DNA of 64,000 nucleotides from Incurvaria masculella (taxonomy: Eukaryota; Arthropoda; Insecta; Lepidoptera; Incurvariidae). The DNA lies in contig OX335652.1 of NCBI GenBank assembly GCA_946894095.1, positions 1,511,001 to 1,575,000 on the forward strand, read 5' to 3'. Shown here piece after piece: positions 1 to 64,000 of this stretch (the stretch's first letter is position 1; every line of letters begins with the position of its first letter). The notes beneath the pieces are model-generated. The model ran no database searches. It was given only the letters and a program-made list of their open reading frames with translations, and was not told where the DNA came from. The translations under genes and the position numbers were made by a program.

Positions 1-480
1 ATTTCGTCATTTGGGTCTTCTGCACGATTTTATCCAGACTGCTTCTCGGCATACTCTGCAGTGCCGGTCCTTGGTCAACCGCTATAAGCTAGCGGTGGTC
101 TGGACCGATCTCCGATCGACGGGGCGCTCTCGTCACCTCATCCCATTCGAGCCGGAGTTCCGCAAGGCTCCGTGCTATCCCCTACGCTCTGTTCCCTGCA
201 CACCAACGACATCCCGCGTGTGCGGGATGTCGAGCTGGCTCTATTCGCATATGACACTGCCCTCTACCGGACAGGTCTATCTGCGGTAACGATCTTCAGA
301 CACCTCCAGAGAGGAGCCAACGCCGTGGGCGAATGGTTCCTCAGATGGAGGATAGAAGTGAACCCCGAAAAAAGGTGCAGCAATCTACTTTAGCCGGGGC
401 TCCTAACGTCCAGATCACACCCACCCCCCCATCACCCTTCTTGGTCGGCCCATCCCATGGGTGGAGCAGACCAAGTACCT
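1..480 (+). pseudogene. non-LTR retrotransposon reverse transcriptase fragment
   Basis: Remnant of a LINE reverse transcriptase running off the left edge. One frame from about 154 reads GVPQGSVLSP, the motif before the catalytic palm. It continues with a TNDIP stretch and LALFAYDTAL at about 238-264, then a WFLRWRIEVNPEK block. In the family the catalytic box is F-A-D-D; here the first aspartate is replaced by tyrosine (FAYD), so the copy is inactive. The frame is lost after about 390. The Jockey/R1-type clade is inferred from the GVPQGSVLSP and WRIEVNP signatures. Confidence 0.75.
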
Positions 481-639
481 ATCTAATAATCATCTAATAA
501 TAATAATCTAAGTTTTTTTTTTTTCAAATATTTCAACGAAGGAACTCTACGTAAAAAGGATTTATTTGTGTATCATTGTGTTATAATAATATTTTTTTAA
601 ATGATATTATGCCCGTGCAAAGCCGGGACGGGCTGCTAG
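481..639 (+). mobile_element. Helitron-like 3' end fragment
   Basis: The stretch ends in a GC-rich hairpin (GCCCGTGCAAAGCCGGGACG at 611-630, stem closing at GGGC) followed by CTAG at 636-639 and a T. This is the hairpin plus CTRR end expected of Helitrons. The same roughly 160 bp recur in opposite orientation at 61244-61400, where a longer copy survives. Here only the 3' end is present, abutting the LINE fragment. Confidence 0.6.
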
Positions 640-1017
640 TAGTATATAAAACAAACCTAATTAATTTAACCAAAGTATAATAAACACAAGTTCATTATAT
701 CTCGCTCTAACGCGAAGACTAGTTGCCGTCTAAGGCTCAGTGGCAAACAAAATTACTAAAATGGCGGAACCTAAACGCAAACTCGCGCACCCGCACAGGA
801 CCGACAGGCTCGCTGGCCAGCAAACGAGACTATCAGATTTAGAACCCCCTAAACTGTTAACTAAATCTTAAAATAAACGAGCATTAGCAGAAATGCAATG
901 ATTGAGAAATCTCATTTCTGCTGACAGGTAGACCGGTACCTATCAGGATTAAGTATTGGATATTAAAGGAAAAAAAATATCTAAAAAAAAGGCAAAACAA
1001 AGAATGTCAAAAACCTC
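640..1017. other. intergenic, no recognised feature
   Basis: AT-rich sequence with no coding frame of note. It has a short GC-richer patch near 765-815 but no inverted repeat or RNA-gene signature that I can support. Confidence 0.4.
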
Positions 1018-1756
1018 TGAACTTGTTAATTTCTCGTCATAAAAGAAAGCTACTGTGAATAATTCATAATTTTGGGTACAGCGGTTCCAGATAGTCTGTT
1101 TCTTGCTCAAGTGTTACATAAAAATTTGTATATATCGGCGTCATTTATCCCCTTCACAGTTGAGTTTTGTAAAATCCGTTGTGAGCGAGCCTTATCGTCG
1201 TAAAAAGAAGTCACTGAAAATTTTAAGTTTCTAAGATAATTGGTTTCGGAGATCTCAATATAAGTGCTTTTGCCTAAATGTGTTAATTTTGGCCTGTTTA
1301 CCCCTTATTAGTAGGATTTCTAAAAATATTTTCTTCGAAAGCATTCTTCACCTCCATGTTCCCATCTTAAAAAAACCTACTATGACATTTCTGAGTTCAG
1401 CGGTTCCAGCCATTTAAAATGTGTACAATTTGTCCTCTTTTACCCCGCTTAGCAGTGAAATTTAAAAACATCTCTTTGTGAGCATTCTCACCCTAAAAGA
1501 ATGCTACAGTAAATAAAAAATCTGGTTTCTGGATTCAGTGGTTCTGAAAATTCGCAGTTTGTTGTATTTAAGTACCAAAGTACTGAGCCGACTTTGTTCA
1601 AAAAAATATGGGACCAACTAGGACGTATACCCTTTCAAACAAAAAAAGGATTTTTAAAATCGGTCGAGGCGTCTTCGACTAATCGAGAAGCATATGTAGA
1701 TAAAATAAAGATTCAGACGAATTGAGAACCTCCTCCTTTTTTTGAAGTCGGTTAAA
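1018..1756 (+). repeat. imperfect tandem repeat (units of about 150 bp) plus LINE-like tail
   Basis: Four diverged units (about 1030, 1195, 1355 and 1490) share an A-rich AAAGAANNCTACTGTGA-like start, an AGCGGTTCCAG box and a TTTACCCC box. Downstream, 1570-1756 carries a block ending in GAGAACCTCCTCC and TTTGAAGTCGGTTAAAA, which I recognise as a frequent tail of lepidopteran interspersed repeats. The most likely reading is the 3' untranslated part of a non-LTR element. There is no ORF. Confidence 0.5.
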
Positions 1757-2212
1757 AATAACACAAATATGGACATTTTTATCAAAATTGTTTCAATTGT
1801 CCCCGGTCTACCCTACCTACCACGTTTGATCAACCTGCGCGAGAACTTGTGATGTGAGCTTTGTGAGTACAAAGGCTTAGCAACAGACAGATATTATTCG
1901 ATCATGAATGTATAGAATAATGGGAACACAATTTATTTTATACCGCTATTAGATTTTCTTTGTAAATGTAATGTTGACCGTTTTAAATATAACGTTTTTT
2001 AGTTTGAAGTTTGAATTCTTATATATTATATTTATTTTAGCTGAAAATTGTGATTTCACTCCAAAATAATAGTAATCACTTGTCAATTTTCCTCATTAAT
2101 CTGTGTTTGTCAAGCAAGAATATTTTTTACTAGATTTCAATAATAATTCTGTGCTAGAAAGAAACTGAAAGAAAATATAAAACGAAAGCGTTGTTAGAAA
2201 ATTAAAGTGAAT
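1757..2212. other. upstream region of ISCU
   Basis: AT-rich sequence immediately 5' of the ISCU start. It should contain the promoter and 5' UTR, but I see no clear TATA box or initiator. No other gene or repeat is recognised. Confidence 0.4.
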
Positions 2213-3569
2213 ATGTCTGTTCTTCGTTCGTTGGGTGGGCTCCACCGCTCGCTGAGTCTGGGGAACGTGGTGGCACCGGCGGCACTGGCACGTCAACAGT
2301 CCGCTTCATACCACGCTAAAGTAAGAATGTTTGCTGTTGTGCAATGTCAAGGACGATCGATTTTTGCAATGACTTCAAGTTACTGCGCATTTTCACTTTA
2401 GTTCCTACATGATCTTGTACGCTCGTAACCGGTCATATACATGTCGGCAGGTTATCGATCATTATGAGAACCCTCGCAATGTCGGCTCCCTGGACAAAAA
2501 GGACCGCACAGTGGGAACAGGGCTCGTAGGCGCGCCCGCCTGCGGAGACGTCATGAAGTTGCAGATTAAGGTGACATCTACAAGTTATATTTCCATGGAT
2601 TGATTTATCGTATTAAAACTAAACATACAAATGTTTCACAATTTTTTTCTTGTTGCCACTGGAGTTGCGTTAAGTCTTCTGCATCTATTAACAATATTCC
2701 TTGCACTCACTTAATAATGATTATATTCAGGTTGACGAGAACGGGAAGATAATCGACGCAAAGTTCAAGACATTCGGCTGCGGCTCGGCCATCGCCTCCA
2801 GCTCGCTCGCCACCGAGTGGGTGAAGGGAAAGACGGTGGAAGAAGCGCTCAAACTCAAGAACACGGACATAGCAAAGGAACTGTCGCTGCCACCTGTCAA
2901 ACTCCACTGCTCTAGTGAGTACGCTGTGTCCTGTTAATGGTAGTCACTAATATCTCTTGCAGATACATATTGTTAAAACTACATATTCAGATTTTGTTGC
3001 TGAACGAAACAAAAACAAAAATAATGACGAACTATACTGAATATACGCATGACTCGTGTTCTTTATGGCAAAATATTTTTTGCGAGATGAATATGATGAG
3101 TATGGCTTTTATTAGTTCAGGTAATTTTGAATTTTTGGTCATATGTATCTGGCTGCATTACCCTAAGTTTGCTTAGTTTGCAGTAACCTAATTTTGTGTA
3201 AAATATTGGTTTACTACCTTTCCCCGCATCTCGGCCTGTAGGTGGTTGACTTTGGCCAATTTCCACACCGCTGCAGGTTTCCCACTGATATCTTTTGTAA
3301 TTTTAAGTGACTCTCTCAGATGCAAATGAATTCAGTTTTTGCTCTAATCACTGTGGGTTGTAGACTAGACTTTGGCCTATTTTCTTTAATCACCGATGCT
3401 GACTGTTCAGTAATATATTTCCTACTTTATAGCCAATCGCAGATGGAAATTTAAGTAGTTTTGATTCCACACAACTTAAACAAATATTCCACTTATATTT
3501 TCAGTGCTCGCTGAAGATGCCATCAAAGCAGCTCTATCCGACTACAAGATCAAGCAGCAAACAAAATAA
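2213..3569 (+). CDS. ISCU: iron-sulfur cluster assembly scaffold ISCU, mitochondrial
   Basis: Scaffold on which [2Fe-2S] clusters are built from sulfur supplied by the NFS1-ISD11 desulfurase in the mitochondrial matrix. Coding exons are 2213-2320, 2451-2570, 2731-2914 and 3505-3569. All are bounded by GT/AG with matching phases, giving 158 codons. Residues 1-36 are Arg/Ser/Ala rich without acidic residues, as in a mitochondrial presequence. The IscU_N fold follows, starting at [17 protein letters not shown]. The three cluster ligands are Cys67 (GAPACGD), Cys93 (TFGCGSA) and Cys136 (KLHCS). The conserved Asp69 and the chaperone-binding LPPVK (129-133) are present. Met138, spliced across exons 3 and 4, follows the last Cys as in other animal ISCU proteins. 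The start was chosen because the upstream in-frame GTG is not an initiator here. The gene appears intact and single-copy in the window. Confidence 0.95.
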
Positions 3570-3736
3570 TTTAATTTTTAAAATGATTTGCTGGCCTGTT
3601 GGAACCGAGTGACTGAAGTTGGAGAGATCTGTGATTGTATAGAACTTTTAGTTGCTATGTTTATAGTTAAAAAAATACCAAAATTTCAACCAAGACTTTA
3701 GAAGGTTTATGGTAAATCTGCTATCTGTGCTCTTGG

Positions 3737-3900
3737 TACACTAATGCTGATATTCATAGACATTTATTGTACTTGGCTAAGCCAAAGTATTTCTTCCAGT
3801 TTTGACATTAAATGTATGAAACTAATGACTTTGACAGTCGGAAGCTATACCTTGGCTAAGCCAAGCATGAGTAATGTCTATGAATCTCAGCATAAGTGTA
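3737..3900. repeat. palindromic MITE in the ISCU 3' UTR
   Basis: 164-bp near-perfect inverted repeat. The left arm is TACACTAATGCTGA followed by TTCATAGACATT and TTGGCTAAGCCAA. The right arm is its reverse complement, ending at 3900. If the poly(A) signal at 3965 is used, the ISCU mRNA carries this hairpin. Confidence 0.7.
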
Positions 3901-3964
3901 CTTATTACTGAAATATGTGTTTTGGTATATGAAGAATGCAATAATGATACATTATTATGGGATT

Positions 3965-3970
3965 AATAAA
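3965..3970 (+). terminator. candidate poly(A) signal of ISCU
   Basis: Canonical AATAAA about 395 nt after the ISCU stop codon, past a palindromic MITE. No other canonical hexamer stands out in the 3' region, so this probably ends the transcript. Confidence 0.45.
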
Positions 3971-4288
3971 TTATAGTTATGAATGTTGTGATTTTTCATT
4001 ATATTCCATCGAAAATGTATATCGTTAGAATCACAAGAATAAACTCCATTGACAACTCTACTCTCGATTGGGGTGAGAAAACTATGCCAAAACAAAACAA
4101 GCCATAGTACAAAGAGCTCATATTTTTTGACAGCACAGGATCATCCATAGAAATAGGATCATCTGACTGTAAACATACCTACATATTCGAAAGCGTTCAA
4201 CTTATTAGGTTTTGTACATTCATCGAAATATTAATTTTTTTACAGATCAACATTGTTTTCAGCAACAGTGAACATCTAAGCAAATATA
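3971..4288. other. intergenic spacer
   Basis: About 320 bp between the ISCU 3' end and the mariner TIR. Nothing coding or repeated is recognised. Confidence 0.4.
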
Positions 4289-5570
4289 TTAGGTTGGGGA
4301 AAAAGTTTCTTCGCATTTTTTAAGAAAAATCAAAACATTTTTTAATATGGTTTATTTACATTTAACTAAAGTATGTAGGTACCATTTTGTTCGATAACTT
4401 TTTGCCATCTTGTAGGTAGGGACATGATCCCATTGCTATAGAAATATTGGGACTTCTGATCAATATACCGCGACAAGTGGTTTTGGCAGTCCTCTCGTGA
4501 TGTTAACCTGACACTGCCTAAAGAATTCTGAAGAGACCTAAACAGGTGGAAATCTGAAGGTGCAAGGTCAGGACTATACGGCGGATGCATTAACACCTCC
4601 CAGCCAAACTCTCTTAGTTTTTGCTGAGTGGCTAAAGATGTGTGAGGTCTAGCGTTATCATGCGATGAAAAACCACACCCCTTCTGTTGATTAATTTCGG
4701 CCGCTTTCTCTCAACTTCTTGCTTTAATCTCATCAGTTGTTCGCAGTAGAGTTCAGAATCGATGGTCCTGCCTGGTGGTAACAGCTCATAATGAATAATG
4801 CCCTTCCAATCCCACCACACATCACCTTGTTGCGAGTTAACCCGGGTTTCGCCACAGTCTGTGAAGCTTGACCGGCCTTTGACCACGACCTTTTTCGCAC
4901 GTTCTTGTCGTACGTGATCCACTTTTCATCACCAGTTATCAGCTTCTTCAAAAATGGTTCGGTTTCATTACGTCGTAATAAAGAATCACAAATGAGTACA
5001 CGGTTCATTAGGTTTCTTTCAGTGAGCTCGTGAGGTACCCAAATATCGAGCTTTTTTGTGTACCCAGTTTTTTTCAAATGCGCCAAAACTGTTTTGTGGT
5101 CAATTCCTAGTTCTTCAGCTACGTCGTAACTACTGATATGCCGATCTTGCTCCACTTTTTCAAAAATGGCATCCATTTTATCCGTAATAGGGCGACCAGA
5201 GCGACGTGCATCTTTGACATCAAAATTTCCGGATTGAAAACGCTTAAACCAAATTTGTGCTACTCTCACAGACACTGCACTAGGTCCATAAACATCGCAA
5301 ATTTTTTTCGCGGCTTGCGTTGCATTTTTACCTTTTTTGTAGTAAAATTTTAAAATGTATCGAATTTCTTCATTAGATTCACTCATTTTGACAGTACGAA
5401 AAACAAATGAGAATCACACATTTTCCTAATTTGAAATTGCGAATTATGTTCTTTAAAATTTAAACTTTCAATGATACCAAAACCAGCCAGATACAAATAG
5501 TATAGCCAAAGAGATTTTATTACAAGTTCATACATACTATAATGCGAAAAGACTTTTTCCCCGACCTATT
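4289..5570 (-). mobile_element. mariner element, almost full length
   Basis: About 1.28 kb, the usual mariner size. The left end reads TTAGGTTGGGGAAAAAGTTT from 4289. The right end is its inverted partner, ATGCGAAAAGACTTTTTCCCCGACCTA at 5542-5568. Both ends abut TA, the mariner target. A transposase frame fills the interior on the minus strand. The two TIRs differ by a few bases. Exact ends are uncertain by 1-3 bp because TA can be placed in more than one way. Confidence 0.9.
4366..5386 (-). pseudogene. mariner transposase, broken by frameshifts
   Basis: Cut-and-paste DDD/D transposase. The N-terminus (MSESNEEIRYILKFYYKKG, from 5386) carries the paired helix-turn-helix DNA-binding region, including WFKRFQSGNF and GIDHKTVLAHLKK. 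The catalytic motifs are all visible but in different frames: TGDEKW (first Asp), WWDWKG (second Asp) and PPYSPDLAPSDFH (third Asp). A small deletion near 4810 breaks the frame just before WWDWKG. A short insertion near 4690 breaks it again before the third Asp, and the rest of the C-terminus resumes to the stop at 4366. The number of lesions is small, so the copy is fairly young but dead. Confidence 0.9.
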
Positions 5571-6178
5571 ACATTCAATTAAGTTAATAGTATTTTCCAC
5601 AGCTGTGTCATGAAAAGACATTGACTGGTATCAATGACTGCATAAAATCAATGAAATATCCATACATGTACAGCCCGGCACCAATAACTTAAGCCAGTAT
5701 TACCACTTTCTTTTACAATGCCCCCACTACTATTTTAGTTTTAGCACTTTGATTCAACCACATAGTGAAGTTATATATTATATCACATAGTCAATAGACA
5801 TTTCAGTACAAGAAAGTATTGGATTCTGCCCATTGCTACTGTATAGACAAGTCAGTTTGTTGTCATCGAGTTAAATGAGTTGCATTGATGACAATTTTGG
5901 CAGTTTTGTCCCATTCCACTGCATGGGTTTTAGGATAGAGGCTGCTTATTTGTTGTGGCATACTTTTTACTGTCACCTAAGTTTGGTTTCTAGTAGTTAA
6001 TACCATCTCTCCAGTTTAACTACTACTTACTTGCCACTACTTACAATTATTCAGTAAAAGTTTTGGCGTTTGATATGTTTTGACTGCCACTAGAAAAGTC
6101 ACATTTTAGGGTGATTTAAGGTGTAGGTAGCTGTGCATGATTTTTCACAGGTATCTGTGTACGATAAGTGCATATTTA
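5571..6178. other. intergenic, no recognised feature
   Basis: AT-rich DNA between the mariner and a SINE. No ORF, inverted repeat or RNA gene was seen. Confidence 0.4.
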
Positions 6179-6521
6179 GGCCTGCAGCCTAGTTTACACC
6201 GACAATAGTTTCTTGTGTCGGAAGCAGCGGGTTCCAATTCCAGGACTTGCACCTGTTCACTTCATGAATCGGAATCAATGTAAAACTGTAGCTAACCCTA
6301 CTTATTACGTGATAGGGTAAAGTGTGCCTGGATTAGTACCATTGCATTGGATGAAAGATGTTTGCAGTTGCAATACATAATTGACGGTCTTTTCCATCCA
6401 GTTAACTATAACCGTGCTTAATCATCTCCACTTATTCCTTCCGGAATGCGGTGATTAGGCTAATATCAGAAAAGCAGGGGTGGTATTAGCCAACCGTGTC
6501 TAGTTGCAAAAAAAATAGTCA
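6179..6521 (+). repeat. tRNA-derived SINE copy
   Basis: Starts CCTGCAGCCTAGTTTACACC, an A-box-like head. It has a GGTTCCAATTCC B-box-like segment near 6230 and the body shared with the copy at 39195 (GTAAAACTGTAG, TAGGGT..., GTACCATTGCATTGGATGAA). It is diverged from the sharper copy at 52930. Confidence 0.6.
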
Positions 6522-7181
6522 GAGCAAGGCATTCTGCAGGCGCCATCGTCGGATATATCCAACAGAAAACTACTCCACTTCAAACATTAATAAAACTTTA
6601 CTGATTACGAAATAATGTGTTTTATTTACATAATTGCACAGTACATACTAGCGTTCATTAGATTTCTGCTGTTTCAACCATAGACCTAGCATGCGCGCAT
6701 TTCTATGGTTTCAACAGTGGAAACACACTATTTGCAACAAAACAAACAACAATTAAAGACTGCATATTATCGAAATAATTGTAGTGTGGCGTATTGAGAA
6801 GGATTATGCCAAAAAACCTTGACGGTGAAAGGGTTAATGGGACAAAGAAAACTATTTATAATTGCACCGATTAGATTTATTCAAATCTATTAGAAAATCA
6901 TGTACAAACAGCCACTCGATTATTCACACTAGAACATTGTTCATACACAGAAATCCGCTCGTTCAGATTCATACAGATGTCAAGCACTCGGTAAAACATG
7001 TATTTTACTTCAATATATATTTCTATAAAGCCAATAATCTCTGGTCCCAATCAGTGTGATTAATCAAGGTTTTATTTGACTGGAACGGTCTTGAGAAAGG
7101 TTTAATCATTTCGTCCATTTGTGCTTGACAGCTACAAGCGTTTAATAGATAAAATGTCACATTGAAGTCACCCAGCTACAC
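6522..7181 (-). other. 3' flank of SON
   Basis: Minus-strand region after the SON stop codon. AATAAA hexamers on the minus strand lie at 7076-7071 and 6881-6876, and either could end the SON transcript. A palindromic TAGACCTAGCATGCGCGCAT-type patch lies near 6685. No other gene is seen. Confidence 0.35.
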
Positions 7182-10100
7182 CTACGGCAACACCCCTAGC
7201 TTCTGCAGCGCCAGCATTGCCGAGTCCGCTTTGGCTTGTTTCTTGTTGATGCTCGCGACAGCAGGTTGATACGCTACGCCTCCTACTTTTACCTGTTGGA
7301 GACATTAGATTTTGTTAACTCTTTAGATTGGTTTTTAGGGTTCCGTACCCAAAGGGTGAGAACGGAACCCTATTACTAAGCCTCATCTGTCCTTCCGTCT
7401 GTCACAGGGCTGCATCTCATGAACCGTAATAGGTAGGCAGCTGAAATTTTCACAGAGTGTGTATTTATTTTGCCGCTATAACAACAAATTGGTAAAATAA
7501 AAAAAATATAAAAATTAAAGGGGGGTCCGATACAAAAAACGTGTTTTTTTTTTGTTACATCTGGTACGATGGTATGGAACTCTTCATGTGCTAGTCCGAC
7601 TCGCGCTTGGCTGGTTTTTCAGATCGGTGTGAAACCCCACTAAAAATATACACAAAAGTTATCAATAAGGCCAATATTACATTAACACGCAGGTGTTAAT
7701 TATGTAACAAATTATCACTGAGTGGTCAATTCTACGGATGGAAATACGTAACTTTGGTTAAAATTTAAGTTTTTTTTTTCCTTGCACTTGACCACAATCA
7801 AATCTACAGAAACCAGCAAGACAAAATTGTTATTGAATGTTTGCCTTAACAATCACCTACCAAAGTAATAAACAACTCAACTCTGAATTAATATAGGGCT
7901 GTAGTTTGGGATAGGATGATCTGCAATCGGTAAAGAATGGTTGAATTACTCCTGTTCTAAAGTCCTGTTCTATGTAACTCGAGTAAAGGGAAGGTATGAA
8001 ACCTAAGTCCGCTAATAGATAACTCCACATTCGAACATTAGAGTTATGAGAGCGTAATCCATTCGTAGTGGTTTGGTACGATTTCGTGTGATTCCGGGGT
8101 TATCTCATAATGCTAACGCTCGAAACTATTGCTATTAGCGGACTTAGGCTTCTGACAAGGCACCTAGCTTTAATAATGTCGTTTCAATTAACAAAACTAA
8201 AAAAAAAACCTTCAACGGAAATGTTCAGGATAGACCTTGAACAGGAAGTTCTTCTTGTGGTCGGGGCCGCACTCCATGCACAGCTCATACTCGGGCGGGC
8301 CCATCTTCCGCTTGGAGCAGTACTCCCCGAGCAGCGACACGGGGTGCTTGCCGCTCACGCCCGACGACGCCGCCGAGATGTTCGACGCGGTCATGCGACG
8401 CGGTCGGCCCCCCTTCCTCTGTTGCAATAAATTAATACTTTAAATTTATTTAACGCTCGCAAAGCGAGCAGACCAATTATCTTATTTTACTAAAAAAAAT
8501 CGACATCACCCATGTAGCTTCAAAAGAATGATCCGAAATTGTGTTTCAAACTTTGCTTTAAATCCACGATGGAAAGTGTGATTGGGTTAGAGACGTAGCA
8601 CCCGTAATCGTAGAGAATGTATCAAAGGATGGAAGGATGTGATATATCTGGGAAATAAGTGTAAAGGTATGTATGTATTTATGTGTATGCAAGTATGTAT
8701 GTGTATGTATGTACATAAAACATTTGGTTTACAAAGAATAATGACAAAAATATAATGCGTAGCTTTATTTACATGTATTTATATGGATTCTCATGGCTTT
8801 TTACATCGCAGTTAATCACAAAATGAGACAATATCGTGACAAGAAACACTACATTGTAGTTTAAATCAATGATATTATATAATGACCCAGATGTTATGCT
8901 AGCCATCCATGTTCAGTAAAATAAACCCCTCCCAACTCAATGAAATCTTTGCAATAAACACATTGGATCAAGGTGATAGCCTGGACATAGCCTAAAGCTG
9001 AACCAGTCTTCCTCAAGGACAAATCCCAGAAAACATTTTCTTTGCAACAGAGTTGTACACTCCTGGAATCGACTACCACAGGAAGTCATAAGTGCTAAAA
9101 CAGTTAATGGGTTCAAAAATTTACTAGACAAATATAGATATAGAAATAAAACATAAATAAATAAACAAAAAAATAGTGCGCTCAGTAATTCTAAAACCTG
9201 ATATGCACGCATCAACTTAAGGTGGCCCAACCCGCTCATTTCCCCATACAAAAGGGGAAAGAAGATCACGCCTATATTTCTTGTCAGAGATCCAAAATTT
9301 TGCTCAATATAGCTTTATTTGATTGAACTAGATGTCTGATGACCATTGGCATTGTACAATTGTGTTTGGTTTCCAAGTTATAACGTCCGAAAGTTCGGAT
9401 TTTTCGCGCGTTTTATACAATTACTTTGGAGGTGGATTACACAATGATAAAGTAAGAACATCTTAAAAAGATTAGTCATCAGACATAGCTTGTTTAATCA
9501 AGATTTATAATCTATTTGGTTTTTGTTAGATTTTTGACTACAGCGGTCGTGGTTTACTTTTAGCTATAAGTCGTTTTGAAATTAAAATTTTCGTAAATCT
9601 TACCAAATCATACACTATGCACATTGTCTTTTTTGTGGACAGGTTGCATCTTCCTCATAACGGAGCCTGTCTTTTTCTTAGAAACAGAGAAGGTCCCAAA
9701 GCGCAACAGCACGGTTTTGTACCGTGCCCGCAAATGAGTTGAGGCCGCCGGGTTGGGCCACCTTAAAGCTGCTAGTGTTATAAACCAAATAATAATAATA
9801 AAAGGGCAAAATGAATAATTAAGAATCGTATATGGCGGAATTTGGGTAAATCACTATTGATTTATCTGAATCGTGGCTTTTTAGTGCGGCATTGGACCTA
9901 AAGGAAGAAACAATTAAAGCGCCAAAATATGCCTAATTGGAAAGTGAGAAGTATTGTTGATATTGACACATTTTGGCGGGAAACGGCCTCATTGCAAAAG
10001 GCAAAGGTGAGGTAAATCTGGCATGCATGACAAATACCTACAGAACACAAAGGGTGAAATAATAATAAAAGTGAAATGAACGTGACGGACCTGCCCCTCC

Positions 10101-10264
10101 TCCTTGGCCTGGAGCCCCCTCGTGTCCAGCTTGACCTCGAGCAGCAGCGGCTGCAGCGTCCCAGACTCCTCCTTGCCGAGCCCGCGGCCCGGCGTCCAGC
10201 CCATCTTCTGCAGCAGGTGCATGCCCATGCCGCCCGCCACCGGCGCCGCGCGCACCAGCTGATC
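7182..10264 (-). CDS. SON: SON exons 12-14: G-patch and dsRBM
   Basis: Exon 12 (10264-10091) encodes the G-patch. Its core is GGMGMHLLQKMGW, then GRGLGKEESG; G-patches contact DEAH helicases or RNA. Exon 13 (8418-8236) starts RKGGRPRR and holds the first part of the dsRBM: SGKHPVSLLGEYCSKRKM, then GPDHKKNFLFK. Exon 14 (7292-7182) completes it with GGVAYQPAVASINKKQAK, the Lys helix and LQKLGVLP, stop at 7184-7182. The beta-strand and the KKxAK RNA-backbone motif of a dsRBM are both visible. These exons are GC-rich, unlike the repeats around them. A weak GTCCGT donor follows exon 12. Confidence 0.9.
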
Positions 10265-13200
10265 CTGCAGGCGGGACGCGTTAGCGCGCGGACGGGTTGG
10301 TACGGAATGTGCATTCTTGTGTCGCGTTTCATTTTAATTGTTAAATATTGTTGCTGGATCTATACGGGTGCCGATCTATTAAACTGAGATTCGATTCATA
10401 GGCCAGGAAAATTTGCTTTACATAGAAAAAGGAAAACAATCACAAATATATCTTTATAACTGAAAAATACATAAAGAGTGAAGTGTAAATATGAAAATTT
10501 AAATTGATAAAATAAAACATTCCTTTTTTTAAATCTAAATATATTTAATAATATTTTCTATTACTTACTTATTAATCGAAATAAATAAATAAGAGGGGTT
10601 CAATTATTATTTCAGTAATTTCCATGGCATAAAATTATGGAAGAATTTTAAAATGTTTCCTTGAGGCTACGTAACTGAAATTTAGAAACACATGTCAGGG
10701 AGAACAAACAAACACTTATAGATTGTATAATGTCATTAAAAAATGCAGATGCATTTATAAATTTACAAAAGATTTTACTCAAAAGTTGATTATTTTTAAT
10801 GTCTTAATCGTTTTTAGGGTTCCGTACCCAAAGGGTAAAAACGGAACCCTATTGCTAAGCCTCCGCTGTCCGTCCGTCCGTCCGTCCGTCCGTCCGTCCG
10901 TCCGTCTGTCCGTCTGTCACAGGGCTGTATCTCATGAACCGTAACAGGTAGGAAGCTGAAATTTTCACAGATTATGTATTCATTTTGCCGCTATAACAAC
11001 AAATAGGTAACATTATAAAATAATAAAAATTAAAGGGGGGGGCCATACAAAAAACGTGTTCTTTTTTTGTAAATCCTGTACGATCGTACGGAACCCTTCG
11101 TGTGCGAGTCCGACTCGCACTTGGCCGGTTTTTTATCTTTTTAATGATCTTGCATTAACGGTTTTATTATGGAAATAGTGTTTAATTCTATGTTATGGCC
11201 CTGTTTTACGAAGTTTATATTTCGTTGTTCACATGGACAGGTAATATCGATAGGCTTTCTTGAAACAATTTTAAAAAAGCTGAGGTTGTAATTAGCAGAA
11301 TATTTCAAAGAAAATTAAAATGTATTAAGTTTTACAATCAATGTAATAAAATGTAAATCTAGATTCAAAATGTTAACTAACCAGCCACTTTAAACATAAT
11401 ATGTAGATCCCATTCATAGTAGGTGAATTTAATGTGTTGCTATACATAGTCATTTATATCATTTAAAAAAATCCCCAAACAAAACACCACCCACTTTAAA
11501 TCCACCTGCGTTAAGTGTACACTTACCTAGGCCGCTACGAGAGGGCAATAACTGTGGCCCGTCTCTCAGGCAGACCGCGAATTGTGCTCTAACTCCCAAA
11601 TCTCCTTACACAATACAAGCTGAAACAAATATTCACCGTTTCCCCATTCAGAGTGCGGGCTCCAAGCTTCACGACCAATCATTTTGATACCTATTGCAAT
11701 GGTCAATGTTCGACAGAAAATGGTCGACTTAACCATTTTATCCAAAATATTGAAAACATTACAGAATGAGTTGTCAAGCAATATTATAGGTTATGTTGCT
11801 GTGTTTAATTTTTCTCTTCCACAACTATCCTCTATCGGCACAGAGGCAGCGATATAAAGGGAAAGAATACGTCAAATACTGGTTCCATCGAATCATGTTA
11901 CTGCTAAGATGTACGCGTGCGAGCTACTGGGGTCCGATGGCCTCAGGGTGACAAAGGTAGACACAATGCTATTTACCACGTGAGTGAAAGAGCTAACACA
12001 ATTTTTCCCTGTTGGCGAAACAGTGACACGTTCTAAGATTTGGTAAAGCACCCAAATCTTTCCCAATTATATTGCTGCACTGTAGCCTTGTTAATTTAAA
12101 GGGTGTGATGCATTAGAAGAAATGAGTAAGTAGGAGTGGTTGCCACGGACAGACCGACAGACATATATAGGGTTTCAAGGGCCCAGGGATCTTCCGGTGG
12201 TTCGTTGTAATTTAATTAGGCTACAAGATATCCAGGTGGTTACGCCGGTGTATAAAGTGTGATGTGTAGAGGAGGGATCTCATGAATGTACTTGGTGGCA
12301 GCTCTGCAGCGTGTGGGGGAGGCTGTTCACAGGTTGGGAATGGGTGAATTTGTAGGGAATCGATGAATAGCGAATTAACAGACTACAGTAGGTACAAAAA
12401 AAGATGTAATAAATTATAGACCATTTGAGGCACAAAACACAAACAGACAATCAAAAATACACCCTGGCATTGTCCTATTTAAGACACCTACAAATTAAGA
12501 AAATTGGGCTGTGGCGATCTAACCATCTACCTAAAATAGCCTATATTTAGAAGCACAAAGAAGACTATAAATAATTAACAATCAAGGCGGTGTTCTAACA
12601 CGGCCTTAGCCTAACCTAATATCCAAATGGCCGGGGTTCCATGCCGGGAGCTCGGGGTGGGTCCGAGGTCGTGCGTAGTCGAATGGGCGGTGTCCTGCTT
12701 CAATGGGTGGTCCTGATAGACGCTCTTTGCGGTTTCATCGTAGATTTCTACGGGGGGCTGGCGTTAGAGTATAGGTACCGTGCGGGGATCCAGCAGGCGT
12801 ACGGCGACGCTGTGGTGGTGGGTCTACGTGTTGAAGATGTCGGACCGGCGACTGTGACAGGGCACGGCGGAAGCTGTGGCTGCTGGTCCACGGGCTGAAG
12901 ACATCGGAAGGCGTGGGTGTGGCCTCGAAGTAGATCACGCCCGGCTGCTCACACGGATACGGAACACGGCGGCACGGCGGACGCACCGATATTCGCGAAG
13001 GGTGGTACGCGGGCAGCTCAACCAACTTTTTGGGAGCGAAAGTTTTCACATTTTGTTCATGTCGCCTGACTCCGCGGCCTCGGGACCCGCACTCGTCGGA
13101 GCACGTGGCGCGACCGTGCGTCTCAAGGTGCTGCCCGCTTCTGCCCGTGTCCCGCGGGCGGCGCGGCGGAGGATTGCCGCGTGTTTCGACATTCCCAATC

Positions 13201-16200
13201 GGCGTCGCTAAGGCCCCAGTGGCGAGATCCGGTGCAGCATCTCGCTTGCACCTTGCTGGGAGCGCTGCTGTTGCGTCCTTGTCTTGTGTCTAACGAATTT
13301 AACTCAAACGGCGCTGTTTGTGCACCAGTGCCGAGATCCGGTGCAGCATCTCGCTCGCACCTTGCTGGGAGCGATGCCGTTGCGTCCTTGTCTCGCACTC
13401 AATGCAAAAAGATAATCTCGCCCCTGGTATCGTTACGTCATAAGGCGGCGCGGCGGACGCTACAATACCCGGTTACTTAAAAAACAAAAAAAAAACAAGC
13501 AAAAAAAAAAAAAAGAATTTAAGTACCCTAGACATTTAACAAAGTGACCAGAATGTCACAGTGACTATAACATTAATTGCTGAGCTATAATTGACAGTGC
13601 AAAAGTAATAATTAATACTGAAGCTAACCAAAATGTTACTAATGATAATCTTTACATCAATGTGATATCGATTGGCAAAACTGTTTTAAATTTCTAGACA
13701 TTCAACAGGTTTACAATACTATAAGCCAAGCCCAATGGAATGCTAAAACATCTAAATGACAACAGAAATAGAATTAATATCGAACACAGTGTTATGACAT
13801 TAACATATAAGTAACATTTTTATCAATCAGTAAAATATTTACACACATGTACAAGCTAACACATATTTACAATCCTATGGAAGCCACAGCCCAATGACTT
13901 ATATCCTTTAAGTTGACTTTCATTATTAATAAAAAGTATAAGACGAGTATGAGAAGAAACATTACTAGCCGAAATTATATTCATGAATGTCTTTTTTTTT
14001 TTAAATAAAAACAAGAAAAGCAAGGCATAAAGAGAACAAGTTGTGTCCTTGAGTGTACTTTCAATAATAAGGAAAATTGAGATACGTATAAAAATAAACA
14101 TCACTAAAGAAGTTGTATCTATGAGTGTACTTTCGATAATAAGAATTAAGACAAATAATTTAAGAAAAAAAACATCAATAAAGGAAGTTTTGTCCTTGAG
14201 TGTATTTTCAATAATAAAAATTAAGACAAGTATGAGAAAACATTATTAAGCGAAGTTGTGTCCACCAGCATTATTAAAGCGATAGTAGGAACCACTGTGT
14301 GTTCCGGACATTATATTTCTAACATTCCGTATACTTTCTAAATACTATAAAGTGTCTAGCGACATCCTACTTAAGATGTGTCACTCTGAACGCGAACTAA
14401 CTAACTAACTAACTAACTAACTAAGTACCTACGCTTAAGTATTTTAATTGTATTTATATAATTAGCATGTTTATATCTTAATACAATTTGAATTTTCTCA
14501 AAATCCGTGTTTAATTTTTTCTTTCCGAGAGTTTATATGTTCAGTGGCTCACTATGCCATATTTATTTAGAGTTCCTACTCTTATTGGTCGCTATTGTGC
14601 GCCTATAAATTAATTTTAAGTTTAAACTAAAATTAGCAATATTTACAATTGTACAATTAATACGAAAGTTTTACCAACACTCACGAACGCGTTTTGAGAC
14701 ACATGAAATGATTTGGCAAATAAGACTCAGCAGTCTTCAAAATGGTTTACATTAACCGAATAGAATCCTATGGGAAACGTCATTAACATTTAACCCGTAG
14801 ACGCTCAAAATCCAAAATAATAAGTGCCTTTTTATAAGGGACGCTTTATAAATGTCATATCCTTGTTCTTACCTAGAGTAAATTTTATCTAAATACGACT
14901 TATAAGTATTTTATATACAGGTATGTACAGAGAACATGTGTTGGGAGGGTATGGTTGTTTGGAACTTAAAACTAAATAATGCAACCCAACCAGTCTTATT
15001 ATGCCGACTTAACATAAAAAAACTGGTTGTAATTGGTGAGCCTCAGAGTGAGAACTCGTAAAACCCCTTCAGATCAAGACACGCGAACTGTCTCGTGTCT
15101 CATCTTGGCCCTAGGTAGGTGCCTAGTGCACCGCCTGTCGAGAAGCGTTAAATGGGGTATGGCCTGCACCTAGAGATTCTATAGAATTTTGCCCCCCTCA
15201 TGGGAGGCGGCATCTATCACGAAATACACCATTATGTGTTTTCAGCTGAACGTGTCTGACGCGACGTGTTGCCCGTTACAGTACACTATAGCTGTTAAAA
15301 GAAAAAAAAATAGAGAATAACCAAAAGAACTAACATAAAATAAAGCGCGGTGAATGCGCTGTATGCCTTGTCTACGTAAGTGACTCGGTTGAGACCACTT
15401 ACTAGTGACAGAGGACAGATATGGGGAAAAGGGTAGGAACCACTTGCTTACATCATCATTCACTTATCCTGTCGTATCCTTTCTTTTAAATTATCTATCA
15501 TACTGGGTTGGGTAAGGTGGTTGGTGTTAGGGTGGGAGGGCGCAAGCTTGCTAGGGAATAGGGTGAGGGGTGAGGTTAAGTGAGGTGGAGGTAAAAGAAA
15601 GAGAGAGAAGAAAAAAAAACCCGACGAACGCGAGGCTGGTTTGCTTCGCGGACGTCTGTGAAAGATCCTAACCTAACTAAGAATTTGTCGAACTGATTTT
15701 AACGGATTCGAACAATGTGGAGTGTAGATAAGGCTTATATTTATATGGAGGTTCTACAACCGCCTCCAGCTGTGACGACACAAGAGTGACCGTACACATA
15801 AGTTTGAGAGATAAGGCTTTATTTTTGCTACGCAGGATTCTCAACCAACCGTCCTGCGGGATATTTTGAATAAGGCTTGGGCGTTTAACGTGCGTTTCAA
15901 AAATACCATAAAAAACCGCGCACCGGTGAGTCGATAAGGCTTTAATTTATAACAAAGAACGTTAACTCGACCGCGTTCCATATCGCCCAGGACACATGTG
16001 TACCCAATAGTACATTGTGACACAAGCACATTTTTTTTTTAAAAGACAAAATATTTTTTTTTTTCCAAAGACAAAAATTTCCAAGCACAAGACATATACT
16101 AAAACTTAAATAAACATACCAAAACGAATCTAACCTAGGTAGTGTGTCGGCATGATTTGTGACCGAACACCTAGATGCGGGATAAGGCTTAGATTTATAA

Positions 16201-19200
16201 CACGGATTCCCACGTAACCGTCCGTGAGCAAGGATAGGGCTTTTTATTTATTAACGTGAATTCCCTTGCCAATACCGTTCACGGGATATTTTTTCAATAA
16301 GGCTTTAGATATTAACGTGCGTTCGAAAAATATTCCAAAAAAACAACCGCGCACGACCGACCCTAACCTAACTATTGGAGTATAGCTTGTTTTACTAAAA
16401 AAACTTCTCCAAGAATTACCGTCATCCATGTATCCCTTGACACCTGGCTCCTTTTTAGGGCGTGTGACACAAGATACAATTTAATAGAGAATTTAACCAT
16501 TTAAAAATTTTGTAACTTATTGTTACTTAAAGTTATTGTTTAAATTTATGACCAAATATATCAAAGAAATGCAAACCAGTTCAACAAAAGTTTTAATTAA
16601 TTTTTTTTTTTTTTAGTATTTAATAATATCACTCACATGTATTAGGCCTGCCTTGGAACCATCCATGTTGCCCAAAATGTATGTATTTTCAGATTTTTTC
16701 TCAAGGACCACAGATTTAATAAAACGAGGGGCTAATTTATTTGAAAAGAATTTAGCGGCGTCCGATTGAACATGGGATCGACGCCAGACTATGTCACCTA
16801 CATTGAAATGTATCACTGAACGACGAAGGTTGTAGCGTTTGGCATTAGCTTGATATGCTTGAGTCAGGTTCGCTTGGATTTGATGAAAAACGCTTGCCAA
16901 TGATTTTAAGCTAGTGGTCCATTCGTCGCGACCATCGATAATTAACTCCTCTAATTTAGTGAAATCTGCAAATTTATGGAATCGACCATCGAAGATGAGT
17001 TCTCTACCTGTCATTACAAAATTGGGTGAAAACCCATGGGCTAAGCTGACATGGCTATTTAAAGCTGCCTGAATCTTAGGTAAATTTTTAGTCCAGTTTC
17101 TATGGTCTGTCTCAACATAAGAAGCAATGGCTAATTCAATGGTACGATTGTGTCTTTCCACTGGATTGTTTTGTGGGAAATAGACACAATTTTTGAAAAA
17201 TTTAGGGATATTATACCTTTTTAAAAGTGCCTGAAACTCGTTAGAGACGAACTGCACGCCATTATCACTTATCATACAATATGGCACGCCATAGACTAGG
17301 AAAATCTCATTTTCAATGAATTTAATTATTGACTTACTATTGGCTTTTCTAAGTGGGCATAACCATACAAATTTGGAGAAAATGTCAACTACAGTAAGCA
17401 AGTATGCGTGTCCTGAATAAGACCTCGGCAGAGGACCAATGAGATCGCAACTTAATGTTTGCATTGGAGCGTAGACCTTCTTCTGAAATAACATTTTACC
17501 ATGGGGTAGCTGATTATTAGCTTTAAATGCTAAACAAACTTCACACGAACTTAAGATTGATTTGATTGAAGGAAACATGTTGGGCCAGTAATAATTCAGT
17601 TGTAACTTTTTAAAACATTTAAATGGGCCAAGGTGTGCCGATAGAGGGCTCTCGTGAGTAGCAGTTACTAGCTGTTTAATATGGTCAGCGGGAATAACTT
17701 CTTTCCATGAAAATGAATTTAAAAGATTGAATTTAGGTTTGCAAAAACGAAAGAGCTTATCGTCTTCCAACCTAAAGTTCGGGTAACTAGCGGGTGATTT
17801 TTGTATACTATTTTTTATTTTCAAAAACCACTCATCAGTTATAGGAACGTTTGGGTTGGATGAGTTTACACTTTCGATCTTAATACGTGACAACGCGTCC
17901 GGGACAACATGGAGTTTGCCTTTCTTGTGGACGATATCAAAGGAGAATTGCGAGAGCCTAGTAGACCAACGGGCGAGCCTGCCCGTGGGGTTCTCGAGTT
18001 TATATAACCATTTCAAGCTTTCATGGTCAGTCACAATCGTGAAATGAGTTCCTTCTAGGTAATGTCTAAAATGTGTGGTAGCTTCCACAATACTAAGTAA
18101 TTCCCTTTCGGTGGTAGAAAAACCTTGCTCTTGTTTTGTTAGCGTTCTCGAATAGTAAGCTACGGGGTGTTCCTGAAAATTTGCGTCCTTTTGTACAACT
18201 GCTGAACCAATTCCCACTAAACTTGCATCACAGTGGAGGAAAAAGGGGGCTTCAAAATTGGGAACACATAAAACTGGGGCTGAAGTGAGGGCGGATTTTA
18301 ATTTTACGAAGGCTGCCTCTGCCTCAGGTGTCCAATTAAATTTTGAATATTTTTCAGAGATGGAACTTGTGAGATTGGACAGGGGCGCCGCAATAGTAGA
18401 GAAATTTTTGATGAAACGGCGGTAGTAGGAAGCTAGTCCTAAGAAACTGCGTACATCTTTGACACATTTGGGTGTTGGAAAGTTTTTCACTGCCTCCACT
18501 TTGGCTGGGTCAGTCTTTAAGCCGAACTCGTTTATAACGTAACCGAGATATTTCAGCTCAGATTTTAGAAATTCACACTTCTTTAGGTTAACTGTTAGGT
18601 TAGCGAAATGTAAACGTTCGTAAACTTTGTCAAGGTAAGAAATATGGTCTGCAAAATTGTTGGAAATTATAATTAGGTCGTCTAGATAACCAAACACATG
18701 GTCATCGAATTCTGCACCTGGTAGTAACGCATCGACCAGGCGCTGTAAATTCTGGGGTGCGTTAGATAGCCCAAAAGGGACCACCTTAAATTGTAGTAAG
18801 CCTCGGCCCTGTGAGATAATCGCTGTCTTTTCCTTAGCCGATTCTGCCAGAGGGAGCTGAAGAAATGCCTTAGATAAGTCAATGGAAGAAATATATTTTG
18901 CGTCCTTTAAATTATCAAGAATGTTATCTATGCGAGGGAGAGGATAACTACATTTTTTTGTAACAGCGTTTAGTTTACGAGAGTCCATGCAAAGGCGGAA
19001 GGAGTTGTCCTTCTTGGGTACTACTAACACAGGACTGGCCCAGGGTGACGATGATGGTTCCAGAACATCCAAGTCTATCATTTCATCTATTAATTGGTCC
19101 ACTAACTTTTGTTTGTAGGGTGACATGCGATAGAACCTTTGTTTGATTGGAGGACCTTCGGTATCAATTTCATATTCAAGAAGATGCGTTCGACCTAGGC

Positions 19201-22200
19201 CACATTTTTCAAAAGATATGGACTCAAACTTTTCTATCGTTTTATTTAATATTAATTGTTCATCTGGAGAAAGTTTACAATTACTCGAGTTAGAAATAGA
19301 ATGCAGCTGTTGCGCGTTAGAAACAGAATGCGGGGGCTGTGCGCTCTGAGCGCGATGTGTGGCATTGAGCGCTCCGGAAGAAGGCTTGGTTTCACCGACC
19401 GACGCGAGCGGCACGTACGTAGGGAGGGTGGGCGGGGGAGAATTCGGCCGATACGCTTTGCGTTCTAAGACATCTATTGACTCTTGCACAGAAGCGACGG
19501 CTATTTTGCGGGCCGACTTAATGTCCGGGTTATTATTAGACGGAATGTCGTCCAAAGCTAACAATAACTTAGTAAGTGATTCATCCAACAACTTATAATG
19601 TTTGCTCGAACGGGGGCTGTTAAAGCTAGAAATTTTACTTTTAATGATATCTAAGCTGGAAATAATATCTTTAATTTTTTTAATGGCCCCATCAATGTTT
19701 AATGAAGAAATCTGAAATTCTGACGGAATGGAGAAAGTGATTTTTTTATTTATACAGCCGGAAATTTTTTTTGATAGACCGGACTTTTCCCAAAATTCTG
19801 TGCCTAAAATGCAATCAGATTTAATTTCTGGAATAACTTCAAAAGTAAGTGGAATTTCAATGCCGTCGACCACGATATTGCAATGGATTGAGCCTGGACT
19901 AAATTGTTTAGTCCCGTCTGCCGTAGAAGCGGAACAAATTTTGGACTTGTCTAAAGTATATCCCATATTCAGTATTTCAAGATGTGAATTATTACCAAAC
20001 ACATTTATCTCGGCTCCACTATCTAATAGAGCTGTAAAATCCTTATTATTTAACTTGAAATGAACGTAAGGCCTCCTATCGCCATGTTGGTTTGATAGCA
20101 CCGGGCTAACTTTCGGAAAGTCATGAACAAATTTTAACCAGTCATGCCATTCTTCCGAGGAGGTATAAGTCGCCGGTGCGTTTACCCGTTTTTTGTATGA
20201 GAAGCGGAAGATTGAGGGGGGGATGGGGGGGCCTCGATCGCTCGAATATTTAGTACGAGAGCGGACCGTAGTCAACCCTACGTCATCGAGTAACAACATG
20301 GGACCCATTTGTGGTTGTGCGGATTAGAATAGGCTTCCTAAAAATACTAGGTTGCCTGACCCAAACCTGGAACGTTTTGTGCAGTAGGTAATATTAAATC
20401 ACTTTTTTGGTAGAATTTAACGTCATCGAGTAACAACATGAGACCTAGCACAATTGGTAAAGGTCATCAAGAAAAGCTAAAAAAAAGTAGGTTGGCTCGT
20501 CCTACCCTGGCACGTTCTGAGGTTGGCCGGTTTTAAAATGTCGAAAAATAAAAAAAAATACGTCATCGAGTAACAAGATGACAATACCACCATTCGATAG
20601 TCCTATGAACATCCTTCATAAAAAAATTAGGTTGGCTGCCCTCAGCCTGGCACGTTTCCTACGCGGCCATGTTGAACGTCGGATGCGCCCAGTTCTTATA
20701 TTCATCAATTGTTAAATTAATATAATATAACAGTTTTGTGATATGTATATCTATAAACCGGTGATGTTTTTATTGATCTGAACTCATCTTGGATAGGTAA
20801 AAAAAAAACAAAATGAAATATTTGTGATATATTGATAGTTTGGGTGCAATGGTTGCAAAAAAAATCATTTCAACAAATATTTTTCTTCTGTCGCGCAAGA
20901 TACAACTAAATACATCCAATAAATTGTAAATCTCGCATTAGAGCAACTCGAAATATTTTTACCACGCAATAAGAAGTCTGTCACTTTTGAATCTGTTAGC
21001 TGTTCTGAGATTCAAAAAGTAACAGAGACCTTAAGTCCAAAGGACCGCAAGGTTTATGGAACATATCTACTAATCTGTTAAAGTCCATATGGGGCAGTAT
21101 TATAGAACCTCTTAGAATTGTATTTAAGATGGCACATTTCCAGACTTATTAAAAATTACTAGGGTAATACCATTGCTTAAAAAGGGATCTCATAATGATG
21201 TTGGAAATTATCGGCCTGTGTCCTTACATTCACAGTGTTATTAAAGGTATGTAGGTAAGTGTAGGTCAACAGGAGATGCCATTGCCTTGATGTTAAAATC
21301 TATTTTAACTTCTCTAGTTAAATCTATGAGCACCTACGGCATTTTATGTGATGTATCAAAAGCTTTTGACTGTGTAGATCACAAAATACTTCCAGGAAAA
21401 CTAGAACACTTATGGTGTTAGGGAAAATAAATGAGGTATTTGTAAATTATATATATTAAATAGACAACAAAATTGTGAAGTAAACGGTACTAAGTCTGAT
21501 GTAGAATCAATCACTATGGGTATACCGCAGGGTTCAGTTCTAAGACCGTGGTTTTATATGTTGTTATAAATAATATTTCAAGCTGTATCGCAACAGATAA
21601 TGATATGATTTTATTTGCGGATGACAAATCATCAATTTCAAAAAATCGTATATCAGAACTACGGGAGTCCTTTATACAAGCTATGAACTCACTTAAATTA
21701 TGGTGTGAAGCCAATAACCTACTTTTAAATGACAGTAAAACGAGTTTAATGCACTGGGGACCCAAATACGTAATGTGAATTGTGATGTATTAAATACAGC
21801 AAATGATCTATCTTCAGCTATAACTAAAGAAATAACCTTACATGTGATACTTTTGGGGTTACCGTGGTCGTTAAATATATTTGAAAATTAATATGGCTTT
21901 TCACGCGGCGGGAGGAGACATTCGCCGACGTATCGAGCTGATCGTTCAGCCCGTTGTCAAGGAGATTGTCCGCCACGTTCATACGCAGCAGACGACTGAC
22001 AACTAGGCTCGCCGTGGTCGTAAGTTATAGGTGTGGGTCGAGGTGGTAGCGGAAATGCGGTGATAGCGCTTCTACGGTCTTCCTAAAATTCACAAAGACG
22101 GGAACCCCCTTAGACCAATAGTCAGCCAGATAAATGCTCCTACCTACCTCCTCGCTAAACATGTCGCCTCAATATTTCAACCCCTGTCTGGCAAGACGTC

Positions 22201-25200
22201 GTCCTACGTTAAAGATTCGGCCCATTTTGTGGAATTGTTGTCTACAGGGAAGTTGGCATGCATGGATCTATTAGTGAGCTTTGACGTCGAGTCGCTGTAT
22301 ACACACGTACCAGTCCAAGAGTCCCTCGACATCATCAGAAACTTAGTCATCAGCAACGACATCGACACTGAGTGCGTCAATCTCCTGCCATATTGTCTCA
22401 CTACGACATACTTTCTGTGGCAAGGACAATACTACATCCAGCGAGAAGGTGTAGCAATGGGATCACCAGTGACACCAGTGGTGGCAAACCTTTTCATGGA
22501 ACCGCTGGAACACCGCACATTGCAAACTTCACCTCTTAAGTCAATGTTTTGGGTACGGTACGTGGATGACGTGATTTCAATCTGGTCACATGGTCGCCAA
22601 TCACTCGACGCTTTCATCTCTCATCTTAATTAGGTTCACACAAATTTAAAATATACAGTAGATTGTGAGAAGGTAGGCACTTTGGCGTTCTTGGAAGTAC
22701 TTGTTGCTCGACGATTGGATGGAATCCTAAGCCACACAGTGTACCGCAAGCCGACACACACAAATCGTTGTCTACAAGCTACTTCGCATCATGCTCATTT
22801 TGGTGCATTTGTGTGGGTGCATTTGGAATCGGTCGCAAGAGCATTGAGACTCAGAGCACAGCGGTTGTGTGACAAGGAACATATCTTCACCGAAATGGAC
22901 CCTGTGCTTCGAGAACATGGGTACAATTTTCGCAATGTCGGTCAGTTAGTCAGCGTGTTTGCATCCACTGCTGGACATACGCCTCTCCAATCCTTCTCCA
23001 GTCCTCCCGGCCCTCAGCGGTACGGAACCACTGCTTTCCGCCGGCGCACTTGTCTCATCTTCCCACCTGGCGAGTGGTCTTCCCACACTCCGTTTGCCTG
23101 TTCACGGCCGCCAGTGTAGGACACGGTAACTCCAACGGTCGTCGTCTCTTCGGCTGACGTGACCAGCCCACTGCTATTTGAGCTTAGCCACGCGGTGTCC
23201 AATATCGACTACTTTGGTACGTCGGCTGATTGCCTCTTTACGTACCATATCCCGTAGCGATATTCCCAGCATGGCTCGCTCCATTGCTCGCTGGGCAACT
23301 TTTAACCTTTGGACAACGGCGACCGTCAGAGTCCACGTTTCACACCCGTACGTCATGTCATAACCGGGAGGACGCACTGGTCATATGTTCGGGTCTTTAA
23401 ATTTCTACGGAAGGTCAGACCTTAGAGGGAATTTAAGCTTTCCGAAGGCAGCCCAACCCAGTTGAATCCGTCGCTCAACCTCCAAAGACAGTCCTTGTAT
23501 ACGAAGCCGCAGGATTTGACCGAGATATACGTACTCTTCAACCTGTTCGATCACTTCTACGTCGATAACGATTTGTCCTCCCGTCATACCCTCAGTCGCC
23601 ATGACCATGGTTTTATCCCGGTTCATCTTCAGACCTACCTTTATCGATGCTTTATAAAGGTCTTCCAGCATGGTTTAAAGCTGAACTCGGGAATTTTACA
23701 GAAGAACAATGTGATCGGCGTAGCGAAGATGACTGAGGAAAATATTCACTAACGTTGATACCCATGTTTTCCCATTCAAGCGTCTTGAACACATATTCCG
23801 ATGCGTTTGTAAAGAGCTTGGGTTAGAAAATGTGGGTGAGAAAGTAACGTAAATATAAGATATAAAAACAGACCAAATGGAATTATCGATAACTCTGTAT
23901 CACGATCATTTGAAACCGATTACGGAGTACCTCAAGACTCAATCATGGCACCATTGCTGTTTATTATTTTTATTAATGACATTGCAAAAGACGCTATGCT
24001 AGTACTTCTCGCGAAAACCATAATAATTTACGCTGACGACGCAAATGTAATTGTTACTGATAATAGTATTGAAACACTCCTTACAAAAACAACAAAAATA
24101 ATTGAGGAGTTGGGTAAATGGTTCGCAGCAAATGGGTTAATGTTAAATAGTGCTAAAACACACTGTGTACATTTTAAGATGAAAAATATTAAACATGAAG
24201 TGAATGATGAGATGTTTATCGAATATAACGGTGAAGTCATAACGTTTGCAACATCTACTATATTCTTAGGCTTCACGTTGGATCAAAAGTTACGATGGGA
24301 CAAACACATTCAACATGTTTGTGATAAATAAACAAAAGCTTGTTATTGCCTCAGAACCCTGTCTAAATGCTGTGACTTGGATACCCTGAAGAGTGCCTAC
24401 TTCGGTTATTTATACTCTGTCATGACCTATGGCATTGAGTTCTGGGGTTCTTCACTGGAAGCGGTTTCAGTATTTAGACTACAAAAGAAAGCAATTCGGA
24501 TAATTACACACTCTAAATGGGACGCACTTGTTTGCACGCCTTTGTTTAAAAACCTAAAATTGCATACTATGTATGATGTGTACGTACAAAGAACTATTTT
24601 TTATGTGAGAAATTATCCGGAATCATATAATAATTTTAAACACGGATATTCGACGAGAAATAAAAATTTGATCCAGCCAGCTGAAAAATGGGCTGTCGAA
24701 AACTCCCTCCTGAGGTGTAGAATCGACCACCGCTACATCGAGGTACTCCGAAATCTGTATCGGTCCGCGACGATGACTGTGAGGCTTCATTAAAATACCC
24801 AACCCATCCCTCTTGCTAAAGGCGTTAGGCAGGGGGATGTGATCTCACCCAAGCTCTTCACAAGCGCATCGGAATATGTGTTCAAGACGCTTGAATGGGA
24901 CAACATGGGTATCAACGTTAATTAATATTTTCCTCAGTCATCTTCGCTTCGCCGATCACATTGTTCTTCTGTCAAATTCCCGAGTTCAGCTTCAAACAAT
25001 GCTGGAAGACCTTTATAAAGATAAGTAGTAGAAAGATAGGTAAGTCTGAAGATGAACCGGGATAAAATCAAGGTCATGGCGACTGAGGGTATGACGGGAG
25101 GACAAATTGTTATCTCGGTCAAATCCTGCGGCTTGGTATACAAAGACTGTCTTTGGAGGTTAAGCGACGGATTCAACTGGGTTGGGCTGCCTTCGGAAAG

Positions 25201-28200
25201 CTTAAATTCGCTCTGAGGTCTGACCTTTCGCAAAATTTAAAGACCCGAACATATGACCAGTGCGTCCTCCCAGTTATGAGTGGGCTGATCACGTCAGCCG
25301 ACGAGATGACGACCGTTAGAGTAACCGTGTCCTACACTGGCGGCCGTGGACAGGCAAACGGAGTGTGGGAAAACCACCCACCAGGTGGAAAGACGGCATC
25401 AAGTGCGTCGGGGAAAGCAGTGGGTCCGTACCGCTGAGGGCCGGTAGGACTGGAAAAGGATTGGAGAGGCGTATGTCCCGCAGTGGTCGTAAACACGCTG
25501 ACGGATTGACTGACTGTTCTCAAACCATTGTACTCTTATTTTTTTGTAGGTGGTAGCATTTAAAGGTTTAATATTATGTCGTTTTTTTTGCTGTAAGAAT
25601 AATAACTCATCAGAAGGACTAAATCGTACACAGGTTTTAAAATGTTTTCTTGTTGCCACTGGAGTGTGCACCGCTTTAAGGTCCTTTCTTCAATCCCTGT
25701 CAGCCCATTCCTACGAGATTAGAGGCTTTACATTCGGCGACGGAGCTCCTCATTACATAATTCAAATTTGATTGAATGTAAACCTAATGTAATGAAGAAT
25801 TTTAATAGTCGTAATAAAATAAATCGCCACAAAGTTACTATTCTTTTATTCACAGGACTTTAGGTTAAATATTCATGGTTATTTCCATCCTTTAAACATA
25901 TAAATGTATATGTTTTCTATAACTAATACATAAATATTTTTACAGAGCTTTTCAGGTATTATTTAAACTATACCTACGACTTAAGAGCTGTTAATTTAAA
26001 ATTCCGCTTCGGTTTGGATACATTGCAACTTTGTTACGGTATAATAAAAGAGATACGTAAATATAGAAAAGAGAGTGACGCCAAAGCTTACTAAACTTCC
26101 TTAATATGTGAGTGACGATGTGGACATGTACTTTTGTATAGACTCAGCAACGTTGCGTATATATTTATAGAAAACATATACATTGAAATGTTTAAAGAAT
26201 GGAAATATACTCTAGAATATTTACCATAAATTCATGTGAATTAAAGAATAGTAACTTTGAGATACTTCACTTATGGGTTTAAGTTTTGTGGCGATTTATT
26301 TTATTATGACTATTAAAAAATCTTCATTACGTTATGTTTACATACAATCTGATTAAAATTTTGTAATAACGAGGTCCGTGGCAGAATTTAAAGCGTGCGC
26401 CTCTAATGCCGTAGGCATGGGCTGACTGGAGTTGCGATTCCCTACGTTGAATGATCCATACGGTAGATTCCGAAAGCATATGTATATGAAACTTCCGGTT
26501 TTTACTCTTTAAGTATGCGGAACTATGTGCATCATAACCTAAAGTTAACTTGAGTTAAACTTAGTTAATAATTAGATACGACAATGCCCTAATATCACGT
26601 AATCAATCAATACCTATATCACAAATATTTCATTTTGGTTTTTTTTAACCTATTCAAGATGAGTTCTGATCAATAAAAACATCCCTGTTTATAGATATAC
26701 ATATCACAAAACTGTTATATTATATTAATTTAACAATTGATGAATATAAGAACTGGGCGCATCCGACGTTCAACATGGCCGCGTAGGAAACGTGCCAGGC
26801 TGAGGGCAGCCAACCTAATTTTTTTATGAAGTATGTTCATAGGACTATCGAATGGTGGTATTGTCATCTTGTTACTCGATGACGTATTTTTTTTTATTTT
26901 TTGACATTTTAAAACCGGCCAACCTCAGAACGTGCCAGGGTAGGACGAGCCAACCTACTTTTTTTTAGCTTTTCTTGATGACCTTTACCGATTGTGCTAG
27001 GTCTCATGTTGTTACTCGATGACGTTAAATTCTACCAAAAAAGTGATTTAATATTACTTACTGCACAAAACGTTCCAGGTTTGGGTCAGGCAACCTAGTA
27101 TTTTTAGGAAGCCTATTCTAATCCGCACAACCACAAATGGGTCCCATGGTGTTACTCGATGACGTAGGGTTGACGACGGTCCGCTCTCGTACTAATTGTT
27201 ATGCGGCAGCTCGCGCGCGCTATCGGCGTAGTTCGATGAGTGAAAGTGAGTCGCCGGGGGGTGACTCGCGTTCGGAAAATAAGGTCGGTATTGCTGACCC
27301 CTAGGGCGGTAAGAGTTATTGTATTGGCCTGAATAGACTGGCCTAAAACGAGGATATTGACCGCCATTAAAATTGTTATTGTTGGCGTTGTTAATATAAG
27401 TTGGAGGATTCTGTTGCCTAACACTAAATTGGCCTGCATTATTGTTATACCACGGCGGGTATTGTTGTCCGCTGCGTTGGTGTGACGCTTCAGCACGAGA
27501 TGTGAACCGAGAGTGGGGCTGAGGCGTAGACCTCGAATTTTGGTTACCTTTCGCGGCACATGTGGGACAATTTTTGGACGTGACATTTAGCTTGCCGCAG
27601 TCAAAGCAGATAGGTATTAAAATATTCGGGCAGTTTTTAAAAGAATGGCCCGTATTTTTACATTTGAGACAAGCGTTTGCGTTTGAAGTCGACACTGTCT
27701 CGGCTTTAGGAATATAACTGTTAACTTTGGACACCTCTGATTTGATATTACTGAAGGGGGCCTCATTATTAAAACGTTCAATTTTCTTACCATACGCCAG
27801 AAGGTCGCAAGTATTTTTAATCGTACCGTAAATCAGACATTGATTGTACTTAGGTAACATATTTCGTTTTATTATTTCGAAAAGCATGATATCGGAAATT
27901 TGACCCTTGATTTTATTTGCCAAATCATTCACATCTGTTACAAAATCTGACAACTTCTGGTTAGGTTTTTGTTTTAACGAGCGAATACGGGATTCCGTGT
28001 CGAAAACGTAGTCGATATTATCGTACTCCTCTAACAAGGCTTTCTTAAGCTGGTCCCAATTCGTAACTCCATCCCTCACGGTACGGAACCATTTCAAAGC
28101 AGTGCCCGACAACAAATCAATGAAACATCTCAGTACGATGTCATAGTTAGATTTCCGCGCATAAGTAAGCTCTTCGACACGGGCAATGAATTCACGTACA

Positions 28201-31200
28201 TCTGTTTCACCACTATATTTTAGATTCCAGGACGATAAGTTGTAGTAATGTTTGTTGAACACACAATTTTCGTGGAGACCTTCTGGTTTTACCACGGTAC
28301 TTGAAGATGACTGGTTGGAATCGTTATCCAAGGAAAAAAAACTGGGTCCATAATCACCACCACTACGTGTTACAACATTAACCTCCGACTGTGAATTTAT
28401 GGATTGATTGTCATACATCATTAATTGGTCCTCTGGCATGTCAATGCACACGGAATGGTCCTGGCTTTCCATTTTGTAGTACCTATAATAACTTACTTAA
28501 AATGAGTTAAAAAAAAATTACGTAAATTTCCGTTAACGCGACACGCGACTAGATCGAACGAGACGAAAGCCTGATAACTACAGATTAAGGTTTGTTTTAA
28601 CGAGTGATTAACAATAAGCACGTAGTTAACCTGACTTCCAAATATAACCTACGTGTTCAACGCAAGAGAATAAAGCGAGAAGAAAAAAAAAATTTCACAC
28701 ACGTTATTTACACACACAATACATAAGCATCAAGAACACATAAAATTATACACTTAAATGAAACAGCACATTTCAGTTTTTTTATATTTCGTTGTTTCAT
28801 ACTAACCCAAGAAGTTCCGGATCGCGGGACTGGCCGGTCGCGTGCTCACGTGCTCGCGATTTGTCCACGCGCAACGTGCTATAAGCTATATTTATAAGAA
28901 ATGAGAGAAAGACAAAGAATATGCTCTGCTCTCGGCTTCCAATATATGATGACCTAAAAACCTAAGGAAACAGTGCACACCTATAAGAGCGAGAGTTACC
29001 GCCTTCGTGCGCTATTGCAAGACTCGATATTCTAAAATGAAATAACGTGCGTAAGTACCTATATACCTATTACGTTGGTGGACACAACTCGTTATTGACA
29101 CATTTAATATTCAGTTTTGTTAATTCGCTATTTGCTTACCGTCAGGGCTGAAATGGAGAGTTAATTTGTAGTGTATAAAACAAGTGAGGCGTACCATAAT
29201 AAAATAAATATAATTAATATATACAAATAGGAAATTAAAATAAACCAGTTCGGGTGCCAATTGTAGCCTTGTTAATTTAAAGGGTGTGATGCATTAGAAG
29301 AAATGAGTAAGTAGGAGTGGTTGCCACGGACAGACCGACAGACATATATAGGGTTTCAAGGGCCCAGGGATCTTCCGGTGGTTCGTTGTAATTTAATTAG
29401 GCTACAAGATATCCAGGTGGTTACGCCGGTGTATAAAGTGTGATGTGTAGAGGAGGGATCTCATGAATGTACTTGGTGGCAGCTCTGCAGCGTGTGGGGG
29501 AGGCTGTTCACAGGTTGGGAATGGGTGAATTTGTAGGGAATCGATGAATAGCGAATTAACAGACTACAGTAGGTACAAAAAAAGATGTAATAAATTATAG
29601 ACCATTTGAGGCACAAAACACAAACAGACAATCAAAAATACACCCTGGCATTGTCCTATTTAAGACACCTACAAATTAAGAAAATTGGGCTGTGGCGATC
29701 TAACCATCTACCTAAAATAGCCTATATTTAGAAGCACAAAGAAGACTATAAATAATTAACAATCAAGGCGGTGTTCTAACACGGCCTTAGCCTAACCTAA
29801 TATCCAAATGGCCGGGGTTCCATGCCGGGAGCTCGGGGTGGGTCCGAGGTCGTGCGTAGTCGAATGGGCGGTGTCCTGCTTCAATGGGTGGTCCTGATAG
29901 ACGCTCTTTGCGGTTTCATCGTAGATTTCTACGGGGGGCTGGCGTTAGAGTATAGGTACCGTGCGGGGATCCAGCAGGCGTACGGCGACGCTGTGGTGGT
30001 GGGTCTACGTGTTGAAGATGTCGGACCGGCGACTGTGACAGGGCACGGCGGAAGCTGTGGCTGCTGGTCCACGGGCTGAAGACATCGGAAGGCGTGGGTG
30101 TGGCCTCGAAGTAGATCACGCCCGGCTGCTCACACGGATACGGAACACGGCGGCACGGCGGACGCACCGATATTCGCGAAGGGTGGTACGCGGGCAGCTC
30201 AACCAACTTTTTGGGAGCGAAAGTTTTCACATTTTGTTCATGTCGCCTGACTCCGCGGCCTCGGGACCCGCACTCGTCGGAGCACGTGGCGCGACCGTGC
30301 GTCTCAAGGTGCTGCCCGCTTCTGCCCGTGTCCCGCGGGCGGTGCGGCGGAGGATTGCCGCGTGTTTCGACATTCCCAATCGGCGTCGCTAAGGCCCCAG
30401 TGGCGAGATCCGGTGCAGCATCTCGCTTGCACCTTGCTGGGAGCGCTGCTGTTGCGTCCTTGTCTTGTGTCTAACGAATTTAACTCAAACGGCGCTGTTT
30501 GTGCACCAGTGCCGAGATCCGGTGCAGCATCTCGCTCGCACCTTGCTGGGAGCGATGCCGTTGCGTCCTTGTCTCGCACTCAATGCAAAAAGATAATCTC
30601 GCCCCTGGTATCGTTACGTCATAAGGCGGCGCGGCGGACGCTACAGCACACAGGTACAAGATATTTTTTCCATTGTCTAAAAATAATGATTCAAGGATCC
30701 AGATGATTAAAAATTTTACTAACAAAGCTAGATAATGTGGATTTATTTCTATTGCAATATGAATCACAGAAATATGTTGCAAAGAAGCTTGGGACCGCAT
30801 TTGTGATGTTTCCGCTTGAAGGACTTTGCGTAATCCCAATTGTTCATCACCGGCAAATACGGTAAAATGCGGAACAACATCTGTCCGAATGAGGAAACTG
30901 AATATTTGCGGGAAAAAAATGGAAATGATAAACCGGATGCCATCGTGATGGCATAGGGTTTACCATGACTGAAAAACTCCGGATGCGAGGATGGATGAAT
31001 GCATGTAGCTCGGAGCTGTACGCATTCGCCATCAACACAACTTTTTGTGATTCGTTTTAATATTTTGTGATATGTGAATGCAAAATTTCATCAACATGAA
31101 AAAACGGGTCGAAATAATATTTTTTAAAACAACATTTCAAAGACTCATATTATTTTAATAGAAGTCGATAGACCATACACTTTCTCATTAAAGTTCGTAG

Positions 31201-34200
31201 ATTTTGAGCGGGATAGTCAATGAAAATAAGAATTTTAAGGCTCCCGCTGAAAATGATGTAGTTGTGATTCAAGTCCTCTTGTATAAGCAGTAGGCAGTCA
31301 CCACTTAACAGCTCTTGAAGTAATAAAATAGCTGAGCATGGCTTTAAAGGAGGGGCCTTTAAAACCATGATTGTACGGGTGAAAATTTGCATTACACTCC
31401 ACATATCATTAGAAAAGTCAGAAAGTGTAATACAAAAAATGTATTACAAATTCTGACTCGGTTATCGTGTCCGCGCGCCGGTATGAACCACCCGATTCCC
31501 AATCGTCGTCCAATCCAACTGAAAAAAAGGCATTACATTCTTCGTAAAGTATATAACAAAACCCGCCGCCAGCAAAGTTATTACAAAGTTATCCAACTGA
31601 GTTCGGGTTTCATTCTATACTTACGGTTTCATCCATAGAATTGGGAACAGGCTAGAAATGCCTATCCTCTCCCTTCACTAGCGCGCGCTCGATGCTGACT
31701 TATACTCACCTTCAGAACGTCCAAAATTCAAAATGGCGAAAATTTTTGTTTTATAAAAATATACCTTTAAGAACGACAATAAAATCAGAATCAAATCAAA
31801 TCGTCAGATGTTTGTTTTTCTAATTTTCGGCATTATGCAATTGGCATTTTTGTAAGGTACATGAAGTCAATGCGAAACGAACAAAATCAAATGGTATTTA
31901 ATCAGATTTTTTACATTCTGCAACCAAGCTTTAAAAGGTTAATAAATCTCAGATTTTCATTTGGAGGAACGAAAAGAAGCGGAATGACCCCTCCGGCCGG
32001 CTTGTCAGCCTTGCTTCTGGGACTCTGGCGCTAATCTGAGCTTTAAGAATAACGCACCAGGGAGCAATATAGTTTCGTGTGCCAAACTTTTGATGTTTAG
32101 CAATAAATTACCAAATTGGAGAACCACAGTCGAACAATAAAATGTTTTTGTCGTTTTTCGAGGGCGACGAATTACATTTATAAATATTTATGCAGCAGAA
32201 CATCAGAGTGACTGGTATTAATGGTCAACTTTTATTGTTCTGCGTGATATTTCAACAAATATTTTTTTTAATTTTTGACATTGACCTGGACTATTTCGTG
32301 TTAAAGTAGACAAGGTCACTTCTGTTTTTACAACATGAACTATTACTTCAAGAAGAACTCGCCATGTTGTCAAATGTTTTCCCAAAGTGCATCGGCCCGA
32401 TATGCCATTAACCACTAGCAGGTGTGCGACCAACGCAACTCAATTTGTATGCAGTTTGAATATAAAGACAGCAAAAAGCGCACGGTAGCGAAGCGGAGGA
32501 TAGGCAATTCTAACATGTTCTCAATTCTGTGAGTTCATCTAATACCTACGAAGAGAATTCATACAATATGTAAAATATATAATATAGATTATTAGGTTTG
32601 ATGCAAGCAAGTATGAACATTGTATCTATGGGGCGATGAATAGTTTTCTTAAGTTAGATTATTTTACTTGAAATTTAGCAGATAACACCAACACATATTT
32701 ACTATTTTTTGTGAATAAACTACTATAATGAAATATAATTTCTGTACCGGATTTGAAAATAATAAATAACACATTTGGTAACATTGTCATGAAATGTGTT
32801 CCATGCTATAATGACTCATGCATAGATAATTGCCTCGTAATGTTTTCTTCCTAAATTTTAGCATTTGGGAATTTCTGTGGAATTTGATATCCTTTTCTGC
32901 TTAGCATCAGTCATTGGTGTAATGACAAAGTTCTATAATTAACTTCAAGTTGAGCAGAAAATGAAATTAGAGGCATTCAATTAAAAAATAATAGCAGTAA
33001 CAGTTTGATTAAAAACACATTCGTCTGAAACCTGATGGTCTACCAAACATTTTTCTGCGCATTTAAAGTTAAATAATAATTATAAAAAATACAATGCTTC
33101 TAAAGTTATTAAGGTGACATAGGACCCTAAAACGACCGTAACCGATACGCTATCGTTTTGTATTTTTAGTTTCCATAATAAGCACTTTTATACAAGCTTG
33201 ATTATCGGAAAACCTTGGCTTAAATTAATATAAGTTGGTCCTTGTCATTAAAATTCAAGCATTTAACTGGTTTGAGAAACTTTGAAACGCGTTAACTCCC
33301 ACAACATAAGCGGTAAGGGTATATTATTTAAATATATTATATTGATTAATTAATATTCTAGTGTTGTTTATTATGAAATGTGAGTGATATGAATTAATGA
33401 ATACTTTAGCAATTCTGGGTACATTTGTCCTTGATTTGATATCGTATAGCCAAAATGAAATATATTTCTAAGCGCGACACTAGATACTTGATTAGTAAAT
33501 GCAATAAAATTTTAAAATAATATCCTCACAGCTTATCTCCTGGGAGTTAACGCGCTTCAAAGTTTTTAAAATCAATTTAAGCCTTTATTTTAATTGCAAT
33601 TTTCAATTTTTATAAGTCTAAATTATTATGTGGTTCAAAATCAAGTTTTTCCGATAAAGACATTTGCATAAAAGTGCTTACTATAAGTATAAAACGGTAG
33701 TGTATCAGTAACGGCCGTTCTGGGGTCCTATGTCCCCTTAATATAACTTTAGAAGCTGCTTATGATGCTGTTTATGATGTGGGTGTAACATTCAAATGTT
33801 TATTAAATTAACGCAACAATGACACAAACAGAAAAGAGAACTTTTCTTTTAATTATAATAGCAAATGCAGTAAGCATAATGGCAAGAGTTTACAGTTTCA
33901 CATTATGGCCAAACTTCATTTAAACCAAAAACAGACACGAGTCTGTGACTAACTGGAAATTACCGCACAACACGAAGGCAGACTGTGTGGGAAGAGTGAG
34001 GTGAACCGAGTATATGGGTAGATGGAGCGTGGTGTGGGGTAGAGGTTCCTTTGTATGTACCTTCTTTGCCCAGGCCTGCGTGCCGCAGGCGAGCTCGCGC
34101 GGCGTGAGGAAATTGACGCCCGCGGCGCCAGTGAACGCTCCCAGCCGCCGGGTCGGCTCCAATGTGCTAAGGGATTGAGAGAAGCTCCCCTGTGAACGAA

Positions 34201-37200
34201 AACACCGTCTGTAAGGGGCTTTAAAGGTAAGTATTCAGGAAGATAAAATGACCAAAAAATTATATTTTTATGAATTTAATGGTTACAACATCACCGTTAT
34301 GACAAACATCTCAGGTTTTCTAACGAGATCTACAATAAGTATTCAGGTTTTTAAAATACTCTGCATCAGACCACAAATACGTTAAAATTTAAAATCTGTT
34401 GCAAAACAAGCATAATTTTTCCAATTAAAAACATAAAACTCTCAATTTGCAAAAATTAATTTTATAAATGCGAAAGTAACTCTTTCTGTCTGTTGCGTTT
34501 TCACACCTAAACCGCTGAACCAATTTTCATTAATTTCGGTATAGAGATAGTCTTGGAGAAGGAAATAGGCTACATTTTGTGGCGAAAATGTAACTCGAAG
34601 GAGTTGAAATAGGGGATGACAGTTTGTATTAGGAACTCATATAATATCCAGGAAATAACTCAACCCAACATTAGTCTAAAACGACATTGACGGGAGCGGA
34701 GCCAGGTACCTCAGCTTGTACTTCATAAAGGTCAGGTACATAGCACCTGTATTTGTAGAGCATGTATGAAAATATATATGTCTGTAGATAAAGCGAAAGT
34801 GTGCTGTGATCATACCGGCTCTATAATCTCTGCCTACCCCTCCGGATGAATGTATGTATGTATGTAAACTCTTAATTTATTATTTAAGATTACAATTTTA
34901 TTATAATGATCGGATATAAATATATAAATTATAAATAAATAAAATAAAAATATTAAAACACAAAGAAATTGATTAATAAATTAATTAATGAGGATCTCAT
35001 ATTTGGCTAATTACCAACCTGGGCAGGATTAACGCTACCACTTAGTATGTAACGATTATAAGACGACTCCCTTAATTGGCTCTTAAACATGCACGGAAAA
35101 AAATGCAGTGAGCCCAATGGTATTCTTTTTACGTTCCGGGCATTAATAATGGTGTCCAATGGAGAGGCCCCTCAGCCCCATTTCACCTTACTTCACTGAT
35201 TGCTCAGGTGACACCACTATATAACTCTCTAAAATGATTAATCAATTCTCATCTATCAAGAATCCAATATTAAAAAGAGTTTTTAAGTACAAATAATCTT
35301 GACACTTGCAGTATTCTATGCACATAACAGATTTTGCGCTTCACATGCAATGATAACCATGTTATACACCTATATGTGTAGCGAGACTTATAGTGTCATA
35401 TTCATTTGGGTCATTACCCTTGACGGGCCGGCTGAAGCGTAGTCATTTCTCTCCGACTGCTGTCGGATGGCTTGCAGCTTCTGCGTCACCATGTCACCAA
35501 TGTCCACCTGTCACCAAAGTCACTCTTAACCTGTCTGTATGCTTCAATGTGAATAATTTAAGCTAGTGCATACTGCGAAGCCATTAAAGAGGTTCCTAAG
35601 TAAGGACGGACGAACTGCTTTTTACAATGGTTCCAAAGAATGGCTTTTATTGTGATATATCAGGGCACATACTTTTAAAAACAATAAATGTATATATTAC
35701 GGTGAAAGCCCCATGTTGGTTTAAGTCCGATTTTTTTTCCTGGAAATTAATTGGATTTCAGCACTTGAGTGCATGTTGAGTGCACTAATTAAGATTTGCT
35801 GTCAAGAAAAAAAAATTAACTTCAAAATGTTTTATTTTGTGTTAAAAAATTGGAAACAAAAAATTGTTCAGGTTGTGTTTTTCTTACCATCAACTCAAAA
35901 TTAATGCACTCGACATAGGTATATCTTGAAGATCTAAGTTAATTTCAAGGAAAAAAAAGAATTTCAGATTTTAACCAACATCAACAAGGCTTTAACTGTA
36001 ACATATATACAAAATCTGATTTGATCTACCAGAATCTTTGAGTATGCCCTAAAGTAAGTGTACGACGGATGGTGTACTTACGGAGCCCCTGAGTGTCTCC
36101 ACGCCGGGCGGGTACATTTGGGGACCTGGCGCTGGAAGTGCAGGGAGTGGCGTCAAGGCTGAGAAAACAGATGAAATTATAAACAATCGATTTCTACCAA
36201 ACAAGTCAAAACAGCACCTAAATTTTAGCACATCAGCTCAGAGTTGACGATTCTCTGACAAGGAAATGCCAAATTAATGAAAAAAAAAACTTCATTTTAG
36301 AGACTGGGAATGGAGTTGTCGGAGTAGTGGAAGTACGAGAGTATGGATGACTGGGCTGTCAGAAAAACATTGCCTGTTGAAAATATGATGGCATATAGGG
36401 TAACCATCCTTTAAAATATACAAAACAATAAGACCAAGTGAACTTATAAAAGTTTACTTTACGCTATAGAAGAGAACAAAACAAGAGAAAAAAAGAAAAC
36501 AGTGAATACAATAGCTTACATACTGATATGAACTCAGGTAACAGTCAAAGAAGATTTTGTGGAGATAGTTCGCGCGCATGTCGGGTAAATAAGCGTCTTT
36601 ACCATGGAGAATGTTCATCGGAGCTGCATTACGCTGTCCCTCCGTCCCCTTTCTACCATCGCACAACACGGAACAGGCAGGAAATGCACCCGTACACTGT
36701 CGACATTCCAAAAATAAGAACCAACCGATCCTCTAGGTCCTTTATCTATAGGGTCGGTAAACTATGGAATGCACTCCCTGCCGAGTTATTTCCCCTTAAG
36801 TACCACCTGGGATCCTTCAAACATGGTGTGAAGAAGCACCTGGCCGGCCGGCATGGTTTTCGCAGCCCCGAAAGTTCGAAAGCTCATGGGCGTCGTCGGG
36901 CACCTTAAGAGGTCCTGGCGTACGCCATATGCCGCGCTTTACATAAAAAAAAAGCGACGAAAGAATGATAAAGCAAATTTTTAGAGTGGACGTGGGTCTA
37001 ACTGTCGTGCTTGGGCAACCTGGATGCATCATACAGGTAATGGTATTTATTATAAGTGTGAATAACATACAGACACCTCCCGTGAAGGTCTTCGGGGCAT
37101 CGGATACGGGCGGAGCGACTGGTGGCGCAATCATTGGGACAAGTGCCTTCTCCATTCTGTTAAAGACAAAACAAAATGGATTATTTGTACAATTGTGATC

Positions 37201-40200
37201 AATGTGGATGTTTTTGTCTCTTTCTCCCCTGATGGCGGCATCATCTTTGGAGTCAGATTCACTGTGCTGTATCAACCGTTTTGTTTTGTTCGAAAATTCT
37301 AAGCAGGTGATATCTGTGTCACATCACTGACATATGGTTCGTGAACAATAGTTCGCCTAATGCCGAGTGCTGATGTACCTATATAAATAAAATCAAATGG
37401 AGGATGAACGGACACTAGCTTAAATATTAGATTGACTCTCAATCAGATGCATAGCTTTGAAGCATAGAAAAAGATGCTGTACATGTAGAAGTTTAAATAA
37501 AAATAAAAACATAAAACACACTTATAGTTCTGGAAATTAAATAACTATCCAAATCTGGGATGTAATACAAATAACCGAATCTTCCATATTATAAATGCGA
37601 AAATAAATGTCTGTCGGTCTGTTGCATTTTCAAAGCCTAAACCGGTGAACCAATTTTTGTATAGAGATAGTCTGGACTTTGGAGAAAGACATAGGCAACC
37701 TTTTGTGGCGAAAATTTAACTCGAAGGGGATGAATGGGGAGCTCATATAATATCCAGAAAATAATTCAGCCCGACATTACTCCAACACGACATTGACTGG
37801 AGCGGAGCCGGGTACCTCAGCTAGTAATTTATAATCCTTACTTGTCCACTGCAGGAGTGTCTCTGGACGATGAGCCCCTTGATGGATATTTGTGATTAAG
37901 CCTTGCAACTTGCTGTAAAAAAAATTACACACAGAATTAAACTTTTTACTGAATTTCCATATAGTTATAGAGTTCTATACAATCATGCATACTGACACAT
38001 TGACAATGTTTCAAGTCAGGACATTTATTCTCCAAATGTTTTTTAAATGCGTATGTATGATTTTCATATATTATTATAGTATTCATAAATTATACATATA
38101 TATTATTTACATACCATTTTCACTAAACAACATGCCCTCACATAATATTCACACAATTCGCCCCGCGAGAAACCACAACCAAAGATAATATAAATAAATA
38201 CTTTGTATAACGTCAGGGATGCGGAGAGACTGCAATACACACAATTGCATATCTCACCTCACAAGAGCCAAAACTATTTAATCTCACAGCGACAACGTCG
38301 CAGTCCGCTTGCTTTGAATTGGCAGCGGAAGGTGCTTTTTTTGTGTTAAATGCCCGTCCACCATTCCCTGCCACCTCTAGCAGTGGACGCCAGCAAGTTT
38401 TACACTCGCTCTGTGTCAAATATTGAATGTGTGTAAACATTAAGCACCAACAAACAAATATAAAAGTAATTATATTATATTATTATTATTATATACACTA
38501 GCAGCTGCAAGCTGATTGAGTGCACATTGTTCTTATTTTATTAATTCATTTTTATTTTAAGTGTTCATAATACGAATGGTTTTTTTATATTTTTTACATG
38601 ATTGTCCAAATTGTTTTTGAAATTGTTCACCGAGATAGCACTTATGACTTCCTCCGGCAGCTTGTTCCAGTCTTCCACAACACGGTTTGACAGGAAGTGT
38701 TTCCTCGGGTTGGAATTGAAGCTATTATAATTGAGTTTCAGAGAATGTCCACGAAGTCTTTGGTTAGTGTTCAGGGAATACATAGCTTTTAGGTTAGGTA
38801 CGTCATAATGTCCATTTAATATTTTGAAGAATCCAATGCACTGACATTGTTCCCCGAGGGCGGCGTGACGGCTCTCCACTCGCGCTTGTCGGCGCCGGCG
38901 CCGCGGTGCTGCGTGCCCGACGACACCGGGAACTGCATCCGCAGCTCCTCCTTGTTGGCCACCAGCGCCGGCACCGACGACTTTACCGGCAGCGGTGCTC
39001 CGCCCTGCATCCATCACCGTGCTTAAATGTCTCAGTGGTGTTTTTTTTTATGCGACCTGACATGGATGGCTAATACCACACAACTACCGTTATGATATTA
39101 GCCCAATAGACCACATTCCCGAAGGAATTAGGTGCCATGCCAGGACCTTCCCTTTATGTATCTATTACTTGATAGCTTTCCACTCATTATCGTACTTGTC
39201 AGCCTTGTAGCCCAGTGGCGCCACGCCTTGCGGTTCGATAAGCTGAGTGAAGCTACTCTAGACGCGGTCAGGTTCTAGATGAGTGACCTTTTTCGACCGT
39301 TGAGGCTGGCCGTGATTCGGATTCCACGTAAAACTGTAGGTCGAAATCCTTACTGACTAGATGGTAGGGTTAATCCCGCCCGGGTTGGTACCTTCGACCA
39401 TCATTGAATGAATGATGGTCGAAGGGGTAATGGAAATTGTCCGTGTTTTCCATCCAGTTCAATGTACCCGAGCAATATAAGGAAGGTCCTGACATGGCTC
39501 CTAGTTTCAATGTGGCATGTTCAGCTAACATCATGACGGTCGGATGGGTATTAGTTGTCCATGTTTAGTCACATAAAAAGCCCAAAAACGATTGCGACTA
39601 AGCACATACGGCTTTGTACGAGTTGTGTATGCGGCATGGCTTGATGCAAAAATTTTATATGGAGAACACACGAAATATGGCGCCGTCGTATCTAGACACG
39701 GTTGCCACGGCCCATGAATTTTCGGTATTGTACAGGTGGGGGAAGGAATGCCGTTATTACGTGACAGCAGCTTTTTAATGCCCTACAAGAGTATATCCTA
39801 CTCTACCTACTCTATACGGTAATATAAGATATAGTGTGAATCAAGTTTACTGAATATTGACCTAAGGTTGAGTTAATCCCAAGGCAGGAAGCTAATTGCA
39901 GCCCAAAAGATGTATGAGCGAATTTTCTTGCATGGTTTTCACTTTTTACGCAAATTTAAAAAAACCAAAATAAAATTTGCTGTGCAACATGTACATTAAA
40001 AAAAAACATAATCAAAAGCAAATTAATATGAATTTAAAAAGTGTGTTCTCACCCGGATGTTCATGACGATGGGCGCCTTGTCTCGTACGAGGAAGGGATG
40101 ATGGAAGGCCAGCGTGTCCTCATTCTCGCTGCCATCGCTGCCCTCCGACACCGAGGACAGTTCCCCGAGCGCTTCCTTCTTCGAAAGGTGCTTGCAAAAG

Positions 40201-43200
40201 TCTGTTAGCTCGTCCACCGACTTGCCTACGTATTAACACACCCATGAATACTTGAGTGATACGGGATTACGTTGAGATGTTTTTACTATGTAAACATCAA
40301 CAGTTATTTGACTTTTGTTCACTTGATCAATTTGGTTATTATTCATTTTAGGCTAGCAGAGGCTAGAACCCATGATTGTGTTTGGACCATGAGTGTATGA
40401 TTTTTTTTTCTTGATTTTCTTATCTGAGATTGCAATGTGCAATGAGAATATTAGTTGCTTTATGGTTAGGTATGCACGAAAAACTGTGTTCCCTTTGCTA
40501 TTTAATAGGTGGTAGAGTTAAATCCTACAATTCTTCCGAGTGGTACTATCGTATTAAATGATAGATGGTCGAAGCTGTCCATGTTTTTCATAAAGTTCAT
40601 GTAGCCATCCAAAATAAAGGAAAAGTCCTGGCAAGGCACCTATTTCTGTAATGAATGTGGTGTGATGTCACAATGCTGATAGTACATCATTAGCCTTCCA
40701 AGTCCATAAAAAAAGTAATCCATGCAGAGAAGACTTGACCTACCTCCCGACTGTATGGCAGCCATGACCTGGTTGCGCGTGTGCGGGGGAAGAGCTGCCG
40801 CCGCCGCCGGGACGGCACCGTTCTTCAGCATGTTGATTGCATTTTTCCGCGCCACTTCAAGGAGCCGCCGTTTCTCTGCGTCTGCAAGCCGTACAGCCGG
40901 CGACCTGAAGAATAACAATATCGAAAACCCTCAAGACTAATACTTTGCAAAAAAATTCAGTAGACATTTTATTATGAAAACATTATATAATGGAAAACCT
41001 TTTTCATGACCTACTGTCATGATATTAGCCCAACACACTGCCGTTCCAATGGAATTTCGTGCCATAACAGGACCTTCCCTTTACGAGCATAGCTACATTG
41101 CCGATTTGAGCAATGTGATGTTGCCAACCTAGGTCAGAAATTTACCAAGCCAATGTGCTTACTTGGAGCGCCTTGGTCCTAACTTGAGATTATTGTGACG
41201 TCCCAACCGCAGCAGGGGGCGGGGGTGGCTGCGGGAGCGAGACCGCCTCGATGATTTCTTCTTGTCCCTCGAGCGAGACCTCCTCCTCTCCTTAGACCGT
41301 GATCTGTGGCTTCTCTCCTTGGATCGAGACCTGTGACTTTTGTCCTTAGACCGAGATCTGTGACTTCTATCCTTAGACCGAGATCTGTGATTTCTATCCT
41401 TAGACCGAGATTTATGTCGTGATCTGCTTTTTGATCTGTAACAAAAAAACCATATTTTTTTCTGATCCAAAAAATCTGGAAAAAAACTTTTTTGGATGGT
41501 AAAAAAAATGTACATACATACAAAATGTAATCTCCACCTTTAAGTGTAGACATGGTGATTTCCAGTAATCACATACTTCCGAGTTCTCCCGCGAGGGAGT
41601 GTCAGATCTTCCAGTTTTATCACTAAATGGCTATCGCGGAAAGACCTCGTGTTGTCCACTGCGTTAATGGTTTTACGTATTTAAAGTTTGGTAAAAGGAT
41701 GAGAGAACTCATGCATGCATAATTTCTTTATGTAACTGGACTTGGACATAGTGGCTTATACCACACCCACAGTCATGATATTAGCTCAACATACAGCATT
41801 CTCGAAGGAATAGGAAGCACGGCAAAATTGAACTGGACGGAAAAAAAAACCCACATTTTATCATTTCCGCTTTGACCATTTTTTTATGCAATGCGGGGGT
41901 AACCCTACCGGTCGGTAGGGGATGGAGACCAAGAAAGAAAGTGATACATGAATGGGGCGGGGATTTGAACCCAGACCTCTGGTTTGGTAGGCAATTTCCG
42001 GCACCACTAAGGTACAAGCCCCTCAAAAGCAACCTTTTTTATATGTTTTGTAATCTGCCACAAAAGTAAACTTTTATGCACACCTAAGAATATGGGATGC
42101 TCGCCAAAAAATTTCAAACTTACCCGTTACTTACCGACACATTTACCCGTTCATTAATTATTTAAGAAAAGGCAAAGTCTGTGAATTCCGCTAGGTTAGG
42201 CTTTTTTCTTATAACTATGATCAGACTCATATATAATATAGAAATATAGAATCAGATACCAAGATTTTTGTTCTATTTAAGAGTTCCGTTGGTTTTGGTG
42301 AAAATAAAGCTTTTTATTACACAAATGTGCAACAGCAAAGACAGGGTTGTTTTTCATGACTTTCTATTATTGTATGTATGTATGCTATAAAAAATTTGGT
42401 TACAATGTTAGGTTAGGTTAGGTTACATATGCTTACCTTCGTCGAGACCGATCTCTGCTCCTTTCCGAAGATTTCCTTCTGGAAGACATTTCCGAGTTCT
42501 TTTTCTTATCCGATCTACTCTTATCTCGGCTTGAATTCTCTTCACTGCTGCCAAATAAAAAATATTCATTACATTAACAAATCCACGATTATTGCAGACT
42601 TATGAGTATGAAACCTGAGGCAGTTAAAAAACGGCCATGTGCGAGTCAGACTCGCACATGAAGGATTCCGTACCATCACACAAGATTTAACACAAAAAAA
42701 ACACGTTTTTTGTATGGGGTAACTCTGTGAAAATTTTAGTTATGGCTCATGAGATACAGCCATGTGACGGACAGACGGACGGACGGATGGACGGACACAC
42801 AGCGGATGTTTAGTAATGGGGTTCCATTGGCACCCCTTAGGTACGGAACCCTAAAAATAAATAATTCCTAAGTTTCTTTAACTCCAAGGACGCTTATGAC
42901 ACAAAGTGATCTAAATTGATTCTCTGCATATTACTAGTCACGAAATAACATAAAAAACCGCCCAACTGCGAGTCACACTCGCACACGAATGTTTTCGTAC
43001 CATTGTACAAGATTTTTTTTAAAAGTTTAACTATTTGTTGTTATAGGGGCAAAATAAATACACACTCTGTGAAAATTTCAGCTGCCTATCTATTACGGTT
43101 ACTGAGATACAGCCCTGTGACCGACAGACAGAAGAATGGAGGGACGGACGGAGAGCGGAGAGGCAAGACAGGTTGTACTAAAACCATAAGGCTCACCTCT

Positions 43201-44032
43201 TTTTATCTTCTTTGGACTTTTTCTCTAGTATTCCACCGGGGTCGCTCGACTTTGGAAACTCTGGGTTCTCTGTGGCAGAGTCGGGCCGCTCAGGGCTCCC
43301 GCTACTCGTGTCGGTGTACTCTCCCTCTTCGCATTGCTCAGCCTTCTTACGAGCCTCCTCCTCTGCCTTCCTCACGGTCTCTTCAAACACCGTGCTAAAC
43401 TTTAGGTTCTTTATTTGTATTTTACCTTTGGTTTTGTCAGGGTCCGCATTCTCCACCGCCTTACTCTCGAGAGTGTGTCGCAGGTCATTTGAGCTTAGGC
43501 GAGGTGAATCGGGCATTGGGATATTCCTTGTTTCCTCATTTTTTATTGAAATTTGCAAGTGGTTCTCACTGTCCCGAGAGATTCGACGGAATTTACATTT
43601 TGAATCGCCTTCTTCTTTTATTTTTGGTTCAGATTTGACTTTAGGTTCCGATTTGATTTTTTCTTTGGTTTTCGATTGGTCTCTCTCTGTCTTCGGCAGG
43701 CGTTCAGGACTGTGCTTCCGCTTCGGCGATGGTGTGAGGGAGAGCGAGCTGCTTCGGTGACGCTTGATTTTCTTTTTGTGACGCTTGCGCCGACTGTCAT
43801 CCGAGGAGCTGCCGTTGTAACGCGAGCGCTTTTTGTCTTTCTTGTGTTTCTTCTCCTTCTTGGATTTCTTGCTCTTGCGCTCTGGCGTTTCACGAATTTC
43901 CGGCGGCGCCGCGTTAAAAACACCAAAAAGCTCCGAAAGAATCTCGTTCGAAGATTTTGTCTCCGACTTAACGCGAGTAGGGCTGCTTTTCTCGCGTTTG
44001 ATGAGATTCTCTACGGCTGTCATCAGAGACAT
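7182..44032 (-). CDS. SON: SON DNA/RNA-binding splicing factor, complete 14-exon gene
   Basis: Nuclear-speckle SR-like protein; in vertebrates SON promotes splicing of weak introns. Coding exons in order are 44032-43197, 42547-42437, 41435-41163, 40904-40744, 40225-40053, 39004-38846, 37912-37842, 37156-37077, 36158-36082, 35507-35418, 34189-34061, 10264-10091, 8418-8236 and 7292-7182. The summed length is 2628 nt, exactly 876 codons, and all phases agree. Layout: Lys/Ser-rich acidic-basic N-terminus, RS domain (about 316-407), a conserved linker with a FPVSSGTQHR motif, a G-patch (about 725-778), and a C-terminal dsRBM (about 795-875). The order RS, G-patch, dsRBM identifies SON. The gene is expanded by transposons, above all in the 23.8-kb intron 11. 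The least certain junctions are the donors at 38845 (GTCAGT), 37076 (GTGTCT) and 10090 (GTCCGT). Confidence 0.88.
7332..7622 (+). repeat. interspersed repeat, GGGTTCCGTACCC...TTGGCTGG family
   Basis: Runs from TTTTTAGGGTTCCGTACCCA to a CGACTCGCGCTTGGCTGGTTT end. Further copies or fragments lie at 10811-11135, 42625-42859, 42952-43165, 50963-51032, 53366-53570, 53715-54012 and 56638-56926, in both orientations. All full copies share a GTCC-rich stretch and a TGCCGCTATAACAACAAAT box. It is non-coding. Confidence 0.85.
7998..8152. repeat. short inverted-repeat element in SON intron 13
   Basis: 17-bp perfect inverted repeats CCTAAGTCCGCTAATAG (8002-8018 and 8132-8148 reversed) bracket about 110 bp. 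Likely a small MITE; no target duplication was assigned. Confidence 0.55.
8419..8899. other. SON intron 12, proximal part
   Basis: AT-rich intron with a degenerate (TATG)n microsatellite at 8667-8713. Nothing else is recognised. Confidence 0.45.
8900..9156 (+). pseudogene. LINE 3' end fragment
   Basis: One frame reads GHSLKLN, then RKHFLCNRVVHSWNRLPQEV and VNGFKNLLD, stopping at 9156. This is the C-terminus of CR1/Jockey-like non-LTR elements. The same family is found on the minus strand at 38570-38838. It lies antisense in the SON intron. Confidence 0.7.
9221..9762. mobile_element. TTAA-flanked MITE
   Basis: 542 bp bounded by GGTGGCCCAACCCG (9221) and its inverse ending at 9762. TTAA lies directly outside on both sides (9217-9220, 9763-9766), as for piggyBac-type insertion. 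There is no transposase. Sister copies are at 45148-46641 and, truncated, at 50878-50962. Confidence 0.8.
9767..10090. other. SON intron 12, distal part
   Basis: About 320 bp with a short (AAT)n tract near 9790. No feature of its own; the SON G-patch exon follows at 10091. Confidence 0.4.
10265..10810. other. SON intron 11, 3' end
   Basis: AT-rich DNA between the SON G-patch exon and a repeat. No coding or structured element was seen apart from the CCTGCAG acceptor next to the exon. Confidence 0.4.
10811..11135 (+). repeat. interspersed repeat with (GTCC)n microsatellite
   Basis: Full copy of the GGGTTCCGTACCC family, ending CGACTCGCACTTGGCCGG. Its internal GTCC tract has expanded to about ten units at 10868-10906, the longest in the window. 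Confidence 0.85.
11136..12080. other. SON intron 11 between a repeat and the LTR element
   Basis: Unique-looking intron DNA. A 71-codon minus-strand frame at 11781-11566 has no family I recognise and no support as a gene. The last four bases (GCAC, 12077-12080) are the target-site duplication of the LTR retrotransposon. Confidence 0.4.
12081..13464 (-). repeat. 3' LTR of the gypsy-type element
   Basis: 1384 bp, ending TACA on the inner side. Contains a 109-bp-period duplication (13216-13398) whose units share GAGATCCGGTGCAGCATCTC and a CACCTTGCTGGGAGCG box. These are candidate U3 enhancer repeats. Small ORFs inside are chance frames in GC-rich DNA. The only mismatch I saw against the other LTR is C here versus T near 30343. 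Confidence 0.95.
14035..14265. repeat. three-copy tandem repeat of about 74 bp
   Basis: GAGTGTA followed by TTTC(A/G)ATAATAA recurs at 14051, 14123 and 14199, with intervals of 72 and 76 bp. Lies in the non-coding tail of the LTR element. Confidence 0.7.
15727..16306. repeat. dispersed GATAAGGCTT box array
   Basis: GATAAGGCTT or a one-base variant at 15727, 15810, 15869, 15933, 16181, 16233 and 16297. Several boxes are accompanied by short hairpins such as CGGATTCC...GGTTACGTGG and by a GGGATATTTT partner. A larger imperfect duplication of about 430 bp (15840 versus 16265) is apparent. Confidence 0.65.
16613..20249 (-). CDS. pol: gypsy-type pol polyprotein (PR-RT-RNase H-INT)
   Basis: Long uninterrupted frame, stop at 16613. 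The open frame starts at 20308, but codons upstream of 20249 belong to the inserted element, so the true pol N-terminus is cut. Counting from 20308: retropepsin active site LDSGAE (96-98); RT with SIDLSKAF (Asp477) and YLDD (541-544); RNase H from LHCDAS (691); integrase zinc finger H-X3-H...CEVC (about 884-925); D,D35E core at Asp955 (LSCDLIG), Asp1015 (ISDNG) and Glu1051 (PVERHN). A tail without chromodomain follows. The enzyme frame itself looks undamaged, but it is separated from gag and its promoter by the insertion. A Pro/Ser-rich linker lies between PR and RT (about 285-345). Confidence 0.93.
20250..20830 (+). repeat. left terminal inverted repeat with 3 x 140-bp units
   Basis: Box A, CGTCATCGAGTAACAACATG or a variant, lies at 20281, 20421 and 20561. 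Box B, TAGGTTGGCT...CCTGGCACGTT, lies at 20348, 20488 and 20628. Both have an exact 140-bp period and a fixed spacing of 67 bp. The rest of each unit is diverged. A unique inner part follows to 20830. Box A also supplies the MGPMLLLDDVG start that artificially lengthens the pol frame. Confidence 0.9.
20831..20969. other. inner flank of left arm
   Basis: Short AT-rich stretch with no recognised feature before LINE-derived sequence starts. Confidence 0.4.
20970..21780 (+). pseudogene. CR1/Jockey-like LINE reverse transcriptase remnant
   Basis: Decayed frame with stops and frameshifts. Recognisable pieces in order are SVSCSEIQKV, a P-x-L-K-KG-NYRPVSL-type block near 21165-21230, CDVSKAFDCVDHK (21338-21380), YTAGFSS in place of a PQGS box, and ILFADDKSS (21608-21634) with the FADD catalytic pair intact. 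WCEANNLLLNDSKT follows. It is a fragment, not a gene. Confidence 0.8.
21781..22059. other. junction between retroelement fragments
   Basis: A GC-richer stretch (21900-22060) with CGCCGTGGTCGTAAGTTATA-like sequence. No protein family is recognised; probably the 5' side of the Penelope fragment. Confidence 0.35.
22060..22945 (+). pseudogene. Penelope-like element reverse transcriptase fragment
   Basis: Reads FYGLPKIHKDGNPLRPIVSQ at 22066-22125, the hallmark LPKIHK and RPIVS start of Penelope RTs. Then FDVESLYTHVPV, REGVAMGSPVTPVVANLFME, RYVDDVI (catalytic YVDD) and, after a stop at 22633, LAFLEVLV and HTVYRKPTHT. The connection region with LRAQRLCDKE and LREHGY closes the fragment. The GIY-YIG endonuclease end is not seen. 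Catalytic residues survive, but a stop codon splits the frame. Confidence 0.87.
22955..23830 (-). pseudogene. RTE-like LINE C-terminal fragment (inverted arm)
   Basis: Minus-strand reading: MLEDLYKASIKVGLKMNRDK, VEEYVYLGQ, RRIQLGWAAFGKL, then TYGCETWTLT and LGISLRDMVRKEAISRRTKV. It ends in the PPTRWKD-like tail near 22955-23060. This is the end of an RT plus the short C-terminal domain of RTE-like elements. A second piece of the same region lies inverted at 24849-25515. Confidence 0.8.
23850..24695 (+). pseudogene. CR1/Jockey-like LINE fragment
   Basis: Reads DYGVPQDSIMAPLLFIIFIN from about 23918, IIIYADDANVIV (catalytic YADD), WFAANGLMLNSAKT, then a stop at 24331. The next frame is LKSAYFGYLYSVMTYGIEFWG, FRLQKKAIRIITHS and HGYSTRNK. 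It sits in the loop between the two RTE-like arms. The LINE split at 44810-46750 is of the same kind. Confidence 0.82.
24696..25515 (+). pseudogene. RTE-like LINE fragment (second arm)
   Basis: Starts CRIDHRYIEVLRNLYRSATM, followed by PIPLAKGVRQGDVISPKLFT. From 24849 to about 25515 it repeats, in inverse orientation, the sequence of 22955-23824, with an internal deletion around 25110. Shared text includes KRRIQLGWAAFGKLKFALRS and the TGGRGQANGVWE tail. Confidence 0.8.
25516..25762. other. unclassified stretch next to palindrome
   Basis: A 73-codon open frame (25550-25771) exists but I know no family for it. Probably an untranslated piece of one of the retroelements. Confidence 0.3.
25763..26363. 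mobile_element. palindromic MITE nested in the foldback element
   Basis: 601-bp inverted-repeat unit. The left arm starts CAAATTTGATTGAATGTAAAC; the right arm ends with its inverse at 26363. Arms are paired through AATAAAATAAATCGCCACAA and TATAGAAAACATATACATT. The right arm carries extra bases near 26265. No ORF. Confidence 0.75.
26364..26615. other. inner flank of right arm
   Basis: AT-rich DNA without recognised feature between the palindromic MITE and the right TIR. Confidence 0.4.
26616..27195 (-). repeat. right terminal inverted repeat with 3 x 140-bp units
   Basis: Mirror of the left arm. The reverse complement of box A (CTCGATGACG) lies at 26875, 27015 and 27155, again exactly 140 bp apart. 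It supplies an in-frame stop (27194-27192) that now ends the gag frame. Confidence 0.9.
27196..28472 (-). CDS. gag: gypsy-type gag, truncated at the 3' end
   Basis: 426-codon frame starting at 28472 (MESQDHSVCIDMPEDQ). A capsid-like region contains WNLKYSGETDVREFIARVEE and LKWFRTVRDGVTNWDQLKKA, the Ty3/gypsy retrotransposon gag domain. A nucleocapsid follows with a classical zinc knuckle CLKCKNTGHSFKNC (C-X2-C-X4-H-X4-C). A second knuckle, CFDCGKLNVTSKNC, lacks the His (Val instead). A third CPTC pair follows, then an Asn/Gln/Pro/Arg-rich tail. The last codons and stop come from the inserted foldback element, so the original junction to pol is lost. Confidence 0.9.
28473..29244 (-). other. 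5' leader of the gypsy-type element
   Basis: About 770 bp between primer-binding site and gag start, AT-rich with several out-of-frame ATGs and no ORF. Presumably leader RNA and packaging region. Confidence 0.6.
29245..29259 (-). promoter_or_regulatory. primer-binding site, tRNA-Lys(UUU)-like
   Basis: Minus-strand TGGCACCCGAACTGG starts two bases inside the 5' LTR end. It matches the complement of the animal tRNA-Lys(UUU) 3' end (TGGCGCCCGAACAGG) except at two positions, and starts with the obligatory TGG pairing with CCA. Confidence 0.8.
29262..30645 (-). repeat. 5' LTR of the gypsy-type element
   Basis: 1384 bp, same length as the other LTR, TACA inner and outer ends as above. The 109-bp duplicated U3 block lies at 30397-30579. 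Followed outward by the GCAC target duplication at 30646-30649. Confidence 0.95.
30650..31637. other. SON intron 11 beyond the LTR element
   Basis: AT-rich intron DNA. Short ORFs here have no recognisable motifs. No inverted repeat was found. Confidence 0.4.
31638..32527. mobile_element. MITE-like element with TIRs of about 50 bp
   Basis: GAATTGGGAACAGGCTAGAA with CCTATCCTC at 31638-31690 is mirrored at 32478-32527. It encloses about 790 bp without a transposase. No clear target duplication. Confidence 0.6.
32528..33095. other. SON intron 11
   Basis: AT-rich DNA without recognised features. Confidence 0.4.
33096..33756. mobile_element. inverted-repeat MITE
   Basis: The left end GCTTCTAAAGTTATTAAGG continues GACATAGGACC; the right end mirrors it (GGTCCTATGTCCCCTTAATA then TAACTTTAGAAGC, ending 33756). 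The arms stay alignable for more than 150 bp inward, for example GTTAACTCCCA versus TGGGAGTTAAC. No ORF. Confidence 0.65.
33757..34060. other. SON intron 11, donor end
   Basis: Intron sequence next to the exon-11 donor (GTACAT at 34060). Nothing else is recognised. Confidence 0.4.
34061..39004 (-). CDS. SON: SON exons 6-11: linker between RS domain and G-patch
   Basis: Exon 6 (39004-38846) carries the conserved LRMQFPVSSGTQHR motif. Exons 7-9 (37912-37842, 37156-37077, 36158-36082) are short and Pro-rich (PMIAPPVAPPV, LPALPAPGPQMYPPG). Exon 10 (35507-35418) begins VDIGDMVTQKLQAIR. Exon 11 (34189-34061) ends in ELACGTQAWAKK, which leads into the G-patch exon as in other SON proteins. The small exons are supported by GT/AG borders and phase continuity rather than by long conserved motifs, so 7-9 are the least secure of the gene. 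Confidence 0.75.
34464..34715 (+). repeat. Helitron-like interspersed repeat
   Basis: Reads TATAAATGCGAAAGTAACTC, CACCTAAACCGCTGAACCAA and GTATAGAGATAGTCT, with a GGAGCGGAGCCAGGTACCTC end. A second copy at 37588-37824 ends in CTAG, the Helitron 3' signature. Confidence 0.6.
34716..35417. other. SON intron 10
   Basis: AT-rich intron with a (TATG)n stretch near 34852. A degenerate SINE piece is visible at 34990-35220 (GATCTCATATTTGGC, then TACCAACCTGGGCAGGATTA). No exon evidence. Confidence 0.4.
35508..36081. other. SON intron 9
   Basis: Between exons 9 and 10. AT-rich with a GTGCATGTTGAGTGCACTAA imperfect palindrome near 35770. No gene. Confidence 0.4.
36528..36950 (+). pseudogene. LINE C-terminal fragment in SON intron 8
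   Basis: A 126-codon frame with RLYHGECSSELH, FYHRTTRNRQEMHPYTVDIP, RTNRSSRSF and KLWNALPAELFP. This is the C-terminal tail of an RT of the Jockey/CR1-like non-LTR group. Antisense to SON; no RT core. Confidence 0.75.
37157..37587. other. SON intron 7, 3' part
   Basis: Intron DNA with no recognised feature apart from the CTTTAACAG acceptor beside exon 8. Confidence 0.35.
37588..37824 (+). repeat. Helitron-like interspersed repeat, 3' end preserved
   Basis: Same family as 34464-34715, ending GGGTACCTCAGCTAG with CTAG at 37821-37824 followed by T. Located about 20 bp from the SON exon-7 donor. Confidence 0.6.
37913..38569. other. SON intron 6, 3' part
   Basis: AT-rich. A 75-codon minus-strand frame at 38440-38213 (with KTCWRPLLEVAGNGG) lacks known motifs and splice support. 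(ATT)n tract near 38480. Confidence 0.35.
38570..38838 (-). pseudogene. LINE 3' end abutting a SON splice donor
   Basis: Minus strand: GFFKILNGHYDVPNLKAMYS, RLRGHSLKLN, RKHFLSNRVVEDWNKLPEEV and VNNFKNNLDNHV, ending at 38565. The same family as the plus-strand fragment at 8900. The LINE sequence starts within about 8 nt of the end of SON exon 6. Confidence 0.8.
39005..40052. repeat. SON intron 5 with SINE copies
   Basis: A minus-strand SINE tail at about 39050-39190 (GGTGCCATGCCAGGACCTTC) meets a plus-strand copy at 39195-39610. The latter carries CTTGTAGCCCAGTGGCGCCA, AAAACTGTAGGTCGAAATCC and GGTTGGTACCTTCGACCATC. The hairpin GACCATCATTGAATGAATGATGG lies inside it (quoted arms: GACCATCATT and AATGATGGTC). 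The rest, 39610-40052, is unremarkable. Confidence 0.65.
40053..42547 (-). CDS. SON: SON exons 2-5: RS domain and conserved linker
   Basis: Exon 2 (42547-42437) is Ser/Arg rich. Exon 3 (41435-41163) encodes the RS domain as five tandem 9-residue units of the form HRSRSKDRS, visible in DNA as 27-bp repeats at about 41297-41431; it ends in an SRSRSHPRP-type tail. Exon 4 (40904-40744) is a conserved helical segment (RLADAEKRRLLEVARKNAIN). Exon 5 (40225-40053) begins KSVDELTDFCKHLSKKE, has an acidic Ser patch and ends KAPIVMNIR. Introns between them carry only SINE pieces. RS domains recruit splicing factors by phosphorylation-dependent contacts. Confidence 0.85.
40226..40743 (+). repeat. SON intron 4 with SINE body fragment
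   Basis: 40430-40700 resembles the SINE body (GGTGGTAGAGTTAAATCC, GATAGATGGTCGAAGCTGTC, GGCAAGGCACCTA) without the tRNA-like head. The remainder is plain intron. Confidence 0.5.
41000..41120 (-). repeat. SINE 3' fragment in SON intron 3
   Basis: Minus-strand SINE tail, recognised by CATGATATTAGCCCAACACA and GTGCCATAACAGGACCTTCC. Confidence 0.55.
41297..41431 (-). repeat. 27-bp in-frame repeats encoding the SON RS units
   Basis: Five tandem units around GACCGAGATCTGTGACTTCT (plus strand), each encoding nine residues of the SON RS domain. The middle units are nearly identical, so unit number may vary between alleles. Confidence 0.85.
41745..42035 (-). repeat. tRNA-derived SINE, minus orientation
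   Basis: Minus-strand head GGCTTGTACCTTAGTGGTGC (A box) and CCAGAGGTCTGGGTTCAAAT (B box), followed by the standard SINE body and a GATATTAGCTCAACATACAG end. Lies in SON intron 2. Confidence 0.75.
42036..42436. other. SON intron 2, 5' part
   Basis: AT-rich intron. 42408-42425 reads TTAGGTTAGGTTAGGTTA, 3.6 units of the insect telomere motif TTAGG. No other feature. Confidence 0.5.
42625..42859 (-). repeat. GGGTTCCGTACC-family repeat
   Basis: Minus-strand copy in SON intron 1, from AAAAAACGGCCATGTGCGAG to TACGGAACCCTAAAAATA, with a GGAC microsatellite. Confidence 0.8.
42952..43165 (-). repeat. GGGTTCCGTACC-family repeat, 5' truncated
   Basis: Second minus-strand copy in SON intron 1. Starts AAAAAACCGCCCAACTGCGA and loses homology after GGACGGACGGAGAGCGGAGA, only about 30 bp from SON exon 1. 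Confidence 0.75.
43197..44032 (-). CDS. SON: SON exon 1: charged N-terminal region
   Basis: Single 836-nt exon starting MSLMTAVENLIKREK. Low complexity: runs of KSKK/KEKK/HKKDKKRS, then R/K-rich RRKRHKKKIKRHRSS, followed by SLTPSPKRKHSP and SEPKVKSEPKIKEE repeats. The last third is Glu-rich and predicted coiled-coil-like (EETVRKAEEEARKKAEQ). The basic tracts serve as evident nuclear-localisation signals, and the SP/TP dipeptides are likely phosphosites. These roles are inferred from composition. The donor GTGAGC follows at 43196, and a GGGTTCCGTACC-family repeat begins only about 30 bp further into the intron. Confidence 0.85.
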
Positions 44033-44348
44033 CGTGGCTATGCACTTTCCTACCGGCTTGCGTGACTTCAGCTCAGGCTAACTGCGTTTACTCCTGGGGA
44101 CCACACTGGCAAAGAAAGCACCCTTACGTTAGCATATTAGGGGAGGTGTTTCAGTTTAGAACGCCTTATTTTTCGGATACATCTTCCTTCCATCACCATC
44201 TGTTCGGTACAATCACAGAACATATAATGGTACAATCATAGATGGTACAATCAGGATATTATATGTTCTGTGGGTACAATGTCAAAGAAAAATGTATGTA
44301 CAAGCACAGAAAAGAAAACTGAATTTGTCAGTCTACGTCAAAGATTTC
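44033..44348 (-). promoter_or_regulatory. SON 5' region (promoter/5' UTR expected)
   Basis: Directly upstream of the SON start codon. GC-moderate with a TCAGCTCAGGCTAACTGCG stretch but no clear TATA box. Near 44217-44280 a direct repeat of GGTACAATCA and ATATGTTCTGTG is visible. Regulatory role is inferred from position only. Confidence 0.35.
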
Positions 44349-44349
44349 C

Positions 44350-44470
44350 GAGAAGTCGCTGCGCTCCTCGTCAGCGAATTCTCCGAACTCTTTGGCGCTC
44401 CTACGATTCTCTTTCTACGGTGTAGAGCTTCGTACTCTTTAATAGAAAGAGAATCTCGCAGCGACTTCTC
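44350..44470. repeat. 121-bp palindrome upstream of SON
   Basis: GAGAAGTCGCTGCG (44350-44363) pairs with CGCAGCGACTTCTC (44457-44470). An inner ACGATTCTCTTTCTA (44403-44417) pairs with TAGAAAGAGAATCT (44443-44456). The central loop includes GTGTAGAGCTTCGTAC. Either a tiny MITE or a regulatory hairpin. Confidence 0.7.
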
Positions 44471-44809
44471 AGGAACTCTTTGTTTGTATGTCACTTCAAA
44501 TCAAATCAAATAATTTATTGTAACATAATAAGGCACTGGTACTGAGTAATCTTACCGCTATCTAAGACCGCTACCTACAAAATGCTCTTCGTCACGTTGC
44601 ACCCACATACACAGCGGTCTAGACTACAATTGAAAAGTATTTTAGGTCGTAGAAAGTATTTTCTAGGAGCCAGTTGTGTGATCGAGTGCAAAATTTTCCA
44701 TAATCGAATATCAAAAACGAGAAGCAATAAATAAAAACTAAACTTAAAAAAAAAGTTTACTTGCAAAAATATGAATACAGTGCACTTAATAATTAAAATA
44801 TACAAAGGC
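44471..44809. other. intergenic
   Basis: AT-rich with a TCAAATCAAATCAAAT run at 44499. Otherwise probably the untranslated 3' tail of the LINE that follows. Confidence 0.35.
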
Positions 44810-45143
44810 TTTTCTAATATTTACTTGTGTAATGTTTTTTCTGTGTAACATTACCCTTATTCCTAGTATCATATTTATGTATTTGTTCACTAAACTCTGA
44901 CGGATTCCTTCTCACGTGCAACGCAGTCTTCTTTATGTAGATGTCGTATACAGTAAGCATCTTTAGTTTTTTAAAGAGTGGAGTACAGTGAGAGTCCCAT
45001 GTGGAATGTGATATTGTGCGTATCGCCTTCTTTTGCAGCCTAAACACTCTTGAAACTTCTGCGTTTCTGTGGTTAGTATGGAATAGAAATAACCGTAGTA
45101 TGCGTTAGTGAGGGTCTCGAGGCCGCAAGATTTTGAGAGTACT
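44810..45143 (-). pseudogene. LINE fragment, 3' part (split by insertion)
   Basis: Minus strand: SCGLETLTNAYYGYFYSIL, then FRLQKKAIRTISHSTWDS, LTVYDIYIKKTALHVRRNP and YDTRNKGN. Same type as 24377-24690. Its upstream half continues at 46646-46750 on the other side of a TTAA-flanked MITE. Confidence 0.8.
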
Positions 45144-45147
45144 TTAA

Positions 45148-46641
45148 GGTGGCCCAACCCGGAGGGACGAACTCATTCGCGGGCACTGTACAAAACCGTG
45201 CTGTTGCGCTCTGTAGCCCTACTATGAGTTTTCTATCGAACGAACGAAAAATATCATCGAATGTTCACGAACGAGATCGAACAGCGTTACAGTCGCTACC
45301 ATGGGTTACTTTATTCACCGACGGATTGCTTATCGAACGCTCGATGAACGTTGCGTTCGACCAGAGACAAGAAATAATGGAAGATAGTGAGTAGGCCGTG
45401 ATTAACTGTGTCCGTATCTTCTTTCGCATGAGATAAAATAGGACCGCACTATTATAAATTGAGTATAAATTTGCTAAGTTTACTAGTAAAAACATACCAC
45501 AAACCGTTGATTGTTGGCAGCCGATATTTGTTGACCGATACCTTGCCGGCGGCGGGCGGCGCGAGACAATAAGCGTGACTCATAGGGCGTACCATCTGTC
45601 TGTAAATAACATCATATACCTAGTTACCCATTTCGCGCAAATGTTTTGTCAATGTTTGACTTTGGTTTTCTTGGATGCAATTATAATTGTTTTATTTTTC
45701 TTATTGATTACCGATACAGGTTATGTTTTGAATGCTTTATTTTCTTTGCATAAAAAAATATGTATTGAGGAAATACACCTACATAAATTAAATTAAAAAA
45801 AAAATCCTGAAACAGGTTTGAAGAAAGGTTTATAAATAAAATACACCGTAAAAAAATTTTTTTCGAGTCAATGATTTCAAAGGTAATATATAAGTCAATG
45901 TTTCGAGTGGTATTTTTTTACGTAGAGTTGTAGCGTACTCATTAATAAGTTGCTAACATAATATTGAATTCATAAATTGACATGAAATACGCTTGGTTTT
46001 TCATCCTTGGCACTAAAATGTGTGTTCGATCGTCCTTTCACCCAAGATATGACTAGTGAAAAGAAATTCGAATAACGTTATCGAAGTGATCACGTTGAAC
46101 TGTCAAAATGTACACTCATGGTACCGTTTTTCATACAACCGTATCGCGTCGTCGTTCGATAACGTTCGCGATGCTCGACAACGAGCGTGAATATGAACTC
46201 GTAGTGCCGTTTTTAGTAATAAGATCGTACGCTAGAGGCGCTGCAATTTTCCCCATACAAAAATATCGTTAACGTTGATCGAAGTGAACATTACCAAAAC
46301 TCATGGTAGGGCTACTGGGACCGTCTCTGTTTCAATGAAAAATACAGGCTCCGTGATGAGGAAGATGCAACATGTCCACAAAAAAGACAATGTGCATAGT
46401 GTATGATTTGGTAAGATTTACGAAAATTTTGATTTCAAAACGACTTATAGCTAAAAGTAAACCACGACCGCTGTAGTCAAAAATCTAACAAAAACCAAAC
46501 AGATTATTAATCTTGATTAAATAAGCTATGTCTGATGACTAATGTAAAGCTATTTTGAGCACAACTTTGGATCTCTGACAAGAAATATGGGCGTGATCTT
46601 CTTTCCCCTTTTGTATGGGGAGATGAGCGGGATGGGCCACC
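45148..46641. mobile_element. TTAA-flanked MITE interrupted by a second element
   Basis: Ends GGTGGCCCAACCCGG (45148) and inverse (to 46641), with TTAA at 45144-45147 and 46642-46645. Outer parts are a reverse-oriented copy of the 9221-9762 MITE. The extra 1.1 kb (45214-46314) is a later insertion. Confidence 0.85.
45214..46314. mobile_element. 1.1-kb element with TAGCCCTACTATGAGTTTT ends and CTG duplication
   Basis: Terminal inverted repeats TAGCCCTACTATGAGTTTT (45214) and inverse AAAACTCATGGTAGGGCTA ending 46314. 3-bp direct repeat CTG at 45211-45213 and 46315-46317. Subterminal regions on both sides are full of TCGAACG/CGTTCGA-type words. No transposase ORF. The comparison copy at 50930 shows the empty site. 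Superfamily unknown. Confidence 0.8.
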
Positions 46642-46645
46642 TTAA

Positions 46646-46750
46646 GGCAGTAGCACGCTTTTGATAATTTCTCGCATAGATTGTCGATATGTATATTAAA
46701 TCTTAGATTTAACTTTCGTGCTGCATATCTACTCAGCAAAGCGAAAACGA
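46646..46750 (-). pseudogene. LINE fragment, upstream part (split by insertion)
   Basis: Minus strand SRYAARKLNLRFNIHIDN then CEKLSKACYC. It resumes at 45143 in the same frame once the MITE and one TTAA copy are discounted. Confidence 0.75.
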
Positions 46751-48162
46751 GTTAGTCACAGATGAAAATGAGACACTTTTGCCTGACGTCATCAAACATC
46801 AAATGTTATGTTGTGTCACTGCACTCTAATTAGAATAATTAGAAAGGGACAACACTCGGTCGACTCGTGGCTGTCATTTCATGAGCACGAAAGCGTTGTT
46901 ACTCAGAGTCACTGGTGACACAAAAGTGAGAAGCTCATGAGTAGACCCCCTTTGATCCACAACTGCGAAAACTTCTCGTGTTTGCTACCTGCGGATCTAC
47001 GAAATGAATACGAAAGAGATTCTCACATGTGAGTCACAGAACTTTTTTCCAGCATATGAAAGCGACTGCGAGACATTTTCGAGTTCGCTTCTGTCAAATT
47101 CTGTGTAGAAAAAAAGATGCCTAAGTTTTAACACGCTTTTATTTATATAAAGAGTTTAACAGAAGCGGACACGATAATTTGTGTTAGCTTTCATGCGCAC
47201 GCATCACTCACATTTCATGTTAAATAATATTTTATTTCCCAAAATAACATTACATTCACTTATATGAGAAACATTAAATTTTATAGTAAAGTTGCGTTGC
47301 GGTTACAATACAATAATTTAATCGTTAAAACGTATAAGAAAGTTAGTCTACGTTATTAGCAAAAATGTTAATAAAATTAACATTTAAATATGTTAGTCGA
47401 CCGCTATTGCGCATCGTGTTCAAGGACCCTATATTTCACCATCACACTGGTAAATCTGTTGCAATGGAAACGTGGCATGGCAACACAATATTCGTGCGCA
47501 CTCGATAGAGCAGCAACATGAGATTTCACATTTCATTGTTTCGGAATATTCCGGCTGCATTTATTACTATTCGGTTGCTCTCATTGGGAAGGTGAGTTCC
47601 ATATATCTTTTTAATAAAAGAAATATTTTCGCGAGCCTATTACGCAATTTGGCAATTTGACTCGAGATTGCGCTTATCACTGTGTGTCATTTTGACAAAT
47701 AAAATAATACTAATAAGATGTATATATACATAATGTAGCTAAGTATTGGGGTGAAATTTACAAGAGTGCGCCATTCTTAGCTTCTAGCTGGATATCAGGG
47801 ATGGTAGAGTGGATTTTTAGAAGCATTTTTGGTCAAGGAACATGGGCGCGGAAACGAAGTTTTCTATCTATTGCAAACCAATCAACGACCGATTATTACC
47901 AGGTAAAGATCAAGTATGAATAGTCTCTGTTGTCTCTGATATAGGAGAAGTTTTCTTGGCACCTTGGGCACCTGGGTAGATATTTTTTACAATTTCTTCA
48001 AAACTACTAGTTTCAGTTAGCCCCCGAAATATCCACGAGTTCAGTGTGAACCAATGCTGCTGCCCTACCTTAAAATCAATTCTAGCTATGGCAATTTATT
48101 GATAAATATATGACAGTGAACCTACAACACTTTTATTTAGTGATAATAAGATAGGTACAATC
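46751..48162. other. intergenic, no recognised gene
   Basis: 1.4 kb without supported coding. A CACTCATGAGCTT/AAGCTCATGAG-type motif and repeated GAGACACTTTT/GAGACATTTTCG words occur around 46770-47080. The 62-codon frame at 47472 shows no family motif. Confidence 0.4.
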
Positions 48163-48225
48163 TAAGGTGGGTATCCAACAAGGAGACCCCTTGGGACCCC
48201 CTTGGTATGTATATGAAATTTTAAC
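48163..48225 (+). pseudogene. reverse-transcriptase remnant, upstream half
   Basis: Reads KVGIQQGDPLGPP, the motif preceding the catalytic box in a class of retroelement RTs. The matching YLDDG box appears at 49609, on the far side of an inserted element. Confidence 0.6.
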
Positions 48226-48258
48226 CAAAATTAACGCAGAATTAAACTGTTGGTTAAG

Positions 48259-49605
48259 CCAGTTCATTAAAGAAACTATATAGAAATGTCGGCTTGTACT
48301 TGTCAAACGGACGGTACGTCAGCATACTATTGTTACAAAGTATACATTTATGTTTTGAGATTTTTGTAATATTTCACGATATAACAATATATTAATGAAA
48401 TTAAACATAAATACATACCACATTCCTTGGAATAAGCGACGTACCTGTTTAGTACAAAAAAGTATATTTACTTATAATGTTAATTAGTTCAAGAGGTAGG
48501 AAAAGGTTAATAAAACTGTGGGTTGTTTAAATGTACTTATTTATGTATTAAAATGAATTATTGCATTCCAGAAGATTCATCTGAACCAAGTTATTAACTT
48601 AAGGTGGGCCCGTAAGCATCAGAAAATTACGCTCCCCATACAAACGTAGTTTACTAATCATTCGAAAACCACTGTTCCAATTTCCTTTATATTTGGGTCT
48701 TAATATCAGACAACAAATATCTATATCTGCACGTGTTTGTTTTTTCGAAAAATATACCCTGTCTCACAAAACAGAAATAAGAATATTTGCATGAAGATTT
48801 TATTTTGCCTGTTATTTAAGTTGCTTTAGATTTTTCAGCAAAACAAAAACTTGCAGACACAGATATTATATTTCATAGATATTTTTTTGTAGAATATTAG
48901 ATACCAAATATCAAGCAAATCGGAACAGGGTTTTTCAAATGTTTAGTAAATTACGTTTGTATGAGGAACGTAGCTTTAAGCCTCTGTGTGTTTTTATTTT
49001 TTAAATATCTGTATTTTCAGTAAAAAAAATAACTAAAGATGAACAACTTTTTCTAATGCTTATTAGCCAATCAATATTTTCCAATCCAAAAGATATACAG
49101 GGTAAACTTTTCCAATGGGCCTTCAGGGCTAGATCCGAAATTAAAAGAAATAGCGAAAAACACTCAAAGGATCATTCCTCTCACGGATTTTGATAAAAAG
49201 GAAAAATGAATTATTAGATTTTTGATTTTTTTGTTTCCCTAGCCGCGAATCGAACTCGTTGATTTTTAAAAAAAATTGTATTATTGCGCCAGTCAATAGT
49301 GTCGCTTGCAAAGAACAAATTCTGTGAAGTAATGTTATGCAACAAACTAAAGAAAAGTGTTGACTCTTAATAAACTGACTAAAATGTTCCAGTATTCATA
49401 CATTACCCGTATCCAGAAAATAAAAATACGGACGTTGATTTTGACAAAATATTTTAGAATCCAAAATTTCATAAGCATAGTTAAATATTAAGAGCATGTA
49501 AACAGTTATCACCCGTAGTTATATGATAGGATTATAGATAGCGATATAGCATGCAATTCGCAAGTACAAGCCGCCATTTCTATATAGTTTCTTTATTGAA
49601 CCAGG
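48259..49605. mobile_element. 1.35-kb inverted-repeat element splitting an RT remnant
   Basis: Left end CCAGTTCATTAAAGAAACTA continuing TATAGAAATGTCGGCTTGTA (48259-48302). The right end is its inverse, 49561-49605, with one indel and one mismatch. Interior 48303-49560 is non-coding and holds a palindromic TTAA MITE. Target duplication not evident. Confidence 0.75.
48603..48975. mobile_element. palindromic TTAA MITE (nested)
   Basis: TTAA at 48599-48602 and 48976-48979. Arms pair through ATACAAACGTA(G/A)TTTACTAA, CACTGTTCC/CCCTGTTCC and TTTGATATTTGG-like blocks. Ends read GGTGGGCCCGTAAGC on the left and GAACGTAGC on the right, so the outermost bases are less similar. Confidence 0.65.
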
Positions 49606-49608
49606 ATA

Positions 49609-49745
49609 TATCTAGATGATGGTACATTAGCTGGGGATGCAGACACAATTTTAGTGGACCTTAACTTATCGGAGTTCAAATTATTAGGTTTACAGTTTAA
49701 TCGAAGTAAATTTGAGCTTGGAATTGGCATCTAATTGCCATTGGT
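49609..49745 (+). pseudogene. reverse-transcriptase remnant, YLDDG half
   Basis: Reads YLDDGTLAGDADTILVDLNL, then LGLQFNRSKFELGIG before a stop. The catalytic LDD pair is intact in this scrap. The part between this and 48225 (most of the palm) is missing. Confidence 0.65.
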
Positions 49746-50181
49746 CTAAGCGATGTGCCTAGACGCCATTTCATCAGAAATTATTCATGCACAGCGTAAA
49801 TGGGATGAAATCAGTATCAAGGGAGTTATATCATCTTTAACGTTTAATCTATTTCAAATTCATTGTACCTATCTATACCTATGTGAAGGTGATAGTATGT
49901 ACTTACCTACTGTTATTGCGCACATGTTGTGGCTTTGTGGTAGTGAAACGCGACAGAGGGAATGAATTAATAACTGAGTGTCATCCAGCGTAGTATGCAG
50001 CCTTAACCATGGTTAGATATTTTCCACTGACTCGTGGCTACGCTGGCACCATACGAATGAGTTTCGATTGCTACTCTCGCCCTTCCATGCTCGCTGGCTA
50101 GTTTAGTCCATTTAAGTTGTGTCCGTGGATTATTGCTCATTAGAAGATCTCTAACAATAAATTTCTGCCTCTACTCTACAG
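49746..50181 (+). promoter_or_regulatory. 5' region of GPx with splice acceptor
   Basis: Ends in TCTACTCTACAG (acceptor, AG at 50180-50181) four bases before the GPx ATG. This suggests an upstream, perhaps non-coding, exon. ORFs here lack family motifs. Promoter position unknown. Confidence 0.45.
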
Positions 50182-50185
50182 AGTG

Positions 50186-53100
50186 ATGGCGTCCGAAAAC
50201 GTAAACCCGGACTATAAAACTGCGAGTTCCATTCACGAGTTTACTGTCAACGATATCAAGGGGAACGAGGTGAAGTTGGACCGCTACAAGGGGCACGTGT
50301 GCATCATCGTGAATGTAGCGTCGCAGTGTGGCCTCACGGCCAACAACTACAAGCAACTGAACGAGCTGCACGATCAGTTCGCCGAGAGCAAAGGTAAGGG
50401 ATTGGAGGTTTCCCATTAAACCGCCGTGTTGATATATGGCAATCTCAGTCCAGATATACGTATATACTATAATTTATTATAATAGCTTTAAGTCAATATT
50501 AATCTTGGTGAAGATTTCTGTCTGTTCTTTCCCCAGTGGTAATAGAACATCTCATGCAATGACATCGAAAAAAAAAATTACATCTACATAAACAGTGCTA
50601 ATTCAGACTTGAAAGAACATTCTTTCAACCTCGTTGGCCGTATAAGTGCTCGGAAACCAGAAATGGCACTTGTGATAATGTTTATAAGATTATATATATA
50701 TATGTGTGTTATAAGATTTTGAAAAGTTTTAAGGGGGAATGTATTTTACTTTTATATAATTCCTTTATTTTTTCGTCATGATATGTGACTGCCATTTGAG
50801 TCACAAATCATTACCTCAGTGATAATATAGTTTTTATATACATTAATTATTTATTGTTTAGGATTTATATACATTAATTAAGGTGGCCCTTCCCGGACTA
50901 ACTCATTTGCGGGCACGGTACAAAACCGTCCTGTTGCGCTCTGGGACCTTCTCTGTTTCAAAGAAAACCGGCCAAGTGCGAGTCGGACTCGCGCACGAAG
51001 GGTTCCGTACCATCGTATATTTAAGGAAATTACGGAACCTCGGTTGTGCCTTCTGAACTTCGCCTCTACCCGCTTTTACCCTCATTCGAATTAGGTGACA
51101 TGCCAGGATCTTCTATTTACGACCACGGCTACATTGAACTGTATGGAAAACATGGACAATTTATTATTGCCGTTTCGACCATAGGTATTATCATCTCATG
51201 CGATGGTATCAATCGTAGGGAAAGGGCACCTATAGTTTAACATGGATCCAAACATCTCCCAACAAACTCGCATTCGTAACGAAATTCATTTAACCAATTC
51301 TGAAAAAGAAAGAAAGTGATTCATAAACGGGGTGGGGATTTGAACCCGCTTCAAACATTTCCAATGCTGAATGTAACGATGAATATAAAAAATAATCAAT
51401 AAATTGTTTTTCTTTGTTCACATTAGAAAAACAATTTTTTTTTTATTAAAAGAGGAACTTCAATCAAGAATTGATACATGAAGAATAATGTAACTTAAGC
51501 AACTTTTTTTTTATTTTTATAATATGCATTACAAAGCCTATTTAAAAAAAAATAACTACAGTCGTCTCGATATGACAAATGATCAGATTCTGAACGTATT
51601 ATGTGAAATCAACATAAATGTGGCTCCAAAAAACATCTAACCTTAATTATAATCATATCATGAACATAAATGTGGCTCCAAAAAACATCTACCCTTAATT
51701 ATAATCATATAATGAACATAATTGTATCATTTTGAAGCCCTTAAAATATCCAGGGTGATTTGGTTACCATGATAAATCATTCGCTAGGTGCATAGCAGGT
51801 GAACAGGCAAAGGAGGCAAAATGAGGGCCGAGTTCACAAAAGGACAAAAAATCAAAATCAACGTCAACTCCAAGGGGTTCACTAAAAGTGACGTGTTTGA
51901 ACTGATTTACTCAGCCGTCCCTTCGTGCAATCAGGGCTAAGTTTGACGTTTAGTTGAATTTCGTACCATGCCAACTGGTAAATTTTAGTTGACTTGACCG
52001 AATAACTCAATACCTACCAGCGAATGGTATGTTTTGCTGGTTCGGTTCCAGCCTTGCATTATATTCGTAAAGTAGTTCTATTTACTGGGTTCTTTTTTTT
52101 TATTAAAGTGTCCTTGCTTCACGGTCGATTATACGTACATACAAATCACATTCCTTGGAAAAAGATATGTCCTTCTTTTTTGTTTCTTATTTTTATAATG
52201 ATAGTAATTATTCATTGTTTAGCCTTGAAAGTACCTTACAGTAGGTTTGTAGGTTACCAGGTTTGCTGGTTCCATAAAAAAAACTAACGTTGAAACTGAA
52301 AAAGCAATAATAAAAATATATGTATTTGAAAAATATATTTTTTAATTTTTCTATAACTCTTTCCTTTATTGATTTGTGATTTCCCACCATAGACTTGCAT
52401 GTGGATAAAAAATTGTTAAACATAAGTGGATAAATACGATAATATATCACTTATTGTTAATGGTCTCTAGGCCAAAAACGTCATTTGCGTTTTTTTAAAC
52501 AGAAAATGTATATAAACATTTTACGATAAATGTGTTTGTCTACCTACCGATTGAAGCGATTGATAAAGCATTTTGAAAGCAAAAACACAATTTCATTTCA
52601 TTTATTTATTCTACTTCTCGTAGTCAAACTACACTAAGTGCCTAGTGCACGAAAGCACAAAAAATTAAAATCAACATCGATGTACGATTAAACACGTCAC
52701 TTTGTATAGACAGTATGGAAGGAACTCTATGCGGTTCACTAAAAGTGACGTGTTTGAACATTGATTAACTCGGCCGTCTCTTCGTGCAACCGGGGCTAAA
52801 TGTCACAATTTGATTGATCCGCGGATTCGATCAACCAGTGAAGCAGAACCCGCAAAGAAACTTCATACTTGCAATGTCATACTTGCAATATTTATGTATG
52901 TTACTTGTTATGTTAACCCGCAAATATTGCGGCTTGTAGCCTAGTGGCGCGGGGACTGGCCTAGCGTACCAGAGGTCTGGGTTCAATTCCGACATGCACC
53001 ACTGTCTTTCTCATTCAGAGTTCGATAAGTGCATTTCGTCAAGAATGCGAGCTGCTCCATGGTTCGGAATCCATGTAAAACTGTAGGTCCCCTTCCCCTA

Positions 53101-56100
53101 CAAGATGGTAGGGTTTAAGCTCGCCCGGGTTGGTACCATCCCATTGCATGAAAAGATGGTCGAAGCGGCAAGAACCGCTTCGACCATCGAAGAACCGAAG
53201 AACGGTCCGCGACCAACTGCCAGCGCGAGGCGACCGTCCATATACATAAAGTCTAGCACGTGTGAGCGAGAAGACTATCGAGCAGTTGGGCGCGCGGGGC
53301 GGCGCGCGCGGGGGCCATACGCTGGGTTCAGCGTAGTGTGTGCGAGCGGGATAGACAATATAGACTTTTGTTGTATGGGGACCCCCTTTAATTCTAAATA
53401 TTTCGTAATATCTATGATTTGTTGTTCTAGCGGCAAGGGAAATACACACTCTGTGAAAATTCCAACTGTCTAGCTATCACGGTTTCTGAGATACAGCCCT
53501 GTGACAGACGGACAGACGGACGGACGGACGGACAGCGGAGGCTTAGTAATAGGGTTCCGTTTTGTACATACATATCCCATTGGTAAAAAAAAATACATAC
53601 TTGCTTAGTACAAAAAACTACATTTACTTCGAGGACTGTGAGCCTCTATTATATACTAGCTGATGAAACTTGAATACACAGGTTGATCAAAAAATACATG
53701 GAAGTTATATAAATTAAAAAAACCAGGCAAGTGCGAGTCGGACTCACACACGAAGGGTTCTGTACCATCGTACAAGATTGAACACAAAAAAACATGTTTT
53801 TTGTATGGGACTCCCCTTTAATTTTTATTAATTTTTAATTTCACCTATTTGTTGTTATAGCGGCAAAATAAAAACACACTCAATGAAAATTTCAGCTTCC
53901 TATCTATTACGGTTCATGAGATACAGCCCTGTGACAGACGGACGGACGGACGGACAGCGGAGGCTTAGTAATAGGGTTCCGTTTTCACCCTTTGGGTACG
54001 ATACCCTAAAAAACTTATTTTAATCCTCAATATTAATATGGTCCCCTTCAGAGTAATCACCGTAGTCTATAATACACTTCTGCCAGAGTGTTTTCCAATC
54101 TTCAAAGCAATTTCGATCTTTATCTCCTCTATGATTGCGAAACACCCCTTTTTTCGGTTCTCCATTCCGGTGTCCCCGAAAGAAGCTTCGGGATGCAAAA
54201 TGGTCCCGTTTTTCCAAACTGCGCAAAAATTTATTTCAAATGACAGTGGATACAATACTGGGGATTTTTTCCGGCGGGAAAACCACTTTGACAATTGCTA
54301 TAAAAGCTGCTTTTTTTAAATTTAAAATCATGCACAACGTATAATCGGCAGATAGTATCATTTGATATCTAATGCATAAATAAGTTGAAAAAATTTTATA
54401 CTCAAATTTTATACGTTATGACTTTATATGGTATGCATGAAGAAAATTTGATTTTATTTTTAAACCCAATGTATAAAATTATAAACTGTGGATTTTATAT
54501 GATATGCATGGTTTTAATGTTCTGCACAAAACTACTTTTATACGTTGTGAATTTTATATGCAGTGAATACGCCCCGATTGCACGACGAGACAGCCGAGTT
54601 AATCAGTGTTCAAACAAGTCATTTTTAGTGAACCGCATGGAGACCCTTCCATACTGTCCATAGAAATTGACCTGTTTAACCAGACGTTGACGTTGATTTT
54701 GATTGTTTGTTCTTTCGTGCACTCGGCCCTACGACTCGAAATATCTACAGTTGTCCTGTCAACATTTGACAATGTTGCACCTGTCGCTAGATCTTAGCAA
54801 ATTATTGTTGTAGGTTTACGAGACACACTGTTTATCGTATTTAATATTTACATCCGTATTCAGAGAGCACCTGTCAAAACATAGTACGGGATTTGGACCG
54901 GCCTAACCATACGTAAACCTCTTTAGTCCAGCGGATTAAAGTTAACTTCGCCCACTCTTAATACGGCTGTTAATGATTACTGAGGGCAATTATCTCGAGC
55001 AATACTCTCTTTACAAATATATTCCTAGGAAAAGTGATAGGTTTCCTGATAGGTTCTAGGCTGAGGAGCAAATGTGTTAGGCTCATGGATGTCATATTCA
55101 ATCAAACGTTTCGCTTAGCCATCTACAAGTCAATTAATGTTTCCAGGACTCCGGATTTTAGCGTTCCCGTGCAACCAGTTCAACGGGCAGGAGCCGGGCA
55201 CTTCTGAGGATATCGTGTGCTTTGCGTCTGAGCGCAAAGTCCTCTTCGACATGTTTGAAAAAATCAATGTGAATGGCGACAACACACATCCGCTTTACAA
55301 ATTTTTAAAGGTACTTTAACTAATTTACTCCATTTTTGTCTTGCTACAATACTTTTTTGTGAGTCCATTGTAGATATCTATCATGATGCATACACACATA
55401 TTTAACACAAACTCAGAAGTAGTAACATACTGTTAATCAAGGCATATTTTAAAGAAATTAAGCCGCTTCATGTTTGAAACGTAGAGATAATACCTTTTTT
55501 AATGCAGATTATCAGGCAAAAGAAAACATAAAAATATCAGACATAATTACTCTCATATATCTTGTTGGAGAGCTGTTCTTAGTATTATTAGCTAGATATC
55601 TGTGTATATGTATTGTATGGTGTGTATGAATTTGATGGCTAATAACACAACGACTGTCATTCACATTGGCTACATTGAACTGGATGCAAAATGCGGACAA
55701 TTTTCATTGTTACTTCAACAATTTTTCATTCAATGCAATGGTACCAACCCAGACGGGACTAACCCTACCACCTAGGGAGTAAGAAGCATGGTCGGCCTCA
55801 ACGGTCAATATCGGCCACCCATCCAGAACCTGAAATTATTAATTAATAAACTAAAATTGTCAGTACATTTTGTATGAAACGATTTTGGTCTCATCCGTCA
55901 GTTAAATCTGTATGTCTTTACATTCTAAGCCTATGGTTTTTTATGTTTGAATAGGTAGGTAAAGTGACTTGTTGGTGCTAGAAAGCATGACTTTATCCAT
56001 TCTAGTTGTTGCATTAATTTACTTGCCAAATTTTATGGAAGACCAACACTGAAACATTTTAAATATGTTTTTAACAATTATTCAAACTTAGGTGAATTGT

Positions 56101-57799
56101 AAATTGAGGTGAATCGATTCCTCATTTTATTTTGCCTTGTGGTGCCGTGGTCTCTCATTATTATTTCATAGAATCAATACACCACATGACACACTTGCTG
56201 CATTCAGTCTTATGGAAAATCATACATTCCCTTCCTATATGTTGAAGCGAACTGGTTGAATAAGCCAAGTAATAGAATAAGTTAAACGAGTTGAAAATCG
56301 AGTGTTATTCATTTAAAAAATAAATTTAACCTGTATATTGGTTAAGATTATTTTATTTTATTGGACTTATTTAAATTTGGTCACAAATAACGGCCTAGGC
56401 TCGGGTTTGAGGCTTATTCAACTGCTTGGCGCCGACATATACTATACAGCAGATTCCAAACACGGGATTACTTGAAAATAAAACAACATACATTTATTGA
56501 TATTATTACTTCCGGGCTAGACTTTATCCATGGACCGTCTCCTTTATTTTGTAATCTTCAAAGAAGACCACATCACTTGCAATACAACTGTACTTAAATG
56601 TTTCGTAGGCTAATTAAGGTTCAGCTCCTTTCTTCTAGTTTTTAGGGTACCCTACCCAAAGGGTGTCAATGGAACCCTATTACTAAGCCTCCGCTGTCCG
56701 TCCGTCCGTCTGTCACAGGGTTGTATCTCAGTAACCGTAATGGATAGACAGCTGAAATTTCACAGAGTGTGTATTTATTTTGCCGCTATAACAAATAGAT
56801 AAAATTGAAAAATAATGAAAATTAAAGGAGGGCCCCCATACAAAAACGTAATTTTTTGTGTTCAATCTTTTACAATGGTACGGAACCCTTCGTGTGCGAG
56901 TCCGACTCGCACTTGGCCGGTTTTTTCGGTTTTGGATCGTATAAAGTGCTGTTCCTCAAAGCAAAGCAAAAATCTGAATCTGAATCTGAATCATGATCTT
57001 GCAATGAGAAGTGAGATGACTGGCCACAGGGTGGATATTGTAAAATTTTACAGGTTCTTACAGTAAATGTTAAAGTAAACACTTCGTGTTTACTCACTCG
57101 CTCCTGTGAGTTATTATTGTAACTGGACATCAATATCTATGTAATACCAAACTAATTAATATTAAAATTAGCTAAAATTATCACATGGAAACTAGGTGCC
57201 ATGCCAGGACCTTCCTTATATTTCCTAGCTACATAGAACTGAATGGAAAACACGGACAATTTTCAGTGCCGCTTCAATAATTGTTAATTCAATGCAATGG
57301 TACCAACTTGGGCAGGATTAATGCTACCATCTAGCAAGGAAAGGGTCCTACAGCTTTACGTGGAATCCAAACCACAGTCAGTCAGTCAGCGTGTTTGCGT
57401 CCACTGCTGGACATACGCCTCTCCAATTTTTCTCCAGTCCTCCCGGTCCTCAGCGGTACGGAACCACTGCTTTCCGCCGACGCACTTGATCCGAACCACG
57501 GCCAACCTCAATGGCTGCAAACAGTCACCCATCTAGAACCCAACCGCACTCAGGGTTGCTTCACCCAGTTTATCGAACCGCAAGGCGTCGCCATATTCAG
57601 AAAGAAAACATATGTAGATTGAGTAAATAACCCTGTTTGTATTTTTACATTTCAGCACAAGCAGGGTGGCACCCTCGGCAGCTTCATCAAGTGGAACTTC
57701 ACCAAATTCATCATTGACAAGAACGGTGTGCCGGTGGAGAGGCACGGACCCAACGTGGACCCCGTCGACCTCATTCCCAGTCTTGAGAAGTATTGGTGA
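50186..57799 (+). CDS. PHGPx: phospholipid-hydroperoxide glutathione peroxidase, cysteine type
   Basis: Reduces lipid and hydrogen peroxides using glutathione or, in many insect Cys-type enzymes, thioredoxin. Coding exons are 50186-50393, 55147-55310 and 57656-57799 (phases 1 and 0), 171 aa. The catalytic tetrad is complete: Cys48 ([10 protein letters not shown]), Gln84 (FNGQEPG), Trp137 and Asn138 (KWNFTKF). A TGC codon, not TGA, stands at the active site, so no selenocysteine. The family block [11 protein letters not shown] begins exon 2. Cys94 (DIVCFAS) is a candidate resolving cysteine. No dimerisation loop of the tetrameric GPx1 type is present, fitting monomeric GPx4-like proteins. No signal peptide in this reading; an upstream exon could add one. 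Introns are 4.75 and 2.35 kb, full of repeats. Confidence 0.93.
50394..50877. other. GPx intron 1, 5' part
   Basis: AT-rich intron with a (TATA)n run near 50693 and an imperfect direct repeat TATATACATTAATTA (50835 and 50867). No gene. Confidence 0.4.
50878..51032 (-). repeat. truncated TTAA MITE joined to GGGTTCCGTACC repeat fragment
   Basis: TTAAGGTGGCCCTTCCCGG (50878) to GCGCTCTGGGACCTTCTCTG is the left end of the MITE family seen at 9221 and 45148. It stops at 50962, where AAAACCGGCCAAGTGCGAGT of the other repeat begins. The region preserves the uninterrupted sequence at the position where the 45214 element inserted. Confidence 0.75.
51060..51365 (-). repeat. SINE copy, minus orientation
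   Basis: Minus-strand SINE with tail TGACATGCCAGGATCTTCTA and head region GGGGTGGGGATTTGAACCC (B box reversed). The A box is eroded. Confidence 0.65.
51366..51833. repeat. GPx intron 1 with a 52-bp tandem duplication
   Basis: AACATAAATGTGGCTCCAAA and following bases occur at 51611 and again at 51663, a 52-bp period to 51714. The remainder is AT-rich without features. Confidence 0.7.
51834..51941 (-). repeat. GCACGAAG/AGTGACGTGTTT MITE family, partial copy
   Basis: Contains GTTCACTAAAAGTGACGTGT and CTTCGTGCAATCAGGGC. Other copies at 52650-52799, 54569-54731 and 59322-59480. Confidence 0.6.
51942..52649. other. GPx intron 1, no recognised feature
   Basis: AT-rich. The 80-87 codon frames here are Phe/Ile/Lys-rich products of base composition. 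Confidence 0.4.
52650..52799 (-). repeat. palindromic MITE family member
   Basis: AAACACGTCACTTTG and CACTAAAAGTGACGTGTTT form the arms. The outer end is CTTCGTGCAACCGGGGC. Confidence 0.65.
52920..53160 (+). repeat. tRNA-derived SINE, best-preserved head
   Basis: GGCTTGTAGCCTAGTGGCGC (A box) and CCAGAGGTCTGGGTTCAATT (B box) form an unmistakable tRNA-like pol III head. The body with AAAACTGTAGGTC and GGTTGGTACCATCCCATTGC follows. Confidence 0.8.
53155..53188. repeat. perfect 14-bp hairpin
   Basis: GATGGTCGAAGCGG, loop CAAGAA, CCGCTTCGACCATC, at the SINE 3' end. Confidence 0.85.
53189..53365. other. GC-rich island in GPx intron 1
   Basis: Strongly GC/CpG-rich stretch (for example GGGCGCGCGGGGCGGCGCGC at about 53287) in an AT-rich intron. 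Not part of any exon that I can support. Confidence 0.5.
53366..53570 (-). repeat. GGGTTCCGTACC-family repeat, truncated
   Basis: Contains TTGTATGGGGACCCCCTTTA, the GGAC microsatellite and AGGCTTAGTAATAGGGTTCC; lacks the TTGGCCGG end. Confidence 0.75.
53715..54012 (-). repeat. GGGTTCCGTACC-family repeat
   Basis: Near full-length copy, AAAAAAACCAGGCAAGTGCG to GGGTACGATACCCTAAAAAA. Confidence 0.8.
54024..54180 (-). pseudogene. mariner-family transposase C-terminal remnant
   Basis: Minus strand: [15 protein letters not shown] in one frame, then after a frameshift [20 protein letters not shown] and [10 protein letters not shown] with stop. This WxxxWxKCI-GDYxEGD ending is typical of mariner-type transposases of a group different from the copy at 4289. 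No TIRs found. Confidence 0.65.
54181..54568. other. GPx intron 1, no recognised feature
   Basis: AT-rich. A loose repeat of ATAC/TTTTATATGNTATGCATG occurs three times (54412, 54495, 54540). Confidence 0.4.
54569..54731 (+). repeat. palindromic MITE family member
   Basis: CGCCCCGATTGCACGACGAG start, TTTAGTGAACCGCATGGAGA and CGTTGACGTTGATTTTGATT, as in the copies at 52650 and 59322. Confidence 0.65.
54732..55146. other. GPx intron 1, 3' end
   Basis: Intron DNA ending in the TTTCCAG acceptor. No other feature. Confidence 0.4.
55311..55609. other. GPx intron 2, 5' part
   Basis: AT-rich; nothing recognised. Confidence 0.4.
55610..55850 (-). repeat. SINE copy, minus orientation, degenerate
   Basis: Identified by ACTGTCATTCACATTGGCTA, CAATGGTACCAACCCAGACG and CCACCTAGGGAGTAAG. 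The tRNA-like head is missing. Confidence 0.55.
55851..56637. other. GPx intron 2, no recognised feature
   Basis: About 790 bp of unique-looking AT-rich DNA without ORF, structure or repeat that I can support. Confidence 0.4.
56638..56926 (+). repeat. GGGTTCCGTACC-family repeat
   Basis: Plus-strand full copy, TTTTAGGGTACCCTACCCAA to CGACTCGCACTTGGCCGG. Confidence 0.85.
57185..57560 (-). repeat. SINE copy invaded by an RTE-like fragment
   Basis: Minus-strand SINE ends (GGTGCCATGCCAGGACCTTC; CAATGGTACCAACTTGGGCA) flank 57383-57500. That stretch, read on the minus strand, gives [19 protein letters not shown] and [12 protein letters not shown], the RTE-like C-terminus also seen at 22955. Confidence 0.65.
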
Positions 57800-57950
57800 A
57801 TGGGTTATGGTTCTTCGTTCTCACGGACCATAACTCCTTTCCCATGCAATTGTTTAATATGATCTGGAAACTCCTAGGTTGAATAAGGGTTTAAATGAAG
57901 AATTACATAGAAGATGGTGTTGTACCATGCACCATGCATTTTTCAATATA

Positions 57951-58150
57951 AATAGCTTTTTGTTGATTTTTAATTGCATATGTTCTGTGTGCACAAACCA
58001 GCTCACACCTTAGATCTTCATGCATTTATAAATTTAAATAGCTTTTTGTTGATTTTCAATGGCATGTTCTGTGTGCACAAACAAGCTCACACCTTAGATC
58101 TTCATGCTTTATAAATTTAAATAGCTTTTTGTTGATTTTTAATTGCATAT
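57951..58150 (+). repeat. tandem repeat in the GPx 3' UTR
   Basis: About 2.4 copies of an 83-86-bp unit beginning AATAGCTTTTTGTTGATTTT (57951, 58037, 58120). Each contains GTGCACAAAC(A/C)AGCTCACAC and CTTAGATCTTCATGC. Confidence 0.8.
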
Positions 58151-58573
58151 ATGTGCACCGTTGGCACCCTTTGGGCACGGAACCCTAAAAATCAAATATT
58201 GACCTATATTGAAATTAGTTCAGAATGAGGCTCATTCCATGGTTCAGAACCCAGGTAAAATTGTAGGGCCATAGGGGAGGGGTCATAAAATAATTAGATA
58301 AAAACTTGAAAAGATAAAAAAAGAACTTGTAGCTTTTGTCTGGCTCTCTCTTTTCTATTGATCTAGGAATTATCCAAACATTTTGTAGTAGAATACCCAG
58401 ACCGTGAATATTATCGGAACATGCCTTAGATTAGAAATGTTATATGTTCAACGTTGTTTTAATTTCTATCTAATTACTACATATTATTGATGTGATAAAG
58501 ATCTTGAGAAGTTGAACTGAGAGTGATATTTGTTGACCACATAATACACTATGTATATTTTTGTATATGCACC

Positions 58574-58579
58574 AATAAA
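58574..58579 (+). terminator. candidate GPx poly(A) signal
   Basis: AATAAA about 775 nt past the GPx stop codon, followed by a T-rich stretch. Its minus-strand counterpart for LBR lies only about 150 bp away. Confidence 0.45.
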
Positions 58580-58725
58580 AATGTATGCGGTTTAAGATTG
58601 ATCTTTTTTTATAGTGCACATTTTTTTCTTATCTTGGAATGCTTTTGAAATTTGAAAAGTTTTCAACAAAATTACAAATCTCAACTTGCAAAATGAAATT
58701 AAACCACCTTACATTGTCAAAATGT

Positions 58726-58731
58726 TTTATT
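58726..58731 (-). terminator. candidate LBR poly(A) signal
   Basis: Minus-strand AATAAA within CAATAAAACATT, before TGACAATGTAAGG. It would give LBR a 3' UTR of about 1.9 kb converging on GPx. Confidence 0.4.
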
Positions 58732-60637
58732 GAAACGAATTAAACTAATTACACATAAAAATACTCAGAAAAAAATTATGAACTACCATAGCCTGCAGCT
58801 AAAATTCAAATACGAATAAAATACATACACAACTGAAATTCACACCTTTCAATAGAAATTCCAAAATCTTAACATTCAAAGTATATTTATATTTGTAAAA
58901 GTTCAGATCGACAAGTCTAACTAAGGCAATTTTATACACTAAAATTTTAACATGATTTTGTTTGTCCGATTTCAATATGAAGACACGAATCAGGAGGAAT
59001 AGTGATGAAGTAGGCGCGGATTGATTTCGCCCGGCATGGCAAGGATGCATGGCACTTTACAAGTTTTAGTAATCCGATACTTCATAATATCAACAGAAAT
59101 TAGGAGCCATTAATGGCCACATAAAAAATGAGGGTAGCTCTTTTTTGTATGGGCCTTCAACCAATGTCAATTAAAAATGCTTTTTATTCTTACTTTTGCA
59201 TTGACAAGTACTTTGTAAAGGCCAACTACATAACACCCGTAATCTAAGAGCATGTATGAGAAATGGCATGCAGATTCTGTGAGACTCATACAACTGATAC
59301 AACATACAAATTGTAAACGTAGCCCCGGTTGCACGAAGAAACGGCTGAGTTAATATCAATGTTCAAACACGTCACTTTTAGTGAACCGCATATAATTCCT
59401 TCCATACTGTCCATACAAAGTGACGTGTTTAATCATACTTTAACGTTGATTTTGATTTTTTGTTCTTTCTTGTTGTTGTGTGTTTCTGTTACAAAAAATT
59501 CAATCAAATGTGATTCAGACTCAATATAAACATTAAGTAAAGATTGCATCAGTCCTGTCACTGACCTGGCAACCACTTTAAAGCTAAAAAAGTTCAAAGT
59601 CTGTTAAATTTGAGCCCTTATGAGTCTGAACAGTAATAATAAAAATATTGCTGCAACTAAACATTTAAAACTAGAGAGCTAAAAAAAATTTGGGTAAAAT
59701 AAGATAAAATAGGTATGATTCACTTACAAAATTAATACCTGTGTATAAATGAATTAAATGCATGAAATAAAAAAAACAATGCACGTAATGAGCAGACAGA
59801 AATATATGTTTTACAGTTTTGATAGTTTACAAAAACCTACAGGTAACTTACGACGGAAACCATCTTTACAAAACCCACTGTTGTGATAAAAATCAATATA
59901 TTTTTAAATTGAAGAAAAATATTTTGGTTTAGACAGTATACAGATTTATAGGCACATTAGATAAGATATGAAGAAAATAAAAAAATTGGTCAAGGAGATA
60001 ATTACCTTCCATTATACACATTAACATAGGTGAGCTAATTTGAACATATTCATCTTAAAGCTTTTGGTATTTAATTAAATTTAATATTTGCTAAATACAT
60101 AATGTATTTAAAATCAATTATTTTCTGCTAACATTGAGCTTTAATTAATTTTATTCGAAATCAGTATGAGAATCTTGGATATTTAGATAAAATCTAAATT
60201 AAAAATTAGTTTTTTTTTTCAGATTACATTTACAATTCAAACTAATCAAAACTATAAAAATCTTCAATACTTATGACACAATTTCAACCCAATATTCCTG
60301 TTGCAATATAATATATTGCACTCATAAGATTGTAACGGTATAGCAATTTACTTAAAATAATTTAACTCTAATACATTTCTAGAAATCAATATGGTTGAAA
60401 CACCATAATCTCACTAAAGGTGGGATTTTGACAAAGAGTTAGTGGGAATTGCCAAGGAAGCAGTAGACTTTATTAATGGTCCTTGAAGATATTTTCGCAC
60501 TTTCATGATTTCAACCAACAAGGCAGAAATGTTCCAAATCCACCCATGATACTGCTGATAAAATATGATGCAATAATTCACTACCAATTTCATTGAATGT
60601 CCTTACATGAAAGCACACAGAACCCAGTAGGTCGGTA
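58732..60637 (-). other. putative LBR 3' UTR
   Basis: AT-rich DNA after the LBR stop. Contains a MITE family copy at 59322-59480 (AGCCCCGGTTGCACGAAGAA, AAACACGTCACTTTTAGTG). Otherwise nothing coding on either strand. Confidence 0.4.
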
Positions 60638-62923
60638 CTAAAATATTTTTGGTATCAACGCGCTGGGGACCCGCATGGCGTACCTCTGCCAGGCAGCACC
60701 GTAGCGTCTCCGACACCTTGCACCGTCTCTGGCGGCCCGATGGGCAAGAATCGGCAAGACAGTCAGCGACGGGAGAACGGCCAGTGCTGGGCCAGCTAGA
60801 GCGCCTGGCACCACTAGTGCCAGGTGCAGGATGATGTCTCCAACGTAGTTAGGGTGGCGGATGACCCTCCACGGACCGGATACGAGCAGGCGTTTGCCGA
60901 GAAACGTAGGCATAACTTCTATGTCTGAAAATATAAAAGATTACAATTGTCACAGGCCTATTAGGTCTTACTACTTCCTAGATGGAAGGGTTAATTGGTA
61001 CCACCGTATGGAAAAAATACGGGTTTTTATCATAATGGCCCTGGGCACTGCTTTTTATGGGAGTGGATGGTGATGAAGACAAAATCTTGGTGACCAACCT
61101 AGCAAAGAAAAAGGTTTTGGGGTAAAAACAAACAAAGTTGAAGAAGAAACAAAAAATTAAGTTGTGGACGGATTTATTTGCCGTGACTTTGATTCAAACT
61201 CAATGCACTTTTAAGCCACAGCAACTAAGTTATTTATTATACACTAGAAGCCCGTCCCGGCTTTGCACGGGCATAATATAATTTAAATTTTTTTTTTTGA
61301 AACAACGATACACAAATAAACCCTTTTTACGTAGAGTTCCTACATAAAAAAATATTCAAAATAAAAAAAAACTTAGAAATTATTGTTAGATGATTATTAG
61401 ATATTAGAGAGCTCCGATAATAAACGTGTCCGATCGCTGCTAAATTCAAAGTGATATAGGGAGAACCGCGGCTTCCGACGCACTTACACAAATAAACCCT
61501 TTTTACATAGAGTTCCTACATTAAAAAATATTCGAAATAAAAAAAAACTTAAAAATTATTGTTAGATGATTATAAGATATTAGAGAGCTCCGATAATAAA
61601 CGTGTCCGATCGCTGCTAAATTCAAAGTGCTATAGGGAGAACCGCGGCCTCCGACGCACTATTTATTGGCACGCTCCCGCCGCCCTGGCCGGCCGGTACC
61701 GCCGCAAACGCTACGTCCCGCAATTTTTAAAACTGTAATATCTTCGAAAACATTCATTTAAATCATATGCTGTAAAGGGCCATAAAGATGTATATTAAAT
61801 CAACAATGTATTTAAGGTATTTCATTGGATAAGAATTAATTAATTCATTAATTATTTGTCGTTGGACAAAATGACAAAAAACATTATTGTGGGATATTCA
61901 TAAGAGATAGACATATACCATCGCGGAGTTTTCTGTAGACCTTTTCAATGTGTACAATACTTAGTACATTACTTTGATAAATGACGTAGGGTTTAGCCTG
62001 CGTTTGCAATGTAAGCGGAAAAAAAATATTTTTTTACGACATCACATTGGAAACCTCAAAAATAAGCGTTTTCCACTATTTAATGGATGTTATTATGCAT
62101 ATAAACCTTCCTCTTTAATCACTCTATCTATTTAAAAAAACGGATCAAAACCCGTTGCGTAGTTTTAAAGATTTAAGCATACATAGGGATATAGGGACAG
62201 AGAAAGCGACTTTGTTTTATACTATGTAGTGAAGTGATGCATCCAGAATGATGTAATATTTTTTTAAAATTAGATCTATTCATTATAATATTATTTATAT
62301 CTATTTTATTTATATCTTCTGAAATTAAATTTGTCTATTCAATTTCAGAAGAAGTGGATAACAATTTTATTATGATTCTTTTTTATTTTTTAACAATGCA
62401 TTTCACTGTTCCAACTTTATTATGTCAACCAAAAATGTTCCTGAAATCTTTACAGCTTAAATTGTTTGCAATTCACGTCAAAATAATCCAGGAAGAAAAA
62501 ATACTCACTGTGGAATGTAGGCTGCAGTGGATTCTTCCGAAATTCATACTTGATGTTATTGCTGAAGAGATAGATCAGGAATCCGATGAGGTACAGAACC
62601 GACGCTGCTATCAAAATGTTCGTGGACAGAGATACTTTATGATCCAGCACAAACTTGGAAATTGTGACAAAGTAAAAAGGGTACAGAGCACTGCACACAG
62701 CTTGCATGTATCCAACGCCTTCAGACTGCCAGCTGAATGTAGATGTTATTTTGTGCTCGTTGATGATCAAATTGAGGAAATAAACGAGTTGCATGGAGGA
62801 AAAGACAAGAAGTGTCGGGTTATATTTGAGCTGTCCAAATAATTCGCGGTAGTTGTTGATATCGACCGCTTTGAGCTCAGGCAGGGTCAAGCCTTTGGTG
62901 AACAGCAAAACTGTCAGGATGAG
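60638..62923 (-). CDS. LBR: lamin-B receptor / sterol C14-reductase family protein, 3' part
   Basis: Inner-nuclear-membrane protein that tethers lamina and heterochromatin; homologues reduce the sterol delta-14 bond. Two coding exons, 62923-62509 and 60924-60638 (junction phase 1), give the last about 233 residues. The 5' part is outside the window. Several membrane segments are visible: LLVFSSMQLVYFLNLII, ALYPFYFVTI, STNILIAASVLYLIGFLIYL and DIILHLALVVPGALAG. The family signature is complete in GKRLLVSGPWRVIRHPNYVG, then HRAARD and RRRYGAAWQRYAMRVP with the C-terminal PKIF. The segment corresponding to the reductase HDGFG motif reads QSEGVG, suggesting loss of enzyme activity. DHCR7 is less likely because of RHPNY. 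Confidence 0.85.
61244..62228 (-). mobile_element. non-autonomous Helitron-like element in an LBR intron
   Basis: Minus-strand orientation. The 5' side (about 62228) reads CTACATAGTATAAAACAAAG then TCGCTTTCTCTGTCCC, a start I associate with lepidopteran Helitrons. The 3' end is the hairpin GCCCGTGCAAAGCCGGGACG and GGGCTTCTAG at 61244. Total about 985 bp, no Rep/helicase. Confidence 0.65.
61311..61662. repeat. 176-bp tandem duplication inside the Helitron-like element
   Basis: CACAAATAAACCCTTTTTAC at 61311 and 61487. The units are nearly identical and include GAGAGCTCCGATAATAAACG and CGATCGCTGCTAAATTCAAA. Confidence 0.85.
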
Positions 62924-64000
62924 CTAAAACAGAAAGACATGAACTGTAAAGTCAATGAAATTAAATGTGTCACATTTAAATGTTCTACTGTTTTTGGGGT
63001 TAAAAATGGTTTTTCTTTGAGTCCCATGTACTTATTAAACTGTATCTAGTGAGGTGGGTGCCGGTCAGGCCTAGTGAAAGCAAAACTGACGAATTACTAC
63101 TCTCACATGGTGGTTCTAGTTTTAGTACCTTCAAGTTTAGCTGCACATTTTAAAAATCTCGAATTAAGACAGATCTCATTCATTTGGAAATTTTTGTTAG
63201 ACCTCCCAGAACCCATCAGAATTGATGCAACCTATACATTCTAACTGACATTATAGTAGGCATGTAGGTAGGTACCATATTCTATTATGTATAATGAAAT
63301 ATTTTTTTTAAAATTTATTAATATCTGACAATCATTTCTTAAAAACACTGACCAATCAGCGCTAAAACATTAATGTTCTAGGAACATGAATAAAAGATAT
63401 TTTAGGGGAATATTTACTTTAAATTAATTCTTATTTTATTATAAAGTATTATTTTCAACTAAACACAAAATGTTATCATTTCCGACATCAAGTGATTTCT
63501 ACCAATGAAATGTTAGCAGTAATTTAAGTGTAAAAATAGTCCTCTTATGTATAAATAAAAATTGTTTTCAAAATAAAGTTAAATTTAAATCTTTTGCTTC
63601 TGAGCGAATTATTGTGAAACCTTCAAATTCTGCAGGTGTGGCCGGCGAGTTCAAGAAGAAAATTCGCCCTCAATAATGTTAATAGGAAAGTGCACATAAT
63701 TATCAGTGAATTATGTAGTCAAATAATTACTTTTTCCATACCTGATTTGTTTTATACAGAAATCCTGACCTAAGTAGGATAAAAAACATGTAAAGTAAAA
63801 TTACGATTGTGTTGAATCTTTTTCTATAAAAAAATATCAATATATATTTCTTTTTAGTTTTACATAACATGATAGATAAACAAATTACCCATCCAACCAT
63901 ATGCCTCCTTTGGGTGGATGGCGTATTTTAAAATATTTTTTTATCTAACTCAAGCATTCACAGAAAGGCGACGAATGAAAAATATATTGCCAGAGAATAG
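62924..64000. other. LBR intron upstream of the visible exons
   Basis: AT-rich to the window edge. No further LBR exon is recognised. A 14-codon plus-strand open piece after an AG at 63636 (VAGEFKKKIRPQ then stop) has no context. Confidence 0.4.

Follow-up and report, generated by a model that had tools for sequence, protein, structure and literature searches.

Since Foldback, the long repetitive ends of some transposons have been hard to explain, and the locus described here raises the question anew: what kind of transposon carries three units at exactly 140 bp in each of its inverted ends, and why is the spacing exact? We analysed a 64-kb stretch of the Incurvaria masculella genome (the window). 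Taken as a whole, the evidence is best explained by an AcademX-type element that is moved in trans and whose array reflects a fixed geometry between transposase and transposon end, a reading to which we give a probability of about 0.8.

The window contains a foldback-type element of 6,944 bp at 20251–27194, with the ends TAGTACGAG...CTCGTACTA. Its inverted arms are 97.9% identical over about 581 bp and the period is 140 throughout, which confirms the 580-bp inverted repeats with three exact 140-bp units of the original prediction; the bounds given there (20250–27195) are corrected here. The features are as follows.

12081–30645, minus strand: Ty3/gypsy retrotransposon hosting the insertion, LTRs at 12081–13464 and 29262–30645, flanking duplication GCAC.
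20248–20250, no strand: target site duplication, left copy (ATT), read directly.
20251–27194, plus strand: whole element, 6,944 bp, ends TAGTACGAG...CTCGTACTA; the L009 copy has equal length and 3 mismatches.
20251–20831, plus strand: left inverted arm, from the arm-versus-arm alignment.
20280–20419, plus strand: left-arm unit 1 (box A 20281–20300, box B 20348–20376).
20420–20559, plus strand: left-arm unit 2 (box A 20421–20440, box B 20488–20516).
20560–20699, plus strand: left-arm unit 3 (box A 20561–20580, box B 20628–20656).
20832–26614, no strand: interior with degenerate reverse-transcriptase fragments (inverted fragments within 22937–23827 and 24843–25514).
25691–26434, no strand: imperfect palindromic block in the interior, located in the right-hand stretch for which the coding element (see below) has an aligning counterpart in its left end region.
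26615–27194, minus strand: right inverted arm, in which the three units recur (box A 26865–26884, 27005–27024, 27145–27164).
26789–26817, 26929–26957 and 27069–27097, minus strand: right-arm copies of box B in the three units.
27195–27197, no strand: target site duplication, right copy (ATT), read directly.

Six-frame Pfam scans of the window copy yielded RVT_1 as the sole match (E up to 0.01) and recognised no transposase. No known structured RNA or tRNA-like gene was found in the element, and RNA folding of the 140-bp units was not unusual (z −1.8 for unit 3, −0.5 to 1.2 for the others).

Each unit carries two boxes. Allowing up to three mismatches, box A (CGTCATCGAGTAACAACATG) has 6 matches in the window and box B likewise 6, all within the arms, where 0.01 and 0.00 were expected. 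In all six units the period is exactly 140 and the A-to-B spacing exactly 67, as had been predicted together with a diverged filler. That filler showed no excess likeness between units relative to shuffled sequence in six comparisons (p 0.056–0.614); with gaps allowed, one of the six reached p 0.026. Chance likeness despite exact spacing indicates spaced sites and not a homogenised tandem repeat. In simulations with assumed rather than measured indel rates (5–15 per 100 substitutions), the probability that all five spacings stay equal was at most about 0.0025 for a pairwise divergence of 1.5–2, and at most 0.013 for 1.0. The filler points to a divergence between units near 2, with a lower bound of about 1.3. 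Searches of viral contig and genome contig collections with the box patterns gave 0 matches.

The genome search covered 552 Mb in 31 contigs. A search with the arm returned 564 first-look candidates, 40 of which were scored and were all 99–100% identical. Exact matches to the 18-bp end number 532 (266 per strand; the reversed pattern has 0), so that many copies with constant ends exist, as the original prediction had anticipated. Among the first 100 end places listed, 94 form 47 facing pairs of 6,048 to 11,241 bp, none of them below 6 kb, and 6 are unpaired, one being the last place listed. The number of units is three in all 46 arms tabulated, at odds with the varying number that had been predicted. 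Box offsets are identical in 45 of these arms, the third unit of the remaining one being shifted by 1 bp; two further arms, tabulated apart and belonging to the coding copy C16, have the common offsets.

Twenty-four complete copies were read, namely 19 of 20 arm-search loci, two others, the coding copies C3 and C16, and the window. L025 was left out, its stretch holding one arm only, as were L001–L008, which cover places of the window and other loci. Identical 3-bp flanks were observed in 22 of the 24 (exceptions: L015 and L023), comprising 14 different sequences with 86% A+T. The many insertion sites thus fix a 3-bp duplication, ATT at the window copy, in place of the 2–3 bp first proposed, and uphold the view that this is a foldback-like DNA transposon other than FB. 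The differences are 0–4 bases among eleven copies of 8,310 bp (median 1), likewise 0–4 among six copies of 8,950 bp (median 2), and 3 between the window copy and L009; because the compared copies ranked highest in the arm search, young copies are favoured in this sample. L031, a copy picked for its length, is about 93–98% identical to L011 in the main aligned pieces, and long aligned pieces across size classes are about 96.6–99.2% alike. The long frames of L011, L013 and L031 are reverse-transcriptase-like as read by eye, without a family scan.

The window copy interrupts its Ty3/gypsy host between gag and pol. This retrotransposon is young, its LTRs having 1 mismatch in 1,384. The difference between the two arms (about 2%) exceeds that between the host LTRs (Fisher p 4e-6). 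Thus the arm differences predate the insertion and the element came as a unit; the genome agrees, since three left/right differences are common to 20 of 20 copies compared (19 fetched and the window). With the 3-bp placement, host pol lies in the −1 frame and an A AAA AAC slip site just upstream of the gag stop; an equivalent placement with TTAG ends and a 1-bp duplication likewise gives −1. A TA duplication with GTACGAG ends, which would put pol in +1, was rejected. Because −1 also results from two placements that lack a duplication, the frame test is a pointer only, and the duplication length is settled by the direct evidence of the genome copies. KK residues are kept at the junction in the aligned host relatives that reach it (P0006, P0007, P0009 and P0010). 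RNA folding 3' of the slip site was not unusual (z −0.94 and −0.72) and gives no support, and the single distant relative found in a gag search leaves the junction uncovered. Plutella is among the named relatives of the host retrotransposon proteins, in keeping with a lepidopteran genome.

The longer copy with a transposase-type gene, whose existence had been foreseen, was found. The C3 pair spans 11,241 bp. Its interior is unlike that of the non-coding copies and holds two long frames, of 861 and 637 aa, that overlap; in its arms the three units recur with unchanged offsets, and TTT is duplicated at its own insertion site. C16 (11,242 bp, same arms, TTG duplication) has a 100%-identical protein match inside an open frame of 1,463 aa. 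The coding element of 11.24 kb thus encodes a predicted protein of ~1,460 aa. A genome-wide protein search placed this transposase at 100% in two places only, C3 and C16, which means that most spread copies are large elements without it; these were presumably moved in trans. Alignment at ~90% between the left ~1 kb of the C3 element and the right ~1 kb of the non-coding copies suggests that the non-coding copies are derivatives whose interior was replaced. With near-identical 8.3-kb copies, hundreds of intact ends and one unbroken 1,463-aa frame, the family looks recently active.

The 861-aa piece had 140 database matches at E <= 0.001 among 7,993 candidates scored. Where a host is named among the 120 matches listed, it belongs to Lepidoptera, Coleoptera or Hymenoptera or, in one case, is a spider; a Pfam label of any kind is attached to 5 of the 120. 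A modelled homologue is predicted to adopt a FEN/XPG/Exo1-type nuclease fold and, tentatively, to have a P-transposase-like part; with plain Foldseek, Xrn2 was the one match at E <= 0.001.

An independent test of the spacing came from a relative of the transposase at 41% identity, encoded at two loci. One of them, the C12 element (9697417–9706759, 9,343 bp, ends TAGTCT / TATTCT, TTA duplication), has arms that align over 432 bp at 93% with three units each. Scanning lags of 60–260, we found 140 to be the best in L040 (45.2; next 26.4), L041 (46.8; next 24.8) and L037 (47.4; next 15.8), the last being a second copy of this family (C6), 98.7% identical to L040 and not independent. Counted from one base outside the end, the core GTAAATGGCTGAAA lies at 38/178/318 and the core TGGTTGC at 114/254/394 in both arms. 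The second-family boxes differ from those of the window family except for a short common GGTTG, located 114 bp from the end versus 99 in the window family. What the two families share is the 140-bp period and the unit number of three. A third family (protein segments 24–34% identical, with 1,533-aa frames at 8 places) shows no 140-bp period in the flanks of the one place read, where the inverted repeats measure 462 bp (81%); this confines the 140-bp rule to part of the group.

How should this recurrence be read? In one branch of AcademX the end may act as a ruler, with three site pairs at a pitch of exactly 140 bp that was kept while the box sequences, the end distance and most of the transposase changed; we put this at a little under an even chance. 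Alternatively, the period could be a functionless residue of an ancestral tandem duplication with too few indels since. The second-family filler is indeed partly alike between units (fill2 p 0.000, 0.03 and 0.005), so those units do descend from duplication, but in the window family five equal spacings coexist with chance-level filler identity, an outcome of low simulated probability, and the same period recurs at 41% protein identity with different boxes and end distances. We therefore consider a mere residue unlikely. Much the same holds for the idea that the boxes bind a host factor, or are enhancer, origin or nucleosome-positioning sites and not transposase sites. The 140-bp period is near the length of a nucleosome. 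Moreover, transposition enhancers are described in P-element ends (PMC3688188), and HMGB1 is used by Sleeping Beauty (PMC7827188). Against a host factor, the boxes differ between the two families as the transposases do, which is no more than suggestive, and we would be surprised if this explanation held.

Under the preferred reading, an AcademX-type element moved in trans, the ~1,460-aa protein from the rare 11.24-kb relative with the same arms would act on the non-coding copies. It would bind box A and box B in each of the three 140-bp units per end, build a regular assembly across these units on each end, pair the ends and cut at TAG...CTA. Processing of an intermediate may fall to the nuclease domain; trimming of a flap or of the non-transferred strand is speculation. 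Insertion would occur with a 3-bp staggered cut. The boxes are predicted transposase-binding sites, an assignment that is well motivated if unproven, and we infer that the exact period reflects a geometric constraint, the fixed arrangement of the transposase assembly on each end. The DNA helix has 10.5 bp per turn, so 140 bp corresponds to about 13.3 turns; this non-integer number means that simple same-face phasing is no explanation, and a wrapped or multimeric complex might be the reason for the pitch. The multiple sites described for Galileo (PMC3688188) and Sleeping Beauty (PMC7827188) provide precedents for the working principle, and none was found in the literature searched for a fixed three-by-140 array. 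That the transposase of another superfamily (Tc1/mariner, PIF/Harbinger, CACTA or Zator) mobilises the element, with the 11.24-kb coding elements as passengers that have the same arms, is very improbable: Zator also makes 3-bp duplications (PMC10045372) and there are just 2 coding copies versus 266 ends per strand, but the coding elements share arms, ends and a 3-bp duplication with the other copies, the second family couples a relative of the same protein with a same-period array, TWA makes up 3 of 22 duplications (against PIF/Harbinger), the ends are not CACTA, and the 14 duplications are not TA.

The same period with different sequences in two divergent families turns the question 'why repeats?' into a geometric, testable one. 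If the ruler reading is true, the synaptic complex would cover ~420 bp of each end in three steps whose pitch is hard-wired, and the end would be of a type without description in the literature searched. Large transposase-lacking cargo (7–9 kb) would then be moved at a high rate, and as little as one unbroken transposase gene would suffice. The family is a natural two-component system in an otherwise little-studied superfamily. In literature mostly outside subscription papers and Repbase, we found neither this family nor an Academ end array of 140-bp period described, and nothing relevant on the sequences of the element or on lepidopteran foldbacks. Neither the superfamily nor the notion of repeated sites is new. 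Thus, for the literature searched, the 'undescribed family' of the original prediction stands as far as the family is concerned, and the lineage that it fits, AcademX, is a known one.

The window element is probably one of the large non-autonomous copies in a cut-and-paste DNA transposon family of AcademX type. The AcademX nuclease is of the XPG type, and here an XPG/FEN-type fold is predicted in the modelled homologue and the duplication is 3 bp in 22 of 24 complete copies. Several other memberships were rejected: the P superfamily (Galileo, P; 7–8-bp duplications, 8 bp for the P element, versus 3 bp here), FB / Mutator (8–10 bp versus 3 bp), Tc1/mariner (here 3-bp duplications of 14 different sequences, not TA), PIF/Harbinger (its duplication is TWA, and only 3 of 22 here are TTA or TAA) and CACTA (CACTA-type termini, whereas the ends here are TAGTACGAG).

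Among known systems, Sleeping Beauty IR/DR (Tc1/mariner) is a working analogue in that several transposase sites per end are required for pairing (PMC7827188); unlike the window family, it is described with two sites per end, TA duplications and a different transposase. Foldback and Tetris resemble the element in their long inverted ends with internal repeats and a non-coding middle. Tetris, assigned to Mutator by its authors, is described with 8–10-bp duplications and a variable number of ~220-bp units about 94% alike (PMC4079207), whereas here the duplication is 3 bp, the filler unalike and the unit number constant. Galileo has long, internally repetitive inverted ends as well, with extra transposase sites in the repeats and multiple binding sites in long ends shown (PMC3688188), and the tentative P-like fold of the modelled transposase would be a further likeness; it differs in its 7-bp flanking duplications and in a repeat number that varies between ends (PMC3573991), as against 3 bp and three units per tabulated arm. 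AcademX is described with a nuclease and 3–4-bp duplications (PMC10045372), matched here by the predicted XPG/FEN-type fold and the 3 bp. Curated bivalve Academ elements have a mean length of 5,565 bp (PMC10294476), and the three-unit 140-bp arrays, the 580-bp arms and the 11.2-kb size are absent from the descriptions compared. Nuclease and 3-bp duplications together fit AcademX, and not FB, Galileo or MULE.

The Ty3/gypsy retrotransposon that carries the foldback insertion has two features of its own, both on the minus strand:

Window 16613-20323, minus strand: pol, with a BAG domain at about residues 227-288 (Pfam, E 3.5e-10)
Window 20182-20194, minus strand: slip site A AAA AAC, immediately preceding the gag stop

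The BAG (Hsp70 co-chaperone) domain sits after the protease and before the reverse transcriptase. Structure comparison of this pol region likewise matched BAG-domain structures (best E 1.4e-10). The precomputed Pfam labels included BAG in none of the 120 pol homologues listed (120 of 710), and the closest of those listed, at 65% identity, is without the domain. The retrotransposon thus apparently took up a host domain by capture. The slip site is probably a -1 frameshift site; the KK residues corresponding to it are retained in the pol of four relatives.

Three further elements were annotated in the window:

Window 4733-5413, minus strand: mariner-type open frame with an HTH_48 (Mos1-like) domain
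Window 33107-33743: imperfect palindromic (MITE-like) element
Window 48623-48977: imperfect palindromic (MITE-like) element

BLAST within the window revealed no similarity of either palindrome to the foldback arms.

Elsewhere in the source genome (G000), we located the following features around relatives of the foldback element:

L042 about 2931-3600 and L036 from 1 (stretches read from G000): satellite array of 100-bp period, adjoining the contig C6 copy of family 2, the relative with a 41% identical transposase
Contigs C1:4095925-4097379, C20:15108382, C26:22474840 and others: family 3, more distant, of the same protein type, with 1,533-aa open frames

A second arm of the C6 copy was not found. 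The family 3 frames are present at 8 places, whose scores are the same or almost the same, and at the single place where flanks were read, inverted repeats of 462 bp are 81% identical. Family 3 may possibly also have been active in recent times.

Most non-autonomous transposon families include miniature derivatives. The window family differs: among the first 100 ends listed, 0 of the 47 facing pairs, all intact-ended copies, were shorter than 6 kb, that is, miniatures were absent from this set. Their absence may reflect a founder effect or a minimum-size constraint.
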